From Tepidanaerobacter syntrophicus (lineage in GTDB: Bacteria > Bacillota > Thermosediminibacteria > Thermosediminibacterales > Tepidanaerobacteraceae): a stretch of DNA of 64,000 bases. Numbering within the stretch: the first letter of the stretch is position 1; the number at the start of each line of letters is the position of its first letter. A program made the position numbers and the translations under genes. Of the stretch, positions 1 through 64,000 are shown piece after piece. The notes under the pieces were generated by a model. The model was given only the letters and a program-made list of their open reading frames with translations, was not told where the DNA came from and searched no databases. The DNA is taken from contig NZ_DF976999.1 of NCBI RefSeq assembly GCF_001485475.2, positions 158,001 to 222,000 of the forward strand, read 5' to 3'.

Positions 1-88
1 AGTAACATTCTTATGTTAAATCTTCACGCAAGTAATGAGCATTTTTGTCTTCTACATAATGTGGCAGATGTAGCGCTTCTACGCTTTG

Positions 89-418
89 TTATATTCCTTC
101 CAAAAACCCAAGGTTTCTGTCTTCAAGAGTTCCTACGACGGCCGCTCTGTCTAAAAATGAATTTGAAATTTCGCAGCTTGTTTCCGGAAGAAGGGCGCAG
201 CTGTGGCATGCGGCGTAATTTAGGGAAAAGGTGCCTTGGCCTTTCATATTAATGCAGAGCGGATCTAATGAACACCATTTTGCTTCTTCTAACATATTGT
301 CTAATATTTCCTGAAAGCGCTCAGGCTCTCCTTGCCGGACAAGTCCCCCAAGGCTTCCTTCTGAGTCGGGGGAAGCTGTGTATATCAAAATGCCTGCCAT
401 TTCCATATTCTCTTTCAT
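89..418 (-). pseudogene. 3' fragment of a DUF1998 (DrmB/MrfB-like) gene
   Basis: About 109 codons encode only the cysteine-rich tail typical of DUF1998 proteins. In order one sees GGLVRQGEPERF, a C-x5-C pair around WCSLDPLC, then ACHSCALLPETSC and NSFLDRA. In intact family members (DISARM DrmB, MrfB, some helicase partners) this tail ends a protein of several hundred residues and probably binds zinc. Here nothing upstream in the same frame continues the protein; a different reading frame with its own start overlaps it from the left of the gene. I read it as the remnant of a deleted defence or helicase-associated gene. Confidence is good for the domain and moderate for the state of decay. Confidence 0.72.
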
Positions 419-677
419 ATTCTTTACAAGTCATGAGTTCCTGTATAGTCTTATTTTTTTCTTCTTCATCCAGCACCCTATAGTAATTAAAAAAAGCATT
501 AACTCCAATATCATTAGGAAATTCAAAAACATATTTCATGCCTTTGCCTCTAGATTGTGTGTCACCTCTAAGTAAAAATTGAATTCCTTCCATCGCAGCT
601 TCCGAATTATTTAAACCTAGCTTTGAATTTCGCTTGTATTTCTCAACCAATAAATCTAAATCCTGAATAGTTTTCAT
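321..677 (-). pseudogene. Unrecognised 118-codon ORF, probable 5' gene fragment fused to the DUF1998 remnant
   Basis: The ATG at 677 has a strong ribosome-binding site (AGGAGTAGGAG), so this looks like a true gene start. The first 85-90 residues are ordinary mixed helical protein (KTIQDLDLLVEKYK, then FEFPNDIGVNAFFNYYRVL). I do not recognise the family. After about residue 90 the frame runs into the DUF1998-coding stretch in the wrong phase and yields an arginine-rich nonsense tail. The likeliest reading is a 5' gene fragment joined out of frame to the DUF1998 tail by a deletion or a one-base frameshift near 400-420. A functional small protein cannot be excluded. Confidence 0.45.
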
Positions 678-775
678 TATCTCCTACTCCTTTTCTATAC
701 CAAAAAATACAAATATTTATATATTTCTACAATTATACCTAAAATCCTCCCTTGCAGTGAATATTTGAGGACGAT

Positions 776-833
776 CCATTTTTGGGGACGGAGGTGAATT
801 ATTCATTGCACTTCGTTTCATGCGGAATGACAT
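776..833. repeat. Dispersed repeat pieces in the 678-1054 intergenic gap
   Basis: The 377-base gap before the DUF262 gene holds no gene. It contains CCATTTTTGGGGACGGAGGT followed by GAATTATTCATT (776-810). The same block recurs almost unchanged at 13287-13318, and more weakly at 10434-10462. Directly after it comes a piece ending GGAATGACAT (808-833), the reverse complement of the TGTCAT-type repeat also seen at 2864-2946 and 13231-13262. The rest of the gap is A/T-rich and should contain the promoter of the downstream gene, but I see no clear -35/-10 pair. Confidence 0.55.
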
Positions 834-1054
834 AAACCAGGGATTTTCCCAGGCACTGCGGCACACGAGAGGGACGAAAGTTTAATTCGCAAAGGTTTTT
901 ATATGTGTATAAGCAAGTGCCTGACTCTGTGCTCCGCAGAAGTAAGAAGGAAAATCGCATAAGGTGGCGAATTTATATAGTTATAGTTAAAGTAAAAATT
1001 TAAAAAATTTATTTATAACTAAGCTACTAAATAATTAGCAGGGGGTTTCAACAA

Positions 1055-2818
1055 ATGCCGACTATATTTCACAGTACATCGGAAATGTTAAAAAGTTTGC
1101 TTGATTCTGTGCAAGACGGAAGAACACAACTTCCGGATTTTCAAAGGGGTTGGGTGTGGGATAATGAACGGATTCGCAAATTGCTTGTAAGTGTTCTAAA
1201 GTCGTTTCCTATCGGAGCAGTTATGCTGCTTGAAACAGGAAACCCTGATGTAAGGTTTAAGCCTCGCTTAGTTGAGGGAGTCTGCTTACCGCAGCTGCCA
1301 GAACCTCAAAGGCTTATATTAGATGGACAGCAGCGCATAACATCTTTGTATCAAGCTCTTTACTTAGATGAGCCGGTTAAAACTACTGATGTTCGCGGAA
1401 AAGAAATCAGGAGATGGTATTATTTAGATATAAATATGGCAACAGATGTAAATTCAGATAAGGATGATGCTATAATTTCGCTGCCGGAGGACAAAATATT
1501 AAGGGGCAAGGGCAATGTAGTAATAGCTGATTTTTCAACTATGGAAAAAGAATGTGAAGCCGGACTGCTTCCAGTACATTATTTATTTAAACCTGATAAA
1601 CTTTTACAGTGGCAAAATCAATATTTTAGCATTGACATGTCCCAAGAACGCTCTTTGCGATGGAGTAAGTTCATGGCAGAGGCGTTTTCAGCATTTAATA
1701 ATTATCAATTACCGGTAATAACACTTTTGAATACAACACCAAAAGAAGCTGTATGCCAAGTATTTGAAAACGTAAACACCGGCGGTGTAACTTTGACGGT
1801 GTTTGAATTACTGACAGCTTCTTTTGCAGCAGATAATTTTTCACTAAGGGATGATTGGAAATTAAGATATGAAGGCAATCCAAGCAATAGTGAAGATGTT
1901 AAAGCATTTAAGAATAATCCTATTTTATCGATATTAGAAAATACAGATTTTCTGCAGACTATTGCGCTATTAGTAACTTATAATAGAAAGAAAGATAATC
2001 CTGGAGCTGCAGTAGGCTGTAAGCGCAGAGATATTTTAAATTTAACGGTAGAAGAATACAAGGCATGGAGCGGCAAAGTTACTGAAGGGTTTTATGAGGC
2101 TGCTAAATTTTTAATGGAACAAAAAATCTTCTCACATCAAGATATACCATATCCCTCACAAATGATACCTTTAACTGCAATCTTAGTTGAATTAGGACCG
2201 AAAGCCCACAATCACACAACAAGGCAGAAACTAGCACAATGGTATTGGTGCGGTGTTTTTGGTGAATTGTATGGTGCTGCTACTGAGACTCGGTTCGCAA
2301 AAGACTTGCCACAGGTTTTAGATTGGTTAGATGGTAAAAGCAAGCCGGATACGATAAGTGAAGCAACCTTCGATTCCGACAGGCTTTTGACTATGCGCAC
2401 TAGAAACAGTGCTGCATATAAAGGTGTGCATGTTCTTTTAATGAGAGAAGGGTGTAGGGATTTTATATCAGGCGTTCCCATTGATCTTCAGACATACTAC
2501 AATGACAGTATAGACATTCATCATATATTTCCTACAGCTTATTGTGCTAAGCAGGGAATACCTAAAGATCTATACAATTCTATAATTAACAAATCACCGC
2601 TTTCAGCTTTAACAAACCGCTCAATAGGAGGAAATCCACCAAGTATTTATCTGGATTTCATTGAAAAAGAAAAAAATATTGATGCTGATACCTTAAACAA
2701 AATTTTAGAAACTCACCTAATAGATGTTGACGCTATACGGTCTGATGATTTTAATACCTTTTTCGAAAAGCGAAAGGAAGCGTTATACAACAAAATTTTA
2801 GAAGCAATGGGTCAATAA
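1055..2818 (+). CDS. DUF262/HNH nuclease, GmrSD-like type IV restriction protein
   Basis: A 587-residue protein with an N-terminal DUF262 (ParB-like nucleotide-binding) domain: LPDFQRGWVW at about 26-35 and the hallmark DGQQR at 90-94. A C-terminal DUF1524-type HNH nuclease follows, seen as IDIHHIFP near 487 with the later ALTNRSIGGNPPS. GmrS (DUF262) and GmrD (DUF1524) act together as NTP-dependent type IV enzymes that cut modified phage DNA, and single-chain fusions are common. The ATG follows AGGGGG with a 9-base spacer. It stands alone, with repeats on both sides, at the edge of the Zorya/R-M block. A role in phage defence is inferred; the cut substrate cannot be read from sequence. Confidence 0.85.
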   Translation: MPTIFHSTSEMLKSLLDSVQDGRTQLPDFQRGWVWDNERIRKLLVSVLKSFPIGAVMLLETGNPDVRFKPRLVEGVCLPQLPEPQRLILDGQQRITSLYQALYLDEPVKTTDVRGKEIRRWYYLDINMATDVNSDKDDAIISLPEDKILRGKGNVVIADFSTMEKECEAGLLPVHYLFKPDKLLQWQNQYFSIDMSQERSLRWSKFMAEAFSAFNNYQLPVITLLNTTPKEAVCQVFENVNTGGVTLTVFELLTASFAADNFSLRDDWKLRYEGNPSNSEDVKAFKNNPILSILENTDFLQTIALLVTYNRKKDNPGAAVGCKRRDILNLTVEEYKAWSGKVTEGFYEAAKFLMEQKIFSHQDIPYPSQMIPLTAILVELGPKAHNHTTRQKLAQWYWCGVFGELYGAATETRFAKDLPQVLDWLDGKSKPDTISEATFDSDRLLTMRTRNSAAYKGVHVLLMREGCRDFISGVPIDLQTYYNDSIDIHHIFPTAYCAKQGIPKDLYNSIINKSPLSALTNRSIGGNPPSIYLDFIEKEKNIDADTLNKILETHLIDVDAIRSDDFNTFFEKRKEALYNKILEAMGQ

Positions 2819-2837
2819 GTAAATAAGTGTATGCTAG

Positions 2838-2990
2838 GGAAGCCTCTGAAAATCTCGGGTTTATGTCATGCTGAATGAAACGAGGTGGAATGAAGAATCT
2901 TAAAGCCGCTTCGACGAAAGATCCTTCGCTGACGCTCAGGATGACAGTTTTTGTTATTTGTAATATTGTTTCACTTTTTCAGAGGCTTCC
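2838..2990. mobile_element. MITE-like element with 15-bp perfect terminal inverted repeats
   Basis: The ends are GGAAGCCTCTGAAAA (2838-2852) and its exact reverse complement (2976-2990). Inside is an imperfect palindromic repeat that begins TGTCATGCTGA and ends TCAGGATGACA (2864-2946). It has no coding capacity, is 153 bp long, and shows no clear target-site duplication. This structure suits a non-autonomous insertion or a large structured intergenic repeat. It lies directly after the DUF262 gene and could also act as its terminator. Confidence 0.6.
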
Positions 2991-3122
2991 TTGCACCGTG
3001 ATGCCTGGAAAGAGAAAAAACCGCAGCAGTGCGGTTAAGAGTTTCTTTACATGTTTATAAGAAAGTCGCAAAAACTTTTTAGTTTCTCTTTGGTTTTATC
3101 GTAGATTCGTAGAGGGGATAAT

Positions 3123-3447
3123 ATTAAAAAAGCCAATAAAATCGACGAAAAAATTATAACCTCTATCAGTATCAATCAATGTATCATAAAACTTGTCTAT
3201 CACAGCTTCCGCACTGTTAACTTTTAGTCTCGCAAAATACAATGAGTCCATGTGCTGACCCCCATAATCAATCATAATTTCTTATAACAAGTTCTTTAAT
3301 ACTGCCTCGCTTTTTGCCATCGCAATTAATAGATCTTTTGGCATAAAATTAATTCACTGTTTTGCATGTTCTTATCTCATCCTAATTTTATATTAGTATT
3401 TTTATCATTATATCATGAAATTGTTGCATATCACAAAAAGAATACTA
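3123..3447 (-). pseudogene. Collapsed copy of the hicB-leader/DpnII R-M module
   Basis: Bases 3123-3141 match the hicB leader at 13316-13334 exactly. Bases 3140-3344 match the 5' part of the DpnII gene plus the end of dam (12033-12237), with about ten substitutions. Bases 3336-3447 match the start and promoter of dam (13092-13197). The inner junction falls on a 9-bp repeat, TTTTGGCAT, present at 12229 and 13092 in the intact operon, so 863 bp have been lost there. The residual dam start reads only MQNSELILCQKIY before a stop. The dam promoter (TTGTGA, 18 bp, TATAAT) survives on the minus strand. No functional protein remains. The rest of the 2819-3539 gap holds the MITE-like element and the A/T-rich leader of zorA. 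Confidence 0.85.
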
Positions 3448-3539
3448 TATCCGATTATCAAAATCGTCTAGTTATTGCATTGTAAATATTATATAATATT
3501 GTATAAATCTAAAGTTATGAGATTCGCGGAGGTTGCGGT

Positions 3540-5153
3540 ATGTTTATAAGCTTAGTTACTGCTTTTTCTAAAATACCCACTGATATTTATTGTAGCTTAA
3601 TGGTGGCAATCTTTATTATAGCTATGTGGTACTTTCATCGTCTGCCGAAGAAATACTCAGAAACTCTGACTGTCTTATCAAGGGCATTTAAAATCGAAGG
3701 GGATATTCATAGTAAAGCAAGTCACGCGGTAGAAGTCTTGGAAAAAGAAATTGAAAAACAAAAAAAGCTTTCAGATCCTCATTTAAAAGGAGAGGACAAG
3801 CTCTATTTTTTGAATCTATTAGAGAAGATAAAATCCCGTTTATATAATGGCGATTTTTCCAGTATTTCCGAAGTTGTAAATTATGACACGATTATTGCAA
3901 AGCATGGATATCGTTCTTTTGCAGGCCTTATGCCGGGTATTTTTACAGGTCTTGGAATTTTAGGAACATTTCTAGGCCTTGTAGGAGGGCTCAAAGGTTT
4001 GGATTTTTCCAATCCCTCGGCTTTAGAAGGTGGAATAAATATACTTATTTCTGGTATGTATTTAGCTTTTGTGACATCAGTAGTAGGAATTATCTTATCC
4101 ATTTCGTGGTCAATTATAGATAGAAATCGAATTGCTAAGTATAAAAGTCGCGTGGATGTTTTTAATAATATGTTTGAAAAATATTTAGAAAAGCCCAAGC
4201 TGCACGATTTTTTGGCTAAAATTGTAGAACTTGAAGAAGAACAGAGAAGTTCCATAAATACTTTGGCGTCAGATATTAGCCTTGAAGTTCAAAATATAAT
4301 GCAGAGTATAGTAATGCCTCAATTTGCAGGTGCCTTAGTTAAGGTCCTGGATGATGGCGTGGTATCTAAAATAGATCAATCATTCGGAAAGGTTTTAGGC
4401 GAGGTTAAGACCGCCTCGGAAAATTCAAACCTTCTCTTAGAAAAATTTGTTGATACTGCTTCGACAAATCAGATCGAGGGATTAAATAAAATTGTCCAAG
4501 AGTTTATCAATAATATGAATGGTGCTTTGGAAGGTAGATTTGAAGCTTTGGCTCACTCTATCGATGAAATGATCTCATGGCAGAGCAGCATGACAAACAA
4601 TGTGGGAAAGCTGCTAGCAGATATAGCGGATACAAGCCTCAATATAAAAGAGATAAACAGCAGCGTAGAAGATACCATATTACGGTTTTCCAATTATTTT
4701 GACAAGGTTAACAATGCAAATGAAAAACTAATAGAAAATATCAATCTTATTGAATCTACATCACAGAATATAGCTAGATTCATCACAGAGGCATCTCAAA
4801 TATTTAAAGAGTTGAATGAAGAAAAAGGCTTATTTGAGACTCAAAAGGATAATTATGTAAAGCTTATGGAAAGTTATACGGCACAAGTCAGTCAAAAAAT
4901 AGCAGAGTTACAGCAAAATTGGAATCAGGTAAGTAAAAATTTATACAACTTAAATTCAAGCCTTCAACAATCCATGGGCGAATTTGGCGAGAAAACCCAC
5001 AGCAGTCTAAAGCAGAGCTTTGAAATCTTTGACAGAGAGCTTGCATTAATAGCAAGATATTTGGATGGCACCATTTCTGAAATAAGATCTTCTGTTGCCG
5101 AACTACCAATTGTTATTTCTGAATTTAAAAAATCATTGGATGTAGCCAATTAA
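3540..5153 (+). CDS. zorA: ZorA, MotA/ExbB-like proton-channel subunit of Zorya
   Basis: A 537-residue membrane protein related to MotA/ExbB/TolQ. It has an N-terminal hydrophobic segment (about 18-35) and two conserved membrane segments (about 127-150, with GLGILGTFLGLVGGL, and 167-194). After these comes a cytoplasmic tail of about 340 residues, rich in helix-forming repeats. The long tail separates ZorA from ordinary flagellar or Tol stators. In Zorya, ZorA5-ZorB2 forms a proton-driven motor anchored to the wall, and the tail carries the signal of phage injection to the cytoplasmic effectors. The start has GGAGG 7 bases upstream. It is the first of four co-directional, tightly packed genes. 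Confidence 0.93.
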   Translation: MFISLVTAFSKIPTDIYCSLMVAIFIIAMWYFHRLPKKYSETLTVLSRAFKIEGDIHSKASHAVEVLEKEIEKQKKLSDPHLKGEDKLYFLNLLEKIKSRLYNGDFSSISEVVNYDTIIAKHGYRSFAGLMPGIFTGLGILGTFLGLVGGLKGLDFSNPSALEGGINILISGMYLAFVTSVVGIILSISWSIIDRNRIAKYKSRVDVFNNMFEKYLEKPKLHDFLAKIVELEEEQRSSINTLASDISLEVQNIMQSIVMPQFAGALVKVLDDGVVSKIDQSFGKVLGEVKTASENSNLLLEKFVDTASTNQIEGLNKIVQEFINNMNGALEGRFEALAHSIDEMISWQSSMTNNVGKLLADIADTSLNIKEINSSVEDTILRFSNYFDKVNNANEKLIENINLIESTSQNIARFITEASQIFKELNEEKGLFETQKDNYVKLMESYTAQVSQKIAELQQNWNQVSKNLYNLNSSLQQSMGEFGEKTHSSLKQSFEIFDRELALIARYLDGTISEIRSSVAELPIVISEFKKSLDVAN

Positions 5154-5164
5154 GGAGGATTTAG

Positions 5165-5854
5165 ATGGATAATGAAACAAATCATGATTATTGGCAATCC
5201 TATTCAGATCTTATGGCAGCAGTACTTTTAGTTTTTGTACTGTTGATAAGCATAATGATGTATAAATACAATGGCATGGCAGCCGAATTAAAGCAACAAA
5301 AATCTAAGGTCGACGAGTTAATCGGAATTAGATCTATGATTATTAAGGAGCTTTTAGAAGAATTTGATGCTACAGAGCTATCCCTCAATATTGACTCCCA
5401 GTCGGGAGCTATTCGGTTTAGTGATGGGGTATTTTTTGATACGGCCGAATCTGTGCTGAAACCCGAGGGTAAGAAATACTTAAATGAATTTTTACCCAGA
5501 TATCTCAATGTGTTGCTAGATCCTAAGTATAAAAAATTTGTATCTCAAATAATAATTGAGGGTCATACAGACAATCGAGGCAGTTATATGTACAATCTAG
5601 AGCTATCCCAAAAGCGTGCTTTTGCAGTTGTTTCGTACATACTTCTTGAAAATATACCTGGAATAAATCCTGATATGAAGCAGGATCTTCAAGTTTTTTT
5701 GACGGCAAACGGTAGGTCGTACAGTCAGCCCATGTATAATGGAAGTACTATAGATTTAGACAAGTCCCGGAGGGTAGAATTTAAGTTTCGATTGAAAGAT
5801 GAGGAAATGATAACTGAAATGCAAAACATTCTTGAAGGGCAGAGGGAAAAATGA
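5165..5854 (+). CDS. zorB: ZorB, MotB/OmpA-like peptidoglycan-binding motor subunit
   Basis: A 229-residue protein with one N-terminal membrane helix (about 16-33), preceded by SYSDLMAA. Asp15 sits where MotB carries its proton-binding aspartate. The C-terminal OmpA-like domain shows IEGHTDNRGSYMYNLELS from about 131 and LDKSRRVEFKF near the end, the peptidoglycan-binding signature. It partners ZorA in the Zorya motor. It starts 11 bases after zorA with GGAGG upstream, and its stop overlaps the zorC start (ATGA), which implies translational coupling. Confidence 0.92.
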   Translation: MDNETNHDYWQSYSDLMAAVLLVFVLLISIMMYKYNGMAAELKQQKSKVDELIGIRSMIIKELLEEFDATELSLNIDSQSGAIRFSDGVFFDTAESVLKPEGKKYLNEFLPRYLNVLLDPKYKKFVSQIIIEGHTDNRGSYMYNLELSQKRAFAVVSYILLENIPGINPDMKQDLQVFLTANGRSYSQPMYNGSTIDLDKSRRVEFKFRLKDEEMITEMQNILEGQREK

Positions 5855-7101
5855 GATGGCATACCTTTTGTTTTACGCCTACAAATTTGATTTTGACCCG
5901 AAAAGAGCTTGTCCAAAAAGACGTAGAAATTAAAAATAGTATTAGAAATCCACAAAAAGAAGATATTCTTAAGCTGCTTGCAAAAATAGAAAAAATACCC
6001 TTTGATGAAATCCGCCAGTTTGCCTTTTCCTTGACTTTGCGGGAACTTTACCAGCTGGTATATTATTTCCCCACTGCTGACATAGAATCTCATGCCAGAA
6101 AAATATGTGAAATTATAAAATTAAGGTTCAAAGATGAATTTGTTGAACTGCTCTGGACTGGCTTTCAAAAAAATTATATTAATAGAAAGTTTTGCTTACT
6201 CTTTTCGGAAATCTTAGCGCAAAAAGGGGAGCTTTTTGTAAGTTATTTTAGAAACCCAACGGTCTATAATTTAGCCAAGAATTGGGTAGCCAGCGAGCAA
6301 GTAACATCTTCTATTTTCAAGTATTTGAACAGGCAGGGCATAAGCTTGGATGATTTCTTTACTATATTCAAGATAGAAGATGATACTTTATTAGCAAAAG
6401 ATATTAAGAAACATGTGTATTTATATTGTAATGAGGACTTTTATCTTAAAACCGGTGGAGAGAATTTAAGAAGTATAATCGAGCAATATAATAACGAAGA
6501 ATTAATTTTATTTACAGAGAATTATTTAAGCAAAGTATCCTTTGTTAATTTTCAAAGAGATGTAATGGAGTTTTTGGCAAAGCACAAGAAAAAACCTCGA
6601 GAAAAGGAATTGGATTTTTTCTGGAGCAACATATCTGATAGCAGCTTTAAAAAGTTTTGTAAATGGATATACATAAATACTCTTAAAATCGCCTTTAACG
6701 ATGATCGCAGAGAGTTTTGGTTACGATACATAGACTTGTTTGAAGATATGACGTATGTGAAAAAATACAGTCAGCTTTTTATGTACTTTGAAAATTGTGT
6801 AGTAGTCGAATTCGGCGCATCTGGTGCGGTACATGTATATCAAAAAGAGGAATTTAAAAAGCAATTTCAGCGTTTTGCCAACAATACTGATCCAAAAAAT
6901 GACAGTTTCTTTAAAATGCCTGAAAAGGCCATGCGCATCCCTCACAGAGGGTACAATTGGCAGCAGGCTGCTGATAATGCTATGTCGCAAATCTTTAAAG
7001 GAAATTTTATTCCGAATGTCACAGTTAAAACTTCCGGTCAATGGATATATACAGATACCAAATTGACAGTAGGAGGACACTATGCTAGATATTACTTATG
7101 A
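5851..7101 (+). CDS. zorC: ZorC, EH-signature protein of type I Zorya
   Basis: A 416-residue soluble protein. The C-terminal third carries the EH_Signature pattern used to recognise ZorC: REFWLRYIDLFEDM near 287, then VVVEFGASGAVHVY near 318, and a basic, aromatic tail. ZorC is the type I component reported to bind DNA and act with ZorD after motor activation. The N-terminal two thirds are helical with no motif I recognise. ATGA overlap with zorB and a 20-base overlap with zorD support a single operon. The family call rests mainly on context plus the EH-type motif. Confidence 0.85.
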   Translation: MRWHTFCFTPTNLILTRKELVQKDVEIKNSIRNPQKEDILKLLAKIEKIPFDEIRQFAFSLTLRELYQLVYYFPTADIESHARKICEIIKLRFKDEFVELLWTGFQKNYINRKFCLLFSEILAQKGELFVSYFRNPTVYNLAKNWVASEQVTSSIFKYLNRQGISLDDFFTIFKIEDDTLLAKDIKKHVYLYCNEDFYLKTGGENLRSIIEQYNNEELILFTENYLSKVSFVNFQRDVMEFLAKHKKKPREKELDFFWSNISDSSFKKFCKWIYINTLKIAFNDDRREFWLRYIDLFEDMTYVKKYSQLFMYFENCVVVEFGASGAVHVYQKEEFKKQFQRFANNTDPKNDSFFKMPEKAMRIPHRGYNWQQAADNAMSQIFKGNFIPNVTVKTSGQWIYTDTKLTVGGHYARYYL

Positions 7102-9865
7102 ATTAGAAGAAAATGGCATCAAAATCATGTGTTTTTCACCGTCAGGTATTATCAAAATACCTCTCTTTTTAAATTCAAAGGAAAAGCTAAAAGATCTTTC
7201 TACCAGAGATTTTGAAAAGCTCAATTTATTAGATTCATTTTGGCAAAAGAGCCTGGTAGCAGAAGGAAAAGACAATGATTGCTGCTTCATGTTCTATGAT
7301 TCATTATATGAAATACCGGAAATGGATCGCAAAATCCTTGGTCTTCCTATAGAGAGGGATATTACTGCAAAGGTTAGATCCAAGGGTATCTTATATAGAT
7401 CAAATTTTAATGTAACAGCTCAGTTATATTTAAACCATGAACCATTGGGAAAACTTTTTAGGCGGCATAAAAATATAGTTTATTTCGGAAAAGAATATAT
7501 ACTGCTGCCTAAAGAGATTTATGATCTGCTTTCAGAAATTGAAAAGTATTCAACTACTGATAATCCTGTAGAGCAGGCAAAGTTTGTCGCTAAGATTAAA
7601 TATAAGGCAAAACTTGCCGGCGCGGAGCTTGATAAAATCCTCCAAGCAGAAGAAGTTTATTTCCCTGATAAACTGGATGTAGAAATAAAAAAACACTCTG
7701 ATGAACATTTAGAGCTTTTCCCAAAGTTGGGAGAAGAAATTGACGAAATCATAAAAGATGTGCAAAGACCATTGGCATCTTACAACACCCTTCGCGGCGA
7801 AGGCATAAATCGAAGAAGGATTTTTCTTGAAGATAATGTAAAGCAAAGTTACAACAAAATCATCGAAAAGAAAGATATTAAAGGCGCAGATGTTCCTAAA
7901 TTTTTAACAAACCCTTACTCTGTCCTTCCGGAGGAAATAGATATTTCAAAGTTTGGCCAAAGGGTAAAAGAGTTAGGTCTTAGAGTGTATAGAGCAAACC
8001 CATATGTTAGTGTAACCCCCGATAAAAATTCTTCCGGATGGTTTGATTTTGACTCCGGTGGCATTGTAGAGCCCATAATGTATGGGAATGATTTTGATAA
8101 AGATGAGCAAGAAGTAGAGAAAGCCGCAGATGTAAAAAAAATTAATCTAGAAGAATTAAAAATGCTTGCAGAAAAAGCCAAAGAGCAAGGCGAAGATCAT
8201 ATTTATTATGATGGTCAATGGATAAATATCGATGTTGACAAAACTGAAAATTTCATCGCAACATGGGAAAGAGAATTGGGAGCTAAGAAAAAAATTTATT
8301 TATCCAAGCTTCCTTATGTTTTGAAAATTTTTGAGAATATTGACTCATTAGAGTATAACGAAACCGCATTTAAAATTAAAAATCAGCTCACCAGAAGATT
8401 TGATGTATCGGATTTTGAGGCTCCTGCTAATCTTGCTAACTGTAACCTCTTTAAGCATCAAAAGGAAGGCTATCTTTGGATGCGAAACTTGAGGCAAAAT
8501 CTGCTGGGAGGACTTTTAGCTGATGATATGGGGCTAGGTAAGACTTTGCAGGTAATAGCTTTTATGTGTTTTTTGAAGGATAATGATGCTTTAAGCCCAT
8601 CCTTAGTAATTGCACCTTCCACACTACTTGATGTATGGGAAAGGGAAATAGGCAATTTTTCAAAAATAACCTCCGTCTATCAGCATCGAGGTCTTAATCG
8701 ATATAAGAATATAGAAATGATAAAAAACTATGATGTAGTGCTTACTACATATGAAACGCTGGTAAAAGATCAGCTGATATTAGGACAAATCGACTGGCAG
8801 GTAGTAGCATGTGATGAGGCTCAGAAGATAAAAAACAGTACGACATTAAGCACCATAGCTGTTAAGGCTTTAAAAGCAAAGACCAAACTTGCCGTTACCG
8901 GTACGCCTGTGGAAAATAATCTGGGAGAATTATGGTGTATAGTAGATTTTGTGCAGCCGGGGCTGCTGAATAGTTATAACGAATTTAGGAACCGTTTTCA
9001 AAAACCTATTGAAAACAATATAGAAAAAGGTGATCGCTCAAGACAAGCAAGAGATGAACTTTTAAATACAATAAAGCCGGTATATATCAGAAGAGAAAAA
9101 GAGGATATTTTAGATTTGCCGAAAAAACACGAGCATTCTTTAGCGGTAGATCTCTCATCTGTTCAAGAAAAGATTTACAGCTGCCTTATACAAGAATATA
9201 AGGCAGGCAGAAAAGAACAAAAAGGCATGGCTCTGGCAGTAATTCAGAAACTTATTCAAGTTTGTGCTCATCCTCGCTTAGTATCAGGAAATGAATTAGT
9301 TTCTACAAAGCAGTTAATTGATGAATCAGGTAAGCTGAAACTTACATTGAATATATTAGATGAGATACAGCAGCGGGGAGAAAAAGCTGTAATTTTTACC
9401 CATTACAAAAAAATGCAGGCAATACTCAAAAAGGTTTTATTAGATAAATATGGTATAAATTGTTCAGTAATAAATGGAGATGTTAAGCAAAACAGGATAC
9501 AAATAATCGACCACTTTCAAAACACTCCTGGTTTTTCCGTGATAATTCTCTCCACAAGAGCTGCCGGACTTGGCATAACTATCACTGAGGCAAACAACGT
9601 AATCCATTATACCCGAAGCTGGAACCCTGCGGTAGAAAATCAAGCTACTGATAGGGTATACCGAATAGGACAGAAAAGAGATGTAAATATATATTACCCG
9701 ATTTCCGTAAGCAGCCGCGGAAGTACAGTAGATGAAAGGCTAGATGAGATATTGCAGCAAAAGCGCATTTTGGCACGTGATATCGTAATTCCCTCCAAAT
9801 ATATCAAAGTTGGAAAACAAGATATCGAATACCTACTGCAAGATGCATACAGCTTTGAAAAGTAA
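7082..9865 (+). CDS. zorD: ZorD, SNF2-family helicase/nuclease effector of Zorya
   Basis: A 927-residue protein. The N-terminal 450 residues are of unrecognised fold. The C-terminal half is a full SNF2 motor: DDMGLGKTLQ (Walker A) near 480, DEAQ near 577, TGTPVENN, STRAAGLGITITEANNVI, and QATDRVYRIGQ near 855. ZorD in type I Zorya is the effector reported to degrade or translocate phage DNA; known forms are somewhat longer (about 1,080). GGAGG lies 6 bases before the ATG inside the end of zorC. Any nuclease activity would have to sit in the N-terminal half; I see no clear catalytic motif there. Confidence 0.9.
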   Translation: MLDITYELEENGIKIMCFSPSGIIKIPLFLNSKEKLKDLSTRDFEKLNLLDSFWQKSLVAEGKDNDCCFMFYDSLYEIPEMDRKILGLPIERDITAKVRSKGILYRSNFNVTAQLYLNHEPLGKLFRRHKNIVYFGKEYILLPKEIYDLLSEIEKYSTTDNPVEQAKFVAKIKYKAKLAGAELDKILQAEEVYFPDKLDVEIKKHSDEHLELFPKLGEEIDEIIKDVQRPLASYNTLRGEGINRRRIFLEDNVKQSYNKIIEKKDIKGADVPKFLTNPYSVLPEEIDISKFGQRVKELGLRVYRANPYVSVTPDKNSSGWFDFDSGGIVEPIMYGNDFDKDEQEVEKAADVKKINLEELKMLAEKAKEQGEDHIYYDGQWINIDVDKTENFIATWERELGAKKKIYLSKLPYVLKIFENIDSLEYNETAFKIKNQLTRRFDVSDFEAPANLANCNLFKHQKEGYLWMRNLRQNLLGGLLADDMGLGKTLQVIAFMCFLKDNDALSPSLVIAPSTLLDVWEREIGNFSKITSVYQHRGLNRYKNIEMIKNYDVVLTTYETLVKDQLILGQIDWQVVACDEAQKIKNSTTLSTIAVKALKAKTKLAVTGTPVENNLGELWCIVDFVQPGLLNSYNEFRNRFQKPIENNIEKGDRSRQARDELLNTIKPVYIRREKEDILDLPKKHEHSLAVDLSSVQEKIYSCLIQEYKAGRKEQKGMALAVIQKLIQVCAHPRLVSGNELVSTKQLIDESGKLKLTLNILDEIQQRGEKAVIFTHYKKMQAILKKVLLDKYGINCSVINGDVKQNRIQIIDHFQNTPGFSVIILSTRAAGLGITITEANNVIHYTRSWNPAVENQATDRVYRIGQKRDVNIYYPISVSSRGSTVDERLDEILQQKRILARDIVIPSKYIKVGKQDIEYLLQDAYSFEK

Positions 9866-9887
9866 AAATCTGTAGGTAGATTATTCG

Positions 9888-9983
9888 TTAAAAAGCCAAT
9901 AAAAAATGTTATAATTAACATATAAGGGCTATATTCCCACTGAAAGTTTGTAATTCAAATTATTTCTAATTGAGGTGATGGAT
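9888..9983 (+). promoter_or_regulatory. hicBA promoter/leader (repeat copy 1)
   Basis: A -10 hexamer TATAAT lies at 9910-9915 with a weak -35 (TTAAAA) about 16 bases upstream. A short inverted TTATA/TATAA around the -10 could be a HicB operator. The whole leader and the first codons of hicB (9888-10007) recur at 13317-13437, with only a few substitutions. Confidence 0.5.
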
Positions 9984-10202
9984 TTGAAAAAATTTAATTT
10001 CACAATTCTTATAGAAAAGGACGAAGATGGATTATATATAGCATCAGTGCCTGCATTGAGAGGATGTCATACACAAGCTAAAACCGTTGAAGAATTGCTG
10101 CCAAGAATAAAAGAGGCTATAGAGCTTTATCTAGAAGTGAATAACAGCGAAGTTACAACAAATGAATTCATCGGTGTTCAGCAGGTAGAGGTTTCTATAT
10201 GA
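9984..10202 (+). CDS. hicB: HicB-family antitoxin
   Basis: A 72-residue protein with the HicB fold pattern KFNFTILIEKDEDGLYIASVP, then LRGCHTQAKTVEELLPRIKEAI. HicB binds and inactivates HicA and usually represses its own operon. I chose the TTG at 9984 because GAGGTGAT lies 8 bases upstream. ATG 9978 and GTG 9975 are in frame but too close to the ribosome-binding site. No C-terminal HTH/RHH DNA-binding extension is visible, so this is the short partial-RNase-H form. It overlaps hicA by 4 bases. Confidence 0.87.
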   Translation: MKKFNFTILIEKDEDGLYIASVPALRGCHTQAKTVEELLPRIKEAIELYLEVNNSEVTTNEFIGVQQVEVSI

Positions 10203-10426
10203 GTAAATTAAGTATTATTTCATCAGTGGAGATGATACAAATCCTTAAGATCTTAGGGTTTGAGGAGATCCGGCAAAAAGGCAGTCACAAATTCTTTAGA
10301 CACAAAGACGGAAGAACAACTATAGTTCCATTCCATGGAGAAGATCTGGGAAGAGGCTTAATAAGAAAAATATTAAGTGATATAGAAATTTCTGTTGACG
10401 AATATGAGGCACTTAGAAAATCATGA
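10199..10426 (+). CDS. hicA: HicA-family mRNA-interferase toxin
   Basis: A 75-residue dsRBD-like toxin. The N-terminal helix carries LKILGFEEIRQKGSHKFFRH, with the conserved GSH catalytic histidine, then GRTTIVPFHGEDLGRGLIRKIL. HicA cleaves mRNA and stops translation unless bound by HicB. ATGA overlap with hicB implies coupled translation. The order antitoxin-toxin is the reverse of the E. coli hicAB operon but common in Firmicutes. It runs head to head with the end of the DpnII operon. Confidence 0.9.
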   Translation: MSKLSIISSVEMIQILKILGFEEIRQKGSHKFFRHKDGRTTIVPFHGEDLGRGLIRKILSDIEISVDEYEALRKS

Positions 10427-10453
10427 TTTTGAATATTTGGGAACGGAGGTGTA

Positions 10454-11233
10454 TTATTTACTCAGGCCCATACTGTATCTTACCCTGCTTAAGTCTTCTC
10501 CTTTTTTAGGTTTTCTAAAAACAAACAAATGCTCATGCATTATCAGATAAAAGTTATATTTCTCAACTTGTCTTTCCCAGTATGGCGTAGATTTACAATT
10601 ATGCTGAACTTTTATGATATCCTCTTTTAATATGAATCCGTTTTTTAGAAAAAGGTCCATTACATAAAAAGCTAACGGCACATAATGAGAGCTTTTTCTT
10701 GTATCTCCTATCAATATCCCACAATACTTATTTTCTTTTAATACTCTCCGCAGTTCTATAATCCCTTTTTCTAATTCACCACAAAACTTTTTAACTCCTG
10801 ATATATTTGATAAATCTCCGTCAATGCCTTTTGAATATTCTATTATATTCAGGTATGGAGGATGTGTTATTATCAGATCTATGCTTCCATCACTTATTTC
10901 ACGTAAGTTTCTTATGTCGCCTACTTTTACAATAGGGTTGTATTTATAATCACCTTCAAATTCCAGGTTTTTCTTGGCTATTTCAACCGCTTGAGGATTT
11001 ATATCAAAACCTATGCCCTGCCTATTTAGCAGTTTGGTCTCTATAAGGGTTGTTCCGCTTCCTACCATTGGATCGAGCACTACATCTCCCTCTTGAGAAT
11101 ATCTCAATATAAGATTTCTGGGTATCTGTGGTGCAAAATTGCCTCGATAATTTCCGTTGTGTGTTTTCCATTTACCCCTATCGGGAAAGGACCAAACAGT
11201 AGTTATTTCTTTCTTAAAATTTATATTTTCCAT
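10454..11233 (-). CDS. Extra DNA methyltransferase of the DpnII R-M operon
   Basis: A 259-residue amino-methyltransferase with the SAM motif DPMVGSGTT at 54-62 followed by catalytic motif IV THPPY at 123-127. Motif I comes before motif IV, so this is not a DpnA-type protein, which has the reverse (beta) order. The histidine before PPY is unusual beside the normal D/N/S-PP-Y. It starts inside the end of the endonuclease gene with GGAGG upstream, so it belongs to the same operon. In DpnII systems a second methylase often protects single-stranded or hemimethylated GATC. Whether this one does, or modifies another site as N4-cytosine or N6-adenine, is unknown. Confidence 0.78.
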   Translation of the reverse strand: MENINFKKEITTVWSFPDRGKWKTHNGNYRGNFAPQIPRNLILRYSQEGDVVLDPMVGSGTTLIETKLLNRQGIGFDINPQAVEIAKKNLEFEGDYKYNPIVKVGDIRNLREISDGSIDLIITHPPYLNIIEYSKGIDGDLSNISGVKKFCGELEKGIIELRRVLKENKYCGILIGDTRKSSHYVPLAFYVMDLFLKNGFILKEDIIKVQHNCKSTPYWERQVEKYNFYLIMHEHLFVFRKPKKGEDLSRVRYSMGLSK

Positions 11234-12144
11234 AATATTTCCTCCAATAACCCCGTACGAACAAAATGAAGATTTAATAAATAATCTACTCTTTCAAATC
11301 CTTTTTCTATCTGGTTCTTTTGATCCTTCCATCCGATACCGTCTGTAACCCAAATAAATTCAAAACCGTTTTCTCGCAATTCATTTTGTCTTTCTATATA
11401 AGAATCCACTATTTCTTGGGGCTTTGAGCCAGACCCGGAAAAAAAGTTGACTTCAATGTTAATCACTTTACGATTATCCTTAATAATTATAAAATCCGCC
11501 TTTCTATTTTTTATAGAAGAGTTTACCTTAAAGTCAAAATTATCCTCAAGATATTTAAATTGCTTTTGATACAGCATTGTATATGAAGCCCTTTGCTTTG
11601 CAATTATATCTTCTATGATAGGTTTTAAAACCATCTCCATGGCATGGCCGCTTCTATTCTTCCTTGCATTAGTATCCATTCCAACTTCTATACCTGTTAC
11701 ATAATCCTGTATGCTATTTGACGACAGCTCAAGGAAGAATCTCTTTAAACCCGTCTTATTAAAAAACTCTGTGATAGCATCAATATCATTAGAAGTTAAT
11801 TTCCTCTTGCTAAAATCATAAGTTACCGTATCGGAACTATCATCTATAAAATCCTTAACCACTTTGAATTTTCGTTCTCTTATCGCCAAGAGAATTGGAA
11901 TTGCCGGAATAACCTGTGGATATTCTATTAAAATCTTCCTCAAATCCGAATCAAAATTTTTACTGCCGATTAGGGTGTTTAATATATTAAATTCGATTTT
12001 GTACTCCTCTACATTTCTTTTAACCTTGTCCCAATCGACGAAAAAATTATAACCTCTATTAGTATCAATCAATGTATCATAAAATTTGTCTATCACAGCT
12101 TCTGCGCTGTCAACTTTTAGTCTTGCAAAATAGGATGAGTCCAT
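11221..12144 (-). CDS. dpnB: DpnII-family type II restriction endonuclease (GATC)
   Basis: A 307-residue protein with strong DpnII-family signatures: ILNTLIGSKN (54-63), DYVTGIEVGMDTNARKNRSG (147-166), KADFIIIKD from 215, and IEVNFFSGSGSK (230-241) with Glu231 in the PD-(D/E)xK-like core. DpnII cuts unmethylated GATC. I place the start at 12144 because GGGGGT lies directly upstream; an in-frame earlier start at 12168 would add eight residues overlapping dam. Gene order here is dam, endonuclease, second methylase. Its first 110 bases are duplicated in the remnant at 3140-3250. Confidence 0.9.
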   Translation of the reverse strand: MDSSYFARLKVDSAEAVIDKFYDTLIDTNRGYNFFVDWDKVKRNVEEYKIEFNILNTLIGSKNFDSDLRKILIEYPQVIPAIPILLAIRERKFKVVKDFIDDSSDTVTYDFSKRKLTSNDIDAITEFFNKTGLKRFFLELSSNSIQDYVTGIEVGMDTNARKNRSGHAMEMVLKPIIEDIIAKQRASYTMLYQKQFKYLEDNFDFKVNSSIKNRKADFIIIKDNRKVINIEVNFFSGSGSKPQEIVDSYIERQNELRENGFEFIWVTDGIGWKDQKNQIEKGFERVDYLLNLHFVRTGLLEEILWKI

Positions 12145-12160
12145 GTGCTGACCCCCACAA

Positions 12161-13123
12161 TCAATCATAATTTCTTATAACCAGTTCTTTAATACTGCCT
12201 CGCTTTTTGCCATCGCAATTAATAGATCTTTTGGCATTTACTCGCTCGATTTTGAAACCGGAATAAAGAACATCAAAAAAATCGTCGTTTATGTCTTCAT
12301 TTTTGGGATCGGAATTGCTTAGGATTAAAAAAGCGCCTTTTTTATCCATTTCTTTGTAATAATTAGCCAATCTGATTTGATCCTCATCGTTAAAACCATC
12401 TTTATCATAACTTGTAAAATAAGATGTTTTGTTTAAAGGTCTATATGGTGGATCAAGATACACTAAGGTATTAGCATCGATAAATTTTTTGCTTTCTTCG
12501 AAATCTGTCGAAAATACATATGTGTTTTTAAGCGCCTCATTAACTCTTAACAGATTTTCCTTATCACAAATAGTAGGATTTTTATATCTGCCAAAAGGCA
12601 CATTGAACTTTCCTCTTTTATTTTGTCTGAATAAGCCGTTAAAACAGGTTTTATTTAAAAATATTAAATATGCTGCTCTTTTTATCCAATCGCTGTTATA
12701 TGTTTCATAATTAAAATTATCCTGCTGATTATTGTATTCATCTCTTGTTTTGTAGTAATATTCTTTTCTATCAATTTCAGGTAGGTTTATATATTCATCT
12801 TCAATTCTTTCAAGTTCGTACATTAATTCTTGAACATCCTTTTGAATAACTTTATACCCGATAATTAATTCCTTGTTTATATCATAGAGAAATGACTCTT
12901 TCACCTCATAATTACTTTTTAAAAAAAAGAAAAAAGCGCCACCACCTACAAAGGGTTCCACATATCTTTGAACAGTTTTAGACATCTTTATTTTAAGTGG
13001 TAGTCTGTCAGATAACTCGTTTAACAACTGTGTTTTGCCCCCTGCCCACTTTACAAACGGCTTGGCTTCTTTTTCAAATATATTCCCTGTATTTTGGCAT
13101 AAAATTAATTCACTGTTTTGCAT
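12161..13123 (-). CDS. dam: Dam/DpnM-type adenine methyltransferase (GATC)
   Basis: A 320-residue D12 class N6-adenine methyltransferase. The SAM-binding motif FVKWAGGK is at 23-30 and the catalytic DPPY at 224-227, followed by TSYFTSYDKDGFN. This class methylates GATC and protects host DNA from the adjacent DpnII nuclease. It is first in a three-gene minus-strand operon and has a clear promoter at 13163-13192. Its two ends are duplicated in the collapsed module left of Zorya. Confidence 0.93.
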   Translation of the reverse strand: MQNSELILCQNTGNIFEKEAKPFVKWAGGKTQLLNELSDRLPLKIKMSKTVQRYVEPFVGGGAFFFFLKSNYEVKESFLYDINKELIIGYKVIQKDVQELMYELERIEDEYINLPEIDRKEYYYKTRDEYNNQQDNFNYETYNSDWIKRAAYLIFLNKTCFNGLFRQNKRGKFNVPFGRYKNPTICDKENLLRVNEALKNTYVFSTDFEESKKFIDANTLVYLDPPYRPLNKTSYFTSYDKDGFNDEDQIRLANYYKEMDKKGAFLILSNSDPKNEDINDDFFDVLYSGFKIERVNAKRSINCDGKKRGSIKELVIRNYD

Positions 13124-13162
13124 GTTCTTATCTCATCCTAATTTTATATTAGTATTTTTATC

Positions 13163-13192
13163 ATTATATCATGAAATTATTGTATATCACAA
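13163..13192 (-). promoter_or_regulatory. Sigma-A promoter of the DpnII R-M operon
   Basis: Read on the minus strand: -35 TTGTGA (13192-13187), an 18-base spacer ending in TGA, and -10 TATAAT (13168-13163), i.e. an extended -10. It lies 40 bases before the dam ATG. The same promoter is kept in the degenerate copy at about 3386-3440. Confidence 0.7.
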
Positions 13193-13230
13193 AAAGAATA
13201 CCGGTTACTGCTCAAAGGTTGAAAACGACT

Positions 13231-13318
13231 TGTCATCCTAAACGCAGTGAAAGATCTTTATAAGGAGCGAATAAAATTCTATGCTGCCCATTTTTAGGGA
13301 CGGAGGTAAATATTCATT
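13231..13318. repeat. Dispersed repeat pieces between dam and res
   Basis: TGTCATCCTAAACGCAGTGA (13231 on) is the half-site of the repeat inside the 2838-2990 element. It is followed by CCATTTTTAGGGACGGAGGT and AAATATTCATT (13287-13318), the same block as at 776-810. Together with the hicB fragment this fills the 13124-13441 gap; no gene is present. Confidence 0.55.
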
Positions 13319-13437
13319 AAAAAAGCCAATAAAAAATGTTATAATTAATATATAAGGGCTATATTCCCACTGAAAGTTTGTAATTCAAATTATTTCTAAT
13401 TGAGGTGATGGATTTGAATAAATTTAATTTCACAATT
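13317..13437 (+). pseudogene. Truncated hicB copy: full leader plus about eight codons
   Basis: This is an almost exact copy of 9888-10007, including the TATAAT, the GAGGTGAT ribosome-binding site, the TTG start and codons for LNKFNFTI. Similarity then stops abruptly, five bases before the end of the res gene on the other strand. One substitution changes the second codon from Lys to Asn. It is the broken start of another hicBA module. Confidence 0.88.
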
Positions 13438-13441
13438 AAAT

Positions 13442-16400
13442 TTATTTCCCCATGACTTTATCCATCAGCATTTCGTAGCTGTCTACCACATCGTATTTGA
13501 CTGTATCGTTGCTAATTTTTTTGAAATGTTCTCCCGCACAGTGAATTTTGGCTTCTTCTATACCTCTCGTGTCAAATTTTAATGATTCTAGTTTCCCTTT
13601 GGTTTCGGCGATAAAGTATATATGTCTTACCTTGCCTTCGTTGAATACAATGGCCCAGTCCGGACTGTAGTTCCCTACCGGAGTTGGTATGAAGAATCCT
13701 CTGGGAAGCTTGGCGTATACGCATACCTCAGCACTGCTGTCCAGTTCTTCGGCAAATCGTTTTTCAACATCGGAATCAGTGACTACATAATCGTAAACGT
13801 GTTTTTTTACTTCCCAAGCATTTTTGCCTATAGTTCCGGTTAAAGTGTTTTCAGTGAAGATGGTTGTATCAAAAACTTCATCTATTGGATTATAAGCAAT
13901 ATGCTGTATTATCATGGCAGCCTTTTGTTCATTTATAATCCTTGCAGTTTTTATGATAAATTCTTCGGGATTTTTCCGGAATAAGTAAAAGGTCATCGGC
14001 TTAATGCCTTTAAGAATGTTAACTATCGCATTTCTTGTTAGTTTGGTTTCATCTACCATTTTTCCTACCAAATCATATCTTATAGCAGGGGTTACTGCTG
14101 AATAATCTTTATCTATAGCTGTTTCCTTGACTTTAAACGCTTCTCCTCTTTCCAGCTCTTCTTTTGAGGATATAGATTTCATTTCCCCTGTCTTTACCTG
14201 ATAGGTTATATCAGATACTTTTAAATCTCTGTCTAATGCAATAATACAGTTTTTAATCAATTCCTTCGTATCAAAGTCAACATAATATGCAGTTTTTACA
14301 TTTATCTTATTCCACAGTTCTTGAAATTCCCTTTTCTTAAAATTCTCATTGACTTTTAGTTCTTTAATATTTTCTTCTCTGCTATTTTCCACAAGAGGTG
14401 TAACGCCTTCACTATATATTTTACCTACTAATTGAATAATCCCTTCCTTGAAATCATTTACTTCCTCCGGTAAATTTATCTTATTTTCTTCCAGAGCCTT
14501 ATAGTATTTTTCAGTTAAAATATCATTATCATCTACATACATATTTCGTATAAATGAGCGGTGAAGGGTATTCGCTAGGCTTTCATCTATAAATAATTCT
14601 TCTCCTTTGGCATTTTTAACTACATTGTTTAAGAAAAACTCTGCATTTGCTTTTTGAGGTCTGTCGGATAAGGTTTCTGCAATTTCCGACTGCAAGCTTT
14701 TTGCAAAGGATTCATAAGATTCACTGGCTATTACTGTAAGTACATTTATATCATGGACATCTATTCCCGGAGTTTCTCCGTCTATCCTATTACCATCTTG
14801 GTCTACACAAAGCCTGAGGCCTCTCCCTACTTCCTGTCTTTTTCTTATGATAGAATCGCTGTGCTTTAAAGTGCATATCTGAAATACATTCGGGTTGTCC
14901 CAGCCTTCCCTTAAGGCAGAGTGGGAAAAAATAAATCTGGTTGGTTCATCAAAGCTCAGCAGCCTTTCCTTATCCTTCATTATCAAATCATAGGCAGATT
15001 CATCCTCGGAAATCTTCTCTTTGCCTTTAGCTGATGGGTCTACCATTCTCCCCTTGCTATCTATGGAAAAATATCCTTTATGAGTATCTTCCACATCAAT
15101 GGATTTTAGGTATTTTACATATGAATCATCAAATAGGGTTATGTATTCATTTAGTACGTTCATATATTCTTCTTCAAAAATTTCTCCATATTCCCCATTT
15201 ACTTGATTTCCACTTTCATCATATTGCCTGTATTTTGCCACCTCATCTATAAAAAAGAGAGTAAGCACCTTTATTCCCTTGTTATAGAGTGATTTTTCCC
15301 TTTCAAAGTGAGACTTTATCGCTTCACGAATCTGGATTCTTCTTAAATTAGTTTCACTGATGTCGCCTTGGACATCGCCAGCATTAAGCGTAACTCCGTT
15401 TGTAAAGCTTATGATGTTTTTATAGCCGTTTATCTCGGATAAGGTGTATCCCTTATATTGCTCCATATAATTGGAATGAGTATATAAATCAAATCCTTCA
15501 TCCACATTTCTGGTAACTCTTTTAATTCCATTCTTTTGTTTAACTTCGAATTCTATCCTGGCTACCGGCTTGCTCTTGGTGCTTACATCTATTCCTTCAA
15601 AATAAATGTAGCTATTGGTTCCGGTCAGTCCTTTTACTGTAATTCCTTTCACCTTGATTTTCTTTACGAGTTTCATATTATAAGCATCCAGAGCATCTAA
15701 TCTATATATCTTATTGTAATCTTCCTTGTGAGTTGCCGAATATCTTAAGGTAAATAATGGCTTGAAAAGCTTTAACGCTTCTTTGGTTTTCTTGCCTTCT
15801 ACGGATTGAGGCTCATCTATTATAAGGATGGGATTGGTCTGGGCAAGAACGTCTATGGGTCTTCTGGTACCAAAATCGTCCAGTTCCTCATATATCTTTC
15901 GAGCATCTTTACCCCGTGCATTAAAGGCTTGGGAATTTATTATCATAGCATTGATACCGGAATCAGAGGCAAATTGATCTATTTTATGAAGTTGTTTGGA
16001 ATCATATATAAAATATCGGATTTTTGTACCATATAAATCCATAAAATGGTCTTCAGTTATTTGAAAAGATTTATATACTCCTTCTCTAATTGCAATAGAA
16101 GGCACTACTATTATGAATTTTTTCCAACTATAGGCTCGATACAGTTCATACATAGTTCGAATATATGTATAGGTTTTTCCTGTTCCTGTTTCCATTTCAA
16201 TTGTCAGATTATATCTGCCCTCTAATCTGTCCGAGGGTTTTAGGCCATTTCTTAATTGAACTTTTCTGATGTTTTTTAATACATCATCTTCTGCCAATCC
16301 TATGGGATTGTTCCTGAAACCAATTTCATCTATAAAACTTACTTGACCTTCTATTTCTCCCTTTACCCTACCAGTATCCAGTTGAAAATGGGAAACATGA

Positions 16401-16480
16401 TTTGACTGTCCTCTAAAACAATCCACGACAGATTCTACCGCATCTATTTGAAACTTCTGCTGTTTAAATTTAAGCTTCAT
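13442..16480 (-). CDS. res: Type III restriction enzyme Res subunit
   Basis: A 1,012-residue protein with an SF2 helicase core: METGTGKTYTYIRT near 96-109, a DEAD-box equivalent IIDEPQSVEG, and VGRGLRLCVD as motif VI. The C-terminal PD-(D/E)xK nuclease appears as YSPDWAIVF near 938 and YFIAETKGK about 16 residues later. Res subunits join Mod to translocate and cut between head-to-head sites. I prefer the ATG at 16480 (GAGGGGTGA 8 bases upstream). The ATG at 16495, overlapping the mod stop as ATGA, is the alternative. It is last in the operon, directly after the full-length mod. Confidence 0.9.
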   Translation of the reverse strand: MKLKFKQQKFQIDAVESVVDCFRGQSNHVSHFQLDTGRVKGEIEGQVSFIDEIGFRNNPIGLAEDDVLKNIRKVQLRNGLKPSDRLEGRYNLTIEMETGTGKTYTYIRTMYELYRAYSWKKFIIVVPSIAIREGVYKSFQITEDHFMDLYGTKIRYFIYDSKQLHKIDQFASDSGINAMIINSQAFNARGKDARKIYEELDDFGTRRPIDVLAQTNPILIIDEPQSVEGKKTKEALKLFKPLFTLRYSATHKEDYNKIYRLDALDAYNMKLVKKIKVKGITVKGLTGTNSYIYFEGIDVSTKSKPVARIEFEVKQKNGIKRVTRNVDEGFDLYTHSNYMEQYKGYTLSEINGYKNIISFTNGVTLNAGDVQGDISETNLRRIQIREAIKSHFEREKSLYNKGIKVLTLFFIDEVAKYRQYDESGNQVNGEYGEIFEEEYMNVLNEYITLFDDSYVKYLKSIDVEDTHKGYFSIDSKGRMVDPSAKGKEKISEDESAYDLIMKDKERLLSFDEPTRFIFSHSALREGWDNPNVFQICTLKHSDSIIRKRQEVGRGLRLCVDQDGNRIDGETPGIDVHDINVLTVIASESYESFAKSLQSEIAETLSDRPQKANAEFFLNNVVKNAKGEELFIDESLANTLHRSFIRNMYVDDNDILTEKYYKALEENKINLPEEVNDFKEGIIQLVGKIYSEGVTPLVENSREENIKELKVNENFKKREFQELWNKINVKTAYYVDFDTKELIKNCIIALDRDLKVSDITYQVKTGEMKSISSKEELERGEAFKVKETAIDKDYSAVTPAIRYDLVGKMVDETKLTRNAIVNILKGIKPMTFYLFRKNPEEFIIKTARIINEQKAAMIIQHIAYNPIDEVFDTTIFTENTLTGTIGKNAWEVKKHVYDYVVTDSDVEKRFAEELDSSAEVCVYAKLPRGFFIPTPVGNYSPDWAIVFNEGKVRHIYFIAETKGKLESLKFDTRGIEEAKIHCAGEHFKKISNDTVKYDVVDSYEMLMDKVMGK

Positions 16481-16491
16481 CAAATCACCCC

Positions 16492-18354
16492 TCATAAAAC
16501 TTTAATCTCCGTGCCGGGAGATATGGCTTTAAATATTTCTTCCAGGTTTATTCTGTCAGGACAGGATTTAAAGGAGTTATCTCTAAATACTACCTTTAGC
16601 GGCTTAGTTTTAGCTATCTCTTTAACTAATTTTTCATCTACATCTTCATCAAAACATGCCACAAGTGAATCACCTGCTACAAAATGAACTTCTTTGCCGT
16701 AAATCTTTTTTGTTTCAATCGGCAGCGACAGCTCAAGGCCTGCCTCAAGCATTACTTGCGTTAGCAGATCCAAGCCGGTTCTATCTTCTTTTATATTGGA
16801 TTCTAATTGGTCCAAAAGATTTTGGTCAAGTTCATCAGGCCTGTAATATACATCCTTCATGTTTGAAGAATCTACTCTATATACCCTAAAACCATAATCT
16901 ATATCTGCGCCAGTTTCTTCCTTTATCTTCTTTCCTGCACGGCGAATACGTTCTTTGCCTATTTCGGCGATGTTTTTAAAGCCTGCTTTATAGGCCTCGG
17001 ATTTTTCGTCACAAGGCTCAGGCAGTTGAACCATGATGTATTTGCGACCTCCCCCATCCTCTGCATTAAGCTCCATCACTGCATGGGCAGTGGTGGCGGA
17101 GCCGGAGAAGAAGTCGAGGATGAAACAATCGTTACTTGTATAAAGTTCTATAACTCTTTTTATCAATTTTACTGACTTGGGATAATCATAAAATGCTTTA
17201 CCATCAAACAATTTATTTAATTCTTGCTTTGCTTCTTGAGAATGACCTACTTCTTCATACTTCCAAATTGTTAGAGGCGTCATTGTGCTTTTTACTTCTG
17301 ATAAGAATCTTTTTATACTAGGCACATTATTGCCATCCTCCCCAAACCAAATTCTATTGTCTTTAACCATTTCTTCAAATCTTTCTTTAGTATATCTCCA
17401 GCAGTATCCTTCAGGTGGCAATACTTTTCTGCCACTTGGAGTAGTTATTTCATAAACTTTTTCCGGAACTATCGGTCCAACAGATAAATCGCTAGATTTC
17501 CAAGGACCTCTTGGATCATTATCTGGATTTTTGTATCTTTTATCGGCTTCTCCGCTTCTTTCCAAGCCATTGCAAACAAGTTGATCTATGTTTTTAGCAT
17601 ATGACACCATATAATCATGATTTTCAGAAAAATGTTTTTTCAGGTTTACCGGAGCATACGCTCTTTCCCATACCACCGTTGCGACAAAATTCCTCTCCCC
17701 AAATATCTCATCGCAAATCTTCCTGAGATTATGCACTTCATTGTCATCTATAGATATAAATATTACTCCGTCTTCGGATAGCAGGTTTCTGGCAAGTTTT
17801 AATCTTGGATACATCATTGTCAGCCAGTCGCTGTGAAATCTTCCGTTGTATTCGGTGTTTTGAAAGAGCCTGTTGCCGTCTTCATCTACTTGGCCCGATT
17901 CTTCTGCGTATTCATCTTTGTCCTGGGTAAAATTGTCCTTATATATAAAATCTTTACCGGTATTGTAAGGCGGGTCTATGTATATGCATTTTATCTTGTT
18001 TAGGTAGGATTCTTGAAGTAGTTTTAGGACTTCCAGGTTGTCTCCTTCTATATATAGATTCTCTGTATCTTCCCAGCTTACGCTGTCTTCTTTTACCGGT
18101 CTTAGGGTTTTATCTATGGGGGTATTAGCTCTAACAACAGCTTCTTTTTTCCCCGGCCAGGTTAGTTGATATCTCTCCTTGCTGCCTTCAACTATTTCAT
18201 CGCTTAACTCCTGCTGCAAAAGTTCAAAGTCTATGGCATGGGTTATATTGCCATCTTCATCTTTTATTTCTGTGATTACATTAGGAAAGAGTTTACCTAT
18301 TTTTTCTACATTTTCTTTAGTAATATCTTTTGATCTCATTTTTAGTTTCTTCAT
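16492..18354 (-). CDS. mod: Type III Mod, DNA adenine methyltransferase (full length)
   Basis: A 620-residue beta-class methyltransferase. It has an N-terminal cap with LTWPGK, catalytic DPPYNTGKDFIY from 127, a central target-recognition region (about 215-385), the SAM motif FFSGSATTAHAV near 413, and a 108-residue C-terminal domain after YGFRVYRV. Mod sets the recognition sequence for both methylation and Res cutting. The start has AGGAGG 6 bases upstream and overlaps the DUF4391 stop (ATGA). Its 3' methyltransferase block is almost identical in DNA to that of the second mod at 22354-23892, while the central region is not. Confidence 0.92.
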   Translation of the reverse strand: MKKLKMRSKDITKENVEKIGKLFPNVITEIKDEDGNITHAIDFELLQQELSDEIVEGSKERYQLTWPGKKEAVVRANTPIDKTLRPVKEDSVSWEDTENLYIEGDNLEVLKLLQESYLNKIKCIYIDPPYNTGKDFIYKDNFTQDKDEYAEESGQVDEDGNRLFQNTEYNGRFHSDWLTMMYPRLKLARNLLSEDGVIFISIDDNEVHNLRKICDEIFGERNFVATVVWERAYAPVNLKKHFSENHDYMVSYAKNIDQLVCNGLERSGEADKRYKNPDNDPRGPWKSSDLSVGPIVPEKVYEITTPSGRKVLPPEGYCWRYTKERFEEMVKDNRIWFGEDGNNVPSIKRFLSEVKSTMTPLTIWKYEEVGHSQEAKQELNKLFDGKAFYDYPKSVKLIKRVIELYTSNDCFILDFFSGSATTAHAVMELNAEDGGGRKYIMVQLPEPCDEKSEAYKAGFKNIAEIGKERIRRAGKKIKEETGADIDYGFRVYRVDSSNMKDVYYRPDELDQNLLDQLESNIKEDRTGLDLLTQVMLEAGLELSLPIETKKIYGKEVHFVAGDSLVACFDEDVDEKLVKEIAKTKPLKVVFRDNSFKSCPDRINLEEIFKAISPGTEIKVL

Positions 18355-19022
18355 CTGGGACCTCCTAGGTTATTTCTGAGTTCTTTTAACTCTTTTTTCT
18401 TTTTTTGAAGCTGTATGTTTAAATCCACTTTTTTATTAAATTGTTTTTCCCTTTTTATTTTGCCTTCCAGCTTTGATATTTCTTTTTCTAATTGTTCTCG
18501 GATTTGATTTAACTCTATTAGTTCTTCTATATCATCTTCGGGTGTGCTCTCGATAGGAAGCAGCTGTCTTATGATGTTATCGTAGACATCCTTTAAATCA
18601 AGCCCTTTGAGTATATCTATTTTTAATTCATCTTCCTTTATCCAGTCTGATTGATAATAGGAATGGACCACCATTTTATTCTCATCAATTTTATTTCTTT
18701 CTTTATACGCTATGGCAAGCTTTACATTATCATCGTATCTTAAAATATATATTATGGGATACGGGATTGCCCTGTCTATGTTTTCAAGAATTTCCTGTGA
18801 AATGTATTTTTCTTTTAGGCTTATTTCAAATATCTGGATTTCTTCCACATCTTCTGTGGGACCCAAATTTACCGTATCCTTAGATAGCTTATACTTCCAT
18901 GTTATTCTTTCTATTTCATCTGTGAATTTCTTTTCCAGCTTCGTATCTGTTCCTATCTGCTGATAAAATTTGTTTTTCGGTATTCGGCGATTGTACAAGG
19001 CTTTATCAGGTATATTCAGCAT
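18351..19022 (-). CDS. DUF4391 protein of the helicase/type III cassette
   Basis: A 223-residue protein beginning MLNIPDKALYNRRIPKNKFY, the usual DUF4391 start. The middle has IPYPIIYILRYDD, and the C-terminal third (about 165-218) is a charged coiled coil rich in Lys, Glu and Leu. DUF4391 proteins are repeatedly found between a PLD-type helicase and type III Mod/Res genes; their biochemical role is unknown to me. The coiled coil suggests it bridges or caps subunits. It lies four bases after the helicase stop and overlaps mod by four bases. Confidence 0.8.
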   Translation of the reverse strand: MLNIPDKALYNRRIPKNKFYQQIGTDTKLEKKFTDEIERITWKYKLSKDTVNLGPTEDVEEIQIFEISLKEKYISQEILENIDRAIPYPIIYILRYDDNVKLAIAYKERNKIDENKMVVHSYYQSDWIKEDELKIDILKGLDLKDVYDNIIRQLLPIESTPEDDIEELIELNQIREQLEKEISKLEGKIKREKQFNKKVDLNIQLQKKKKELKELRNNLGGPR

Positions 19023-19026
19023 GAAT

Positions 19027-22000
19027 TCACATCTTCCTTATGACTACAAAGGATATAAGTTCAAAATCATCCAGCCCTTTTATGGAATCTAACAGCGCTG
19101 TGGTGCCTCCTGAACTAAAAAGGCTGTCTATATCGGATTCTTGGTTTACATCGATTATGGATTTTATAGCATCTTCTAGTAGTCTGGAATACTTATCCAT
19201 TTTCTTACCATCTCTTGTTTCTTTGTTAAAAGGTCTATATACTTCTTTAATGGGTTTGTTTTTGCCTTTACATCCGCTGCGCAGTACATCTAATATTTTC
19301 TTCACCTTTAGGTGGTTAACGACCACTTCCCCCTCATAATCTATATATACTAAATAAAAGGGATATAGAACATTTTGTTTATTTACATCTATATCATCAT
19401 TTATATTTTTCAAGACAAAGATTACCCCTGGGCTTATCCCTTTTTCTTCATCAGCTTTTATAACCGTATGAAGACCATTAGGAACCTTATCTAAATCTCC
19501 GTTTTCTTTTACAAAACTCACTAAATCCATCCTAAAATCATTTAAGCCCAAATCCGTAATAGATATCCCTGTGTTGATATCTTCTAAATCCAAAACTTCC
19601 TCCTGAAGTTTTTTTAACTGTTCTTTTCTATATTCTAGGTCTGTGGATTGATTAGACAAATAGTTGTCATCTCCGGTTGCCGTCATATTAACTATGACCA
19701 TTCGGTTTTCTACTCGTTCTCTAAGATTTATATATTCATCTAAGCTCATATTAGGCCAAAAATTTACTAGTTGTATTACATCGTTTTTTGAGCCAATGCG
19801 GTCAATTCTTCCAAATCTTTGAGTTATCCGAACCGGATTCCAGTGGATGTCATAGTTAACAAGGTAATCACAATCCTGAAGGTTTTGGCCTTCAGATATG
19901 CAATCGGTGGCTATTAGGATGTCTATTTCTCCTCTTATATGGGGCATAACTAGATTTTTTTCTTTGGATATAGGGGAAAAGCAAGTGATGATAGTATGAA
20001 AATCGTTTTTTAGTTTTAGAGTGTTTTTGTTTGCATCGGAGCCAACGACTTTTGCAGTGTGAAGATTAAACTTCTCCAGAACATATGGAGCTATTTCTTC
20101 GTATAAATAATCGGCCGTATCGGCAAAAGCGGTAAAAATGATTATTTTTTTGTTGCCTTTATTTATTGGATTAGTGATTTTTTCTTTTATTATGTATTTT
20201 AAAGTGGATAATTTTAGGTCATGAGGCGGGGTTATTTTGCTCATTTCTTCCAGCAAGTAGCTTATTATCTCTCTGTCATGAATTAAATCTTCTCGCCATG
20301 AAATCCTGTCCATATCCGAAAGGTTAATTTTTACTTTGTCCCCAATACTGTATTCCTCATCGAGCCAATCATCTTCATCAAGGTTGATATTCTCTATTTC
20401 TTTATACGTCGTAATTTCCTTTGATGCATAGCTGTCAAATTTATCGATTTCTTCAATTGTTGTATCGATGTTATTCAGCATTTTGGACAATGTAATTCTA
20501 AAGGCGTCCACTGAACTTTCCAGCCTTTTTAGTAAATTTATTCTCATTAAGGTCTGCAGGCTTCGCTCTCTGTCTGATTGTTTTAAACTGCCTAAGCCGC
20601 CTTTGACAATAGTATCATATATGCTTTCATAAAAAGACATTTTGCTGGGTAAAATATAATTAAATGGTGCATAAAAACTTAAATTTAACTTTGATAATTC
20701 CTTGTATATTTCATTATAGCTTATGACATCCGAGCGTTGTGTGAGATTGCAAAAATGAGATATGGGCTTTAGACGCTTGGGAAATCTGCCTATTTCGTCT
20801 ACATTATAGTATTTTTGAATATGCTTTCGAGATCGTGCTATTGTAAGACTGTCCAGTAGTTCGAAAAAATCAAAATCTAGCATACTCAAAAGGGTCTCTG
20901 TAGTTCTTTCGGAAGTAGGCATCTTTGACCATTTATTAAAAGAGTACTGGGCTCTTTTAAAAATGTCATCAATGTCGCGTTTCGTATTTAACTTCGCATT
21001 TATATTTGAAGGGTTCCCTTCATAGACCAAGGCTAGTTGGTTTTTTAAATCATTGAACCTATTGTTGACAGGTGTTGCCGAAAGCATTAAGACATCAGTT
21101 TTAACACCGGTTTTGATTACTTTTCTCATAAGTCTTTGGTATCTGGTTTCCCTGCCTTTTATGGGGTCATTGTTTCTAAAGTTGTGGGATTCGTCAATTA
21201 CCAATAAATCATAATTGCCCCAATTAAGTCTTTCAAGACTAATGCCGTTAGTGTAGCCGCCATCTCTAGACAAATCTGTATGATAGAGAACATCATAGTT
21301 GAATCTGTCTTTGTGTAATATATTATTGGTATAGTTTTCTCTGTAGGTAAGCCAGTTTTCCGCAATTTTTTTAGGACATAGCACCAATACATTTTTATTT
21401 CGCAGTTCATAATATTTTATAACTCCTAAAGCAGTAAAGGTCTTGCCCAAACCTACACTATCAGCCAATATACATCCATGGTATTTTTGCAGTTTATTGA
21501 TAATACCTATAACGGCATCTTTTTGGAAATTATAAAGTCTATTCCAAATTTCTGTTTCTTTGAATCCGGTAGATTCATTCGGGAGTAAGTCTTCGGTAAT
21601 ATCTTCCAAAAATTCATTGAAGATATTATATAATATTACAAAATAAATAAATTCCGGAGGATTTTCTTTATACACCGTCGATATGTATTCCACCACTTCC
21701 TCTGTTATATCTTCCATTTTATCATCATCGTTCCAAACCTGTTCAAACAAATCCAGGTAAGCTTTTGTAGCAGAATAATCATCAATCTTAGTGACAATAT
21801 TTGATAAATTATTCCCCCGTTCAAATCCCAAATCTACTGTAGTAAAGCCCTGAATTGGCATATATGTTATTTTTCCATCATCATTTTCGATATTCATAAA
21901 ACCTTGCAAAAAAGCATTTGTTTTATTTGATTTAAAAATTACTTTTCGCCTTATCCAATCACTGCATTCTCGTGCTATGGCTTTTTGTGCGAGTTCATTC

Positions 22001-22275
22001 TTTAGCTTTATTTCATATTCTGTACCATATATACTTCTTTCCCTGTTTAGTTTCGGTATGTAAAACTCCCGCTGTTCTTTTTCTATTTTATCTTTTATAA
22101 AGGTGGGAGAATTGAATATAAATCTTAACTCCTCTATCTGCTCCAATTCTTTTTTTAGTGACTCATAGGCATATATGGAAAAACATGAAGCAGCAATTGA
22201 TACTTTTGAACCTCTTTTGATGGTATGTTTTAAATCATCACCGAGTAGTTTCTTTATATTATTAATGACCTCCAC
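19027..22275 (-). CDS. Large SNF2/SF2 helicase with PLD-like N-terminus
   Basis: About 1,082 residues. The first 60 resemble the phospholipase-D-like cap of defence helicases (VSIAASCFSIYAYESLKKEL), but no HKD catalytic motif is visible. The motor shows SVGLGKTFTAL near 270, DESHNFRNND near 360, LSATPVNN, and QRFGRIDRIGSK near 820. GTG 22275 follows GAGGTG by 7 bases and fits the family start better than the ATGs at 22299 or 22290. It probably translocates on DNA as part of the same defence operon as DUF4391, Mod and Res. The relation to classical two-subunit type III enzymes is unclear. Confidence 0.85.
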   Translation of the reverse strand: MEVINNIKKLLGDDLKHTIKRGSKVSIAASCFSIYAYESLKKELEQIEELRFIFNSPTFIKDKIEKEQREFYIPKLNRERSIYGTEYEIKLKNELAQKAIARECSDWIRRKVIFKSNKTNAFLQGFMNIENDDGKITYMPIQGFTTVDLGFERGNNLSNIVTKIDDYSATKAYLDLFEQVWNDDDKMEDITEEVVEYISTVYKENPPEFIYFVILYNIFNEFLEDITEDLLPNESTGFKETEIWNRLYNFQKDAVIGIINKLQKYHGCILADSVGLGKTFTALGVIKYYELRNKNVLVLCPKKIAENWLTYRENYTNNILHKDRFNYDVLYHTDLSRDGGYTNGISLERLNWGNYDLLVIDESHNFRNNDPIKGRETRYQRLMRKVIKTGVKTDVLMLSATPVNNRFNDLKNQLALVYEGNPSNINAKLNTKRDIDDIFKRAQYSFNKWSKMPTSERTTETLLSMLDFDFFELLDSLTIARSRKHIQKYYNVDEIGRFPKRLKPISHFCNLTQRSDVISYNEIYKELSKLNLSFYAPFNYILPSKMSFYESIYDTIVKGGLGSLKQSDRERSLQTLMRINLLKRLESSVDAFRITLSKMLNNIDTTIEEIDKFDSYASKEITTYKEIENINLDEDDWLDEEYSIGDKVKINLSDMDRISWREDLIHDREIISYLLEEMSKITPPHDLKLSTLKYIIKEKITNPINKGNKKIIIFTAFADTADYLYEEIAPYVLEKFNLHTAKVVGSDANKNTLKLKNDFHTIITCFSPISKEKNLVMPHIRGEIDILIATDCISEGQNLQDCDYLVNYDIHWNPVRITQRFGRIDRIGSKNDVIQLVNFWPNMSLDEYINLRERVENRMVIVNMTATGDDNYLSNQSTDLEYRKEQLKKLQEEVLDLEDINTGISITDLGLNDFRMDLVSFVKENGDLDKVPNGLHTVIKADEEKGISPGVIFVLKNINDDIDVNKQNVLYPFYLVYIDYEGEVVVNHLKVKKILDVLRSGCKGKNKPIKEVYRPFNKETRDGKKMDKYSRLLEDAIKSIIDVNQESDIDSLFSSGGTTALLDSIKGLDDFELISFVVIRKM

Positions 22276-22353
22276 GTGTAAACACCTCATGCAATTCAAT
22301 TCATATATTTTATTCTACAATTGAGTAGCTTTTTCCTTCAGTCATGTTAAATT

Positions 22354-23892
22354 TTAGTCTGTGGTAATTCTATATACCCTAAAACCATAATCTATATCTG
22401 CGCCGGTTTCTTCCTTTATCTTCTTTCCTGCACGGCGAATACGTTCTTTGCCTATTTCGGCTATTGTTTCGTAACCTGCTTTATAGGCCTCGGATTTTTC
22501 GTCACAAGGCTCAGGCAGCTGCACCATTATGTATTTGCGGCATCCGCCATCCTCTGCATTAAGCTCCATCACCGCATGGGCAGTGGTGGCAGAGCCGGAG
22601 AAGAAGTCGAGGACGATTTCGTTTTCAAGATAAAACATCTTTAATAGATATTTTAGCAGTGCCACAGGTTTTGGAAAAGAAAACACGGCTTTGCCGAATA
22701 ATTTTCGCATCTCTCGATTTGCATGAATATTGAGAATGCTCTCCTCGAACCCGATATGATTTTTATAAGGCTTAGTTCTTGTAATTTTGTTGCCCTTATT
22801 GTCTAGTTTTTCATATACTTTGTTATATACATTCCACCTGCCGCCCCGCCCCTTCTTCACCACTATGTATCCGTTTTTAATTCCCCACTCTACTTTTGCT
22901 TTGCTCCACACCCACCGCCACCCGTCATTAGACTGTTTTGTGCGGCCATTTGGAAAAACTAAAGTCCCATCAGGTGCTTTTATGCCAAAATCCATACTTT
23001 CCACATATCCCTTGCTGCCTCTATCCAGTTTTTCAAGCTTGTAGCCCCCTCTTTCTTTAAAATGTTCATCTTTGTATTTAAATTTTCCATCATAAGCGTC
23101 TATCTCTTTATTGTTAAACCTTACATCTTCCACATTTTTCGCATAGGCTAAAATGTATTCAGTTTCTATAATCACATATTTAGAGTCATTGCCTGAGCCT
23201 TTTGATTTTCGCCAAATGAAATTTGCTATAAAGTTTTTCTCGCCGAAAATTTCATTGCAGATTTTGCGCAAGTTGCACTCCTCTTTGTCGTCAATGCTTA
23301 TAAAAATTACTCCATCGTTTTTAAGTAAGGCTCGAGCCACTTTTAGCCTAGGGTATATCATGGTAAGCCAGCTGCTGTGATACCTGCCGTCGCGATCGGC
23401 GTTTTGTGTATCATCTTCGCCCCTAGTTTTTCCGGCTTTTTGTGCATACTCCTCTTTTCCTAATATAAATTTGTCTTTATATATAAAATCTTTGCCGGTA
23501 TTGTAAGGCGGGTCAATATAAATGAACTTTATTTTACCTGCATGCGACTTTTGTAGGAGCTTCAAGGTTTCCAGATTGTCTCCTTCTATATAAATATTTT
23601 CTGTGGCTTCCCAATTTAGGCTGTCTTCTTTTATAGGTCTTAGCATCTTATCTGCAGGACTGTTTGCAATAGTAAGTGCTTCTTCTCTTCCGGGCCACGT
23701 CAAAAGGTATCTTTTGCTATCGCTTTTTACTACCGTATCCCCCAGTTCTTCTCTAAGCTTTTCAAAATCTATAACTTGTCTTATACTGCCTTCTTCATCT
23801 TTTACCTTTTCAACAACATTTGGAAAAAGTTTCCCTAGCTTTTCTATCTTGAAATTTATTTCTTCATCTCCTGTTATATCAAGCTTTTTCAA
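22354..23892 (-). CDS. Second type III Mod paralogue lacking the C-terminal domain
   Basis: A 512-residue beta-class methyltransferase. It has the same cap and DPPYNTGKDFIYKD from 127 as the downstream Mod, a completely different central recognition region (about 215-370), then FFSGSATTAHAV and a stop right after YGFRVYRI. The last 108 residues of the full Mod are absent. The catalytic motifs are intact, so it may still methylate DNA, but it probably cannot assemble with Res if that tail is the contact surface (inference). It lies 22 bases after the upstream methyltransferase and 78 before the helicase start, in one apparent operon. Confidence 0.87.
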   Translation of the reverse strand: MKKLDITGDEEINFKIEKLGKLFPNVVEKVKDEEGSIRQVIDFEKLREELGDTVVKSDSKRYLLTWPGREEALTIANSPADKMLRPIKEDSLNWEATENIYIEGDNLETLKLLQKSHAGKIKFIYIDPPYNTGKDFIYKDKFILGKEEYAQKAGKTRGEDDTQNADRDGRYHSSWLTMIYPRLKVARALLKNDGVIFISIDDKEECNLRKICNEIFGEKNFIANFIWRKSKGSGNDSKYVIIETEYILAYAKNVEDVRFNNKEIDAYDGKFKYKDEHFKERGGYKLEKLDRGSKGYVESMDFGIKAPDGTLVFPNGRTKQSNDGWRWVWSKAKVEWGIKNGYIVVKKGRGGRWNVYNKVYEKLDNKGNKITRTKPYKNHIGFEESILNIHANREMRKLFGKAVFSFPKPVALLKYLLKMFYLENEIVLDFFSGSATTAHAVMELNAEDGGCRKYIMVQLPEPCDEKSEAYKAGYETIAEIGKERIRRAGKKIKEETGADIDYGFRVYRITTD

Positions 23893-23913
23893 GCGTTAAA
23901 CCCCCTATGTCAT

Positions 23914-25140
23914 CTAATCTTTAACAAAAAGTACAATTCTATTGGTGTTAGTTCCCGATTTATTATTTCCGATTCCCCAGATATTCGATGTCTTTGTAAA
24001 CTCTTGAAGGTTTATTAATATACCTTGACAGCAAAAGCCGGCCTTCTGTCCGAGGGGCACCACATATTCATCAAGTTTTATCTTGCCGCCCTTTACTTCG
24101 CCAACTTCAAAGGCCACCCATCCGCCTTTTTTTGTTATGCGGTAAAGCTCGTAAAAAACTTCTTCCATTACGCAAGACCATTCTTGAATATTTTTTGACA
24201 TAGTAATAGTATTTGCAACCTTTTTTGCATCTATACCATTAAACCAGCACCGAAGCCAATTGTCGCTGTCATATTGGACCACATCTAAAAAGGGCGGAGA
24301 TGTAACCGTAAGGCTTACTGACTCATTAGGAATTTGCGGGGTGCGCCTTGCATCTTCGCTGAGGAAAAGAGCGCTATTGCCTGTTTTTCGTAAATTTAGT
24401 ATTTCTTGTTCCTTTATATTTCGAATCAGGCTTTTGGTTTTTTTCATTATGAGTTTTTTTGTATCTCTATATTCCGGTTTTTGATTCCTCTTTGCGTTTA
24501 TAAGTTGCTGTCTTTCGGCAGTTACAGCTTGATTGGGCGGTAGGGTGTAAACAGAGAAAAAACCGGGGGAATGTCCTGTCAGCCGGTTTGTAGCCACCAT
24601 TCTTATCCATAAGTCGACAATATCTTCCTTCTTCTCTGATTCTCTTTGTTTTAAATAGTTTTTAAGTGACACAATTTCTGCCTCTGTTTTTGGATGGTAA
24701 AACATCGAAAGATCGATATCTGCACGAAGTTTCGTGTCATATGTGATATTTTCAAGCCTTTCTTTTACTTCTATAACATTCGGCACAAAAAAACGCGGCA
24801 GTGTAAGGATTCGGCTTAAAGGGTTTATGTCATTTGAAACGATATTTCTGCCCAAAATCCCTGCTTCAATTGCTGTAGTTCCTCTTCCGGAAAAGGGATC
24901 GTAGACAATGTCGCCTTCTTGTGTAAGAAGATTTATAAAAAACCGGGGCAGCTGCGGCTTAAAACATGCCCTATAGGATATTTCATGAATAGAAGACGCC
25001 TGTCTTTGCTTAGATGTCCAGAATTCGTTTGTATAAACAGGTATTTTATTGCCATTAATATTTATATATTCGGTTTTTGTTTTTGAGGTTAAAACAAAAT
25101 CTTTAATATATCGCGCTGCATCACGGGGGCTATGTGACAA
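23914..25140 (-). CDS. Stand-alone DNA methyltransferase (probable N4-cytosine type)
   Basis: A 408-residue methyltransferase with motif I DPFSGRGTT at 81-89 and motif IV TSPPFLDVVQYD near 280. The SPP motif in this order is typical of N4-cytosine enzymes. The insertion between the two motifs probably recognises the target. The TTG start has GAGGTGA 5 bases upstream. It leads the minus-strand operon that continues with mod2, helicase, DUF4391, mod and res. It could be an extra protective methylase for that system or an independent orphan. No endonuclease gene is adjacent. Confidence 0.82.
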   Translation of the reverse strand: MSHSPRDAARYIKDFVLTSKTKTEYININGNKIPVYTNEFWTSKQRQASSIHEISYRACFKPQLPRFFINLLTQEGDIVYDPFSGRGTTAIEAGILGRNIVSNDINPLSRILTLPRFFVPNVIEVKERLENITYDTKLRADIDLSMFYHPKTEAEIVSLKNYLKQRESEKKEDIVDLWIRMVATNRLTGHSPGFFSVYTLPPNQAVTAERQQLINAKRNQKPEYRDTKKLIMKKTKSLIRNIKEQEILNLRKTGNSALFLSEDARRTPQIPNESVSLTVTSPPFLDVVQYDSDNWLRCWFNGIDAKKVANTITMSKNIQEWSCVMEEVFYELYRITKKGGWVAFEVGEVKGGKIKLDEYVVPLGQKAGFCCQGILINLQEFTKTSNIWGIGNNKSGTNTNRIVLFVKD

Positions 25141-25217
25141 TTATTTCACCTCGCTAGGTTTATTACATTTATTATACTGGTTTTTAGATTATTTTATATG
25201 ACAAAAAGTACAATTAA

Positions 25218-25245
25218 AAACCGCTGGCATTAAATGCGGCGGTTT
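25218..25245 (-). terminator. Terminator after csrA
   Basis: Hairpin with arms AAACCGC/GCGGTTT, followed on the minus strand by a T-run. It ends the flagellar/csrA operon and marks the border of the defence island. Confidence 0.75.
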
Positions 25246-25249
25246 AAAA

Positions 25250-25495
25250 TCACCCATTATGGGAATTTTCTTCTTTAAGGTTCTTTAACAGCTTATCGAA
25301 GGCTGCTTTCCCAGCGCTTGCGGCCATTTTGTTTTCGCGGCTGATATCCTCGTAAAGCTCTTGTCTGAGCACTTTCATAGATTTAGGGGCATCTATTCCT
25401 ATTTTTACTCTATCGCCTTCTATTTCAAAAATCTTAATGACGATATCGTTTCCTATAAGTATGCCTTCTCCGCTCTTTCTTGTAAGAATCAGCAA
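25250..25495 (-). CDS. csrA: CsrA, carbon storage regulator / translational repressor
   Basis: An 81-residue RNA-binding protein. With TTG 25495 as start it begins MLILTRKSGEGILIGNDI, the exact family pattern. A GTG at 25504 would add three residues but sits right on the ribosome-binding site. CsrA blocks flagellin mRNA translation and is held by FliW. The C-terminal tail (about 60-81) is charged and slightly longer than usual. It overlaps the fliW stop by 7 bases, so the antagonist pair is translationally coupled. Confidence 0.95.
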   Translation of the reverse strand: MLILTRKSGEGILIGNDIVIKIFEIEGDRVKIGIDAPKSMKVLRQELYEDISRENKMAASAGKAAFDKLLKNLKEENSHNG

Positions 25496-25938
25496 GACTT
25501 GCACCGCCTATCGTCGTGTATTCGGCGAATATCAAGAGGTTGGCGGATGCTGTAATCGGCATTTTCTGCAATTAGCTGATCTGCCAGGCGTTCTGAAACA
25601 TTTATGATTATCGGTGCTTTCAAGTTTACTGTAATTGTGCTTGTATCTTGGGATATAGTAATTACGCAGAGCGCCAATGCTTCTTCAGCTGATGATATTT
25701 TTAATCTTTTAAGGTCTTCTTCGGATATTTCAGGCGCATAGTCAGGATAGAAACTATAGGGATTTACTACCGGCAGTGCTATCTGAGGTTCATCTACTGA
25801 TTGTATCCATTTTATAACATCACTTTCGGGATGATCCAATATTATATATTTCTTATAATCCTCAAGGCCCAATATCCCATTAAGAAAAGTTATTACCTTT
25901 TCATCGTTTAAATTGTTCAAACAAGCATTAATCGTCAT
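25489..25938 (-). CDS. fliW: FliW, flagellar assembly factor and CsrA antagonist
   Basis: A 149-residue protein with the FliW pattern FLNGILGLEDYKKYIILDHP early on, then PYSFYPDYAPEIS and a C-terminal VNLKAPIIINVSERLADQLI. FliW binds either flagellin or CsrA, coupling flagellin secretion to its translation. It sits between DUF6470 and csrA as in Bacillus. The end is rich in Arg and Cys (RRIHDDRRCKSC), in the region that overlaps csrA. Confidence 0.93.
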   Translation of the reverse strand: MTINACLNNLNDEKVITFLNGILGLEDYKKYIILDHPESDVIKWIQSVDEPQIALPVVNPYSFYPDYAPEISEEDLKRLKISSAEEALALCVITISQDTSTITVNLKAPIIINVSERLADQLIAENADYSIRQPLDIRRIHDDRRCKSC

Positions 25939-25952
25939 TTTTAAGGCACATC

Positions 25953-26345
25953 CTATACAATTTGATTTATACTCTCGCCTTTTTGCGGTATGTCAGTAGA
26001 GATGTAAAAATTTGTTCCGATGGTAAGAGGCGTAAATTCAAAATTTACTTCTCCATATTCAAAGGTAATTCGCGGTGGTGTTTTTGGAACCGCATCAATG
26101 TTTACTTCAGGAGGTTCGGTAAACGACTCACTTTCTGCTACATCACCTATAGACACAGAGCCTTTTTCTATCGCTCCTAAAGCATCTCCTGATGCGGATT
26201 TAGCCTCTAAATAATTTAGTACCGACTGTTCTGCCTCATCTTTCCACATCATCGATGCCGTAAGAGGCGATGGGTACCCCATCTCGGCTCGGCAAGCGGA
26301 ATAGTCGATATTTTGAATTCGGCAAAAAGTAATTGAAGAACTCAT
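25953..26345 (-). CDS. DUF6470 (YviE-like) flagellar-operon protein
   Basis: A 130-residue protein placed between flgL and fliW, the position of yviE in Bacillus. The C-terminal strand-rich region (RITFEYGEVNFEFTPLTIGT) resembles the short valine/proline repeats of DUF6470. The N-terminus (up to about 30) does not look like the usual family start, and the protein is shorter than YviE (about 190), so the call leans on position. No function is established. Confidence 0.6.
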   Translation of the reverse strand: MSSSITFCRIQNIDYSACRAEMGYPSPLTASMMWKDEAEQSVLNYLEAKSASGDALGAIEKGSVSIGDVAESESFTEPPEVNIDAVPKTPPRITFEYGEVNFEFTPLTIGTNFYISTDIPQKGESINQIV

Positions 26346-26367
26346 TTGCGGTCTTCTCCTTAGGGGG

Positions 26368-27258
26368 TTAACTTAGAAAGTCAACCAGTGTAGGCTGAAT
26401 AATTCTTGCGCCTACTGCAAGGGCTGCTCTATATACGCTTTCTTCCATTTTTAAATCTGTTATCGCCTGGGCTAAATCCACATCCTCTATGCTTGAAAGT
26501 TGTGCCTTGTAATCTACTTCATTTGCCTCTAGTCTTGAAACCGTAGCCTCAAGGCGATTTGTCCGCGCTCCTATCTGGGATCTGTATTTTAGTACTGTAT
26601 TTAATGCTCCCTTAATATCGCTTATTACTTCATTAGAAATCGTTTCACCATCGTTATTTTCAAGGGCTGTCTCAAACTTTTCCACTGCTTCAAAAATATC
26701 TCCAAACACTTCGCTCCCTTTAAGGTTTACAGGTATTGTCTCAGACTGGCCTACATTATAGTTTATGGCTCCGTCTACAATATCAGGATTTGCTTGTATA
26801 TTCCCTGTCGCATCATCTTTTATAAAAGGGGCTTTGTCTGTAGAATAACCGCTGAATAAGTATCTGTCAAGGCTTGTAGAATTTGCCTCTTTTAAAAGCT
26901 GGTCTTTCAATTCTTTAACTTCATCTAATATTTTCCCCTTATCTTCATCGGTTTGCGTGCCGTTTGCCGCCTCTACCGCAAGTTCGCTCAGCCTCTGGAT
27001 TACATCGCCTGCATTCGTAAGGGCTGTCTCTGTGTCTTTCATCCATGTAAGTGCCTGCTGGGCATTGCTGTTGTACTGCTTTATGGCGCTCAGTTGTCTG
27101 CGGAGTTTAATAGCCATGGCAGCTCCTACCGGATCATCAGAAGGACGGTTTATTCTCTTTTCAGAGGATATTTGGCTATTTATATCATCTAAACGCTTTA
27201 AATTTTGCATCAAGTTTCGCGTAAAATTTTCAGCTATCATTGACTGAGTTACTCTCAT
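26368..27258 (-). CDS. flgL: FlgL, hook-filament junction protein 2 (HAP3)
   Basis: A 296-residue flagellin-superfamily protein. The N-terminus MRVTQSMIAENFTRNL and RINRPSDDPVGAAMAIKLR form the D0/D1 helices. The C-terminus has VDLAQAITDLKMEESVYRAALAVGA, the partner helix. FlgL links FlgK to the filament. It lies 18 bases after flgK in the flagellar operon and is exported by the flagellar type III system. Confidence 0.95.
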   Translation of the reverse strand: MRVTQSMIAENFTRNLMQNLKRLDDINSQISSEKRINRPSDDPVGAAMAIKLRRQLSAIKQYNSNAQQALTWMKDTETALTNAGDVIQRLSELAVEAANGTQTDEDKGKILDEVKELKDQLLKEANSTSLDRYLFSGYSTDKAPFIKDDATGNIQANPDIVDGAINYNVGQSETIPVNLKGSEVFGDIFEAVEKFETALENNDGETISNEVISDIKGALNTVLKYRSQIGARTNRLEATVSRLEANEVDYKAQLSSIEDVDLAQAITDLKMEESVYRAALAVGARIIQPTLVDFLS

Positions 27259-27276
27259 TTTTTATCCCTGCCTTTA

Positions 27277-28656
27277 TTATACGCCCATGCGATTGATTAC
27301 AGTATCAAGCATTTCGTCTATTGTAGTTACTACCCTGCTTGCTGCGTTGTAGCCGTGGAGATATTGAATCATTTTAGTCATTTCTTCATCTAACGAAACC
27401 CCTGATGTCATTTGTCTGCGCTCATTGAGCTGGCTTACCATAAAAAGCTGGCTGTCTGCCATTCTGGTAGCTTCCTGAGAATCAACGCCGATTTTTGCCA
27501 CCAGCGAACCATAATAGTCGTCAATAGTGCAATTCCTATCTCCTATAGTAAAAACCTTGCTTCTAAAATTTGCAAGTTCCAGGGCTATCTCGTTGTCGCT
27601 TGGAATTCCTTCCTTTGTCTTGGCAGCCGCTATTTTCGACGGATCGTCCACGATATCCTGATTTACTGATAAAATTCCGGTATCATATTTAAAAAAGTCT
27701 ACATTCGTTTCACCGTCTAAATTATAACCGGTTCTATGTATTTCGTTAAATTTTTCTGCAAAAGTAGATGTGAAAGTTTTTAGCTGCTCTATATATGAAT
27801 TTACTTTATTATCCCTTAACTCAAATAGGCCCTTTAGTTCTCCCTTAAGTATTCGAGCATCAGAGCCATATTCTTTCCATTTAATTTTCCCGTTTGATGT
27901 GGATGTGTCAAACTCCAAATGAGCGCTTTCAGGTCCCTTTACAAGTATTGCGCCGCCGATATTTACTGAAAAAATCCCGTTTTCGTCTTCGTATGACTCA
28001 AACTGCACTATTTGAGAAAGCTGGTCTAAAAGAAGGTCTCGCTTGTCTTTTAGATCTGCCGCAGATGTTCCGTCCGCCTGTGCCTGCTGTATTTGGAGAT
28101 TTAGCTGGGCGATTTGTGAACCGATACTGTTTACCTCGTCTACCTGTATTGAAATCCTGTAATTAATATCGCTTACCATCTCATAAAGCTGAGCTGCCGC
28201 ATGGTTTATTGTATTTGCCAGGGTAACTCCTTGTTCTTTTACGGTCTCCCGGGCTTCTTGAGATGATGCATCCTGTGAAAGGGTTTCAAGGCTTTCCCAA
28301 AACTCGTTGAGCACAGATGATATGCCGATATCGGAAGGTTCGTTAAAAACCGCCTCTACCTGTTTTAAAATATTGCTTTGTATATCCCACTCACCTAAAC
28401 TTGCATTTTCGTTCCTATACTGTCTATCGGTAAATTCATCGCGAATCCTATCTACATCAGCTACTTTGACTCCTGTTCCTATCTGCCATTTGGATCCCAT
28501 TCCATATGGAGTATATGTGGACTCCAAAATCACTCTTTGTCTGGAATAACCATCTGTATTTGCGTTTGCTACATTATGAGCCACCGTTTGTTGAGCTTGT
28601 TGATTTGCGAAAAGGGCTGATTTTGCAATTTCAATCCCTAAAAAACCAGATGACAT
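27277..28656 (-). CDS. flgK: FlgK, hook-filament junction protein 1 (HAP1)
   Basis: A 459-residue protein with the FlgK start FLGIEIAKSALFANQQAQQT, NVANANTDGYSRQRV (about 28-42), and a C-terminal SGVSLDEEMTKMIQYLHGYN, the axial-protein helix. FlgK joins hook and filament and is chaperoned by FlgN. It starts 12 bases after flgN with GGCGGTGG upstream. Confidence 0.95.
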   Translation of the reverse strand: MSSGFLGIEIAKSALFANQQAQQTVAHNVANANTDGYSRQRVILESTYTPYGMGSKWQIGTGVKVADVDRIRDEFTDRQYRNENASLGEWDIQSNILKQVEAVFNEPSDIGISSVLNEFWESLETLSQDASSQEARETVKEQGVTLANTINHAAAQLYEMVSDINYRISIQVDEVNSIGSQIAQLNLQIQQAQADGTSAADLKDKRDLLLDQLSQIVQFESYEDENGIFSVNIGGAILVKGPESAHLEFDTSTSNGKIKWKEYGSDARILKGELKGLFELRDNKVNSYIEQLKTFTSTFAEKFNEIHRTGYNLDGETNVDFFKYDTGILSVNQDIVDDPSKIAAAKTKEGIPSDNEIALELANFRSKVFTIGDRNCTIDDYYGSLVAKIGVDSQEATRMADSQLFMVSQLNERRQMTSGVSLDEEMTKMIQYLHGYNAASRVVTTIDEMLDTVINRMGV

Positions 28657-28668
28657 TTAACCACCGCC

Positions 28669-29169
28669 TTATGCTTTCTTGTCAATAAAGTGAAATGCTT
28701 CCTTGTTGTTGGTTCCTTCAGAACTGTAATTAGTTGGTACCTCGCCTGCATCAGTTAAAAGTTTAATTGAAAAATCAATATAGTCAAGTGTGTTTCTTAT
28801 AAGTTTTTCATTGGTTTCGTTTTTCTCGCTAAGGTACAGTAAAACTGTTTTTAGTTCATCGGAAACTGCAGAAAATGCCCCTATTTCTTCGCTGCTCAAA
28901 AAGTCCCTTAAAATATTATTTTTAATCTCTGAAACATTTTTACCTGTCTTTTCGGCAATCTGATTCATCAAAGCGAATCTTTCTTTTTCTAATTTACCCA
29001 GTTTTAAAATAAGCATTTGCTCAACTTCTGTTATATCTTCTAAAAGCTCTATGTTTCCCTTTACAAGAATATTCGACTTTTCCTCTGCAAGATCTGTCAA
29101 CTCTTTATAAGCTTGGAGTTGATTTTTTAAATTTTCAATTAGAGCAAACCCAATCGATTCTTCTTTCAT
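28669..29169 (-). CDS. flgN: FlgN-family flagellar export chaperone
   Basis: A 166-residue all-helical protein of FlgN size and character, with long amphipathic helices such as ALIENLKNQLQAYKELTDLA. It lies between flgM and flgK, the yvyG position in Bacillus. FlgN keeps FlgK and FlgL export-ready. ATG 29169 has GGGGG 8 bases upstream; the earlier in-frame start at 29184 is less likely. Confidence 0.85.
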   Translation of the reverse strand: MKEESIGFALIENLKNQLQAYKELTDLAEEKSNILVKGNIELLEDITEVEQMLILKLGKLEKERFALMNQIAEKTGKNVSEIKNNILRDFLSSEEIGAFSAVSDELKTVLLYLSEKNETNEKLIRNTLDYIDFSIKLLTDAGEVPTNYSSEGTNNKEAFHFIDKKA

Positions 29170-29195
29170 ACTAAAAGCCCCCATTACCTTGACTA

Positions 29196-29492
29196 TTAAA
29201 TGAGTTTTTCTGCAGATGCTTCTTCAATGATCTTATCTGCTATAAGTTTGCCATCGATATTGTAAGTTCCGCTGTTTATTTTAGATTTCAGCTCATTTAC
29301 CTTCTCCGCTCTTATATCTTCAGCTTTAGATGCTTCTTTAACTAATTTTGCAAACTTTAGAGCATCTTCAGAGAGGACAACCTCGTCTTTTTTTGTTTCT
29401 TTTGCTTTTATATGAGCCCTGTTTTCGGTTTGAGCAGGTTTTTCAAGATATGTCTTCATTATGTCGTTTAACTGGCTTTTTGAAATGTTCAA
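29196..29492 (-). CDS. flgM: FlgM, anti-sigma-28 factor
   Basis: A 98-residue charged protein with the FlgM C-terminal pattern KVNELKSKINSGTYNIDGKL and ADKIIEEA, the part that binds sigma-28 (SigD/FliA). FlgM holds the late flagellar sigma factor until the hook is complete. It starts with TTG at 29492 (GGGGG upstream), and a 150-base leader separates it from yvyF. Confidence 0.92.
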   Translation of the reverse strand: MNISKSQLNDIMKTYLEKPAQTENRAHIKAKETKKDEVVLSEDALKFAKLVKEASKAEDIRAEKVNELKSKINSGTYNIDGKLIADKIIEEASAEKLI

Positions 29493-29642
29493 CTTCGCAG
29501 CCCCCTTTTTTAAAGCTTATACTTGGCTTACTGATATCCTTCAATTTTTATATCGAGCAAAGTTCAAAGATATATAAGCCGTCAAAATTAAGATTAAGGC
29601 TGATTAAATGAATTTATCTTCATTTTATGCTCTTTATCACAG

Positions 29643-30056
29643 CTATTTAGTTTCTTTTTTATATTTTATGAGTTTTGTAATGTGAATCTTGCCTGTCATA
29701 TCTTCTTTTGTCGGAATTGGTTCATTTTGGGATACAAATCCGCTCTTTAGCTTTTTTGAGCATTCTTCGCATACTCTTCCATATAAAATAGGGGTTCCGC
29801 AGATTTCACAGTTAAGTATTATATTAACATTGCCTGGACTTAACATAAGTCTGCCTTCTTTTAAATATTCGAGTATGTTTTTGGCGGGAACCTGTGTTGC
29901 GTCTGATATCTCGTCGATTGTTGCCTTAGGATTTTCGGAAAGATATGTCTTGACTTTTTCATAATTTTCCTCATCCTTTTTCAAGCAATCCGGACACAAA
30001 TTTCTGCGAACATATACAAACAATTTTCCGCATTCAGGGCAATTTCTAAGTTCCAT
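29643..30056 (-). CDS. YvyF/TIGR03826 flagellar operon protein
   Basis: A 137-residue protein with an N-terminal zinc knuckle (NCPECGKLFVYVRRNLCPDC), a small HTH-like segment (ATIDEISDATQVPAKNILEY, about 40-60), and a second zinc pair (CEICGTPILYGRVCEEC). This matches the family encoded between comFC and flgM in Firmicutes. A regulatory role is likely but not defined. Confidence 0.88.
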   Translation of the reverse strand: MELRNCPECGKLFVYVRRNLCPDCLKKDEENYEKVKTYLSENPKATIDEISDATQVPAKNILEYLKEGRLMLSPGNVNIILNCEICGTPILYGRVCEECSKKLKSGFVSQNEPIPTKEDMTGKIHITKLIKYKKETK

Positions 30057-30120
30057 TTTTGCACCCCTTTCCGTAAAATATTCTCTATAAAGTTTGAAGT
30101 TTTTGTATCTTTATCCTATC

Positions 30121-30849
30121 TTAACCTCTAGCGCATGTTAATACATAAACCCCTTTTGCTCCTGATTCTATCAGTGCTTTTGAACACTCTCCGGTTGTTG
30201 CGCCTGTAGTATACACATCATCTATTAAGAGCAGGGTTTTGCCGTAAATTTTATCTTTGGAATTTACGGCAAATGCTCCGGCAAGGTTTTTATATCGAAG
30301 CTGTTTATCAAGAAGAGTCTGGTGCTTTGTAGGCTTTATTCTCTTTAAGCCGGCAAATATAGGAATGTTTGTTTTGGAAGATAAGAATTTTCCCAGCAAG
30401 TATGACTGGTTAAATCCCCTTTCTCTTTGTCTTTGCGGATGAAGGGGAACAGGAACTATATAATCAAAATTCGGCCATGAAAGGGCTGCAAATAGATCAT
30501 ATATTAGCCTGCCGAGAATTTCTGCAATTTCCTGTCTGCCTCTATATTTGAATTCATAAATCAGTTTTTTTAGTATCCCACTGTATATCCCATAAGAGCG
30601 TGCCTTGATAAAATCGTAGTCTGTGGATATACAATCATAGCATAAAGCAGAATCATCAGGCAGTGGTTTTCCACACTTATTGCATAATGCACCTTTTATA
30701 GGTTCGATTTTGTTTCTGCAGTTGCTGCATATTATAAAATCGGCGGCGGTTAAAGTGCTTTTACATGTAAGGCAGTATGGAGACGGCGGAAAAAGAATAT
30801 CTAAAAAAGTGTCCCAGACTGTTTTCTTTTCATTCACAAAATCACTCAT
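30121..30849 (-). CDS. comFC: ComFC/GntX-like phosphoribosyltransferase-fold competence protein
   Basis: A 242-residue protein with two N-terminal CxxC zinc pairs (CLTCKS, CSNCRN) and a third (CNKCGK, CYDC). A type I PRPP motif, LLIDDVYTTGATTGEC, is near the C-terminus. ComFC is needed for handling of incoming single-stranded DNA in naturally competent bacteria but is also widespread elsewhere. No comFA is present within this window. Confidence 0.92.
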   Translation of the reverse strand: MSDFVNEKKTVWDTFLDILFPPSPYCLTCKSTLTAADFIICSNCRNKIEPIKGALCNKCGKPLPDDSALCYDCISTDYDFIKARSYGIYSGILKKLIYEFKYRGRQEIAEILGRLIYDLFAALSWPNFDYIVPVPLHPQRQRERGFNQSYLLGKFLSSKTNIPIFAGLKRIKPTKHQTLLDKQLRYKNLAGAFAVNSKDKIYGKTLLLIDDVYTTGATTGECSKALIESGAKGVYVLTCARG

Positions 30850-30926
30850 TTTTTCATTTATTTTCCAATTACTATTGTATATTATTTATCTATAAAATGA
30901 AACATATAAAAACATCACAAAACAGA

Positions 30927-31670
30927 TTAAAATAAGGAAACGACAAGACCTAAAATTATACCTAAAATACTTCCAAAAGTCGCTGAATGTCCGGCCGATA
31001 ACTCGTTTGCCTCAGGTAAAAGTTCATCAAAGACTATATAAAGCATGGCTCCCGCAGCAAAGCCTAAGGCAAGTGAAAGTATGACATTTGAAATCCCTCC
31101 GGCTATTACTCCAAAAAATGCGCCTATTCCCATTGGAATCCCGGCAAGTCCGGTCCAAAGCAGTATGTTCCAATTTCTCGCATAACCGGCTTTCATAGGA
31201 GCAGCCATGGCCATTCCTTCAGGTATATTCTGAAGGAATATTACAAATGCCAGAGAAACACCGAAATGTTCGGAAACTGTATAACCGCTTCCAATTGCAA
31301 GACCTTCCGGGAAATTATGCATTGCTATTCCAATTCCTATAAGGATACCTGTATGTAAATATTTAGCCCTTTTAAAATCACTGTCTGTGCCTTTTTGAAG
31401 GTGGGAATGGGGCAAATAAAAATCCAACAGCAGCAAAAATGCAACGCCTATCACCAAGCCAATAAATGCATAGACCGGCCCTGCAGCTTTAATGGCTTCG
31501 GGAAGTAAATCCGAGAAAACCACGGAAAGCATTATCCCTCCTGCCAGAGCAAGGACAGAGCTTAAAACAGTTGCCTCAGGTTTTCCTAAAAGAACTATAA
31601 TAAGTCCACCCATAGCAGTTCCTAAGACACCTGCAAAAGTTCCTATTAGTGTGACATCTAGTATATGCAT
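30927..31670 (-). CDS. ZIP-family divalent metal transporter
   Basis: A 247-residue polytopic membrane protein with about eight hydrophobic segments. The signature metal-site helices are HNFPEGLAIGSG (about 117-128) and ENIPEGMA-type QNIPEGMAMA (about 148-157). GufA/ZupT-like ZIPs import zinc, iron or manganese. It has its own GGAGG and stands between comFC and prfB with no obvious regulatory link. Confidence 0.9.
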   Translation of the reverse strand: MHILDVTLIGTFAGVLGTAMGGLIIVLLGKPEATVLSSVLALAGGIMLSVVFSDLLPEAIKAAGPVYAFIGLVIGVAFLLLLDFYLPHSHLQKGTDSDFKRAKYLHTGILIGIGIAMHNFPEGLAIGSGYTVSEHFGVSLAFVIFLQNIPEGMAMAAPMKAGYARNWNILLWTGLAGIPMGIGAFFGVIAGGISNVILSLALGFAAGAMLYIVFDELLPEANELSAGHSATFGSILGIILGLVVSLF

Positions 31671-31739
31671 GAAATATTTGCCTCCGTTTTACCAAATCAT
31701 TGATAAATTTTGCTTAATGTTGTTTCTGAAACTGTTATA

Positions 31740-31776
31740 AAATTAGCCTCTTTATACAGCTAAAAGAGGCTAATTT
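31740..31776 (-). terminator. Terminator after prfB
   Basis: Long hairpin TTAGCCTCTTT/AAAGAGGCTAA with T-rich sequence on both sides. It lies between the prfB end and the ZIP gene start and can work in both directions. Confidence 0.75.
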
Positions 31777-31811
31777 TTAAATCGCAGTTGGCTTTGTTTC
31801 TTTGGAATTCT

Positions 31812-32922
31812 TTACTTTGCGGCATACTTAAGATATGCGTTAATAAATTCATCTATTTCGCCGTCCATTACCGCCTGGACATCGCCTACCTCCACATTAG
31901 TTCTATGATCTTTTACAAGACTGTAGGGATGAAAAATATATGAGCGTATCTGGCTTCCCCACCCTATTTCCTTCTGCACTCCTCTTATTTTATCAAGTTC
32001 TTTTTGCTGCTCTTCCTGATAAATTTCAAAGAGCTTTGCTTTTAAAATCTTCATTGCGGTATTTCGGTTGCTCTGCTGGGACCGCTCATTTTGGCAAGAT
32101 ACTACTATTCCGGTGGGAATATGCGTTATCCTTATTGCCGACTCAGTTTTATTTACATGCTGGCCGCCTGCGCCGCTTGACCTAAAGGTATCTATCTTTA
32201 GATCCTCAGGTTTAATTTCTATTTCCACATCGTCGTCAATCTCCGGCATAACATCTACCGAAGCAAAGGATGTGTGGCGCCTTCCGGCGGCATCAAAAGG
32301 TGATATCCTAACGAGACGGTGTACGCCTTTTTCGGATTTCAAGTAACCGTAAGCATTGGGACCTTCAACAAGTATGGTTACGCTCTTTATGCCTGCTTCA
32401 TCTCCTGCCAGCATATCCAGCACGGTGACTTTATAGCCCTTATCCTCGGCCCATCGGGTATACATGCGAAGAAGCATGCTGACCCAGTCCTGAGCCTCTG
32501 TGCCTCCGGCGCCTGCGTGCAATGTCAGGATAGCATTTTTGCTGTCATATTTTCCGGAAAGAAGTGTTTCCAATTTAAACTTATCCAGCTGTTTTTTAAA
32601 ATCTTTTACTTCGTTTAAAAGCTCCTGTTCCAGCTCTGCGTCAGGACTTTCGGAGCACAGCTCCAGCAAAACTAGGATGTCCTCATATTTTTTTTCCAGG
32701 GATGTAAAGCTTTCAAATTTATCTTTTAAATTGTTAAGCTCCTGAAGAATCTTCTGTGCTTCTTCTTGATCATCCCAAAAGTCGGGAACAAGGGTTTTTT
32801 TCTCAAGTTCATCTATTTTTGATTTAATTTTGTCGATTTCAAAGTGAATCCCTTAATTCGGTTAAAATTGGTTCAAGAGATTCTATTTCAAGTCTGTATT
32901 CATCAATCATTCTATCACTCAT
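31812..32922 (-). CDS. prfB: Peptide chain release factor 2 (RF2), with programmed +1 frameshift
   Basis: RF2 of 369 residues, made by joining 27 codons from ATG 32922 ([16 protein letters not shown]...) to the main frame after CTT-TGA. The main frame shows the peptide anticodon SPF ([14 protein letters not shown]), and the catalytic GGQ in [17 protein letters not shown]2 ends translation at UGA/UAA. The in-frame UGA senses RF2 shortage: when RF2 is low the ribosome slips +1. An AAGGG sits just before the slip site. The start codon is close behind the secA stop. Confidence 0.95.
32839..32854 (-). promoter_or_regulatory. RF2 programmed +1 frameshift site
   Basis: AAGGGATTCACTTTGA on the minus strand: an internal Shine-Dalgarno-like AAGGG, then slippery CTT (32844-32842) and the in-frame UGA (32841-32839). 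Skipping the T at 32841 continues as GAA-ATC-GAC. This matches the classic prfB autoregulatory element. Confidence 0.93.
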
Positions 32923-32935
32923 CTCATTTATTATT

Positions 32936-35446
32936 TTAAGCAGTTCTGCCGCAGCACTTTTTGTATTTCTTTCCACTGCCGCACGGACATGGATCATTGC
33001 GGCCGACTTTTTTCTGCTTCTTTATCGGTTGAGGTTTTTCGTTGCCGCCACTGTGGGAATAAGACACATTATAGTTTTTCTCCTGTCTTTCCGGGGCTGC
33101 TTTTACCTTCACCCTAAACAGATATCTTAGTGTATCTTCTTGGATGCTTTTTATCATTTCCTGGAACATCTCATAGCCTTCAAACTTATACTCTATAACC
33201 GGATCCCGCTGGCCATAGGCTCTAAGCCCTATTCCGTCCCTTAGCTGATCCATTGCATCCAGATGATCCATCCACTTTTGGTCTACGGTTTTGAGCATAA
33301 TATAGCGCTCCAGCTCGCGCATAACCTCACTGCCAAGCTCCGCTTCTTTTTGCTTATAAGCTTCTTGGGCTTTTTGTACAAGGGTATTTGCAATATTTTC
33401 TCGAGATACTTCTTCAACATTTAGTTGATCCATGCTAAGGTTTACCGGGAATATGTCTTTGACATATTCTTCAAGACCTTTTATATCCCACTCTTCCGGG
33501 TGAATATCTTTTGGCATGTAAATATCTAAGATTCTGTTTACTACCTCAGAAATCATCTGTTGAATACTTTCGCTAAGATCTTCGCTTTCCAGTACATGTC
33601 TTCGCTGCGAATAAATTACCTCACGCTGGGTATTCATTACATCATCGTATTCTAATACATGTTTTCTTATATCAAAGTTGTGAGCTTCCACTTTCTTTTG
33701 GGCGTTTTCGATCGACTTGGTTATCAAAGGATGTTCGATTGGTTGATCATCTTCAAATCCAAGTTTTTCCATAAGCCCTTTTATATTGTCTGCTCCAAAC
33801 AGCCGCATCAAATCATCTTCCATGGAAATGTAAAACCTAGAAGATCCCGGATCGCCCTGACGGCCGGCACGACCTCTAAGCTGATTGTCAATTCTGCGGG
33901 CTTCGTGTCTTTCGGTGCCTATTATATGAAGCCCTCCAAGCTCTGCTACTCCTTCTCCCAGCACTATATCAGTGCCGCGTCCTGCCATATTCGTGGCAAT
34001 TGTAACTGCGCCTTTTTGACCTGCTTTAGCAATTATTTGGGCTTCTTTTTCATGATATTTGGCATTTAGCACTTGGTGGGGAATGCCGCGGCGTTTTAAC
34101 ATTTCGCTTAGCAGCTCTGACTTTTCTATGGAAACCGTGCCTACAAGCACAGGCTGTCCTTTTTTATGGCATTCTTCGATTTCTCTGACTACTGCATTAA
34201 ACTTCCCTTTTTCGGTTTTATAAACTGCGTCAGGATAATCTACTCTTATCATCGGCTTATTAGTAGGTATAACAACTACGTCTAAACCATAAATTTGTCT
34301 GAACTCTTCTTCTTCTGTAGCTGCTGTGCCTGTCATACCGGCAAGTTTCTTATACATGCGGAAATAATTTTGAAACGTAATTGTCGCAAGTGTCTTGCTT
34401 TCATTTTCTACTTTTACGCCTTCTTTTGCTTCGATTGCCTGGTGCAAGCCATCACTATACCTTCTGCCAAACATTAGCCGGCCCGTAAATTCATCAACTA
34501 TTATTACCTGGCCGTCTTTTACCACATAATCTCTATCAAGCTTCATCAGTGCATGGGCTTTTAGCGCCTGCTGCAGGTGGTGTAAAAGTTCTATGTTTTC
34601 TTCGTCATAAAGATTGTCTACGCCTAAAAAGTTTTCAACTTTCTTTATGCCTTTTTCTGTAGGCATTACGCTGTGCGCTTTCTCGTCAACTGTGTAGTCT
34701 TCGTTTTCTATAAGTTTTGGTACAAAGCGCGCAAATTTATAATATATTTCTGTTGATTCTTCGGCTTGACCGGAAATTATAAGAGGAGTCCTGGCCTCAT
34801 CAATTAAAATACTGTCTACTTCGTCAACAATAGCATAATTTAGCGGCCGTTGAACCATATGTTCTTTATACATCACCATGTTGTCTCTTAAATAGTCAAA
34901 GCCGAATTCGTTATTTGTTCCATAAGTTATATCTGCATTATACGCTCTTTTGCGGGCCTCGAAATCTAAATCGTGAACTATCAGGCCCACTTCAAGGCCT
35001 AAAAATTCATAGATTTGCCCCATCCATTCACTGTCACGTTTTGCAAGATAATCATTCACCGTGACGACATGGACGCCTTCCCCGGTTAAGGCATTCAAAT
35101 AGACGGGCATGGTAGCTACCAGGGTTTTCCCTTCACCTGTTTTCATTTCAGCAATCCTGCCCTGATGAAGCACTATTGCACCCAGTACTTGGACATCAAA
35201 GGGTCTCATGTTTAGGGTTCTTTTTGCCGCTTCTCTTACTACAGCAAAAGCCTCCGGTAAAATATCGTCAAGGGTTTCTCCCTTTGAAAGCCTCTCTTTA
35301 AATTCATCTGTTTTATTTCTAAGATCAATATCTGACAGTTTTTCTATAGAAGGTTCGAAGGCATTGACTTCGTCTACGATTTTTTGAAGTTTGTGAATCT
35401 CCTTCTCGTTACTGTTTCCTAAAATTTTATTAAATATGTTCAACAT
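32936..35446 (-). CDS. secA: SecA preprotein translocase ATPase
   Basis: An 836-residue ATPase with [14 protein letters not shown] (Walker A, about 100), [16 protein letters not shown] (Walker B), [12 protein letters not shown], and the C-terminal zinc domain [13 protein letters not shown] that binds SecB or the ribosome. It drives Sec-dependent export through SecYEG. ATG 35446 is preferred (GAGGTGG 8 bases upstream) over an in-frame start at 35458. The order hpf-hypothetical-secA-prfB is close to Bacillus. Confidence 0.97.
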
Positions 35447-35533
35447 AAATGCTACCACCTCGGATTTATTAAAACAAAACTAAATAATGGTTCCTTGTAA
35501 ATTATATTACATTTTAAGGATTATGTCACCTTT

Positions 35534-36184
35534 TTAAAGGAGCATACTGATTCTCCTATTTATTGCATCCAATACTGCTGCGGCACTTGTCTCATAAATG
35601 TCATCCCTTACTAAGGCACTGCCTAAAAGATATTCTTCTTTTTTGCCCTTTAAAAGCACAATCAGAACTGAAACAGCATCATACTGTCCTATTGGATACG
35701 TAAAGGTATCTTCTAAAGAAATTTTATATTTTTCATCAATAAAAAGCTGAACTGCATTCAGCGTTGCTGCAGCTATTGTTTTTATACGATTTTGAGCTGA
35801 GGCGACTCCTTCAGATGTGCCTTCGAGTATCTGGCCTTGAGGATTTATCAACAAGACTCTCACTTCAAGGCTGCCTGTCTTTTTTGTTATACAAATCTTA
35901 TCAATCCTAAGTCTTACCTGAGGAATTTCTATCTCATCATCTTCATCTATCTGTGCTATGCTGATTTTCTTGTGATCAATTTCTTTGCCTAGTATAGTCA
36001 CCAGTGCAGATTCTATGTCCCTTGCGATATGTTTTGGACTTCTTGAGGATTTTGAGATAACATGGATTTCTGATATTTCTCCATCCGGATCCACGAGAAT
36101 TTTAGCGGAAATCACATCTTTTATTTTCCTTATCATATCTTCACATGTGGAAATTAATCTGTCTTCTTCCAAAAAATCATTCAT
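35534..36184 (-). CDS. Conserved protein of unknown function between hpf and secA
   Basis: A 216-residue soluble protein. ATG 36184 is chosen because GAGGTG lies 8 bases upstream; an ORF extends to 36277 but without a site. It has two alpha/beta halves: DPDGEISEIHVISKSSRSPK then ARDIESAL...EIDHKKISIAQ (about 30-75), and a second with ETSAAAVLDAINRRISMLL at the end. Both show alternating strands and helices, suggesting a duplicated fold. I recognise the pattern from uncharacterised Firmicutes and Actinobacteria proteins but know no function. It is separated from hpf by two hairpins. Confidence 0.65.
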   Translation of the reverse strand: MNDFLEEDRLISTCEDMIRKIKDVISAKILVDPDGEISEIHVISKSSRSPKHIARDIESALVTILGKEIDHKKISIAQIDEDDEIEIPQVRLRIDKICITKKTGSLEVRVLLINPQGQILEGTSEGVASAQNRIKTIAAATLNAVQLFIDEKYKISLEDTFTYPIGQYDAVSVLIVLLKGKKEEYLLGSALVRDDIYETSAAAVLDAINRRISMLL

Positions 36185-36268
36185 TGCTATGTCACCTCGC
36201 TGTTCTACTGCTTTAAATTCAACTTTTATCGCTAAAATCCTTCTGATTATAAAAGTATTTATATGTAA

Positions 36269-36337
36269 AAAATCCACCGACCCTCCGGTGGATTTTACGT
36301 TTCAAATCGCAGTAAAGCCCGCTTTTAAGCGGGCTTT
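36269..36337 (-). terminator. Tandem terminators after hpf
   Basis: Two hairpins in a row: AAAGCCCGCTT/AAGCGGGCTTT (36314-36337) and AAAATCCACCG/CGGTGGATTTT (36269-36296). The second is followed by six T on the minus strand. Confidence 0.8.
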
Positions 36338-36349
36338 TTACGTCAAGAT

Positions 36350-36892
36350 CTATAAAAGTTCCGGTTCTATCAAACCGTAATTGCCGTCACGGCGCTTGTA
36401 AACTACATTTACTCCATCGGTTTCAGCATTTGAAAAAACAAAGAAATCGTGACCAAGAAGTTCCATTTGCATTATTGCCTCTTCTATGTCCATAGGTTTC
36501 AATGAAAACTTTTTGACCTTTACAATCTTGGGCTCATCTTCGATTAGCACTTCCTCTTCAGGCAGTGTCTTTCTGCCGTTACCAACATATTCAGGAGCCC
36601 TCTTTTTGTTTTTGATCATCTTGGTCTTGTACTTTTCTATTTGTTTTTCCAGTTTGTCTACCACTGCATCGATGGATGTATACATATCGTAGCTTTCTGT
36701 TTCGCCCCTTAAAATCATTCCGTTAAGGGGCATAGTCACTTCTACTATATGCCTACTTTTCTCAACGCTTAACGTTACTTGTGCTTCTACTTCCTTGTCG
36801 AAAAACCTTTCGAGCTTTCCTAACTTCTTTTCAGTGTAATTTTTTAAAGCTTCGGTTACTGCAAAGTTCTTGCCGCTGATGTTTAGCTTCAT
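36350..36892 (-). CDS. hpf: Long-form ribosome hibernation promoting factor
   Basis: A 180-residue protein with an N-terminal HPF/RaiA domain (NISGKNFAVTEALKNYTEKK) and a C-terminal dimerisation domain (EAIMQMELLGHDFFVFSNAE, then YKRRDGNYGLIEP). Long HPF dimerises 70S ribosomes into 100S particles in slow growth. ATG 36892 follows GGGAG by 9 bases; a TTG at 36901 would overlap that site. It is monocistronic by its terminators. Confidence 0.95.
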   Translation of the reverse strand: MKLNISGKNFAVTEALKNYTEKKLGKLERFFDKEVEAQVTLSVEKSRHIVEVTMPLNGMILRGETESYDMYTSIDAVVDKLEKQIEKYKTKMIKNKKRAPEYVGNGRKTLPEEEVLIEDEPKIVKVKKFSLKPMDIEEAIMQMELLGHDFFVFSNAETDGVNVVYKRRDGNYGLIEPELL

Positions 36893-37040
36893 TAAGCTCA
36901 ACTCCCTTCTGGGAATTTTTTTAAACGCGTAAAGCGTTAGGTATCTTTGTTAATATTTGGTTTTGTGAGTATGCTTTATATTATTATATCCAAAATTCCT
37001 AAGTTATTCAATTGGTTTTTCGATCCCATGAGACATTAAA

Positions 37041-37063
37041 AGCCTGGGTAAATAGCCCAGGCT
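37041..37063. terminator. Terminator downstream of the cold-shock gene
   Basis: Hairpin AGCCTGGG/CCCAGGCT just after the csp stop. The T-run is stronger on the plus-strand side (seven T) than on the minus-strand side, so it may be bidirectional. Confidence 0.65.
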
Positions 37064-37074
37064 GTTTTTTTCAG

Positions 37075-37275
37075 CTATTGGATTACTGTCACATTCTCGG
37101 CTTGAGGACCCTTCTGGCCTTCAACTACGTCAAACTCTACAGTGTCGCCCTCTTTTAAGGTCTTGAAACCGTCCTGCTGAATTGCCGAATAATGGACAAA
37201 TACGTCTTTGTCGCCTTCGACTTCAATAAAACCATAGCCTTTTTCTTGATTGAACCACTTAACTTTACCTTGCAA
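37075..37275 (-). CDS. csp: Cold-shock-domain RNA chaperone
   Basis: A 66-residue CSD protein: [20 protein letters not shown] with RNP1 (KGYGFIEV), RNP2-like DVFVHYSAI, and the end QAENVTVIQ. It binds single-stranded RNA and helps translation at low temperature or during growth. The start codon is TTG (AGGAGG 9 bases upstream). It has its own leader and terminator. Confidence 0.95.
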
Positions 37276-37385
37276 TTATTCATTCCTCCTAAGAACTCAA
37301 TAAAAATATAATATTTCTTGTTCAAATATACCACACCAGAATAGCAAAGTCAAACTAAACTTTAAAACTTCCGGCGGTATTTTAC

Positions 37386-39038
37386 CTACTCATGAAAACA
37401 GCTATTTCCTATAAACTCACGGATAATCGAAGTCAGCGGGATTTCCGTCTCGTCTTCTATGGGCTCAAAATACTCAAGAAATTTTAATAGGTGATTTGCT
37501 TCAATATATTCCGGATCCGGTGGTTTAATTTCTTGAAGGAGGGGTGTGGCATATTTTTTTAAAACCGATATTTCATAAACTAAGGCAGAATTAAACATTA
37601 CATCCGCTTCTTCCTGATAGACAAAAATATTTTCCTGAGCACCCTTCATAACCGACGGCCATATAGCAATTGTCCTTTTTGCGTCGGCCCCCCTGCATCG
37701 GCTGTCCCGGACTATTCTCCTTAAAAGCCGGGTGTCGGTAGTAGAAATCCGATTGTGATTATCCAAGTTAATCTGTGTTAAAGCGCTTACGTATATCTTA
37801 AACTTATTTTCTTTAGGTATTGAGGAGGTTAGCTTTTCATTTAACCCATGTATACCTTCTATAATTATTGGTTGGTCTTTTTCTATTCTGGTGGCGGATT
37901 CTTGATATTCTCTTTTGCCAGTCTGGAAATTAAAGCGGGGCAAAATTACTTCTTTACCTTGAATCAGCTTAGCAAGATGCTGATTGAAGAGTTTTAAGTC
38001 AATGGCTTCAAGGGCTTCAAAATTTGGCTTTCCGTCTTCGCCAAGAGGTGTCTTGTCTCTGTCTAAAAAGTAATCGTCCAAAGATATTGAAATCGGCCTT
38101 AAGCCGTTTACCATAAGCTGTACTATAAGGCGCTGAGCAAAGGTGGTTTTGCCTGACGATGAGGGACCAGCAATTAAAATAATTCTTAAATGATCACTGT
38201 CTTTATAAATCATATCAGCGATTTGAGCTATCTTTTTTTCATGTAGGGCTTCTGCTATCCTTATAATCTGGCCGCTTTTTCCTGCAACTATTTGATCATT
38301 TAAAGCGCCTACATCAGGTATCCCTAAAATTTGTGCCCAGCGGTTAGACTCTCTGAAAATCCCGGCAAGCTTTGGCTGCTCTTTATAAGGCGCTAAGGAT
38401 GTGGGATTTGTCTTATTTGGATGCTGTAAAATTATGCCGGGTAGATAAAATCTAAGCTTGAACCACCTTAAATAACCTGTTGAAGGCACCATATAGCCGT
38501 AAAAATAATCTTTCATTCCATCAAGTTCATATATGTTTATAAATTTTTCTTTTCGATACTTTAGCAGTCTTACTTTGTCATCCATACCTGCTTCTTTGAA
38601 CATTTCTATTGCATCAGGGAGCGCCATTTCATATTTATCAATGGGAATATCCGCCTCAACAAGTCGGCTCATGCGACTTTCTATGGCTTCCACGTCTTCC
38701 TCATCTATAGGCTCTTTTGCGATAATTTCAGAATAAAGACCGTCTCCCAATGAATGCTCAACACGGACTTGGCAATCGTAAATTACATCATGACATGCTT
38801 TTATAAATAGGAAGGTAAGGGATCTGATGTATATTTCCATTCCTACATCTGTTGACATATCTACAAATTCGACGCTGCAATCTTTTTTAATAACATGATT
38901 TAATTCTCGAAGTTCGCCGTCGACTATGGCTGCAATAATCGGGGAAGCAAATTCTTGCCGGTATTTTTGTGCAAGCTTTTTAAGTGCTATCGGTTCTTCA
39001 ACTGTTATTTTATCAAAATCTCTGATTGTTATTTCCAT
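37386..39038 (-). CDS. TGS-domain nucleoside (uridine-like) kinase
   Basis: A 550-residue protein. The N-terminal TGS/ThrRS-like part (about 1-200) is followed by a uridine kinase/phosphoribulokinase domain with Walker A AGPSSSGKTTFAQRL near 290, SLDDYFLDRDKTPLGEDGKP and IIIEGIHGLNEKL. This two-part family is common in Clostridia and annotated as nucleoside kinase. The exact substrate is unproven. ATG follows GAAGGAAG. The gene is probably independent of its neighbours. Confidence 0.85.
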   Translation of the reverse strand: MEITIRDFDKITVEEPIALKKLAQKYRQEFASPIIAAIVDGELRELNHVIKKDCSVEFVDMSTDVGMEIYIRSLTFLFIKACHDVIYDCQVRVEHSLGDGLYSEIIAKEPIDEEDVEAIESRMSRLVEADIPIDKYEMALPDAIEMFKEAGMDDKVRLLKYRKEKFINIYELDGMKDYFYGYMVPSTGYLRWFKLRFYLPGIILQHPNKTNPTSLAPYKEQPKLAGIFRESNRWAQILGIPDVGALNDQIVAGKSGQIIRIAEALHEKKIAQIADMIYKDSDHLRIILIAGPSSSGKTTFAQRLIVQLMVNGLRPISISLDDYFLDRDKTPLGEDGKPNFEALEAIDLKLFNQHLAKLIQGKEVILPRFNFQTGKREYQESATRIEKDQPIIIEGIHGLNEKLTSSIPKENKFKIYVSALTQINLDNHNRISTTDTRLLRRIVRDSRCRGADAKRTIAIWPSVMKGAQENIFVYQEEADVMFNSALVYEISVLKKYATPLLQEIKPPDPEYIEANHLLKFLEYFEPIEDETEIPLTSIIREFIGNSCFHE

Positions 39039-39071
39039 TATCTTCCTTCTTTCTATCAGGTGGTAAATTTG

Positions 39072-39890
39072 CTATCGGCTTGCGCCTCCGCCTCCGCTTC
39101 TTCCGCCTCCAAATCCGCCTCCGCCAAAACCGCCTCCTCCGCCGAACCCACCGCCTCCAAAGCCTCCGCCTCTATAGGTTCTAGGACTCCTTCCTCTGCG
39201 GCTGCTTGGCGGCAAAAGCGTCAGGATCACAACTAGTATAATGAAAATTATAAGTATATCTATGAACGGTATGCCATTGCTTTCTGTTGAAGTTGAATAG
39301 TCGCTAAGCTGGGAAAATTCTTCATCTGATAAATTCAAACCGTATTCTTTTGCAACTTCGGAACAGACTGCCATAAAGGTGTCATAGATTCCCTTTGAAT
39401 AGTTTTCTGATTCAAAAGCAGGTATAGCATAGTTATCTAGAATAGCACCTGCTTTCGCGTCATTTATGGCGCCTTCAAGACCGTATCCCACCTCTATTCG
39501 GATGCGGCCTCTTTGATTATTTACAATGCTTTCTCTGTTTACAAGAATTAAGACGCCGTTATTTTTTTCTTTATCGCCTATTCCCCAGCTTCTGAACAGC
39601 TGAAGCGCATAATCTTCGATTTCCATATTATTAAGATCATTTACTGTAACTACAACTACCTGCGCCGTTGTTTTATCATCTATTGCCTTGGCAATCTTTT
39701 GCATTTTAGTCTCGTCTATCTCATCTATTATATTTGCATAATCGAATACATAAAGATTTACTGCAGGCTTAGAAGGCACAGGCTCTGCGAAAGTAAAGCC
39801 GGGTCTTATAAGGATGAAACTTAAGGCAAACAGCAAAATTACAATTGCGGGAATGAATATTTGTGCGGGTTTTTTTGTTTTATTACTCAT
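39072..39890 (-). CDS. TPM-domain membrane protein with glycine-rich tail
   Basis: A 272-residue protein: signal/anchor (about 13-35), TPM domain (about 45-165, with VYDYANIIDE-like VFDYANIID and GVLILVNRE), a membrane segment (about 212-232), then a Gly/Arg tail made of GGGFGG repeats. TPM proteins (YgcG family) are often paired with LemA, as here. Proposed roles in membrane-protein quality or stress are not settled. The tail is typical of the family and its opposite strand forms a spurious alanine-rich ORF. Confidence 0.88.
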   Translation of the reverse strand: MSNKTKKPAQIFIPAIVILLFALSFILIRPGFTFAEPVPSKPAVNLYVFDYANIIDEIDETKMQKIAKAIDDKTTAQVVVVTVNDLNNMEIEDYALQLFRSWGIGDKEKNNGVLILVNRESIVNNQRGRIRIEVGYGLEGAINDAKAGAILDNYAIPAFESENYSKGIYDTFMAVCSEVAKEYGLNLSDEEFSQLSDYSTSTESNGIPFIDILIIFIILVVILTLLPPSSRRGRSPRTYRGGGFGGGGFGGGGGFGGGGFGGGRSGGGGASR

Positions 39891-39929
39891 TTAGCTGACC
39901 ACTTCCCCTCTTGCAGCTTTTAGAGCGGA

Positions 39930-40508
39930 TTATTCATTAGCATTTCCGAAATCAACAGTCGGAACCTTGTTTGCATTCTCCTCGGCTTTAAAGTATTCCT
40001 TGGGTTCAAAGCCGAAAATCTTAGCAATGATAACCGTCGGGAACTTCCTTATCTTTGTATTGTAAGCCTGAACCGCATTGTTGTAGTCCATTCTGGCTGT
40101 AGCTATTCGGTTTTCAGTGCCTGCAAGCTCATCTGCCAGCTGTCTAAAATTAGCATCAGCTTTTAGTTCCGGATAGTTTTCAGCTATAGCAAGAAGTCTT
40201 GACACAGCAGAAGAAAGCTCTTGGTCAGCTTCGGCTTTTTCCGCCACAGTTCCTGCTGCAATTAGTTTTTCTCTGGCTTTTGTGACCTCGGTAAATACCG
40301 TTTCTTCATGAGATGCATAACCTTTTACTGTGTTTACTAAATTCGGAATCAAATCCGTGCGCCTTTGCAGCTGGTTTTCAACTTGACTCCAGGCGCTATT
40401 TACTGTTTCTTCAGCAGCCACTAAACTGTTGTAAGAAGTCAAAAGGGGTAATGCGATTACTGCTAGTAGCACAACTAAAACAATTAATATCTTAAGAGCG
40501 TTTTTCAA
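39930..40508 (-). CDS. lemA: LemA-family membrane protein
   Basis: A 192-residue protein with an N-terminal membrane helix (ILIVLVVLLAVIALPLL) and the LemA core: AWSQVENQLQRRTDLIPNLV, then AREKLIAAGT and YPELKADANFRQLADELAGT. TTG 40508 is the start: it has AGGAGGGAG 6 bases upstream, while an ORF extending to 40574 lacks a site and adds non-family residues. It is 39 bases upstream of the TPM gene, the usual LemA-TPM pair. Function unknown. Confidence 0.92.
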   Translation of the reverse strand: MKNALKILIVLVVLLAVIALPLLTSYNSLVAAEETVNSAWSQVENQLQRRTDLIPNLVNTVKGYASHEETVFTEVTKAREKLIAAGTVAEKAEADQELSSAVSRLLAIAENYPELKADANFRQLADELAGTENRIATARMDYNNAVQAYNTKIRKFPTVIIAKIFGFEPKEYFKAEENANKVPTVDFGNANE

Positions 40509-40609
40509 GAATCTCCCTCCTGTATTTCGGTATTTAAAATCGGTGTTAATACATATTATACATGAAAAACACATATAATGCAGTAGTTTTATTGATTTAT
40601 AAAAATTTA

Positions 40610-40628
40610 TCCCGGCTTTTGGCCGGGA
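40610..40628 (-). terminator. Terminator of the opp/peptidase operon
   Basis: Hairpin TCCCGGC/GCCGGGA followed by TAAATTTTT on the minus strand, just after the NlpC/P60 stop. Confidence 0.75.
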
Positions 40629-40634
40629 AGCTTT

Positions 40635-41450
40635 CTAAAAAACTGTTCCTATTTCTTGGATGTTTGCAAGGTCTTCGCGAAAATCCCGATCTTTAGGGTT
40701 TAGGCTGTTTATTACAACCGAACTCGATGCCCCGGTGGAATGTATATATTTATCATTTCCAAGATACATGGCTACATGACCCGGCCAGTAAAGAAGATCG
40801 GCAGGTTTTATTTCTTCTCTTGTTATTTTGCGCATGTGAAATTCTTCCTTAATATGTGCATCCCTATAAATCACAATACCGTTTATTAAATACGAAATAG
40901 AGCAAAGGCCGGAGCAATCTATGCCGTAGGGCGTCTTTCCGCCCCATCTGTACTGGCTTCCAAGATACGATAGAGCTGTGTTTATTATATTTTTACGCAA
41001 GATATCTTCATTTGGTTTGCTATCTTGCGGTCTTATCCTGTCTGCAATAAATTCCGTTCTAACCCACCCCATAGTTTTGGTAGGTAAAATTATTTCACTC
41101 CATTTTTCATTGGTTTTTCCCGAAAGTTTAACTACCGCTCCCCTTGTCAGCTCAAGCAATTGATAACTTTGAAAACTGGGTTCTGCCATTATATCTATGA
41201 TACCGAATTTTATCATATGATTTGCATTCCGGTCCCAATTTAAGGCTTCATCGCCGCAAATATGAATCTGGCTGTCATGAATATATCCCTCATAATCATA
41301 ACTTGTGGTGATATAATACCAATTGTCCGAAGCCTTCTTAAGCAGCTTAACAACCATCCCGAACAAGGCTTCATCTACTGTTTCACTCTTAAAATCAGGC
41401 TCCTTTTTTAAAGTCCCTATAGTTGAAACGACTACCGCATAATCTTCCAT
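40635..41450 (-). CDS. YkfC-like NlpC/P60 endopeptidase (gamma-D-Glu-diamino acid)
   Basis: A 271-residue enzyme with bacterial SH3-like repeats (about 1-140) and a C-terminal NlpC/P60 domain: YGIDCSGLCSISY with the catalytic cysteine near 178, then GHVAMYLGNDKYIH with the histidine near 226. It lacks a signal peptide, so it acts in the cytoplasm on imported murein peptides, as YkfC does. ATG 41450 has AGGAGG 8 bases upstream. Its place after oppF and near the L-Ala-D/L-Glu epimerase supports the peptide-recycling role. Confidence 0.87.
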   Translation of the reverse strand: MEDYAVVVSTIGTLKKEPDFKSETVDEALFGMVVKLLKKASDNWYYITTSYDYEGYIHDSQIHICGDEALNWDRNANHMIKFGIIDIMAEPSFQSYQLLELTRGAVVKLSGKTNEKWSEIILPTKTMGWVRTEFIADRIRPQDSKPNEDILRKNIINTALSYLGSQYRWGGKTPYGIDCSGLCSISYLINGIVIYRDAHIKEEFHMRKITREEIKPADLLYWPGHVAMYLGNDKYIHSTGASSSVVINSLNPKDRDFREDLANIQEIGTVF

Positions 41451-41463
41451 GTATATATCCTCC

Positions 41464-42405
41464 TTAGACTCTCGATGCAGTCTTGTATTCTTCAAGCTCT
41501 TTTTTGTTTGCAAGAACAAAATGTTCTGGCTCAATTTCTACCCATGCCGGAGGATCGTTTTTATAATCATGGCAGCTTGGATCATATACCTGAAGCGTTT
41601 TTTGTTTTTCTCTTATAGGATCCGGAATAGGTATGGCCGAAAGCAATGCTTTGGTATAAGGGTGATACGGATGTGCAAATAATTTCTCGGTATCGGCCAG
41701 TTCCACTATCTTCCCCTTACGTATAACCGCTATTCTGTCTGTTATAAATCTTGCAACGGACAGGTCATGTGTAATAAATAAATAAGTAAGCCCTTTTTTC
41801 TCCTGCAGTTCAGAAAGCAGGTTTAGTACTTGTGCGCGAATGGAAACATCAAGCGCCGATATGGGTTCATCTGCCACAATAAATTCAGGTTCCATAACAA
41901 GAGCCCTGGCAATACCTATGCGCTGCCGCTGGCCGCCGGAAAATTCATGAGGAAACCTATCGGCAAATTCCGGCAGCAGTCCTACGTCCAAAAGCGCTTT
42001 TGCAACTTTTTGCTTTCGCTCTTCTTCATTTTTATAGTTTTTTATATTATATAGTCCTTCTGAAACTATATAATCAACCTTTGCTCTTTCGTTTAAAGAC
42101 GCAATAGGATCTTGAAATATCATTTGTATTTTTCTAGTCAGTTCTTTGTCTAACTCCTTGCTTATTTTACCGCTTATTTTCTGCCCATGAAATAAGATTT
42201 CTCCCCCTGCAGCCTCGTTTATCCTCATTATCGCCCTGCCTATGGTGGTTTTACCGGAACCAGACTCACCTACAAGGCCAAAGGTCTCTCCTTTGTAGAT
42301 AAAAAAACTCACATCGTCCACCGCTGCAAATTTTTTCTTTTTTATCCCAAACTCTACTCGAAGATTTTTTATCTCCAACAAAACTTCTTTAGTCGCATTA
42401 TTCAT
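41464..42405 (-). CDS. oppF: OppF, peptide ABC transporter ATPase
   Basis: A 313-residue ABC ATPase: [20 protein letters not shown] (Walker A), [15 protein letters not shown] (signature), [10 protein letters not shown] (Walker B). The C-terminal oligopeptide-transporter extension ends with [12 protein letters not shown]. It pairs with OppD under the OppBC channel. ATG 42405 is preferred to the GTG at 42411. The 5' end overlaps oppD by a few bases. Confidence 0.93.
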
Positions 42406-43447
42406 TGGCACTCACCTTCCACTGGGAGCGAAGTTTTTTAATAGATTCCGGAGGCTCGACTTTAGGAGCTCTGGGATCAAGTAACCAGGTTTTTGCTTTA
42501 TGAGTAGGGCTTACAGAAAAATACGGCGGTCTTTTTACAAAGTCGATTTTCAGCGCCTTCGGATTTCTTGGGGCAAATGCATCGCCTTTTATTTCGGTAA
42601 AAAGATTTGGCGGTGTTCCTTTTATGGAATGCAGCTTTTCTCCCTTTACCCCCAGCTGGGGAAGCGAAGAAAGAAGTGCCCATGTATAAGGATGGCGGGG
42701 ATCGTAAAAAATCTCTTCACATGTTCCTATCTCAATTACATCACCTGCATACATAACAGCTACCCTATCTGCCACATTCGCAACTACTCCCAAATCGTGG
42801 GTAATATAGATTATAGTCAAATCATACTTTTCTCTTAAGTTTTTTAGAAGTCGAAGAATTTGAGCTTGAATCGTTACATCAAGGGCAGTGGTCGGTTCAT
42901 CGCAAATAAGTATCTGTGGATTGCACGCTATCGCAATTGCAATAACCACTCTTTGTCTCATACCGCCAGAAAACTCGTGGGGGTACTGATAATATCTTCT
43001 TTCAGGCTCTGTTATTCCTACATCATTTAGGATTTCCAGGACAAGTTTTTTTGCTGCTCTTCCTTTTAGTCCCCTGTGCAGTTCTATAGATTCTTCAATT
43101 TGACTGCCTATGGTCCTAAGGGGATTTAGTGAAGTCATGGGTTCTTGAAAAACCATGGCAATTTCTTTACCTCGGATTTTGAGCCAATCCTTTTCTGTCT
43201 CATATTTTGCCAGATCTTCTCCTTTGTAGATGATGTTTCCTGAATCTATCCATCCGTTATCGTCAAGTAGCCCCATAAATGCCTTTGTAAATACAGATTT
43301 GCCGGCTCCTGACTCACCTACTATCGCCAGACTTTCGCCTTTATAAAGATCCAGTGATGCTTCTCTTATAGCAGTCAAGGTCCTTCCTCTAAGTTCAAAT
43401 TTAACTACCAGGTCTTTTACTGACATTATTATCTCTTTATCTGCCAT
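42398..43447 (-). CDS. oppD: OppD, peptide ABC transporter ATPase
   Basis: A 349-residue ABC ATPase: [20 protein letters not shown] (Walker A), [15 protein letters not shown] (signature), [11 protein letters not shown] (Walker B). Its C-terminal tail has [16 protein letters not shown], but the cysteines that bind a cluster in typical OppD are missing ([11 protein letters not shown]). AGGAGG 7 bases upstream; 11 bases after oppC. Confidence 0.93.
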
Positions 43448-43458
43448 ATGGATACCTC

Positions 43459-44424
43459 CTAAACATGAGTCTTTGGATCGGCGGCATCTGCGAAAGCGTT
43501 ACCGATTACGTAAAATGATATTGTTATTAGGGAAAGGACTATTGCAGGAAATATTAGCTGATACCTTAGCGAAGGCACCATCATCACCAGTCTGCCTTCA
43601 TTTACCAAATTGCCCAAAGATGGTATGCTCACAGGAAGCCCTAAGCCGATATATGTCAAAAAAACCTCAGAGCCAATGGCTGCCGGTATGGCTAGTGACA
43701 TTCGAAGCATGATTACGGAAACAAGATATGGTAATAAATTCCTTGTAATAATTCTCATTGTAGGCGTTCCGAGACACCTGGAAGCAAGGTTGTATTCTCT
43801 GTCCCTGATAATTACTATCTGATTGCGAATAAAGCGAGCAGTACCAAGCCAACCTGTTATACACATAGCAATGACAAGCGTCTGAATGCTAGGCCGCAAA
43901 ATATAGGCAAATAAAACTTGGATTATGGTAGTAGGAATGTTGTCCAGCACATTATAAATTTCCGTAATAAGTGCCTCCAACCGCCGCACATATCCCCATA
44001 ACGCACCTACCGTAATTCCTATAAGAGCATCCCAAATCGCTACAAGCAGGCCTATAAAAAGTGAAGTTCGGGTTCCGCTCCATATACGGGACCATAAGTC
44101 CTGACCTATAGAATTTGTTCCGAACCAAAACTCTCGGCTTGGAGGATGGTTTCTCAGCTGCATATTTGTTGCCGGATCTATATAGATTTTGGTAGGGGAT
44201 TTTTGGTTTGGCAAATATGGTTGCACAACCGTAAAAGTAATGAGGATTATCATTATTGTTAAAAATAACATTGCCGTTTTATTTTTTTTAAATACTTGGA
44301 AGGTGGAACGCCAGTAAGAATAATTGGAATATCCGATACGTTCTGCCTCTGCTTCGTCATATTCTGCAAAAGTAAACAAAGATTCATCTATGCTGTCTTC
44401 TAAGTTATCGATTTTTCTGCTCAT
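43459..44424 (-). CDS. oppC: OppC, peptide ABC transporter permease
   Basis: A 321-residue permease with about six membrane segments. The N-terminal segment near 50-70 is followed by HPPSREFWFGTNSIGQDLWS, the OppC/DppC marker, and the EAA-like loop near 210-230. Its start ATG shares one base with the oppB stop (TAATG). Confidence 0.93.
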   Translation of the reverse strand: MSRKIDNLEDSIDESLFTFAEYDEAEAERIGYSNYSYWRSTFQVFKKNKTAMLFLTIMIILITFTVVQPYLPNQKSPTKIYIDPATNMQLRNHPPSREFWFGTNSIGQDLWSRIWSGTRTSLFIGLLVAIWDALIGITVGALWGYVRRLEALITEIYNVLDNIPTTIIQVLFAYILRPSIQTLVIAMCITGWLGTARFIRNQIVIIRDREYNLASRCLGTPTMRIITRNLLPYLVSVIMLRMSLAIPAAIGSEVFLTYIGLGLPVSIPSLGNLVNEGRLVMMVPSLRYQLIFPAIVLSLITISFYVIGNAFADAADPKTHV

Positions 44425-45368
44425 TATCTGGCACCCTCCCCTTTATCCAGTTTTATTCGTGGATCCAGTGATGCCATAAGTATATCGCCTAAAAAAAGCC
44501 CGATTATGCCAATGGAGGAATAAATCAAGACAAGGGCTTGCACAAGCGGATTGTCCTGCCTTTGGATAGCATCTACAAGCAAGCCGCCCATGCCGGGAAT
44601 AGAATAAAGCGATTCAATATATATGGAACCGGATATCGTAAATAAGATAGACGCCGGCAAATACTGTGCCATTGGAACAAAGGCATTTTTTAAAACGTGC
44701 CGAGTCATTATTTTAGCGCTTGCAAGCCCTTTAGCTCGCGCAAGCTTTACATAGTCTTTGTTCATTTCATCTACCATATACCGTCTCATCCACATCGCAT
44801 AAGATGCTGACCCGCCCAGGGACATAGAAATGGCTGGGAGTATCCAACTTCTTGGATTGTCAATGTTAAAAAGGATAGGAAGCTTGAAGATATTTGAACA
44901 GTACAGCTGTAAGAACAGATAATAAACTGCAGCAGGTACTGCATTTATAATGACTATATAGCCGGTTCCTAATTTATCCCAAAATCTGTTTTTACTTCTG
45001 GCCATTGCAATCCCAAGAGTTATTCCAAATACAAGGGATAGTGCCATTGCAGCAAGTCCAAAATACACCGAATAAGGTATTTTAGCTTTTATGATATCAA
45101 CTATCGGCATTTTTGGCCTATATATTATCGAAGTTCCTAAATCCCCGGATAAAATCGAAAGATAAAAATTTTTAAGTTGAATGTGTATAGGATCTCTGAG
45201 TCCCATGCTGGTTAATATGGCTTCCCTTTGCGCCTCGTCAAGTTTTTCATAGTTGTCGCCAAAATAACCTTCCTCAGGCATCAGACGCATCAGGAGAAAA
45301 ACAACAGTTATTACGATTATCAAGGTGAGCAGTGAGCGCAGCAGCCTTTTTAGTGAATATTTTAGCAA
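44424..45368 (-). CDS. oppB: OppB, peptide ABC transporter permease
   Basis: A 314-residue permease with an N-terminal membrane helix (LLTLIIVITVVFLLMRL), then five more, and the EAA loop KDYVKLARAKGLASAKI. I place the start at TTG 45368 (GGGAGG 9 bases upstream). The TTG at 45377 lies directly on that site. It is separated from oppA by a strong palindrome. Confidence 0.92.
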   Translation of the reverse strand: MLKYSLKRLLRSLLTLIIVITVVFLLMRLMPEEGYFGDNYEKLDEAQREAILTSMGLRDPIHIQLKNFYLSILSGDLGTSIIYRPKMPIVDIIKAKIPYSVYFGLAAMALSLVFGITLGIAMARSKNRFWDKLGTGYIVIINAVPAAVYYLFLQLYCSNIFKLPILFNIDNPRSWILPAISMSLGGSASYAMWMRRYMVDEMNKDYVKLARAKGLASAKIMTRHVLKNAFVPMAQYLPASILFTISGSIYIESLYSIPGMGGLLVDAIQRQDNPLVQALVLIYSSIGIIGLFLGDILMASLDPRIKLDKGEGAR

Positions 45369-45454
45369 TATCTTCAACCTCCCTTGTTTTAAAAGTCCGC
45401 CTTTTGTGCAGAAGTTGATTTAATAATTGTTAGCAAATTTTATATAATTTATGA

Positions 45455-45484
45455 TTGAAGGACTATTTTAAAATAGTCCTTCAA
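45455..45484 (-). terminator. 30-bp perfect palindrome between oppA and oppB
   Basis: TTGAAGGACTATTTT and its exact complement. It lies between the oppA stop and oppB, and is probably an attenuator or mRNA-stabilising stem that keeps oppA expression above oppBCDF. Confidence 0.7.
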
Positions 45485-45493
45485 TACTTATTC

Positions 45494-47354
45494 CTATTGC
45501 GCCGCTTTCTTTAATGCTTCAGCACGCTCTTTCTCCCATTGTTTGAGCGCTTCATTAAATTCTTCGGTATTCATGGGCTTATCAAGTATCTTTTGTCCTT
45601 TAAATCTCTCGCTGGAAACACCAAAAGGCGAATATGGTGATTCAAAAGGATTAAGCCTTGATGCTGAGTAGCCTCCACCGCCCACTGAATACGGTATTAC
45701 AAAGGCTTGATCTATCAAAAATGCTTCAGCTTCAGCAAATAAAGTATAGCGTTTTTCAAGGTCAAGATATTCAGACTTTGCAGCATTTACCATGTTTTCA
45801 TATTTGGTTTTGCCATTTGTTTCGGTATAACCTTCTGCCATATGAGGCCAATTATAGTTGCTGTCAGGAACAAAGGGATCTGTATACGTCTCCGGATCTG
45901 CATAATCCGGACCCCAGTTGCATTCCATTAAAGCATAATTTCCTGCGCGCCGTGTAGCATCCAAAAATCCTGTTGGCGGGTAGGCCTCTATTACAACATC
46001 GATGTAATCGGCGCCGAGAAGGTTTTCCAGCTGCTGTTCTATTACTTGAGCACGATTTATCCAATCAGTAAGACCTGTATTGTAAGGCATTAAAACTTTT
46101 ACAGGAAATTTTGCCTTTCCCTGCAATTCAGCTATGGCTTTTTCTTTGTAGCTAAGTGCTAAATCTTTATTAAAGGAATCGGTGTTCGAAAATTCTGCAA
46201 GGCCATTTAATAAGGTGTAATCAGTTCCGTTTAAGTCTACAAAATTTTTAGGGGTTATTGTGTTGTTTAGTCTGTATTCAGGGTTATAAGGTTCTGCAGT
46301 AAGCATTGCCGCTTTCCTGTCAAGCGCATGGAAAATCGACTTACGGAAATTTGCATTATTAACCGCTATTTTCCAATTATCAGGCTCGTGTTCTGCCGCA
46401 AAATGCGGATTAAAGTTGAAAGCATAAAAATATGTATAGAAATTTGTCCTATTTGGGCGAATTAAGTCCTTTTTCTCAGGGTCTTTCATCCATTCATCAA
46501 GAACTGATGCTGGAATATCCGCATAGTCAATATCGCCACGCAAAAATAGCTCTGGTGCCAGTGTTGCCGCTTCTTTGTTGTAAATATAGTTCAGTTTTTT
46601 AATATACACATGTTCTTTGTCCCAATAATTCTCGTTTGCCACAAGTACTCTTCTTGTCTGAGGCTCAAATGTCTGCATTATATATGCACCATTGTAAAGA
46701 AAATTAACGTTGTCGGTGCCGAATTTGTCGCCGACTTCTTCTAAAAATTGCCCGTTAACAGGAAAGAAACATACATATGTCAACATAGATAGAAAATATG
46801 GTATTGGTTTTTCCAGTGTATATTGAAGGGTATAATCATCAATAGCTTTTACGCCGACTTGGCTAAAATCTGTAATTTCTCCATTGTAGTATTTTTCGGC
46901 GTTTTTAATAACTCCATAAACTATATTCGAAGTTTTGGACCCATTATCAGGGTTCAGTATGTACTTTATTGAATCAACAAAGTCTTGTGCTTTTACCTCT
47001 GCATACTCCTTACCTTCATAGGTATACCACTTGACGCCTTGGCGAAGTTTAAATGTCCAAACAAGTTTGTCTTCGGATACGCTCCATTCTGTAGCAAGGC
47101 AGGGCTGCACTACGCCATACTTATCATAATCAATTAAAGTGTCTACTAAATTTGCTGCAAGGGCAAATTCCGAAGTGGTGGCCGTAGTTAAATAATTAAT
47201 TGTAGAAATTTCTCCGGAATAAGCTGTTGAGTACTCATCTTTTTTTTGACCCGGTTCCCTCGTTTTTGCCGCCACCTGATGAACAACCTGTTACAATAAG
47301 TGATAAAACCAACAAGGTAATTGTAAGTAATGCTATTCCTTTCTTTTTGAACAT
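45494..47354 (-). CDS. oppA: OppA, peptide-binding lipoprotein (split by an A8 frameshift)
   Basis: The mature domain is a full SBP family 5 binding protein of nearly 590 residues (TLEKPIPYFLSMLTYVCFFP, later ECNWGPDYADPETYTDPF). The real start is ATG 47354, with AAGGGGG upstream. It encodes a lipoprotein signal ending LSLIVTGCSS, where the cysteine is the lipobox residue. That frame hits TGA soon after a run of eight A (T-run 47240-47247). Removing one A restores SKK-DEYSTAY and joins signal to mature protein. So the gene is frameshifted in this sequence, either a genuine mutation, a phase-variable tract, or a sequencing error. An in-frame GTG at 47275 is not a credible start. Confidence 0.88.
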
Positions 47355-47447
47355 ACTTTAAAACCCCCTTAATAATAATAGATATTGGTTATTTATATCG
47401 TTTATATAATAAACGCTGACGCCGTTAAAATATATTACTTTATATCT

Positions 47448-47466
47448 CAGCAAAAAACATGCCAAC
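47448..47466 (-). promoter_or_regulatory. Sigma-54 promoter of the opp operon
   Basis: TTGGCATGTTTTTTGCTG on the minus strand. The -24 GG (47463-47462) and -12 GC (47451-47450) are exactly 10 bases apart, close to consensus TGGCACG-N4-TTGC. It lies about 85 bases before the oppA ATG and next to the gene for a sigma-54 activator. Confidence 0.85.
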
Positions 47467-47549
47467 CAAAAATACTGAATTTTCGTAAGTAATTTTTGAA
47501 CATAAACACTTAATTTCCTATTTTCAGGAATACTTTTTATGTGTAAAAA

Positions 47550-47571
47550 GATGTAATACTTGAATTACATC
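47550..47571. promoter_or_regulatory. Candidate enhancer (UAS) for the sigma-54 activator
   Basis: Perfect inverted repeat GATGTAAT-6-ATTACATC, centred about 100 bases upstream of the -24/-12 promoter. This is the usual distance for an enhancer-binding protein site. Only one copy is seen. Confidence 0.6.
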
Positions 47572-47630
47572 GATTTAGATACCTTGAAACAGTCTTTCCC
47601 ATAAATAGAACTAATTCCGGTTATCCGGAC

Positions 47631-49484
47631 TTACTGGATATCATATTTTTTAAGTCTTTCATAAAAAGCCGTTTTGCTCATACCAAGACTCTTCATAGTC
47701 TTCTTTTTGTCGCCTTTATGCAGTTTTAAGGTTCTTTTTATAGTGTCTTTTTCAAATTCTGCAACCGATTGTTTCAGAGGGACTATGTCGCTTATTTCAA
47801 AGTTTTCATTGTTATTTGGTTTTAATACTAGATGTTTTGAAAAAATAGAATTTCCATCACACAGATTAACTGCTCGTTCAAGGATGTTTTCCAGTTCTCG
47901 TACATTTCCCGGCCAGTCATAGTTTAAAAGCATATTAAGAGCTTCAACTGAAAGGGTTTTTCTGCCACAGCCTACTTTTTCACATATTGCCGGCAGGAGA
48001 GCCTCTACTAGGGGATATATATCCTCTTTTCTTTCTCTAAGTGGCGGTATCCATATCGGAAACACATTTATTCTGTAGTACAAGTCTTCTCTGAAATTGC
48101 CTTTAAGTATCTCTTCCTCCAGATTTCTGTTAGATGCTGCTATAACCCTAACGTCGACCTTTATTTTTTCTTGGCCGCCGATTTTGTAAAAACTTCTATC
48201 TTGAAGGACTTGGAGCAATTTTACTTGCAGGGGTGGCGATATTTCTCCAATCTCATCTAAAAGTATCGTGCCGCCATTTGCCATTTCAAAAAAGCCTTTT
48301 TTTCCTTCAGCTCTAGCTCCTGTAAAAGCTCCGCGCTCATAGCCAAATAACTCACTTTCAAGAAGGGTATCCGGTATAGTGCCGCAGTTTACATGGACAA
48401 AAGGCTTATCCCCTCTGCTTCGTTCATGGATAGCTTTTGCTATAAGCGTCTTGCCTGTGCCGCTTTCACCTAAAATTAAGACTGTAGAATTTGTATTTGC
48501 AGCCTTTAGGGCAAGCTTCTTGACGTAATTCATTTTTTTGCTTTCACCAATTATATTTGGGAAAAGTTCCTTTAGCATCTTTTCTTCATGCAATTCTTTT
48601 TCAACTTTTTCAAGGTTGAATAGTGCATCATCTCTTTCTCGTATGACTCGCTTAATTTCGGAAATATCCTCAACCTTAAGTGCTGCTCCGATTCTTTTAC
48701 CGTCTTTATCAACGGGTATCAATGTGCACATCGTGGGAAAACCGTTTATTTCCTTGAATTCATCTATATAGCTTATATTTTCGCCTTTCGCTACATCGTA
48801 AAACTCCTTAATAGTCTTGCATCCTTTGTGAATTTCAAAAACATTTTTTCCAATAACATTCAGGAACTCAGAGTTTTCACCTTTTGCCATATATTCTTTG
48901 CCGTCCAATATATCCTTTAATCCTTCGCCTCTTGCCGTATAGCCCTGAGCCTGATAGAATTTCATTTTCTTTGTTGCTCTGTCTAAAATTACAAGATGCC
49001 CAATGTATCTGACATAGTTCATGCTGTATTTTTCGCCGTCTGCTTCGATAGTTATTATTTTATTTACAAGATCTATAACAACTTTAATGTCGATACCTAG
49101 AAATTTAGTTTCCATTTTAAGGGCATTTTTTACTTCATCACTGCCTTTACATATATACACAGGCTTAACACTGCTATCCTTATAAGCCCCTACGGCAATC
49201 AAAACATCGTCTTCTCTTATTCTCTTATCACGAACACCTATATATTCAAGGGATTCTGAATCAAGACCGCCGTCGTCTTTTCCTACTGCGTTATCGCCTA
49301 TAATAACTATGTCGCCATCGTTAATTTTCCCCTTTAGATGGCTTATCTGCTGGTTGTGCAGGATGCCAAATATCTCTTTTGCCTTATTGTTATATATCTG
49401 TATGGTGCCATTATTGTCAATAACTATAAAGCCTTCCGACATCATATCGGTAAAAAGTTCTAAGTGCTCAGTGCTTTCAAACAT
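47631..49484 (-). CDS. PAS-domain sigma-54-dependent activator
   Basis: A 617-residue regulator: N-terminal PAS (about 5-60, [20 protein letters not shown]), a further sensory region to about 300, then an AAA+ domain with [10 protein letters not shown], the sigma-54 contact loop GAFTGA, and [20 protein letters not shown]. The C-terminal Fis-like HTH reads [20 protein letters not shown]. It hydrolyses ATP to open sigma-54 promoters. ATG 49484 has AAGGGTGAG upstream. It lies 19 bases after the epimerase gene and just upstream of the oppA promoter, so it very likely activates the opp operon. Confidence 0.92.
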
Positions 49485-49503
49485 AAACTCACCCTTAATA
49501 AAA

Positions 49504-50592
49504 TTAGTAGTACTCGACACTGTTTATTTCTTTAAAGCCTAGCCCCGGTTTATTATCTAATGTTATCACATATTCATCATAGTTTGCTCCTCCTATAACC
49601 GGATCTTCGGCACATAGGTTGGGCCCATCTAAATCAAAGCGGGTTATTATACTTTTTGCACACGCAAGATGGCACGCCGCAGTAAGACCAATCTTGCTTT
49701 CCATCATACACCCAAGCATACACTCAATACCATATGTTTCTGCAAGATCGCATATTTTCAGTGCATTGTGAATCCCTCCTGTTTTCATAAGCTTGATATT
49801 TATTAAGTCTGCTGCCCTATTTTGAATAATATTTGCTGCATCAAGAGGTGAAAAAACACTTTCATCGGCTAATACGGGAATTTCCACATTATCGGCAACA
49901 TACTTAAGCCCTATTATATCAGAAGCCTTTACCGGCTGTTCCACAAGTTCTATGCAAAGCCCGTCATCTTCCATTTTTCTTAATATCTTAACCGCTTCTT
50001 TTGGCGTCCAACCTTGATTTGCATCTATGCGGATATCAATATCATAGCCAATTGCTGCTCTTATAGCTTTTAACCTTTCCAAGTCTTTGGAAGGATTTTT
50101 TCCTACTTTCACTTTAAGTGTCTCATAACCTTTTTCAACAGCTTCTATTGCATCTTTTGCCATATCTTCCGGCTCGTTCACACTGATTGTTATATCTGTC
50201 ACTACTTTATTTCTAAATCCGCCAAGAAGCTTAAAAACCGGCGCGCCATAAAACTGTCCGAACAAATCATATATTGCCATATCAACCGAAGCTTTTGCAT
50301 TTTCGTTATGTACAAGTGATGCATCTATTTCTGTCATTATCGATTCTAGGTTTTCTACTTCCATGCCGATAATCTTTGGTTTTATATAGTCTGTTATGGC
50401 ACACTTTATAGAGCCTATGGTATCTCCTGTAATCACAGGAGTCACAGCCGCTTCCCCATAACCAATGCTGTCTGTATCAGTGGTAATCTTAACAATCATA
50501 TTCTCTAGTTCATAGACTTCGCGCAAGGCAGTTTTAAACGGCTTTTTCAAAGGAATCTTTATCTTCCCCACTTCAATATCATTTATTCTCAA
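49504..50592 (-). CDS. ykfB: L-Ala-D/L-Glu (dipeptide) epimerase
   Basis: A 362-residue enolase-superfamily enzyme with the acid-base lysines in LKVKVGK (Lys160, Lys162), metal ligands near DANQGW (Asp190), ELVEQP (near 217) and ADESVF, and the second-side [16 protein letters not shown] (132-138) is the dipeptide-epimerase pattern. It converts L-Ala-D-Glu from murein to L-Ala-L-Glu for normal peptidases. Start TTG with AAAGGTG upstream. Together with the YkfC-like peptidase and opp genes it forms a murein-peptide catabolic set. Confidence 0.9.
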
Positions 50593-50672
50593 GAAAAATC
50601 ACACCTTTTGAAGTTTTAATTAAATAAATTATATCACTTGAAGCAAACTATGTGCAAATGTAAACAGAAAGT

Positions 50673-50694
50673 AAAAAAGCCCCTATTTGGGGCT
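50673..50694 (-). terminator. Terminator overlapping the folT stop codon
   Basis: AGCCCC/GGGGCT hairpin followed by TTTTTT on the minus strand. The TAG stop of folT lies inside the stem-loop. Confidence 0.8.
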
Positions 50695-51219
50695 GTAAGT
50701 AAGGATTGAACCTGTTTTTTTCTTAATTGCCAGCGTCAAAAAAGAATAGAGGGGGACGTTGATACACTGAGCGACTATTCTCGCCGGCAGCGTAACAAGA
50801 AATGGTATGTTAAAGCCAAGCTGTAAAAAGTATGGTGTTAAGATAACTGATGTTATAACTTGGCCGATACCAATAGCTATAATATATTGCCATAGGGTGT
50901 CAGGTTGGTTTTTGAAAAAGGTTTGGAGAATGAAAGCGGGAATCATGCCGCCTAATGCCGCTGAAAGCGTAATTGGAGGAAAGTAAAAACCGCTGGGGTT
51001 TATGAAGAATCCCAAGAAATCTCCTAATGCACCTACTATCCCACCGGCAAGAGGGCCAAACATGATGCCTGCAAAGATAGTCGGAAAAGCTCCAAAACCT
51101 ATCCTTATACCCTCAACTGTTCCAATGTTTATCCTGATGCTTGCCACCCTTGACAGTACGATATTTAGAGCAACAAGAAAGGATAAATACACCATTTCTC
51201 TGGTAGAAATTTTTTTCAT
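50683..51219 (-). CDS. folT: FolT, folate-specific ECF transporter S component
   Basis: A 178-residue membrane protein with about six hydrophobic helices. It starts MKKISTREMVYLSFLVALNI, has the folate-type RINIGTVEGIRIGFGAFP and FGPLAGGIVGALGDFLGFFI, and ends with a positive tail. S components bind the vitamin and dock on a shared EcfAAT module, encoded elsewhere. The substrate call is backed by the tetrahydrofolate riboswitch directly upstream and by the folate genes fchA and fhs next door. AAGGAGG 9 bases before ATG. Confidence 0.93.
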   Translation of the reverse strand: MKKISTREMVYLSFLVALNIVLSRVASIRINIGTVEGIRIGFGAFPTIFAGIMFGPLAGGIVGALGDFLGFFINPSGFYFPPITLSAALGGMIPAFILQTFFKNQPDTLWQYIIAIGIGQVITSVILTPYFLQLGFNIPFLVTLPARIVAQCINVPLYSFLTLAIKKKTGSILTYSPK

Positions 51220-51299
51220 TAAAATAAGCCTCCTTCCATTTTTAATGGCAGTATGTTATTCTGCCACACCAACGGAAAAAGGCTTTGTTCCTCTGATGT

Positions 51300-51394
51300 G
51301 GCAGCGAACGCGATAACTTACCGCAAGCGAAAAGCTTTTCGTCCAAGGGCAACGTCCCATCCCTTGGCACTTGACGCAAGTTACCTACTCTGCC
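51300..51394 (-). promoter_or_regulatory. Tetrahydrofolate (THF) riboswitch of folT
   Basis: The minus-strand RNA begins GGCAGAGUAGGUAACUUGCG, continues UCAAGUGCC, GGGAUGGGACGUUG and GACGAAAAGC, and closes with GCGGUAAGUUAUCGCG and CGCUGCC. This is the aptamer order and conserved sequence of the THF riboswitch, with P1 formed by GGCAG/CUGCC. The P1 3' strand also pairs downstream: GCCACATCA (51302-51294) with TGGTGTGGC (51271-51263). A second GGCAG/CTGCC hairpin (51265-51247) overlaps that stem and leads to the folT ribosome-binding site. So folate binding probably switches folT translation or transcription. Confidence 0.92.
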
Positions 51395-51489
51395 TTAATA
51401 TTAGCTATATTTTATCAAAATTTTCGTTCTTTTGCCAGTAAATATGTTATCTTATTTTACCTTAATACATATTTGCAGCAGTTTATCTT

Positions 51490-52116
51490 TCATAAGCTCT
51501 CTAATACTGCTTCGTACACTGCATCTGCCAACGTTACTCCTTCATTTAAAAGTTGTTGGACTTTTTCGTTGTATTTTTGTACGAAGTCATCATCATCAAT
51601 GTTGCCAAGATTTATTTTTACATTAAGCCACGCACCGCAAAGGGCAGTTTTTAAGCACAAAGCGCCAACTCCTGTATCGCTAATTGTAGAAGTGTTTGTA
51701 TGGCCTAAAGACTTTTCGTATAAATGCAATGCTTTTACAGCTTTTTCCATAATCTCATAAGGAGCCTCAACTGCACCTTTAAGAGCTTCTTGTACTTTTT
51801 CTTTTCGTTTTGCCTTTTCTTCTTCATTGTTTTTTGGCATTTTAAAAGCTGCAGTAACTTTGTTAAATGCTTCGGTGTCTTCTTCCATTAATTTTATTAA
51901 ATCCTTTTGAAGTCTTGCAGCTTCCTCAAGCAATTCTTTCATAAGAGGTTCGCTTTCTTTGTATTTTTGTTTTCCAACTGTCAGGTTCGCAACCATTGAC
52001 ATCAAAGCCGTTCCTATAGCTCCAACCAGTGCTGAAGCAGCACCTCCTCCCGGAGTAGGCTCCTTGGAAGCTAAAACATCCAAAAATTCTTTTATGCTTA
52101 TGCTGCTGTTGATCAC
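51490..52116 (-). CDS. fchA: Formimino-THF cyclodeaminase / methenyl-THF cyclohydrolase (FchA)
   Basis: A 208-residue member of the FTCD_C/FchA family: FLDVLASKEPTPGGGAASAL, GTALMSMVANLTVGK, and a C-terminal GAWLNVKINLG. It turns formimino-THF into methenyl-THF plus ammonia in histidine breakdown, and some relatives hydrolyse methenyl-THF. Start GTG 52116 after GGAGTGG. It closes the hut/folate operon; the THF riboswitch for folT begins about 96 bases downstream. Confidence 0.9.
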   Translation of the reverse strand: MINSSISIKEFLDVLASKEPTPGGGAASALVGAIGTALMSMVANLTVGKQKYKESEPLMKELLEEAARLQKDLIKLMEEDTEAFNKVTAAFKMPKNNEEEKAKRKEKVQEALKGAVEAPYEIMEKAVKALHLYEKSLGHTNTSTISDTGVGALCLKTALCGAWLNVKINLGNIDDDDFVQKYNEKVQQLLNEGVTLADAVYEAVLESL

Positions 52117-52154
52117 TTTTATTTTACCACTCCTTTGTTAAAGGTATACCTTTT

Positions 52155-53828
52155 CTAAAACAGACCGGTAATCCTTCCAGACTCATCGATATCAATTCTT
52201 TCCGCTGCAGGTGCTTTAGGAAGTCCCGGTAGTGTCATAATCTCACCGGTTAGTGCCACAATAAATCCCGCGCTTGCCGATACCTTTACCTGCCTTACAG
52301 TTATTTTAAAATCTTTGGGTCTTCCTAAGAGCTTAGGATTATCCGAAAGCGAATATTGAGTTTTGGCCATACATATAGGCAAATTCTTATATCCTAATGT
52401 TTCAAGATTTGCAATCTCCTTTTCTGCTTCTTTTGTAAAATCCGCACCATCAGCTCCGTATATTTCATGAGCTATAATTTCAATTTTTTGCTTGATGCCG
52501 GCTTCTAAGGGATACACAAATTTAAAGTGATTCTTACCTTTTTCTGCTGCCCGAACTACTTTCTCAGCCAAATCTATGCCACCTTCTGATCCCTTTGAAA
52601 AAACCTCCGAGAGGGCTACAGGCACTTTAGCCTTGTTGCACACATCAAGCACCATATTGAGCTCAGCTTCAGTATCACCCGGGAAGCGGTTTACGGCTAC
52701 AACTAAAGGCAATCCAAACTTCTCAGTAATGTTTTCAATATGTTTTTGAAGGTTATCCATACCTTTTTCCAGTGCTTCGAGGTTTTCTTCGCCTAAATTG
52801 CGTTTGTCTACACCTCCATGAAGCTTTAATGCCCTAACGCTTGCTACCAATACTGCCGCATCAGGCTTTAATCCTCCCTGCCGGCACTTGATATCGACAA
52901 ATTTTTCTGCGCCCAAATCTGCCCCAAAGCCTGCCTCGGTTACGCAGTAATCCGAAAGTTTTAAAGCAGTTTTTGTTGCAATAAGGCTGTTGCAACCGTG
53001 AGCTATATTAGCAAAGGGTCCTCCATGAACAAAAGCAGGTGTGCCCTCAATTGTCTGGACTAGGTTTGGATTTAGAGCTTCCTTCAAAAGAACAGCCATA
53101 GCGCCGTGAGTTTTAAGGTCCCCGGCAGTCACAGGTTTTCCGTCGTATGTATAGCCTATAATTATTTTTGAAAGTCTTTCTTTTAAGTCTGTAAGATTTT
53201 GCGAAAGACAAAAAGCAGCCATTACCTCGGAAGCCACGGTGATATCATATCCATCTTCTCTTGGAACGCCGTTTGCTTTTCCTCCTAAGCCGTCAACTAC
53301 AAATCTAAGCTGACGGTCGTTCATATCTACACAGCGGCGCCAGGCAATCCTACGAGGATCTATTTTTAATGCATTTCCTTGATAAATGTGATTATCTATC
53401 ATAGCTGCCAAGAGATTATTTGCAGCTCCAATTGCATGGAAATCACCTGTAAAATGCAGATTTATATCTTCCATTGGAACAACCTGGGCGTACCCTCCGC
53501 CTGCCGCCCCTCCTTTTATGCCGAATACAGGTCCAAGGGAGGGTTCTCTTAAGGCTATCATGGTCTTTTTGCCTAATTTATTTAGCGCATCGCCCAATCC
53601 TACTGTTGTTGTGGTCTTTCCCTCGCCTGCAGGTGTAGGGGTTATGGCAGTTACAAGGATTAATTTTCCATCCTTTTTATCTTTTAATCTGTTATATACA
53701 TCAATATTAACCTTTGCCTTATATGGTCCATAATAATATATATCTTTTTCTTCAAGTCCGACAGATTCGGCTATTTCCTTAATCGGCTTGATTTTAGCTT
53801 CTTGAGCTATTTCGATATCAGTTTTCAT
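52155..53828 (-). CDS. fhs: Formate-tetrahydrofolate ligase
   Basis: A 557-residue enzyme with [20 protein letters not shown] (P-loop), [20 protein letters not shown], and [16 protein letters not shown] near the end. It links formate, THF and ATP. In histidine fermentation it can run backwards, making ATP from 10-formyl-THF. ATG 53828 has GAGGTG 6 bases upstream and starts just after the hutI stop, in the same operon. Confidence 0.96.
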
Positions 53829-53833
53829 ATACT

Positions 53834-55102
53834 TCACCTCATTGTATGTTTATCCACTACTATTTTACCCTGCTTAACAACGGTTTTTACTAAATTTACA
53901 CCAAAATGATATACTATAAAGTCTAAATCAGGCGAATCCCAAAGCAGGATATCCGCCTGTTTTCCAACTTCTAAGCTTCCTACAACAGATGACCTGTTAA
54001 TAGCCGCAGCGGCGTTTAGTGTTGCAGCCGTTAATACTTCTTCAGGCGTCATCTTGTATTTTATACAGGCAAGATTTAAGATAAGCTGCAGTGATTCTGT
54101 AGGGCATGAACCGGGATTGAAGTCAGAAGCCAAGGCTACCGGAATGCCTTTTTCTATCATGGTTTTCGCTCTTGCAAAGGATTCATCTAAATAGAGAGAT
54201 GTTCCCGGCAAAAGGATTGCTATAGTACCTGCCTTTGCCATATCATCAATACCTTTATCTGATGCATGAATCAGATGTTCAGCAGAAATAGCCTTAACTT
54301 CAGCGGCAAGCGATGCGCCTCCTAAGGGCGTTATCTCATCGGCATGGACTTTAGGAATGAGACCATGTCTTTTGCCTGTTTCGAGGATATCCCTTGACTG
54401 CTCTACATCAAAAACCCTATCCTCGCAAAATACATCACAAAACTCTGCCAGATTTTCTTTTGCAACCTTTGGAATCATTTCTTCCTTTATTAATTTTATA
54501 TAATCATCAGCTCTTCCTTGATATTCCTTTGGAATAGCATGTGCTCCCATAAATGTAGGGACTAAGTCAACTGCATGTAATTTATTTAGCTCTTTAATTA
54601 CATTTAAGGATTTAATCTCATCTTTTACATTTAAACCATATCCGCTTTTCGCCTCACAGGTGGTTGTTCCATAGCTTAGCATTATATCAAGGGATTTTTT
54701 GCCTTTTTGCACCAGCTCTTCAAAACTTGCCTTGCGCGTATGCTCTACGGTGCTTAGTATTCCTCCTCCCATGCTCAATATATCAAGGTAGCCGGCACCT
54801 TTTAGCTTTAATGAAAGCTCTTTTTGCCTCCACCCTCCAAAAACCAGGTGTGTATGTGGATCTACAAGGCCTGGAGTTGCAAGGCAGCTTTCGGCATCGA
54901 TAACAACAGTATCATCATTTATAGGGATATCTTTAAGTTCCTTATCTTCGCCTATGGCAGTAATTCTACCTTCGGAGGCTGCAATAAATGCATTTTTAAG
55001 TATTTTTATATTTCCCTGTTCCTCGCCTTTCAAACAGCTTGTCCCTTCTGGGGTTGCAAGCATGCCAATATTTTTTATAACAAGTTGTCCAGTGTCTTTC
55101 AA
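53834..55102 (-). CDS. hutI: Imidazolonepropionase (HutI)
   Basis: A 422-residue amidohydrolase. The metal/active-site motif [15 protein letters not shown] is near 65-80, with [24 protein letters not shown] and [10 protein letters not shown] further on. It opens 4-imidazolone-5-propionate to N-formimino-glutamate. TTG 55102 is the start (GAGGTGA upstream, [12 protein letters not shown] follows); the ORF runs open to 55186 without family sequence. It follows ftcD. Confidence 0.95.
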
Positions 55103-55203
55103 AACTTCACCTCTATTTTTATCAAAGATTAGGGGCAAAAGCTTAATGCCCCTTGCTGTTTTATCACGGTCTTTGACCGCCCGCAATCTATATAATGAAT
55201 CAA

Positions 55204-56103
55204 TTACTGTAGCAAGTAATTCTCCAATATCTGTTTATTGGAATCAAAGTTTTCCAATTGCAAATAGTATTCAGCTACATCTATAAGGGCTTTCATAGGA
55301 GTAAGGCCTACTATTTCACTGCCTACTATATTGACTCCATAACGCCTTGCCTCCATTTTGACCATCTCAAAGGCTCTGTAAAGAGCTGTTCTTTCATAGT
55401 CTACCATGTTAATTGACACCTGGGCCAGGTTTCTATCTTCTAACATTACCCCGATAGCCCTTACATTTTTTAGCCCTCCACTTCTTTCGCGGATGAGTTT
55501 TGCAATCGTATCGGCAATTTTTATGTCTGATGTGTCAAGATTGATATTGTAAGCTATAAGTGGCTTGCGCGCTCCAACAGCTACTACCCCTGCCGTAGGG
55601 TGAATTTCCGGTTTTCCAAAATCAGGAGCCCATTGAGGGTCCTTTAATTTTTCTGCCATTTTTTCAAACTGGCCTTTTCTTATATCTGCAAGGTTTTTCC
55701 GCTCAGGCTTTGTAGCTGAATCTTCATATAAAAAGACGGGAATTGAAAGTTCCTCCGCAATTCTTTCTCCAACTTTCTTAGAAAGCTCTATACATTCTTC
55801 TACAGTGATGTCTCTCACAGGTACAAAAGGTATTACATCGGTAGCGCCCATCCTTGGATGTTCCCCTTTGTGTTTTGTCATATCGATTAATTCAGCTGCT
55901 TTTTTGCAGGAAAGAAAAGCCGCTTCTGCTACTGCTTTCGGATTGCCAATAAATGTAAAAACACTGCGATTATGGTTTTTATCAGCAGAATAGTCTAGAA
56001 GCCTTACGCCTTCTACAGATCTTATTGTATCAGCAATAGCTTCAACGACCTCTTGGCGTCTGCCTTCACTGAAATTTGGAATACATTCAACAATTGGATT
56101 CAA
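55204..56103 (-). CDS. ftcD: Glutamate formiminotransferase
   Basis: A 299-residue FTCD N-domain protein: IVECIPNFSEGRRQEVVEAI, DKNHNRSVFTFIGNP, KGEHPRMGATDVIPFVPV, and NIVGSEIVGLTPMKALIDVA at the end. It passes the formimino group from N-formimino-L-glutamate to THF, releasing glutamate. The cyclodeaminase half is a separate protein (fchA) here. Start TTG with AAGGAGG upstream; 12 bases after hutU. Confidence 0.95.
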   Translation of the reverse strand: MNPIVECIPNFSEGRRQEVVEAIADTIRSVEGVRLLDYSADKNHNRSVFTFIGNPKAVAEAAFLSCKKAAELIDMTKHKGEHPRMGATDVIPFVPVRDITVEECIELSKKVGERIAEELSIPVFLYEDSATKPERKNLADIRKGQFEKMAEKLKDPQWAPDFGKPEIHPTAGVVAVGARKPLIAYNINLDTSDIKIADTIAKLIRERSGGLKNVRAIGVMLEDRNLAQVSINMVDYERTALYRAFEMVKMEARRYGVNIVGSEIVGLTPMKALIDVAEYYLQLENFDSNKQILENYLLQ

Positions 56104-56115
56104 GGTGGTTCCTCC

Positions 56116-58137
56116 TTATAAAGTTTTGTCTACTACTTCATCTATCAGTTCTTGTTTTGGTATATACGGAAGTGTAATATGACCAAGGCTATCATAATTT
56201 TTATTAAAATCTACACCTGTTTCAATAGAGTTTTGATTTCGTGCCCAGGAGCGTCTTGCAACGCCGCACATTACATCCCATAATAGGGCGGACTTTATAA
56301 TATCATCGGTCTTTTTGCTTCCATCTAGCAGCAGTCCGAAGCCCCCGTTTATGGCTTTACTTATGCCTACGCCTCCGCCGTTGTGAAGGGCTACAAGGCT
56401 CATACCCCTTGCGGCATTGCCGGCAAAGCACTGTGTAGCCATGTCTGCCATTACATTACTGCCGTCTTTTATATTAGCTGTTTCTCTAAAGGGTGAATCG
56501 GTTCCGCTCACATCATGGTGGTCTCTTCCAAGCATCACAGGCCCGATTTCTCCTTTTCTTACCATATCATTGAATTTAAGGGCTATTTTCATTCTCCCTT
56601 CGGCATCTTGATAAAGTATCCTTGCCTGTGTGCCTACTACCAGCTTATTTTTTTCCGCATCGCGAATCCAGATATAGTTGTCCCTATCTTGGCCTCTGCG
56701 GTTTGGATCAATGCATTCCATAGCTGCTTTATCTGTTTTTCTTAAATCCTCTTTCTTGCCGCTTAGGCAAACCCAGCGGAAGGGTCCGTAACCATAGTCA
56801 AAAAGTTCCGGTCCCATTATGTCTTCAACATAGGAAGGGAATATAAAGCCATCTTTCTCATCTTTGCCATTCTTTGATATTTCTTTTACGCCTGCGTCGA
56901 ACACTGCCTTCATAAAGGAATTTCCATAATCAAAGAAGTAAGCGCCGCGATCAACCAAGGTTTTTATAAGTTCAAAATGCCTTCTCAAACTTTTATCAAC
57001 AAGCTGTTTGAATTTTTCTCTATCTGTTGCAAGCAGCTTGGTGCGCTCCTCAAAAGTCAGGCCTTGAGGGCAATATCCGCCGTCATATGCTGCATGGCAT
57101 GAGGTTTGGTCTGATAATAGGTCAATATGAATGTTATTTTTTACTGCATATTCCAGTAAATCAACTATGTTGCCGTGATAGGCAATAGACATAGGTTCTT
57201 TCTTTTTCATATATTCATGAGCAGTATCAAATACTTCTTTTAAATCTGACGATACTTTTTTCACCCATCCCTGGTCGTAGCGCGTTTTAATACGGGAATA
57301 GTCGACCTCGGCTATAATTCCAACACCACCGGCAATCTCTACTGCCTTGGGTTGTGCTCCACTCATTCCGCCAAGACCTGACGAGACAAATAGATAGCCT
57401 TTCAAGTCTTCATCATGGGGAATACCAAGTTTTAATCTCCCGGCATTTAATAGTGTATTGAAGGTTCCGTGAACTATTCCCTGGGGCCCGATGTACATCC
57501 AGCCTCCCGCTGTCATCTGTCCATAATTGGCAACTCCCATCTCTTCGGCAATTTCCCAGTCATCATGGTTGTCGAACATGCCTACCATTAAGGCATTTGT
57601 TATAATTACTCTTGGAGCTTCCGGCTTTGAGGGGAAAAGACCAAGGGGATGCCCTGACATAACTACAAGCGTCTGATCCTCAGTCATTACCTCAAGGTAT
57701 TTTTTAATTAATCTATACTGCATCCAATTTTGGCATACGCTGCCGGTTTCACCATATGTTACAAGCTCATAAGGGTAAAGCGCTACTTCAAAATCCAGAT
57801 TGTTGTCTATCATAACTTGAAAGGCTTTTCCGGCAAGGCATTTGCCTTTATATTCGTCGATAGGCCTTCCATATATTCTCCCCTGAGGCCTATAACGATA
57901 GCCATAAATTCTGCCATAAGTTAAAAGCTCATCTAAAAACTCAGGTGCAAGTTTTTCATGGTACTGCTCCGGTATATATCTCAAGGCATTCTTTAGTGCA
58001 GTTTTGGTCTGTTCCTTTGTCAGATTAAACCCCCGGCTAGGAGCTCTTCTAATGCCCTCCACAAATTTCGGCATTTCCGGCAATTCATCATCAAGCTTTA
58101 TTTTCATTGCCTTTGAAATATCATAATTGTTAAGCAT
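56116..58137 (-). CDS. hutU: Urocanate hydratase (HutU)
   Basis: A 673-residue urocanase, the long form seen in Clostridia and Bacteroidetes. Markers: TYGETGSVCQNWMQYRLI, VVMSGHPLGLFPS, NYGQMTAGGWMYIGPQGIVH, GGMSGAQPKAVEIAGGVGI, and the C-terminal VALHNGGGVGISKAINGGFG. It uses tightly bound NAD+ to add water to urocanate, giving imidazolone propionate. AAAGGAG 9 bases before ATG. It follows the AraC regulator by 56 bases. Confidence 0.97.
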   Translation of the reverse strand: MLNNYDISKAMKIKLDDELPEMPKFVEGIRRAPSRGFNLTKEQTKTALKNALRYIPEQYHEKLAPEFLDELLTYGRIYGYRYRPQGRIYGRPIDEYKGKCLAGKAFQVMIDNNLDFEVALYPYELVTYGETGSVCQNWMQYRLIKKYLEVMTEDQTLVVMSGHPLGLFPSKPEAPRVIITNALMVGMFDNHDDWEIAEEMGVANYGQMTAGGWMYIGPQGIVHGTFNTLLNAGRLKLGIPHDEDLKGYLFVSSGLGGMSGAQPKAVEIAGGVGIIAEVDYSRIKTRYDQGWVKKVSSDLKEVFDTAHEYMKKKEPMSIAYHGNIVDLLEYAVKNNIHIDLLSDQTSCHAAYDGGYCPQGLTFEERTKLLATDREKFKQLVDKSLRRHFELIKTLVDRGAYFFDYGNSFMKAVFDAGVKEISKNGKDEKDGFIFPSYVEDIMGPELFDYGYGPFRWVCLSGKKEDLRKTDKAAMECIDPNRRGQDRDNYIWIRDAEKNKLVVGTQARILYQDAEGRMKIALKFNDMVRKGEIGPVMLGRDHHDVSGTDSPFRETANIKDGSNVMADMATQCFAGNAARGMSLVALHNGGGVGISKAINGGFGLLLDGSKKTDDIIKSALLWDVMCGVARRSWARNQNSIETGVDFNKNYDSLGHITLPYIPKQELIDEVVDKTL

Positions 58138-58193
58138 TTTATCTCTCTCCTTTTTGTAATAATGTTTGGATATGCTTTGATTTAAGTCTGATT

Positions 58194-59426
58194 TTATTTT
58201 CCACTACTCTTTATTTTTTCTTCTTTATATACTTGATTATCTATTTTAAATTTGCTCGGCGGCACACCTTCAACATTCTTAAAAACTCTACCGAAATAAC
58301 TTGAATCTTGGTATCCTACTTGGCTGCTTACTTCCTTTATACTCAAATCTGTTGTCAAAAGAAGCTTTTTAGCCTCATTTATTCTAACTTTTGTTAAGTA
58401 TTCTATAAAATTCATGCTTGTAAATCTCTTGAACTCATGACTAAAATGATATGGACTTATGTGAACGTGTTCTGATACATCTTCTAAGGTTATATTACTT
58501 GCAAAATTATCATTAATATACTCGATAGCTTCTTCAAATAGTTTGGTATTCATGTGTTTCCTACGTCTAGATATCTCATCGATTATTTGCGAGACAAGTT
58601 CTTTGGTCTGATTTTCTAATTCTAAGAATGTATCGCTTTCTGCTATTCTCTTTAAAAACCTACGGCTTAATATTCCAAGCTTTTCCGATCGAATTCCCGC
58701 CTCTATTCCCGCCCTTATAATTATCAAGGCAATTTCATTAAATCTTGCTTTAACAATTACAGGATCGATGTTTGGCGTTTTGTTAGTGATTGAGCTTATA
58801 AAATCATCTAAAATCTTAAAAGCAGCTTTCTTATCACAGCTGAGTATTTTTACAGAAAACTGAGATTCAATTTCTATAGAAAAGATATTAGGGTCTGTTA
58901 TAAAAGGAATAGTGTTTGCAATATGAATTGCTTGTCCGGTGCCAGTGTAAAATTTATGGCGACATGCCCGAAGTGCATCTTTATATGAAAGATGTAGATC
59001 GAAAATATTTTTACAAGGAAGGCCTATTCCTATTGTTATGGATATACCCGTTTCGTCTTCGATGTATCTTTGCAAATTTTGGCCGATATCTAAGGCTTTC
59101 TCTCTTGTTTCTTCTTTATTATTGAGTTGAAAAAGTAGTGCATATAAATCTTCCTCCATAGGCACTACTAAGGTATAAAGATTTTCAACTGCTTCTTTAA
59201 GGCTTTCCAATACAGCAAGTCTTAAATTCTGCCGCTGTATCTCGCTCTTATTGCCAAATTGCAAGTGATAGTTGTCAATAGCTGCGACCATAACTATATT
59301 AGGTCTAAAGTCTGCAGCAATTTCTTTCTCAAATTCTAAAATTTCCTCCTCGTATTTAATATTGTTGCAAAGAAGGTCTCTGAAAAAACCTAGTCGGGCA
59401 TATTCTGTAAAAAGATCTTTTTCCAT
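58194..59426 (-). CDS. AraC-family regulator with degenerate GGDEF-like sensor region
   Basis: A 410-residue regulator. The N-terminal 290 residues resemble the degenerate GGDEF-type region of YesN-like proteins (ISITIGIGLPCKNIFDLHLSY, then ALRACRHKFYTG). The C-terminal AraC double HTH has EDVSEHVHISPYHFSHEFKR and SIKEVSSQVGYQDSSYFGRV. ATG 59426 (9-base spacer from AGGAGG) is better than the ATG at 59435. It heads the hutU-ftcD-hutI-fhs-fchA run, so it is the likely histidine/urocanate-responsive regulator (inference). Confidence 0.85.
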   Translation of the reverse strand: MEKDLFTEYARLGFFRDLLCNNIKYEEEILEFEKEIAADFRPNIVMVAAIDNYHLQFGNKSEIQRQNLRLAVLESLKEAVENLYTLVVPMEEDLYALLFQLNNKEETREKALDIGQNLQRYIEDETGISITIGIGLPCKNIFDLHLSYKDALRACRHKFYTGTGQAIHIANTIPFITDPNIFSIEIESQFSVKILSCDKKAAFKILDDFISSITNKTPNIDPVIVKARFNEIALIIIRAGIEAGIRSEKLGILSRRFLKRIAESDTFLELENQTKELVSQIIDEISRRRKHMNTKLFEEAIEYINDNFASNITLEDVSEHVHISPYHFSHEFKRFTSMNFIEYLTKVRINEAKKLLLTTDLSIKEVSSQVGYQDSSYFGRVFKNVEGVPPSKFKIDNQVYKEEKIKSSGK

Positions 59427-59525
59427 TAATGGCATACCTCCTATAAATTTTTAGTCGATTCATAGAATTGTAGGTGGGTTTTGTCTGGTTATTTTTATGC
59501 CCGACTTTACCTTTGATTTTTTTAC

Positions 59526-59563
59526 TTGCATAAGCCCTACAAAATTTTGTAGGGCTTATGCAA
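59526..59563. terminator. 38-bp perfect palindrome ending the hutH-side operon
   Basis: TTGCATAAGCCCTACAAAA and its exact complement, between the flavoenzyme stop and the araC leader. It is a strong terminator hairpin, also symmetric enough to be a dimer-binding site. Confidence 0.75.
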
Positions 59564-59577
59564 AGATTATTACTGCA

Positions 59578-61533
59578 CTATATGCTCATTGCTGCATCAT
59601 AGCCGCTTCGAATTGCTTCTAATACCCTTTTTGGTTTTAAACAGTCGCCAATAAGATAAAATTCTGGTGCATATTTTCTAAATTTATTAGTATCATTTGG
59701 ATCAGCCTTTAATCCTACGGCTATTATTACATTATCAGCTTCGTATAGCTTTTCTTCGCCGTTTGCCGTTACTGCAATTACACCTTCATTTTTAATTTCT
59801 TTACATATAGTATTGGTTAAAAGCTCTATCGGGTATTTTGCTATTTCTAAAAGAAGCGCTTCTCGATATAAATATGCCCCGTCCGGTATAACTTCGGGCT
59901 TCATTTCCAGCACTTTTACTTTTTTACCGTGCTGGGCAAAATAAAGCGCTTCTTCGCATCCCACCAGGCCGCCTCCTACTACCACTACATTATCACCAAT
60001 ATTCACATTTTTATTGTAAATATCAGCGGCTAAAACGACTTTTTCACTATCGATCCCGGGAATATTTGGAATTATTGGGTGGGCCCCAACTGCTGCAATG
60101 ATAACGTCCGGCGAGATATATTCAACAACTTCAGGTGTAGCTTCTGTATTAAGCATTACTTTTATTGCTCTCTCATTTACACGTTGAATAAGAAGATCTT
60201 TAAACTTCATTAAGTCAATTTTAAATGGGACATGCTCTGAAAAGTTAATAAGGCCTCCTAATTTATCCTCTTTTTCACAAAGAACAACTTCATGCCCCAT
60301 ATCTGCTGCAGTTATTGCGGCTTCCATCCCGGCAGGTCCACCGCCAATAACCAGCACTTTTTTACGTCCTTCGAACGGTTTTACGACCATCGCTTCTTGT
60401 TCTCTGCCAATAATTGGATTAACAGTGCATCTAAGGCTTCGAGTTGGATACTTTACATAAGGTACAAAATCTCCGCTTAAACAAACAAGACAACGCTGGC
60501 ATGGGGTAATATCATTCGCTTTTCTCATCTTTGCCTTTTTAGGTAAATAAGGATCTGCAAGTAACCCGCGGCCTATCGCTACAATATCAGCTTTCCCACT
60601 TGCTATTATTTCGTCCATCATAGCCGGATCGTTTAAACCACCTACGACAGCAACTTTACTTGTTTTTACTGCGTTTTTAATGGCTGCGGCAAGCGGGACG
60701 TTCAATCCTCGCTCGCAAAAGGGTGATGAAAACATTTTTACATTTGTTTTTGGATCATGAAATGTTCCGCACGAAACATGTATTATATCAACTTTGCCGT
60801 CGAGCATCTTGGAAAATTCTACCATATCTTCAATAGTATAACCGCCTTCCGTATGCTCCGTTCCACTTAGCCTAAATTCAATCGGAAAACCCGGACCACA
60901 CTTCTTTCTTATATTTTCTACGACCATTAAAGAAATACGTGCACGGTTTTCAATGCTTCCGCCAAATCGATCCTTGCGATGGTTTGTAAGTGGTGATAAA
61001 AACTGATGCAAAAGCCATCCATGTGAACCATGAACCATGCACATATCGCATCCACCTAATTTTGCCATTTCTGCGGCATCTCCAAAAGCTTCAACGACTT
61101 CAGCTATAATATCTTCATCCATTTCTACAATAGGTCCTCCAAATAGAGGCGGCGCTGCGCTAGGACCGTATATTGTACCTTTATAGTAATCAGCATTCGC
61201 TCTTCTTCCGGGGTGAACTAATTGAATTGATGAAAAAGCTCCATGGCGTTTAATAGCATCAGTAGTACGAATTAATGAGGGTAAGATATCAGGGTTGTCA
61301 AGACATGGCATCCTTCCGTGAGCTACGCCAGTCTTTGTATGAACATTGCTTTCTCCTATTACAACAAGAGCTGCGCCACCCTTTGCCTTCATTTCAAAAT
61401 ACGCAACTGTCTCAGGTGTTAAAAAACCCTCTTCTGTATTATACCCTGTATTTCCCGGTGCCGCTTCTATTCTATTTTTAAAGGTTAGCGGCCCGATTTG
61501 CAGGGGGCTAAATAAATTCGGATAGACTTTCAT
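59578..61533 (-). CDS. Enoate-reductase-like OYE/FAD/Fe-S flavoenzyme
   Basis: A 651-residue, three-part NADH:flavin oxidoreductase. An OYE TIM barrel (about 1-335, HGSHGWLLHQFLSPL with FGGSIENR) is followed by a 4Fe-4S site CQRCLVC near 340 with the fourth cysteine in RCTVNP. FAD and NAD folds come next (VIGGGPAGMEAAITAADMG, VVVGGGLVGCEEAL). This is the layout of 2-enoate reductase and 2,4-dienoyl-CoA reductase. AAGGAGG 8 bases before ATG 61533. It lies in one run with hutH and the permease, so an alpha,beta-unsaturated acid such as urocanate is a plausible substrate (inference). Confidence 0.88.
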   Translation of the reverse strand: MKVYPNLFSPLQIGPLTFKNRIEAAPGNTGYNTEEGFLTPETVAYFEMKAKGGAALVVIGESNVHTKTGVAHGRMPCLDNPDILPSLIRTTDAIKRHGAFSSIQLVHPGRRANADYYKGTIYGPSAAPPLFGGPIVEMDEDIIAEVVEAFGDAAEMAKLGGCDMCMVHGSHGWLLHQFLSPLTNHRKDRFGGSIENRARISLMVVENIRKKCGPGFPIEFRLSGTEHTEGGYTIEDMVEFSKMLDGKVDIIHVSCGTFHDPKTNVKMFSSPFCERGLNVPLAAAIKNAVKTSKVAVVGGLNDPAMMDEIIASGKADIVAIGRGLLADPYLPKKAKMRKANDITPCQRCLVCLSGDFVPYVKYPTRSLRCTVNPIIGREQEAMVVKPFEGRKKVLVIGGGPAGMEAAITAADMGHEVVLCEKEDKLGGLINFSEHVPFKIDLMKFKDLLIQRVNERAIKVMLNTEATPEVVEYISPDVIIAAVGAHPIIPNIPGIDSEKVVLAADIYNKNVNIGDNVVVVGGGLVGCEEALYFAQHGKKVKVLEMKPEVIPDGAYLYREALLLEIAKYPIELLTNTICKEIKNEGVIAVTANGEEKLYEADNVIIAVGLKADPNDTNKFRKYAPEFYLIGDCLKPKRVLEAIRSGYDAAMSI

Positions 61534-61591
61534 TAAAAATTCCTCCTTCAACTTTTAATTTCCATTTATAGCAAATCATAAAAATTAAACT

Positions 61592-62926
61592 TTAAGCTTC
61601 TTCATAGCTCACTTCCATATGTACCTTCCCACTTCTTAACATAATCACAGAATACAGCGTTGCAAATACTGCTACAGCAATATTGCCTATAAACTCTGCT
61701 TTTGTTAAATTTCCAAGAAGCAGACCTATCTGAGCAACTGTCGAAGCAGTTCCCAGAAGACTGAAAAATACTAAAGAACCATAAGAAACATGGTATTTTG
61801 ATTTCTCCCAAAGGTCAGGGATAACTTTTGGCATATTCATTGCAGAATAACAAACTAAGGCAAAAAATAGATTGTTTAGAATGACAGCCATATTTCCAAG
61901 TGTTGATATATTAACTTTAAAAAATATAGGTATTAAACTTTCAATATAAAGTAGAGTAAGGATAATGTATGGAACCTTGTTTTTGTTTAACTTTCCTAAA
62001 CCCCTAGGAAGCCATCCATCAACGCATGCTTGAAGTATTGGTTTTGGTATCCAGCCAAGACACGAATTTAGTGTTGTTGTAAGCGCAAACATGGCACCGC
62101 CAACTACAAAAAAGATATACAAAGGCCATGGCAGTATTTCTTGAGCTACAAGTGTTAAGGGTTTGTTTGCCACTTGTTCTACGGGCAACACTCCGGCAGC
62201 TACTGTTGCCATAAGAGCATAGAATGCAGCTATAACAAGAGTGCCTGTTATTATAGCAAAAGGAATATCTTTTGTGGGGTTCTTGGCTTCAGCTCCAAGA
62301 TGTATAACTACATTTGCGCCTCCTGTAGCCCATGTCATTAAGGCAGCTGCAGAAAACAATCCCCGCCATCCATGTGTCATAAAACCCTCTCCAAAGAAAT
62401 TTGGCTGTATATTGGGCATACCATAAACAATAAATATGGTTAGTGCTACCGCCATAATCACCGCCATAAGGTTCTGCAGCTTTGCTGCTGCTTCTATTCC
62501 CATCAAATTTATTAAATAAAAAATCGTTAACATAGCAAATGCCACTAAGGTGTGATTTAATCCAGGTATAAGTGCCAGGGTATAATCCGCAAAGCTTATT
62601 GCATACATCGACAAAGTACACCAAGCAATTATATGGATAATTATAAAAAATCCTGCAGCACCTTCATGGACCAGTAAAGCCAATTGAGTATAAAATCCTC
62701 CTCTTAACCTTATAGTTCCGCTTACAAAAATCATAGGAACTGTCATAGCAAGAGTGAAGAGTGCAGCAATTATCATTGCGATATTTGCAGATCTGCCGGT
62801 CATTCCAATAGCAACTCCTGTCAGAGCAAAGACGCCGGCGCCTATTGTCTGCCCTATTGCAATAGACAAAAGTTCTTTTCTTCCAAGCACTCGCTTAAGT
62901 TCTTTTGTTGAAGTCAGTTCTGGCAT
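61592..62926 (-). CDS. APC-family amino-acid permease
   Basis: A 444-residue membrane protein with about 12 hydrophobic helices and the APC start LSIAIGQTIGAGVFALTGVA (first helix with the substrate-binding GAG). Helix 6 region has AAALMTWATGGANVVIHLGAE. It lies between hutH and the flavoenzyme, so histidine or urocanate import is the likely role. AAGGAGG 7 bases upstream. Confidence 0.87.
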   Translation of the reverse strand: MPELTSTKELKRVLGRKELLSIAIGQTIGAGVFALTGVAIGMTGRSANIAMIIAALFTLAMTVPMIFVSGTIRLRGGFYTQLALLVHEGAAGFFIIIHIIAWCTLSMYAISFADYTLALIPGLNHTLVAFAMLTIFYLINLMGIEAAAKLQNLMAVIMAVALTIFIVYGMPNIQPNFFGEGFMTHGWRGLFSAAALMTWATGGANVVIHLGAEAKNPTKDIPFAIITGTLVIAAFYALMATVAAGVLPVEQVANKPLTLVAQEILPWPLYIFFVVGGAMFALTTTLNSCLGWIPKPILQACVDGWLPRGLGKLNKNKVPYIILTLLYIESLIPIFFKVNISTLGNMAVILNNLFFALVCYSAMNMPKVIPDLWEKSKYHVSYGSLVFFSLLGTASTVAQIGLLLGNLTKAEFIGNIAVAVFATLYSVIMLRSGKVHMEVSYEEA

Positions 62927-63007
62927 AGTTATCCTCCTTTTAAGAATTTTTTAAACAGAATAGTAAATTAGATATATATTTACCACTTCCTTTTTTATAC
63001 TTTCTAT

Positions 63008-64000
63008 TTATATAAGTTCATTTGTCAAAATTAGATTTGAAATTGTGCTTATTTCGTTTGACAAAACTCTGTCATGTGACAATGTACCAACTTTTTCCCT
63101 TATTAACCTATATGCCTCTTTTGTCCCCTTCCCCATCTCCTTTCCTTTATTTTCTTTTAGCCGCAAATCTATTGCTTGTGCTGCGCATAAAAGCTCGATA
63201 GCTAAAACGTTTCTCGTGTTTTCAACTATTCTTCTTGCTTTTCTTGCTGCAATGGTTCCCATGCTTACATGGTCTTCCTGGTTTGCTGAAGATGGGATGG
63301 AATCTACGCTTGCCGGAGTTGCAAGGGTTTTATTTTCCGATACCAGTGATGCTGCAGTATATTGAGCTATCATAAGGCCTGAATTTAAGCCGCCATTGTC
63401 TACCAAGAATGCAGGCAGTCCCTCGTTTAGGCTAGGATTTACAAGGCGCTCAATCCGACGTTCCGCAATGCTTGCAAGCTCCGAAACCGCTATCCCCATA
63501 TAATCCATGTTTATAGCTATGGGCTCCCCATGGAAATTGCCGCCGGAAATAACCACATCGCTTTCAGGGAAAATTAAGGGATTATCTGTTGCCGAATTCA
63601 TTTCAATTTCAACTATCTCTTTAATATGTTCTAATGCGTCTCTTACGGCACCATGCACCTGTGGAATACATCTTAGTGTATATGCGTCTTGCACTTTTGG
63701 ATTACCTTGATGTGTTACAAATTTGCTTCCTTCTAAAAGTTTTCTCATGTTTCTTGCGCATTCTATCTGCCCTTTGTGAGGTCTTACTAAATTAACATTT
63801 TCGTCAAAGGCATCTATCACACCATTTAAAGCTTCAAAAGTCAGTGCCGCAGATATATCAGCAATTCTTGACAAATTTATTGCTTCAGCAAGAGCTAGGC
63901 TTCCTATGGCTGTCATGGCTTGTGTACCATTTATAAGGGCAAGTCCTTCCTTTGCTTCAAGTGTTACAGGCATTATTCCTGCCAGCTGCATAGCTTCTTT
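63008..64000 (-). CDS. hutH: Histidine ammonia-lyase (HutH), N-terminus outside window
   Basis: The C-terminal two thirds of HutH; the frame stays open to the window edge (KEAMQLAGIMPVTLEAKEGL). Family markers: LALINGTQAMTAIGSLAL, HPSSQNQEDHVSMG-like SIPSSANQEDHVSMGTIAA, and NSATDNPLIFPESD. The MIO-forming Ala-Ser-Gly lies upstream, beyond the window. It removes ammonia from histidine to give urocanate, the first step of the pathway. The gene is followed by the permease after 81 bases. Confidence 0.95.
   Translation of the reverse strand, partial: KEAMQLAGIMPVTLEAKEGLALINGTQAMTAIGSLALAEAINLSRIADISAALTFEALNGVIDAFDENVNLVRPHKGQIECARNMRKLLEGSKFVTHQGNPKVQDAYTLRCIPQVHGAVRDALEHIKEIVEIEMNSATDNPLIFPESDVVISGGNFHGEPIAINMDYMGIAVSELASIAERRIERLVNPSLNEGLPAFLVDNGGLNSGLMIAQYTAASLVSENKTLATPASVDSIPSSANQEDHVSMGTIAARKARRIVENTRNVLAIELLCAAQAIDLRLKENKGKEMGKGTKEAYRLIREKVGTLSHDRVLSNEISTISNLILTNELI

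Follow-up and report, generated by a model that had tools for sequence, protein, structure and literature searches.

How did a few hundred base pairs that resemble pieces of a restriction-modification unit come to lie just left of a Zorya system, with an intact unit of the same kind on its other side? In the window (the whole 64,000-nucleotide stretch of Tepidanaerobacter syntrophicus DNA analysed here), the initial annotation had read this segment as a collapsed second copy of the hicBA-DpnII module, its ends and middle in the order of the intact module and two internal deletions accounting for its size. Pairwise alignment bears this reading out. Positions 3127-3445 (319 bp) correspond to the intact leader-hicBA-DpnII-dam unit at 9890-13201 (3312 bp) minus 2130 bp and minus 863 bp: the stretches 9890-9904, 12035-12237 and 13101-13201, once joined, also make 319 bp and differ from 3127-3445 by 12 mismatches, with no gap or further indel. 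BLAST of the window against itself gave two long matches, on the same strand and collinear with the intact unit, namely 3140-3344 with 12033-12237 (205 bp, 95.1%, E 3e-90) and 3336-3445 with 13092-13201 (110 bp, 98.2%, E 8e-51). Read on the minus strand, the former holds DpnII codons 1-45 and the 3' end of dam, and the 2130-bp deletion joins it to the leader; the latter holds the start of dam and its upstream region. The two matches overlap by 9 bp, TTTTGGCAT, a sequence that the intact copy has twice, at 12229 and 13092, and the relic once, at 3336-3344. These 9-bp direct repeats form the ends of the smaller deletion, and their spacing is exactly the 863 bp first proposed for it; at the larger deletion, the microhomology amounts to just 2 bp (AA).

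The leader end is the weakest part of the match. What remains of it (leader copy 1, 3123-3141, plus strand) is identical to 13316-13334 over 19/19 positions and, from 3127 to 3141, to 9890-9904 over 15/15, these 15-19 bp giving an E value of about 0.001 that is weak when taken alone. In the genomes of two sister species of the same genus (G001 and G002), the hicB leader followed by hicB is present at exactly the relic's leader junction, and the assignment of this end to the hicB leader stands. No further copy of the relic was detected elsewhere in the source genome by a whole-genome search. We considered an assembly error and regard it as unlikely, since the relic is unique and the contig around the window measures 464 kb. 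The 319-bp relic is thus confirmed as a collapsed (pseudogene) second copy of the neighbouring leader-hicBA-DpnII-dam unit.

Translation of the relic shows that the dam frame is broken after its first 10 codons and meets a stop after 13, and that the DpnII frame is cut after codon 45 and continues into unrelated sequence. The relic is dead, DpnII and dam both being destroyed. Eight codons are changed in its DpnII part, half of them (4/8) non-synonymously; one such difference, Y/C at position 4, is assigned to the intact copy as a derived change because G023, a relative with an intact operon, also has Y. The relic is probably without function. Its retention as a regulatory element, for instance to provide Zorya with a promoter or operator region, is very improbable: although the region upstream of dam is 98% conserved and keeps a promoter-like site (−10 TATAAT, minus strand), the leader operator region itself is gone, and we rejected a regulatory role since the promoter-like site faces away from Zorya and such matches are about as frequent as expected by chance (5 against 4.1).

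The relic belongs to an array in which a GmrSD gene, leader 1, the relic, Zorya, leader 2, hicBA, the DpnII operon, 102 bp, leader 3 and res follow one another, all three leaders being in one orientation. The left neighbour is a GmrSD-type (DUF262) gene at 1055-2818 (plus strand; Pfam GmrSD_N, E 2e-29), flanked by an imperfect inverted repeat of 51-57 bp (82-84%, 798-854 and 2842-2898). At 3015-3105 lies a remnant (80%) of the end of an MNT-HEPN-type toxin-antitoxin pair, an apparently complete version of which is carried by G002, beside its flagellin gene, and by G001, on C74. Zorya occupies 3540-9865 on the plus strand, with zorA (3540-5153), zorB (5165-5854), zorC (5851-7101) and zorD (7082-9865) in this order. 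It is a type I system: PADLOC recognised ZorA1 (3e-31), ZorB1 (3e-80), ZorC1 (2e-10) and ZorD1 (E 0), and MotA, OmpA/MotB, EH-signature and SNF2 parts were found with Pfam and PADLOC.

On the right of Zorya, leader copy 2 (9874-10007), which takes in the opening 11 codons of hicB, leads into intact hicB (9975-10202) and hicA (10199-10426), all on the plus strand (Pfam HicB_lk_antitox 9e-9, HicA_toxin 1e-17). The intact DpnII/MboI-like operon lies at 10454-13123 on the minus strand and is composed of a second methylase (10454-11233), the DpnII endonuclease (11221-12168) and a Dam-type methylase (12161-13123). The Pfam matches (N6_N4_Mtase, DpnII 5e-88, MethyltransfD12 5e-57) identify it as an intact MboI/DpnII-type operon with one endonuclease and two adenine methylases, and its family membership predicts that it cuts and methylates GATC. 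Leader copy 3 (13304-13437, plus strand), overlooked in the initial annotation, is 95.6% identical to 9874-10007 and breaks off at codon 11 of hicB, 4 bp away from the stop codon of the type III res gene, a junction that is identical in G023. The intact restriction unit is consequently bracketed by these 135-bp direct repeats. Another direct repeat, of 246 bp (94%, 16876-17120 and 22369-22613), lies between two of the island's type III methylase genes. From dam to the next leader there are 102 bp on the right (13202-13303), where a dispersed repeat is found, and 6428 bp in the counterpart interval on the left (3446-9873), which is filled by Zorya and its upstream region. Zorya does have a dead copy on one side and an intact copy on the other, as had been proposed; the notion of a simple flanking pair has to be given up, the three leaders making up a three-unit array.

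A 24-bp motif, TTTTNGGGACGGAGGTRAATTATT, marks the boundaries of these units. With 0-3 mismatches it has three copies genome-wide (780-803, 10435-10458 and 13292-13315), all within the island and each at the boundary of a defence unit; the copy at 10435-10458 (plus strand, 3 mismatches) forms the left edge of the DpnII unit, and G001 and G023 both carry an exact copy at the corresponding edge. More generally, the motif also occurs at DpnII or GmrSD boundaries in G001 (contigs C18 and C74) and G023 (contig C73). Upstream, leaders 2 and 3 have a motif, or half of one, in common, and leader 1 is without it. A 435-bp sequence equal to window positions 369-803 is present twice in G001 (98%), before the collapsed DpnII unit on C74 and before GmrSD on C18 (loci L024 and L026).

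We then looked at the relatives, where the initial annotation had suggested seeking an intact left copy or the module without Zorya in between. No intact left copy was found among them; the site without Zorya and DpnII was, in the two sister-species genomes. The hotspot is flanked by flagellar genes, of the hag/fliD type on one side and the flgK/flgL type on the other (names read from translations), and in G001 and G002 this flagellar locus carries GmrSD-leader-hicBA-res, with no Zorya and no DpnII at the site. The stretch 873-3141, from the GmrSD flank to the leader, is 98-99% identical in both and continues straight into leader-hicB. G002, a closed genome of 2.76 Mb, matches the left flank at 99.3% as far as the leader, beyond which come hicB, a hicA with an internal deletion, and res; in G001, the same arrangement is spread over two contigs, C18 and C88, that share a 43-bp overlap. 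Each genome has one leader-hicB, with a diverged leader (69%) and its own hicA defects. A match of 24/28 bp between hicA and res in G002 (score 36, background maximum 29) is suggestive, at most, of a dam micro-remnant. At 912000-931000 of C1 in G002 (L071), apparent type III-B (Cmr) CRISPR genes, read from sequence, stand within the same hotspot where the window has other units.

Related DpnII copies elsewhere have collapsed independently. On C74 of G001, the unit kept DpnII pieces and lost dam residues 174-259, and in G012 dam was kept and most of R and A deleted; there, a different hicBA pair (36-39% identical) adjoins the collapsed DpnII operon, of which the Dam methylase alone is intact (C228, 1341-3052, L030). 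G023 has an intact DpnII operon, 98% identical and with the same leader 3/res junction, without hicBA on its left, on a contig of just 3.3 kb that may be misplaced in its bin. DpnII also occurs without this hicBA nearby in G005, G022, G016 and G014, the hicBA of G005 being on another contig. Since most relatives have hicBA and DpnII as separate units, the term module describes a local joining, and in this respect too the first description had to be amended.

Most shared stretches of the island are 92-99% identical between the window and G001 or G002, against 68-77% for the flagellar and secA backbone, and the island has therefore been exchanged laterally between species. A close source of this Zorya was not found at the DNA level in 26 genomes of the class, and the best ZorD match among 398 genomes of the phylum is 55% identical. 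We rejected a phage or plasmid origin, as viral contigs gave no close match to ZorD or Dam and plasmids gave no match.

Taken together, these data lead us to consider, with a probability of about 0.8, that 3127-3445 represents a non-functional leftover from a second leader-hicBA-DpnII-dam unit that was duplicated or re-acquired and then decayed in a defence hotspot. A unit of the same predicted GATC specificity would have been duplicated in tandem, or regained through homologous recombination at the repeated leader/hicBA, which would give the three leaders, and Zorya may have come to sit in the dam-to-leader interval of the left unit. This unit would no longer have been needed because the right-hand methylase presumably protects the genome, and it could then have lost 2993 bp by replication slippage or by end joining at short repeats. 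The 205- and 110-bp repeats of the relic could still recombine with the right copy, deleting Zorya. As for the age of the duplication, the 205 bp shared by the relic and the right copy show 4.9% divergence, and the right copy differs from G023 by about 1%; the divergence being greater in the former case, a recent in-place duplication seems less likely, and the comparison leans towards an older one or a separate acquisition. In a phylogenetic tree, the right copy groups with G023 (bootstrap 95) and the relic falls outside; other placements are compatible with the AU test (p 0.13-0.15), so that the order of events in the array is not fixed by the tree.

Two routes fall within this explanation. 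The second unit may have been gained repeatedly by homologous recombination, without tandem duplication, leader-hicBA serving as a landing site and each hicBA-bearing defence piece adding one leader, with DpnII and Zorya as one cargo and DpnII as the next. The single leader-hicBA of G001 and G002, compared with three leaders here, agrees with such gains, as do the divergence values just given, the exchange of the island between species and the mosaic of leader 2 and hicB (69% and 97% identical to G002, respectively). However, the stub of leader 1 is too short for typing and donor DNA carrying hicBA-DpnII-Zorya was not found in the 26 class genomes or in plasmids, and we put this route somewhat below even odds. 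The divergence of the relic from the intact copy, which exceeds that of the intact copy from G023, weighs on the other route, in which unequal crossing-over between leaders 2 and 3 duplicated the unit in place before Zorya inserted and the left copy decayed; leader 1, moreover, is without the upstream motif half common to leaders 2 and 3. This route is backed by the 135-bp, 95.6% identical repeats around the intact unit and by the amplification of restriction units between direct repeats demonstrated in PMC3031569 and references there, and we give it slightly lower odds than the first. Leader 3 breaks off within hicB, and for this reason we rejected the idea that a clean target duplication by itself produced leaders 2 and 3. 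A broader proposal, which we regard as rather unlikely, is that the hicBA locus of the genus, with its leader and the nearby 24-bp motif, acts as a recombination landing pad. Defence cargo would then enter the flagellar-locus hotspot through homologous recombination at the repeated hicBA copies; every cargo would leave one more leader, and earlier cargo would be discarded where its specificity is the same.

The breakpoints, exact to the base, document how Zorya was gained, and a redundant restriction unit lost, in a single defence hotspot; since neither of the two sister species has Zorya or the restriction genes at this site, the scrap records the build-up of the hotspot and then its decay. 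It lends support to the general idea that a restriction unit can be safely lost once a second unit of the same specificity protects the genome, and the contrast in identity between island and backbone shows that species have recently exchanged entire defence blocks.

Restriction-modification units that insert with target duplications of about 100 bp, and tandem amplification between direct repeats, have been described (Nobusato 2000, Furuta 2010, as cited in PMC3874152 and PMC3031569). As in such insertions, the unit studied here is bracketed by direct repeats of about 100 bp, is absent from the site in relatives and has rearrangements nearby. In contrast to them, the repeat consists of the hicBA leader and 11 codons, there are three leaders and one unit encloses Zorya; unlike in a clean target duplication, the outermost hicB is truncated. 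The internal deletions removing R and/or M recall decayed restriction units and solitary methylases, such as the Dam-type methylase that is the sole intact part in G012, except that here both R and M are destroyed, which was presumably tolerated because an intact copy of the same predicted specificity lies 6.4 kb away. Compared with MboI/DpnII-type operons, the right copy is a normal, intact example, with two methylases and a DpnII-family endonuclease, and the left copy is a relic. The relic is thus ordinary biology for restriction systems, of a known kind and preserved with unusual clarity.

What the first reader, a model, noticed from the sequence alone, without database searches (positions are those of the whole stretch)
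22354..23892. Second Mod with new recognition region and no C-terminal domain
Both Mods share the N-terminal cap and catalytic block, but the central recognition region differs completely. The shorter one stops right after YGFRVYRI and lacks the last 108 residues. It could be a silent specificity donor, a methylation-only subunit with a second target, or a decaying gene.
Basis: partly seen in the sequence, partly recalled or inferred. Interest (0 to 1): 0.62.

Follow-up and report, generated by a model that had tools for sequence, protein, structure and literature searches.

The report
Second Mod without restriction-docking tail
A bacterial DNA-marking enzyme next to a type III restriction system has kept its marking and target-reading parts but has lost the tail by which such enzymes grip the DNA-cutting partner, so it most likely marks a second DNA target without cutting it.

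Summary
In detail: window 22354-23892 (-) encodes ModS, a 512-aa paralogue of the 620-aa type III Mod at 16492-18354 (ModL), with an unrelated target-recognition domain (TRD, 24% identity) and no C-terminal domain (CTD). Corrections: about 123 aligned residues are missing, not 108; the N-terminal cap is only 45% identical; and ModL, not ModS, has the unusual TRD. The six closest relatives of ModS (68-73%) are full length and share its TRD; a same-genus genome matches ModL-Res at 96-98% DNA identity except for the TRD, which is of ModS type. ModS stops after the last strand of the methyltransferase fold; in EcoP15I the next domain contacts Res. Among related Mods, 44 of 48 with a CTD have Res nearby, against 1 of 10 without. 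ModS keeps its catalytic motifs, a ribosome-binding site and purifying selection on the TRD. Best reading: a methylation-only Mod keeping the family's common specificity beside a restricting ModL-Res of another specificity, truncated at the junction with an SNF2-DUF4391 cassette. Recent decay is the main rival; a silent-donor role is poorly supported.

The parts
22354..23892 (-). ModS: CTD-less type III Mod-family DNA adenine methyltransferase, 512 aa, TTG start
23901..23906 (-). AGGGGG ribosome-binding site, 8 nt before the TTG start of ModS
   Evidence: read
23719..23892 (-). ModS N-terminal domain (aa 1-58), fast-diverging (36-45% to all compared Mods)
   Evidence: tree branch 0.59 for aa 1-225
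23503..23514 (-). catalytic motif IV DPPY (aa 127-130)
   Evidence: invariant in 35 aligned Mods
22711..23217 (-). ModS TRD (aa 226-394), the TRD type shared with six full-length Mods of relatives
   Evidence: 73-80% identity to G023a, G002, G004, G008, G009, G012; 24% to ModL
22588..22608 (-). AdoMet motif I DFFSGSA (aa 429-435)
22369..22616 (-). 3' block 93% identical in DNA to ModL 16876-17123 (direct repeat; exact runs of 56, 44 and 36 nt)
22300..22353 (-). gap between the ModS stop and SNF2; its SNF2-proximal part resembles the stretch upstream of SNF2 in L007 and G002; no CTD remnant aligned
23914..25140 (-). upstream N6/N4 methyltransferase (MTII), found in 11 of the 13 genomes of the family examined (this one included), usually without Mod-Res
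19027..22299 (-). SNF2-type helicase (PADLOC C3a139, HKD+Snf2)
18351..19022 (-). DUF4391 protein
16492..18354 (-). ModL: full-length Mod, 620 aa
17122..17683 (-). replaced TRD segment of ModL: no match to the G002 locus here, flanks 96% and 98% identical
16495..16863 (-). ModL CTD (aa 498-620) that ModS lacks: linker, then a compact alpha/beta unit
13442..16495 (-). Res, the only copy found in this genome

Best explanation
ModS is a type III Mod that has been uncoupled from restriction. It should form a Mod dimer, bind its own asymmetric target through its TRD and methylate one adenine there; lacking the CTD through which the DNA-reading Mod of EcoP15I holds Res, it cannot (or only poorly) recruit Res, so its sites are marked but do not become cleavage sites. 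ModL-Res in the same gene cluster restricts at a different target. Historically the ModS specificity type is the common one of this family; the locus acquired an SNF2-DUF4391-Mod-Res cassette, ModL's TRD is a replacement, and the Mod of the common specificity was left in front of the cassette and lost its tail by a deletion or recombination at the junction. Shown here: truncation point, intact motifs, TRD type, mosaic structure, selection on the TRD, and the CTD-Res association across related loci. Inferred: enzymatic activity, loss of Res binding, dimer form, order of events.
For: EcoP15I: the CTD (539-644) of ModA makes extensive contacts with Res, the CTD of ModB is solvent-exposed, and dimerization is by NTD and MTase (PMC4490356, passages read). 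The ModS model ends with strand 504-510 and aligns with 4zcf_B up to residue 515 (Z 37.9, rmsd 4.8, 377 aligned), next to the end of the published MTase domain (516); in the ModL model the next residues are a low-confidence linker followed by a compact domain. Across related loci 44 of 48 CTD-bearing Mods have Res within 2 kb, against 1 of 10 CTD-less ones, and the CTD-less ones also stop 2-17 residues after the same motif. Branch omega of ModS: TRD 0.056, MTase-N 0.090, NTD 0.071, omega=1 rejected (2dlnL 77.8, 39.9, 7.6). ModS departs at 2 of 47 columns invariant in the other 34 Mods, as many as six of the others do. Ribosome-binding site and tight gene spacing. One Res in the genome.
Against: No activity data. 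In the 3' block, which looks recently exchanged, the ModS branch has omega 0.26 (background 0.05; 2dlnL 4.2) and omega=1 is not rejected (2.1), so relaxation after the truncation is possible. The N-terminal half is on a very long branch (0.59). All six close relatives are full length, so for this Mod the CTD-less state is seen in one genome only. The locus erodes in sister species (G002 scar; G001 Res scar). At least six of the ten CTD-less comparators also lack the NTD, unlike ModS.
Confidence: 0.55

Rival explanations
1. Recent decay: ModS is a relic of an older Mod-Res operon whose 3' end was deleted when the cassette arrived; it is inactive or on its way out, and the open frame simply has not yet been broken.
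For: Truncation is private to this genome (six close relatives 636-637 aa); omega 0.26 in the apparently young 3' block, not distinguishable from 1; scars of SNF2/DUF4391 in G002 and of Res in G001; G097 (L041) shows a CTD-less Mod whose N-terminus lies in a separate frame.
Against: No frameshift or internal stop in 512 codons, motifs intact, TRD under strong constraint over most of the branch, ribosome-binding site present, cut exactly at a domain boundary.
Confidence: 0.27
2. Heterodimer: ModS occupies the catalytic (ModB) seat beside ModL, where EcoP15I does not use the CTD, so a ModL-ModS pair reads the ModL site, holds Res through ModL and methylates with ModS; the mirror arrangement methylates the ModS site without Res.
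For: EcoP15I division of labour: ModA reads DNA and holds Res, ModB methylates with its CTD free in solvent (PMC4490356). ModS and ModL are encoded in the same cluster and parts of their MTase domains are 66-92% identical.
Against: The NTD, part of the dimer interface in EcoP15I, is the most diverged shared non-TRD part (45%). The other Mod-Res loci examined, with few exceptions, have a single Mod.
Confidence: 0.08
3. Specificity store or switch: recombination between the direct 3' repeats excises SNF2, DUF4391 and the ModL TRD and rebuilds a full-length Mod with the ModS TRD in front of Res, or ModS donates its TRD to ModL by gene conversion.
For: 93% direct repeat with exact runs of 56, 44 and 36 nt, about 5.2 kb apart; MTII-Mod-Res with the ModS-type TRD exists in G008 and G009; TRD replacement has happened in this family (ModL versus G002).
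Against: 5' homology too poor for a double exchange (longest exact run 20 nt); G002's Mod is not such a collapse product (its N-terminal part is of ModL type); excision would be one-way.
Confidence: 0.06

Closest known systems
EcoP15I Mod (4zcf) and other type III Mods (6k0w, 7dsu)
   Same: Beta-class motif order, NTD, TRD between motif IV and motif I; ModS model Z 38.8 to 6k0w_C, 37.9 to 4zcf_B, 30.8 to 7dsu_B
   Different: No CTD, the Res-contacting domain of EcoP15I ModA (PMC4490356)
Two-mod type III loci of Mycoplasma agalactiae 5632 (MAGa1570/MAGa1580 + res; M1 and M2.Mag5632ORF1570P)
   Same: Two Mod genes with one downstream res in one cluster (PMC9465063, passages read)
   Different: There the mods are in tandem and carry GA repeats, and the truncations described come from repeat-length frameshifts or a deletion; here an SNF2-DUF4391 pair lies between them and the upstream Mod ends at a domain boundary
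Mods without functional Res (e.g. Helicobacter pylori modH strains)
   Same: Mod can act without Res; res broken or not detected in some strains (PMC3230613, passages read)
   Different: There the passages describe lesions in or absence of res; here Res is intact but follows another Mod, and ModS has lost its tail
CTD-less Mod homologues in L011, L038, L039 (two), L041, L043, L044, L045, L053, L054
   Same: End 2-17 residues after the same motif
   Different: 9 of 10 have no Res within 2 kb; at least six also lack the NTD

Membership tests
Type III Mod-family beta-class adenine methyltransferase | DPPY motif IV before the TRD and FxGxG-like motif I after it | tested here: met
   DPPY at 127-130; FFSGSA at 430-435 (FxGxA, as in ModL and the family consensus)
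Type III Mod-family beta-class adenine methyltransferase | Profile and fold match to type III Mods | tested here: met
   PDLC03634 568.7 bits; the three top structural matches are type III Mods
Type III Mod-family beta-class adenine methyltransferase | Methylates one adenine of an asymmetric target | not testable with these tools
   needs a methylome or an assay
Restriction-coupled type III Mod (Mod2Res complex) | C-terminal domain that contacts Res | tested here: not met
   absent: stop at 22354, no CTD sequence aligned in the following gap
Restriction-coupled type III Mod (Mod2Res complex) | res gene directly downstream | tested here: not met
   next gene is SNF2; the only Res found in the genome follows ModL
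Two-mod type III locus (M. agalactiae type) | Two mods with different specificity regions and one res, same strand | tested here: met
Two-mod type III locus (M. agalactiae type) | Simple-repeat tract that switches mod expression | not tested
   no repeat search was run on the mod genes
Pseudogene | Frameshift, internal stop, lost catalytic motif or neutral evolution | tested here: inconclusive
   none of the first three; neutrality rejected for NTD, MTase-N and TRD but not for the 3' block

The most novel reading that the evidence does not exclude
ModS and ModL work as a natural asymmetric pair: ModS has been trimmed to the seat that in EcoP15I only methylates, ModL keeps the seat that reads DNA and holds Res, so one Res serves a two-specificity methyltransferase that restricts at one target and only marks the other.
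Probability: 0.08. Interest if true: 0.72.

Novelty: new variant of a known kind. Interest (0 to 1): 0.4.

Why it matters
It suggests a simple rule that can be tested: the CTD of type III Mods is kept where a Res is present and shed where methylation is uncoupled from cutting (44 of 48 against 1 of 10). ModS would be a case in which marking-only and cutting Mods of different specificity coexist around one Res. It also catches a TRD replacement in an otherwise 96-98% identical Mod-Res cassette. If ModS is active, the strain should carry the family's common mark as well as ModL's mark, which would affect DNA exchange with relatives whose Mod-Res has the ModS-type TRD.

Tried and rejected
Chance similarity or mis-assigned ORF: rejected. 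'ModS has the new specificity': rejected, its TRD type is that of six relatives' Mods. ModS as a recent import from a plasmid or phage: no tblastn match of 60% identity or more among the 132 plasmid records (E 1e-60) and 18 phage records (E 1e-40) that matched, no megablast match in plasmids, no confirmed relative in viral contigs. A second Res elsewhere: none found in this genome. Regular presence of a Mod upstream of SNF2: none in the 26 SNF2 rows (L007, where one is seen, is not among them because its SNF2 is cut by the contig end); several of these stretches had little sequence upstream. Promoter and terminator scan: no more than shuffles (28 against 25.0; 6 against 6.0), uninformative. 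Published methylome of a relative: search listing only (7 papers), none opened. CTD deletion experiments: listings only, no paper opened for it. G023 may be a mis-assembled MAG (its contigs break inside SNF2 and inside the second Mod), so its two-Mod layout is held as likely, not sure. A simple gene conversion of the whole 3' block from ModL: not clean, since the protein tree puts ModS beside G008 (support 84) and variable sites are mixed, although DNA identity is highest to ModL and G002. Pairwise dN/dS was saturated for many pairs; the branch model is my own script with an assumed topology.

Rows dropped before the count: 6 Mod ORFs cut by a contig or stretch end and 6 without the motif; the window itself was not counted. 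An earlier count that left out L011 and L013 and asked for a same-strand Res downstream gave 42 of 48 against 1 of 9; a first attempt with a faulty motif pattern was discarded. Loci are related to each other (e.g. L053/L054, L038/L039), so the Fisher value is not a clean probability.

Full report
What is there. On the minus strand, with short gaps or overlaps, lie MTII (25140-23914), ModS (23892-22354), an SNF2-type helicase (22299-19027), a DUF4391 protein (19022-18351), ModL (18354-16492) and Res (16495-13442). ModS starts with TTG, 8 nt after AGGGGG and 21 nt after the end of MTII. ModL has 620 residues, ModS 512, and the part of ModL after residue 497 has no counterpart in ModS.

The truncation point is a domain boundary. 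The AlphaFold2 model of ModS (mean pLDDT 80.6) ends with a strand at 504-510; its three best structural matches are type III Mods, and it aligns with EcoP15I Mod up to residue 515. Gupta et al. 2015 (PMC4490356, passages read) place the MTase domain at 62-262 and 390-516 and the CTD at 539-644, and report that the CTD of ModA makes extensive contacts with Res while that of ModB is solvent-exposed. In the ModL model (mean pLDDT 82.0) residues 501-520 have low confidence (block means 54 and 62) and most of the part after them is confident.

Which Mod is the odd one. The six closest homologues (G023a, G002, G004, G008, G009, G012) are all full length (636-637 aa) and carry the ModS-type TRD at 73-80% identity. 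G002, of the same genus, matches window 18518-17684 at 96.3% and 17121-13437 at 98.2%, but not 17683-17122: its Mod has ModL's backbone with a ModS-type TRD. So ModL's TRD differs by exchange from that of G002, and ModS preserves the common specificity type. The nearest TRD to ModL's among the compared Mods is that of G255 (55%).

How the locus was built. MTII is present in 11 of 13 genomes of the family examined, counting this one, in most cases not followed by Mod-Res. G008 and G009 have MTII-Mod-Res. G023 has a full-length ModS-type Mod followed by an SNF2 that is 98.4% identical in DNA to the window's, and a second contig with SNF2-DUF4391-Mod. G002 keeps three short pieces of SNF2 and the end of DUF4391 in front of its Mod. 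G001 has a short Res remnant after MTII. In the window, the end of ModS runs into sequence resembling that upstream of SNF2 in L007. The last 248 shared bases of ModS are 93% identical to ModL although the first 640 are 68% identical. In this 3' block DNA identity of ModS is 92.1% to ModL and 91.7% to G002, against 78.6-84.9% to the other five, and the ModS branch in a protein tree is short (0.022), whereas it is 0.59 for residues 1-225; against a simple conversion, the same tree places ModS beside G008 with support 84 and the variable sites are mixed. I infer recombination of an older Mod with the incoming cassette and loss of the CTD at the junction; the order of events is not shown.

Is ModS functional? 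A two-ratio codon model (own script, assumed topology, seven sequences) gives omega for the ModS branch of 0.071 (NTD), 0.090 (MTase-N), 0.056 (TRD) and 0.26 (3' block, residues 426-509), backgrounds 0.046-0.070; omega=1 is rejected for the first three (2dlnL 7.6, 39.9, 77.8) and not for the last (2.1). Synonymous distances are near saturation, so the values are rough. ModS departs from 2 of 47 otherwise invariant columns (K69R, Y117H); six of the other 34 Mods also depart at 2. So the gene was functional for most of its history; only the 3' block, if it is as young as it looks, speaks about the time since the truncation, and it leaves relaxation open.

CTD and Res go together. In loci fetched around relatives I classed each Mod ORF by the length after the GFRVY-like motif. 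Of 48 CTD-bearing Mods, 44 have a Res within 2 kb; of 10 CTD-less ones, 1 has, and that Res (L038, 761 aa) matches only the first 607 residues of the window's 1017-residue Res. Six ORFs at an edge and six without the motif were dropped. CTD-less Mods end 2-17 residues after the motif, as ModS does. In L039 two CTD-less Mods with different TRDs stand in tandem; one of them has a CTD-less counterpart in L038 (78-92% identity per block over its TRD; pairwise dN/dS 0.13). One CTD-less case, L041, has its N-terminus in a separate frame and is probably decaying.

Mechanism. By analogy with EcoP15I, ModS should dimerize, read its site with one TRD and methylate with the other subunit, without holding Res. 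Res then restricts only at ModL sites. Shown by sequence: missing CTD, intact motifs, separate TRD, single Res. Inferred: activity, target, dimer state, no Res binding. The fast NTD (36-45% to all compared Mods) would fit loosened constraint on shared interfaces, or an older origin; it does not favour ModS-ModL heterodimers.

Known and new. Two-mod loci with one res are known in M. agalactiae (PMC9465063, passages), and Mods without working res in H. pylori (PMC3230613, passages). What I did not find described, in the search listings, is a CTD-less Mod kept beside a complete Mod-Res of another specificity; these listings cover open-licence papers only and most papers were not opened.

Noticed in passing
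19027-22299 and 18351-19022: SNF2-type helicase plus DUF4391 stands upstream of Mod-Res in 22 of 39 related Mod-Res loci with at least 2.5 kb upstream; the name DUF4391 occurs in one paper of the library. It may be an undescribed accessory module of type III systems.
   Followed up: partly
3540-9865: Four consecutive ORFs that look like a Zorya-type set: a MotA-like and an OmpA-like protein, an unknown protein and an SNF2 helicase (names from reading the translations, no profile search).
   Followed up: no
10454-13123: Three ORFs resembling a DpnII-type set: Dam-like methyltransferase, endonuclease-like protein and a second methyltransferase (from reading, no profile search).
   Followed up: no
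L024:7991-8491 (G002): Scar of three pieces of the SNF2 gene, followed by the end of DUF4391, in front of the single Mod of a same-genus genome.
   Followed up: partly
L082:3921-4048 (G001): Short remnant of Res behind MTII in a same-genus genome that has no Mod of this family at E 1e-20.
   Followed up: no
L043, L044, L045, L053, L054: Short Mod-like methyltransferases of 414-436 aa without NTD, CTD or nearby Res, kept in different species (60-90% identity per block between L053 and L054): candidate solitary methyltransferases.
   Followed up: partly
L008, L030, L034, L035, L048, L049, L055: Further genes of about 200-850 aa stand inside the cluster between DUF4391 and Mod or between Mod and Res in several relatives.
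   Followed up: no
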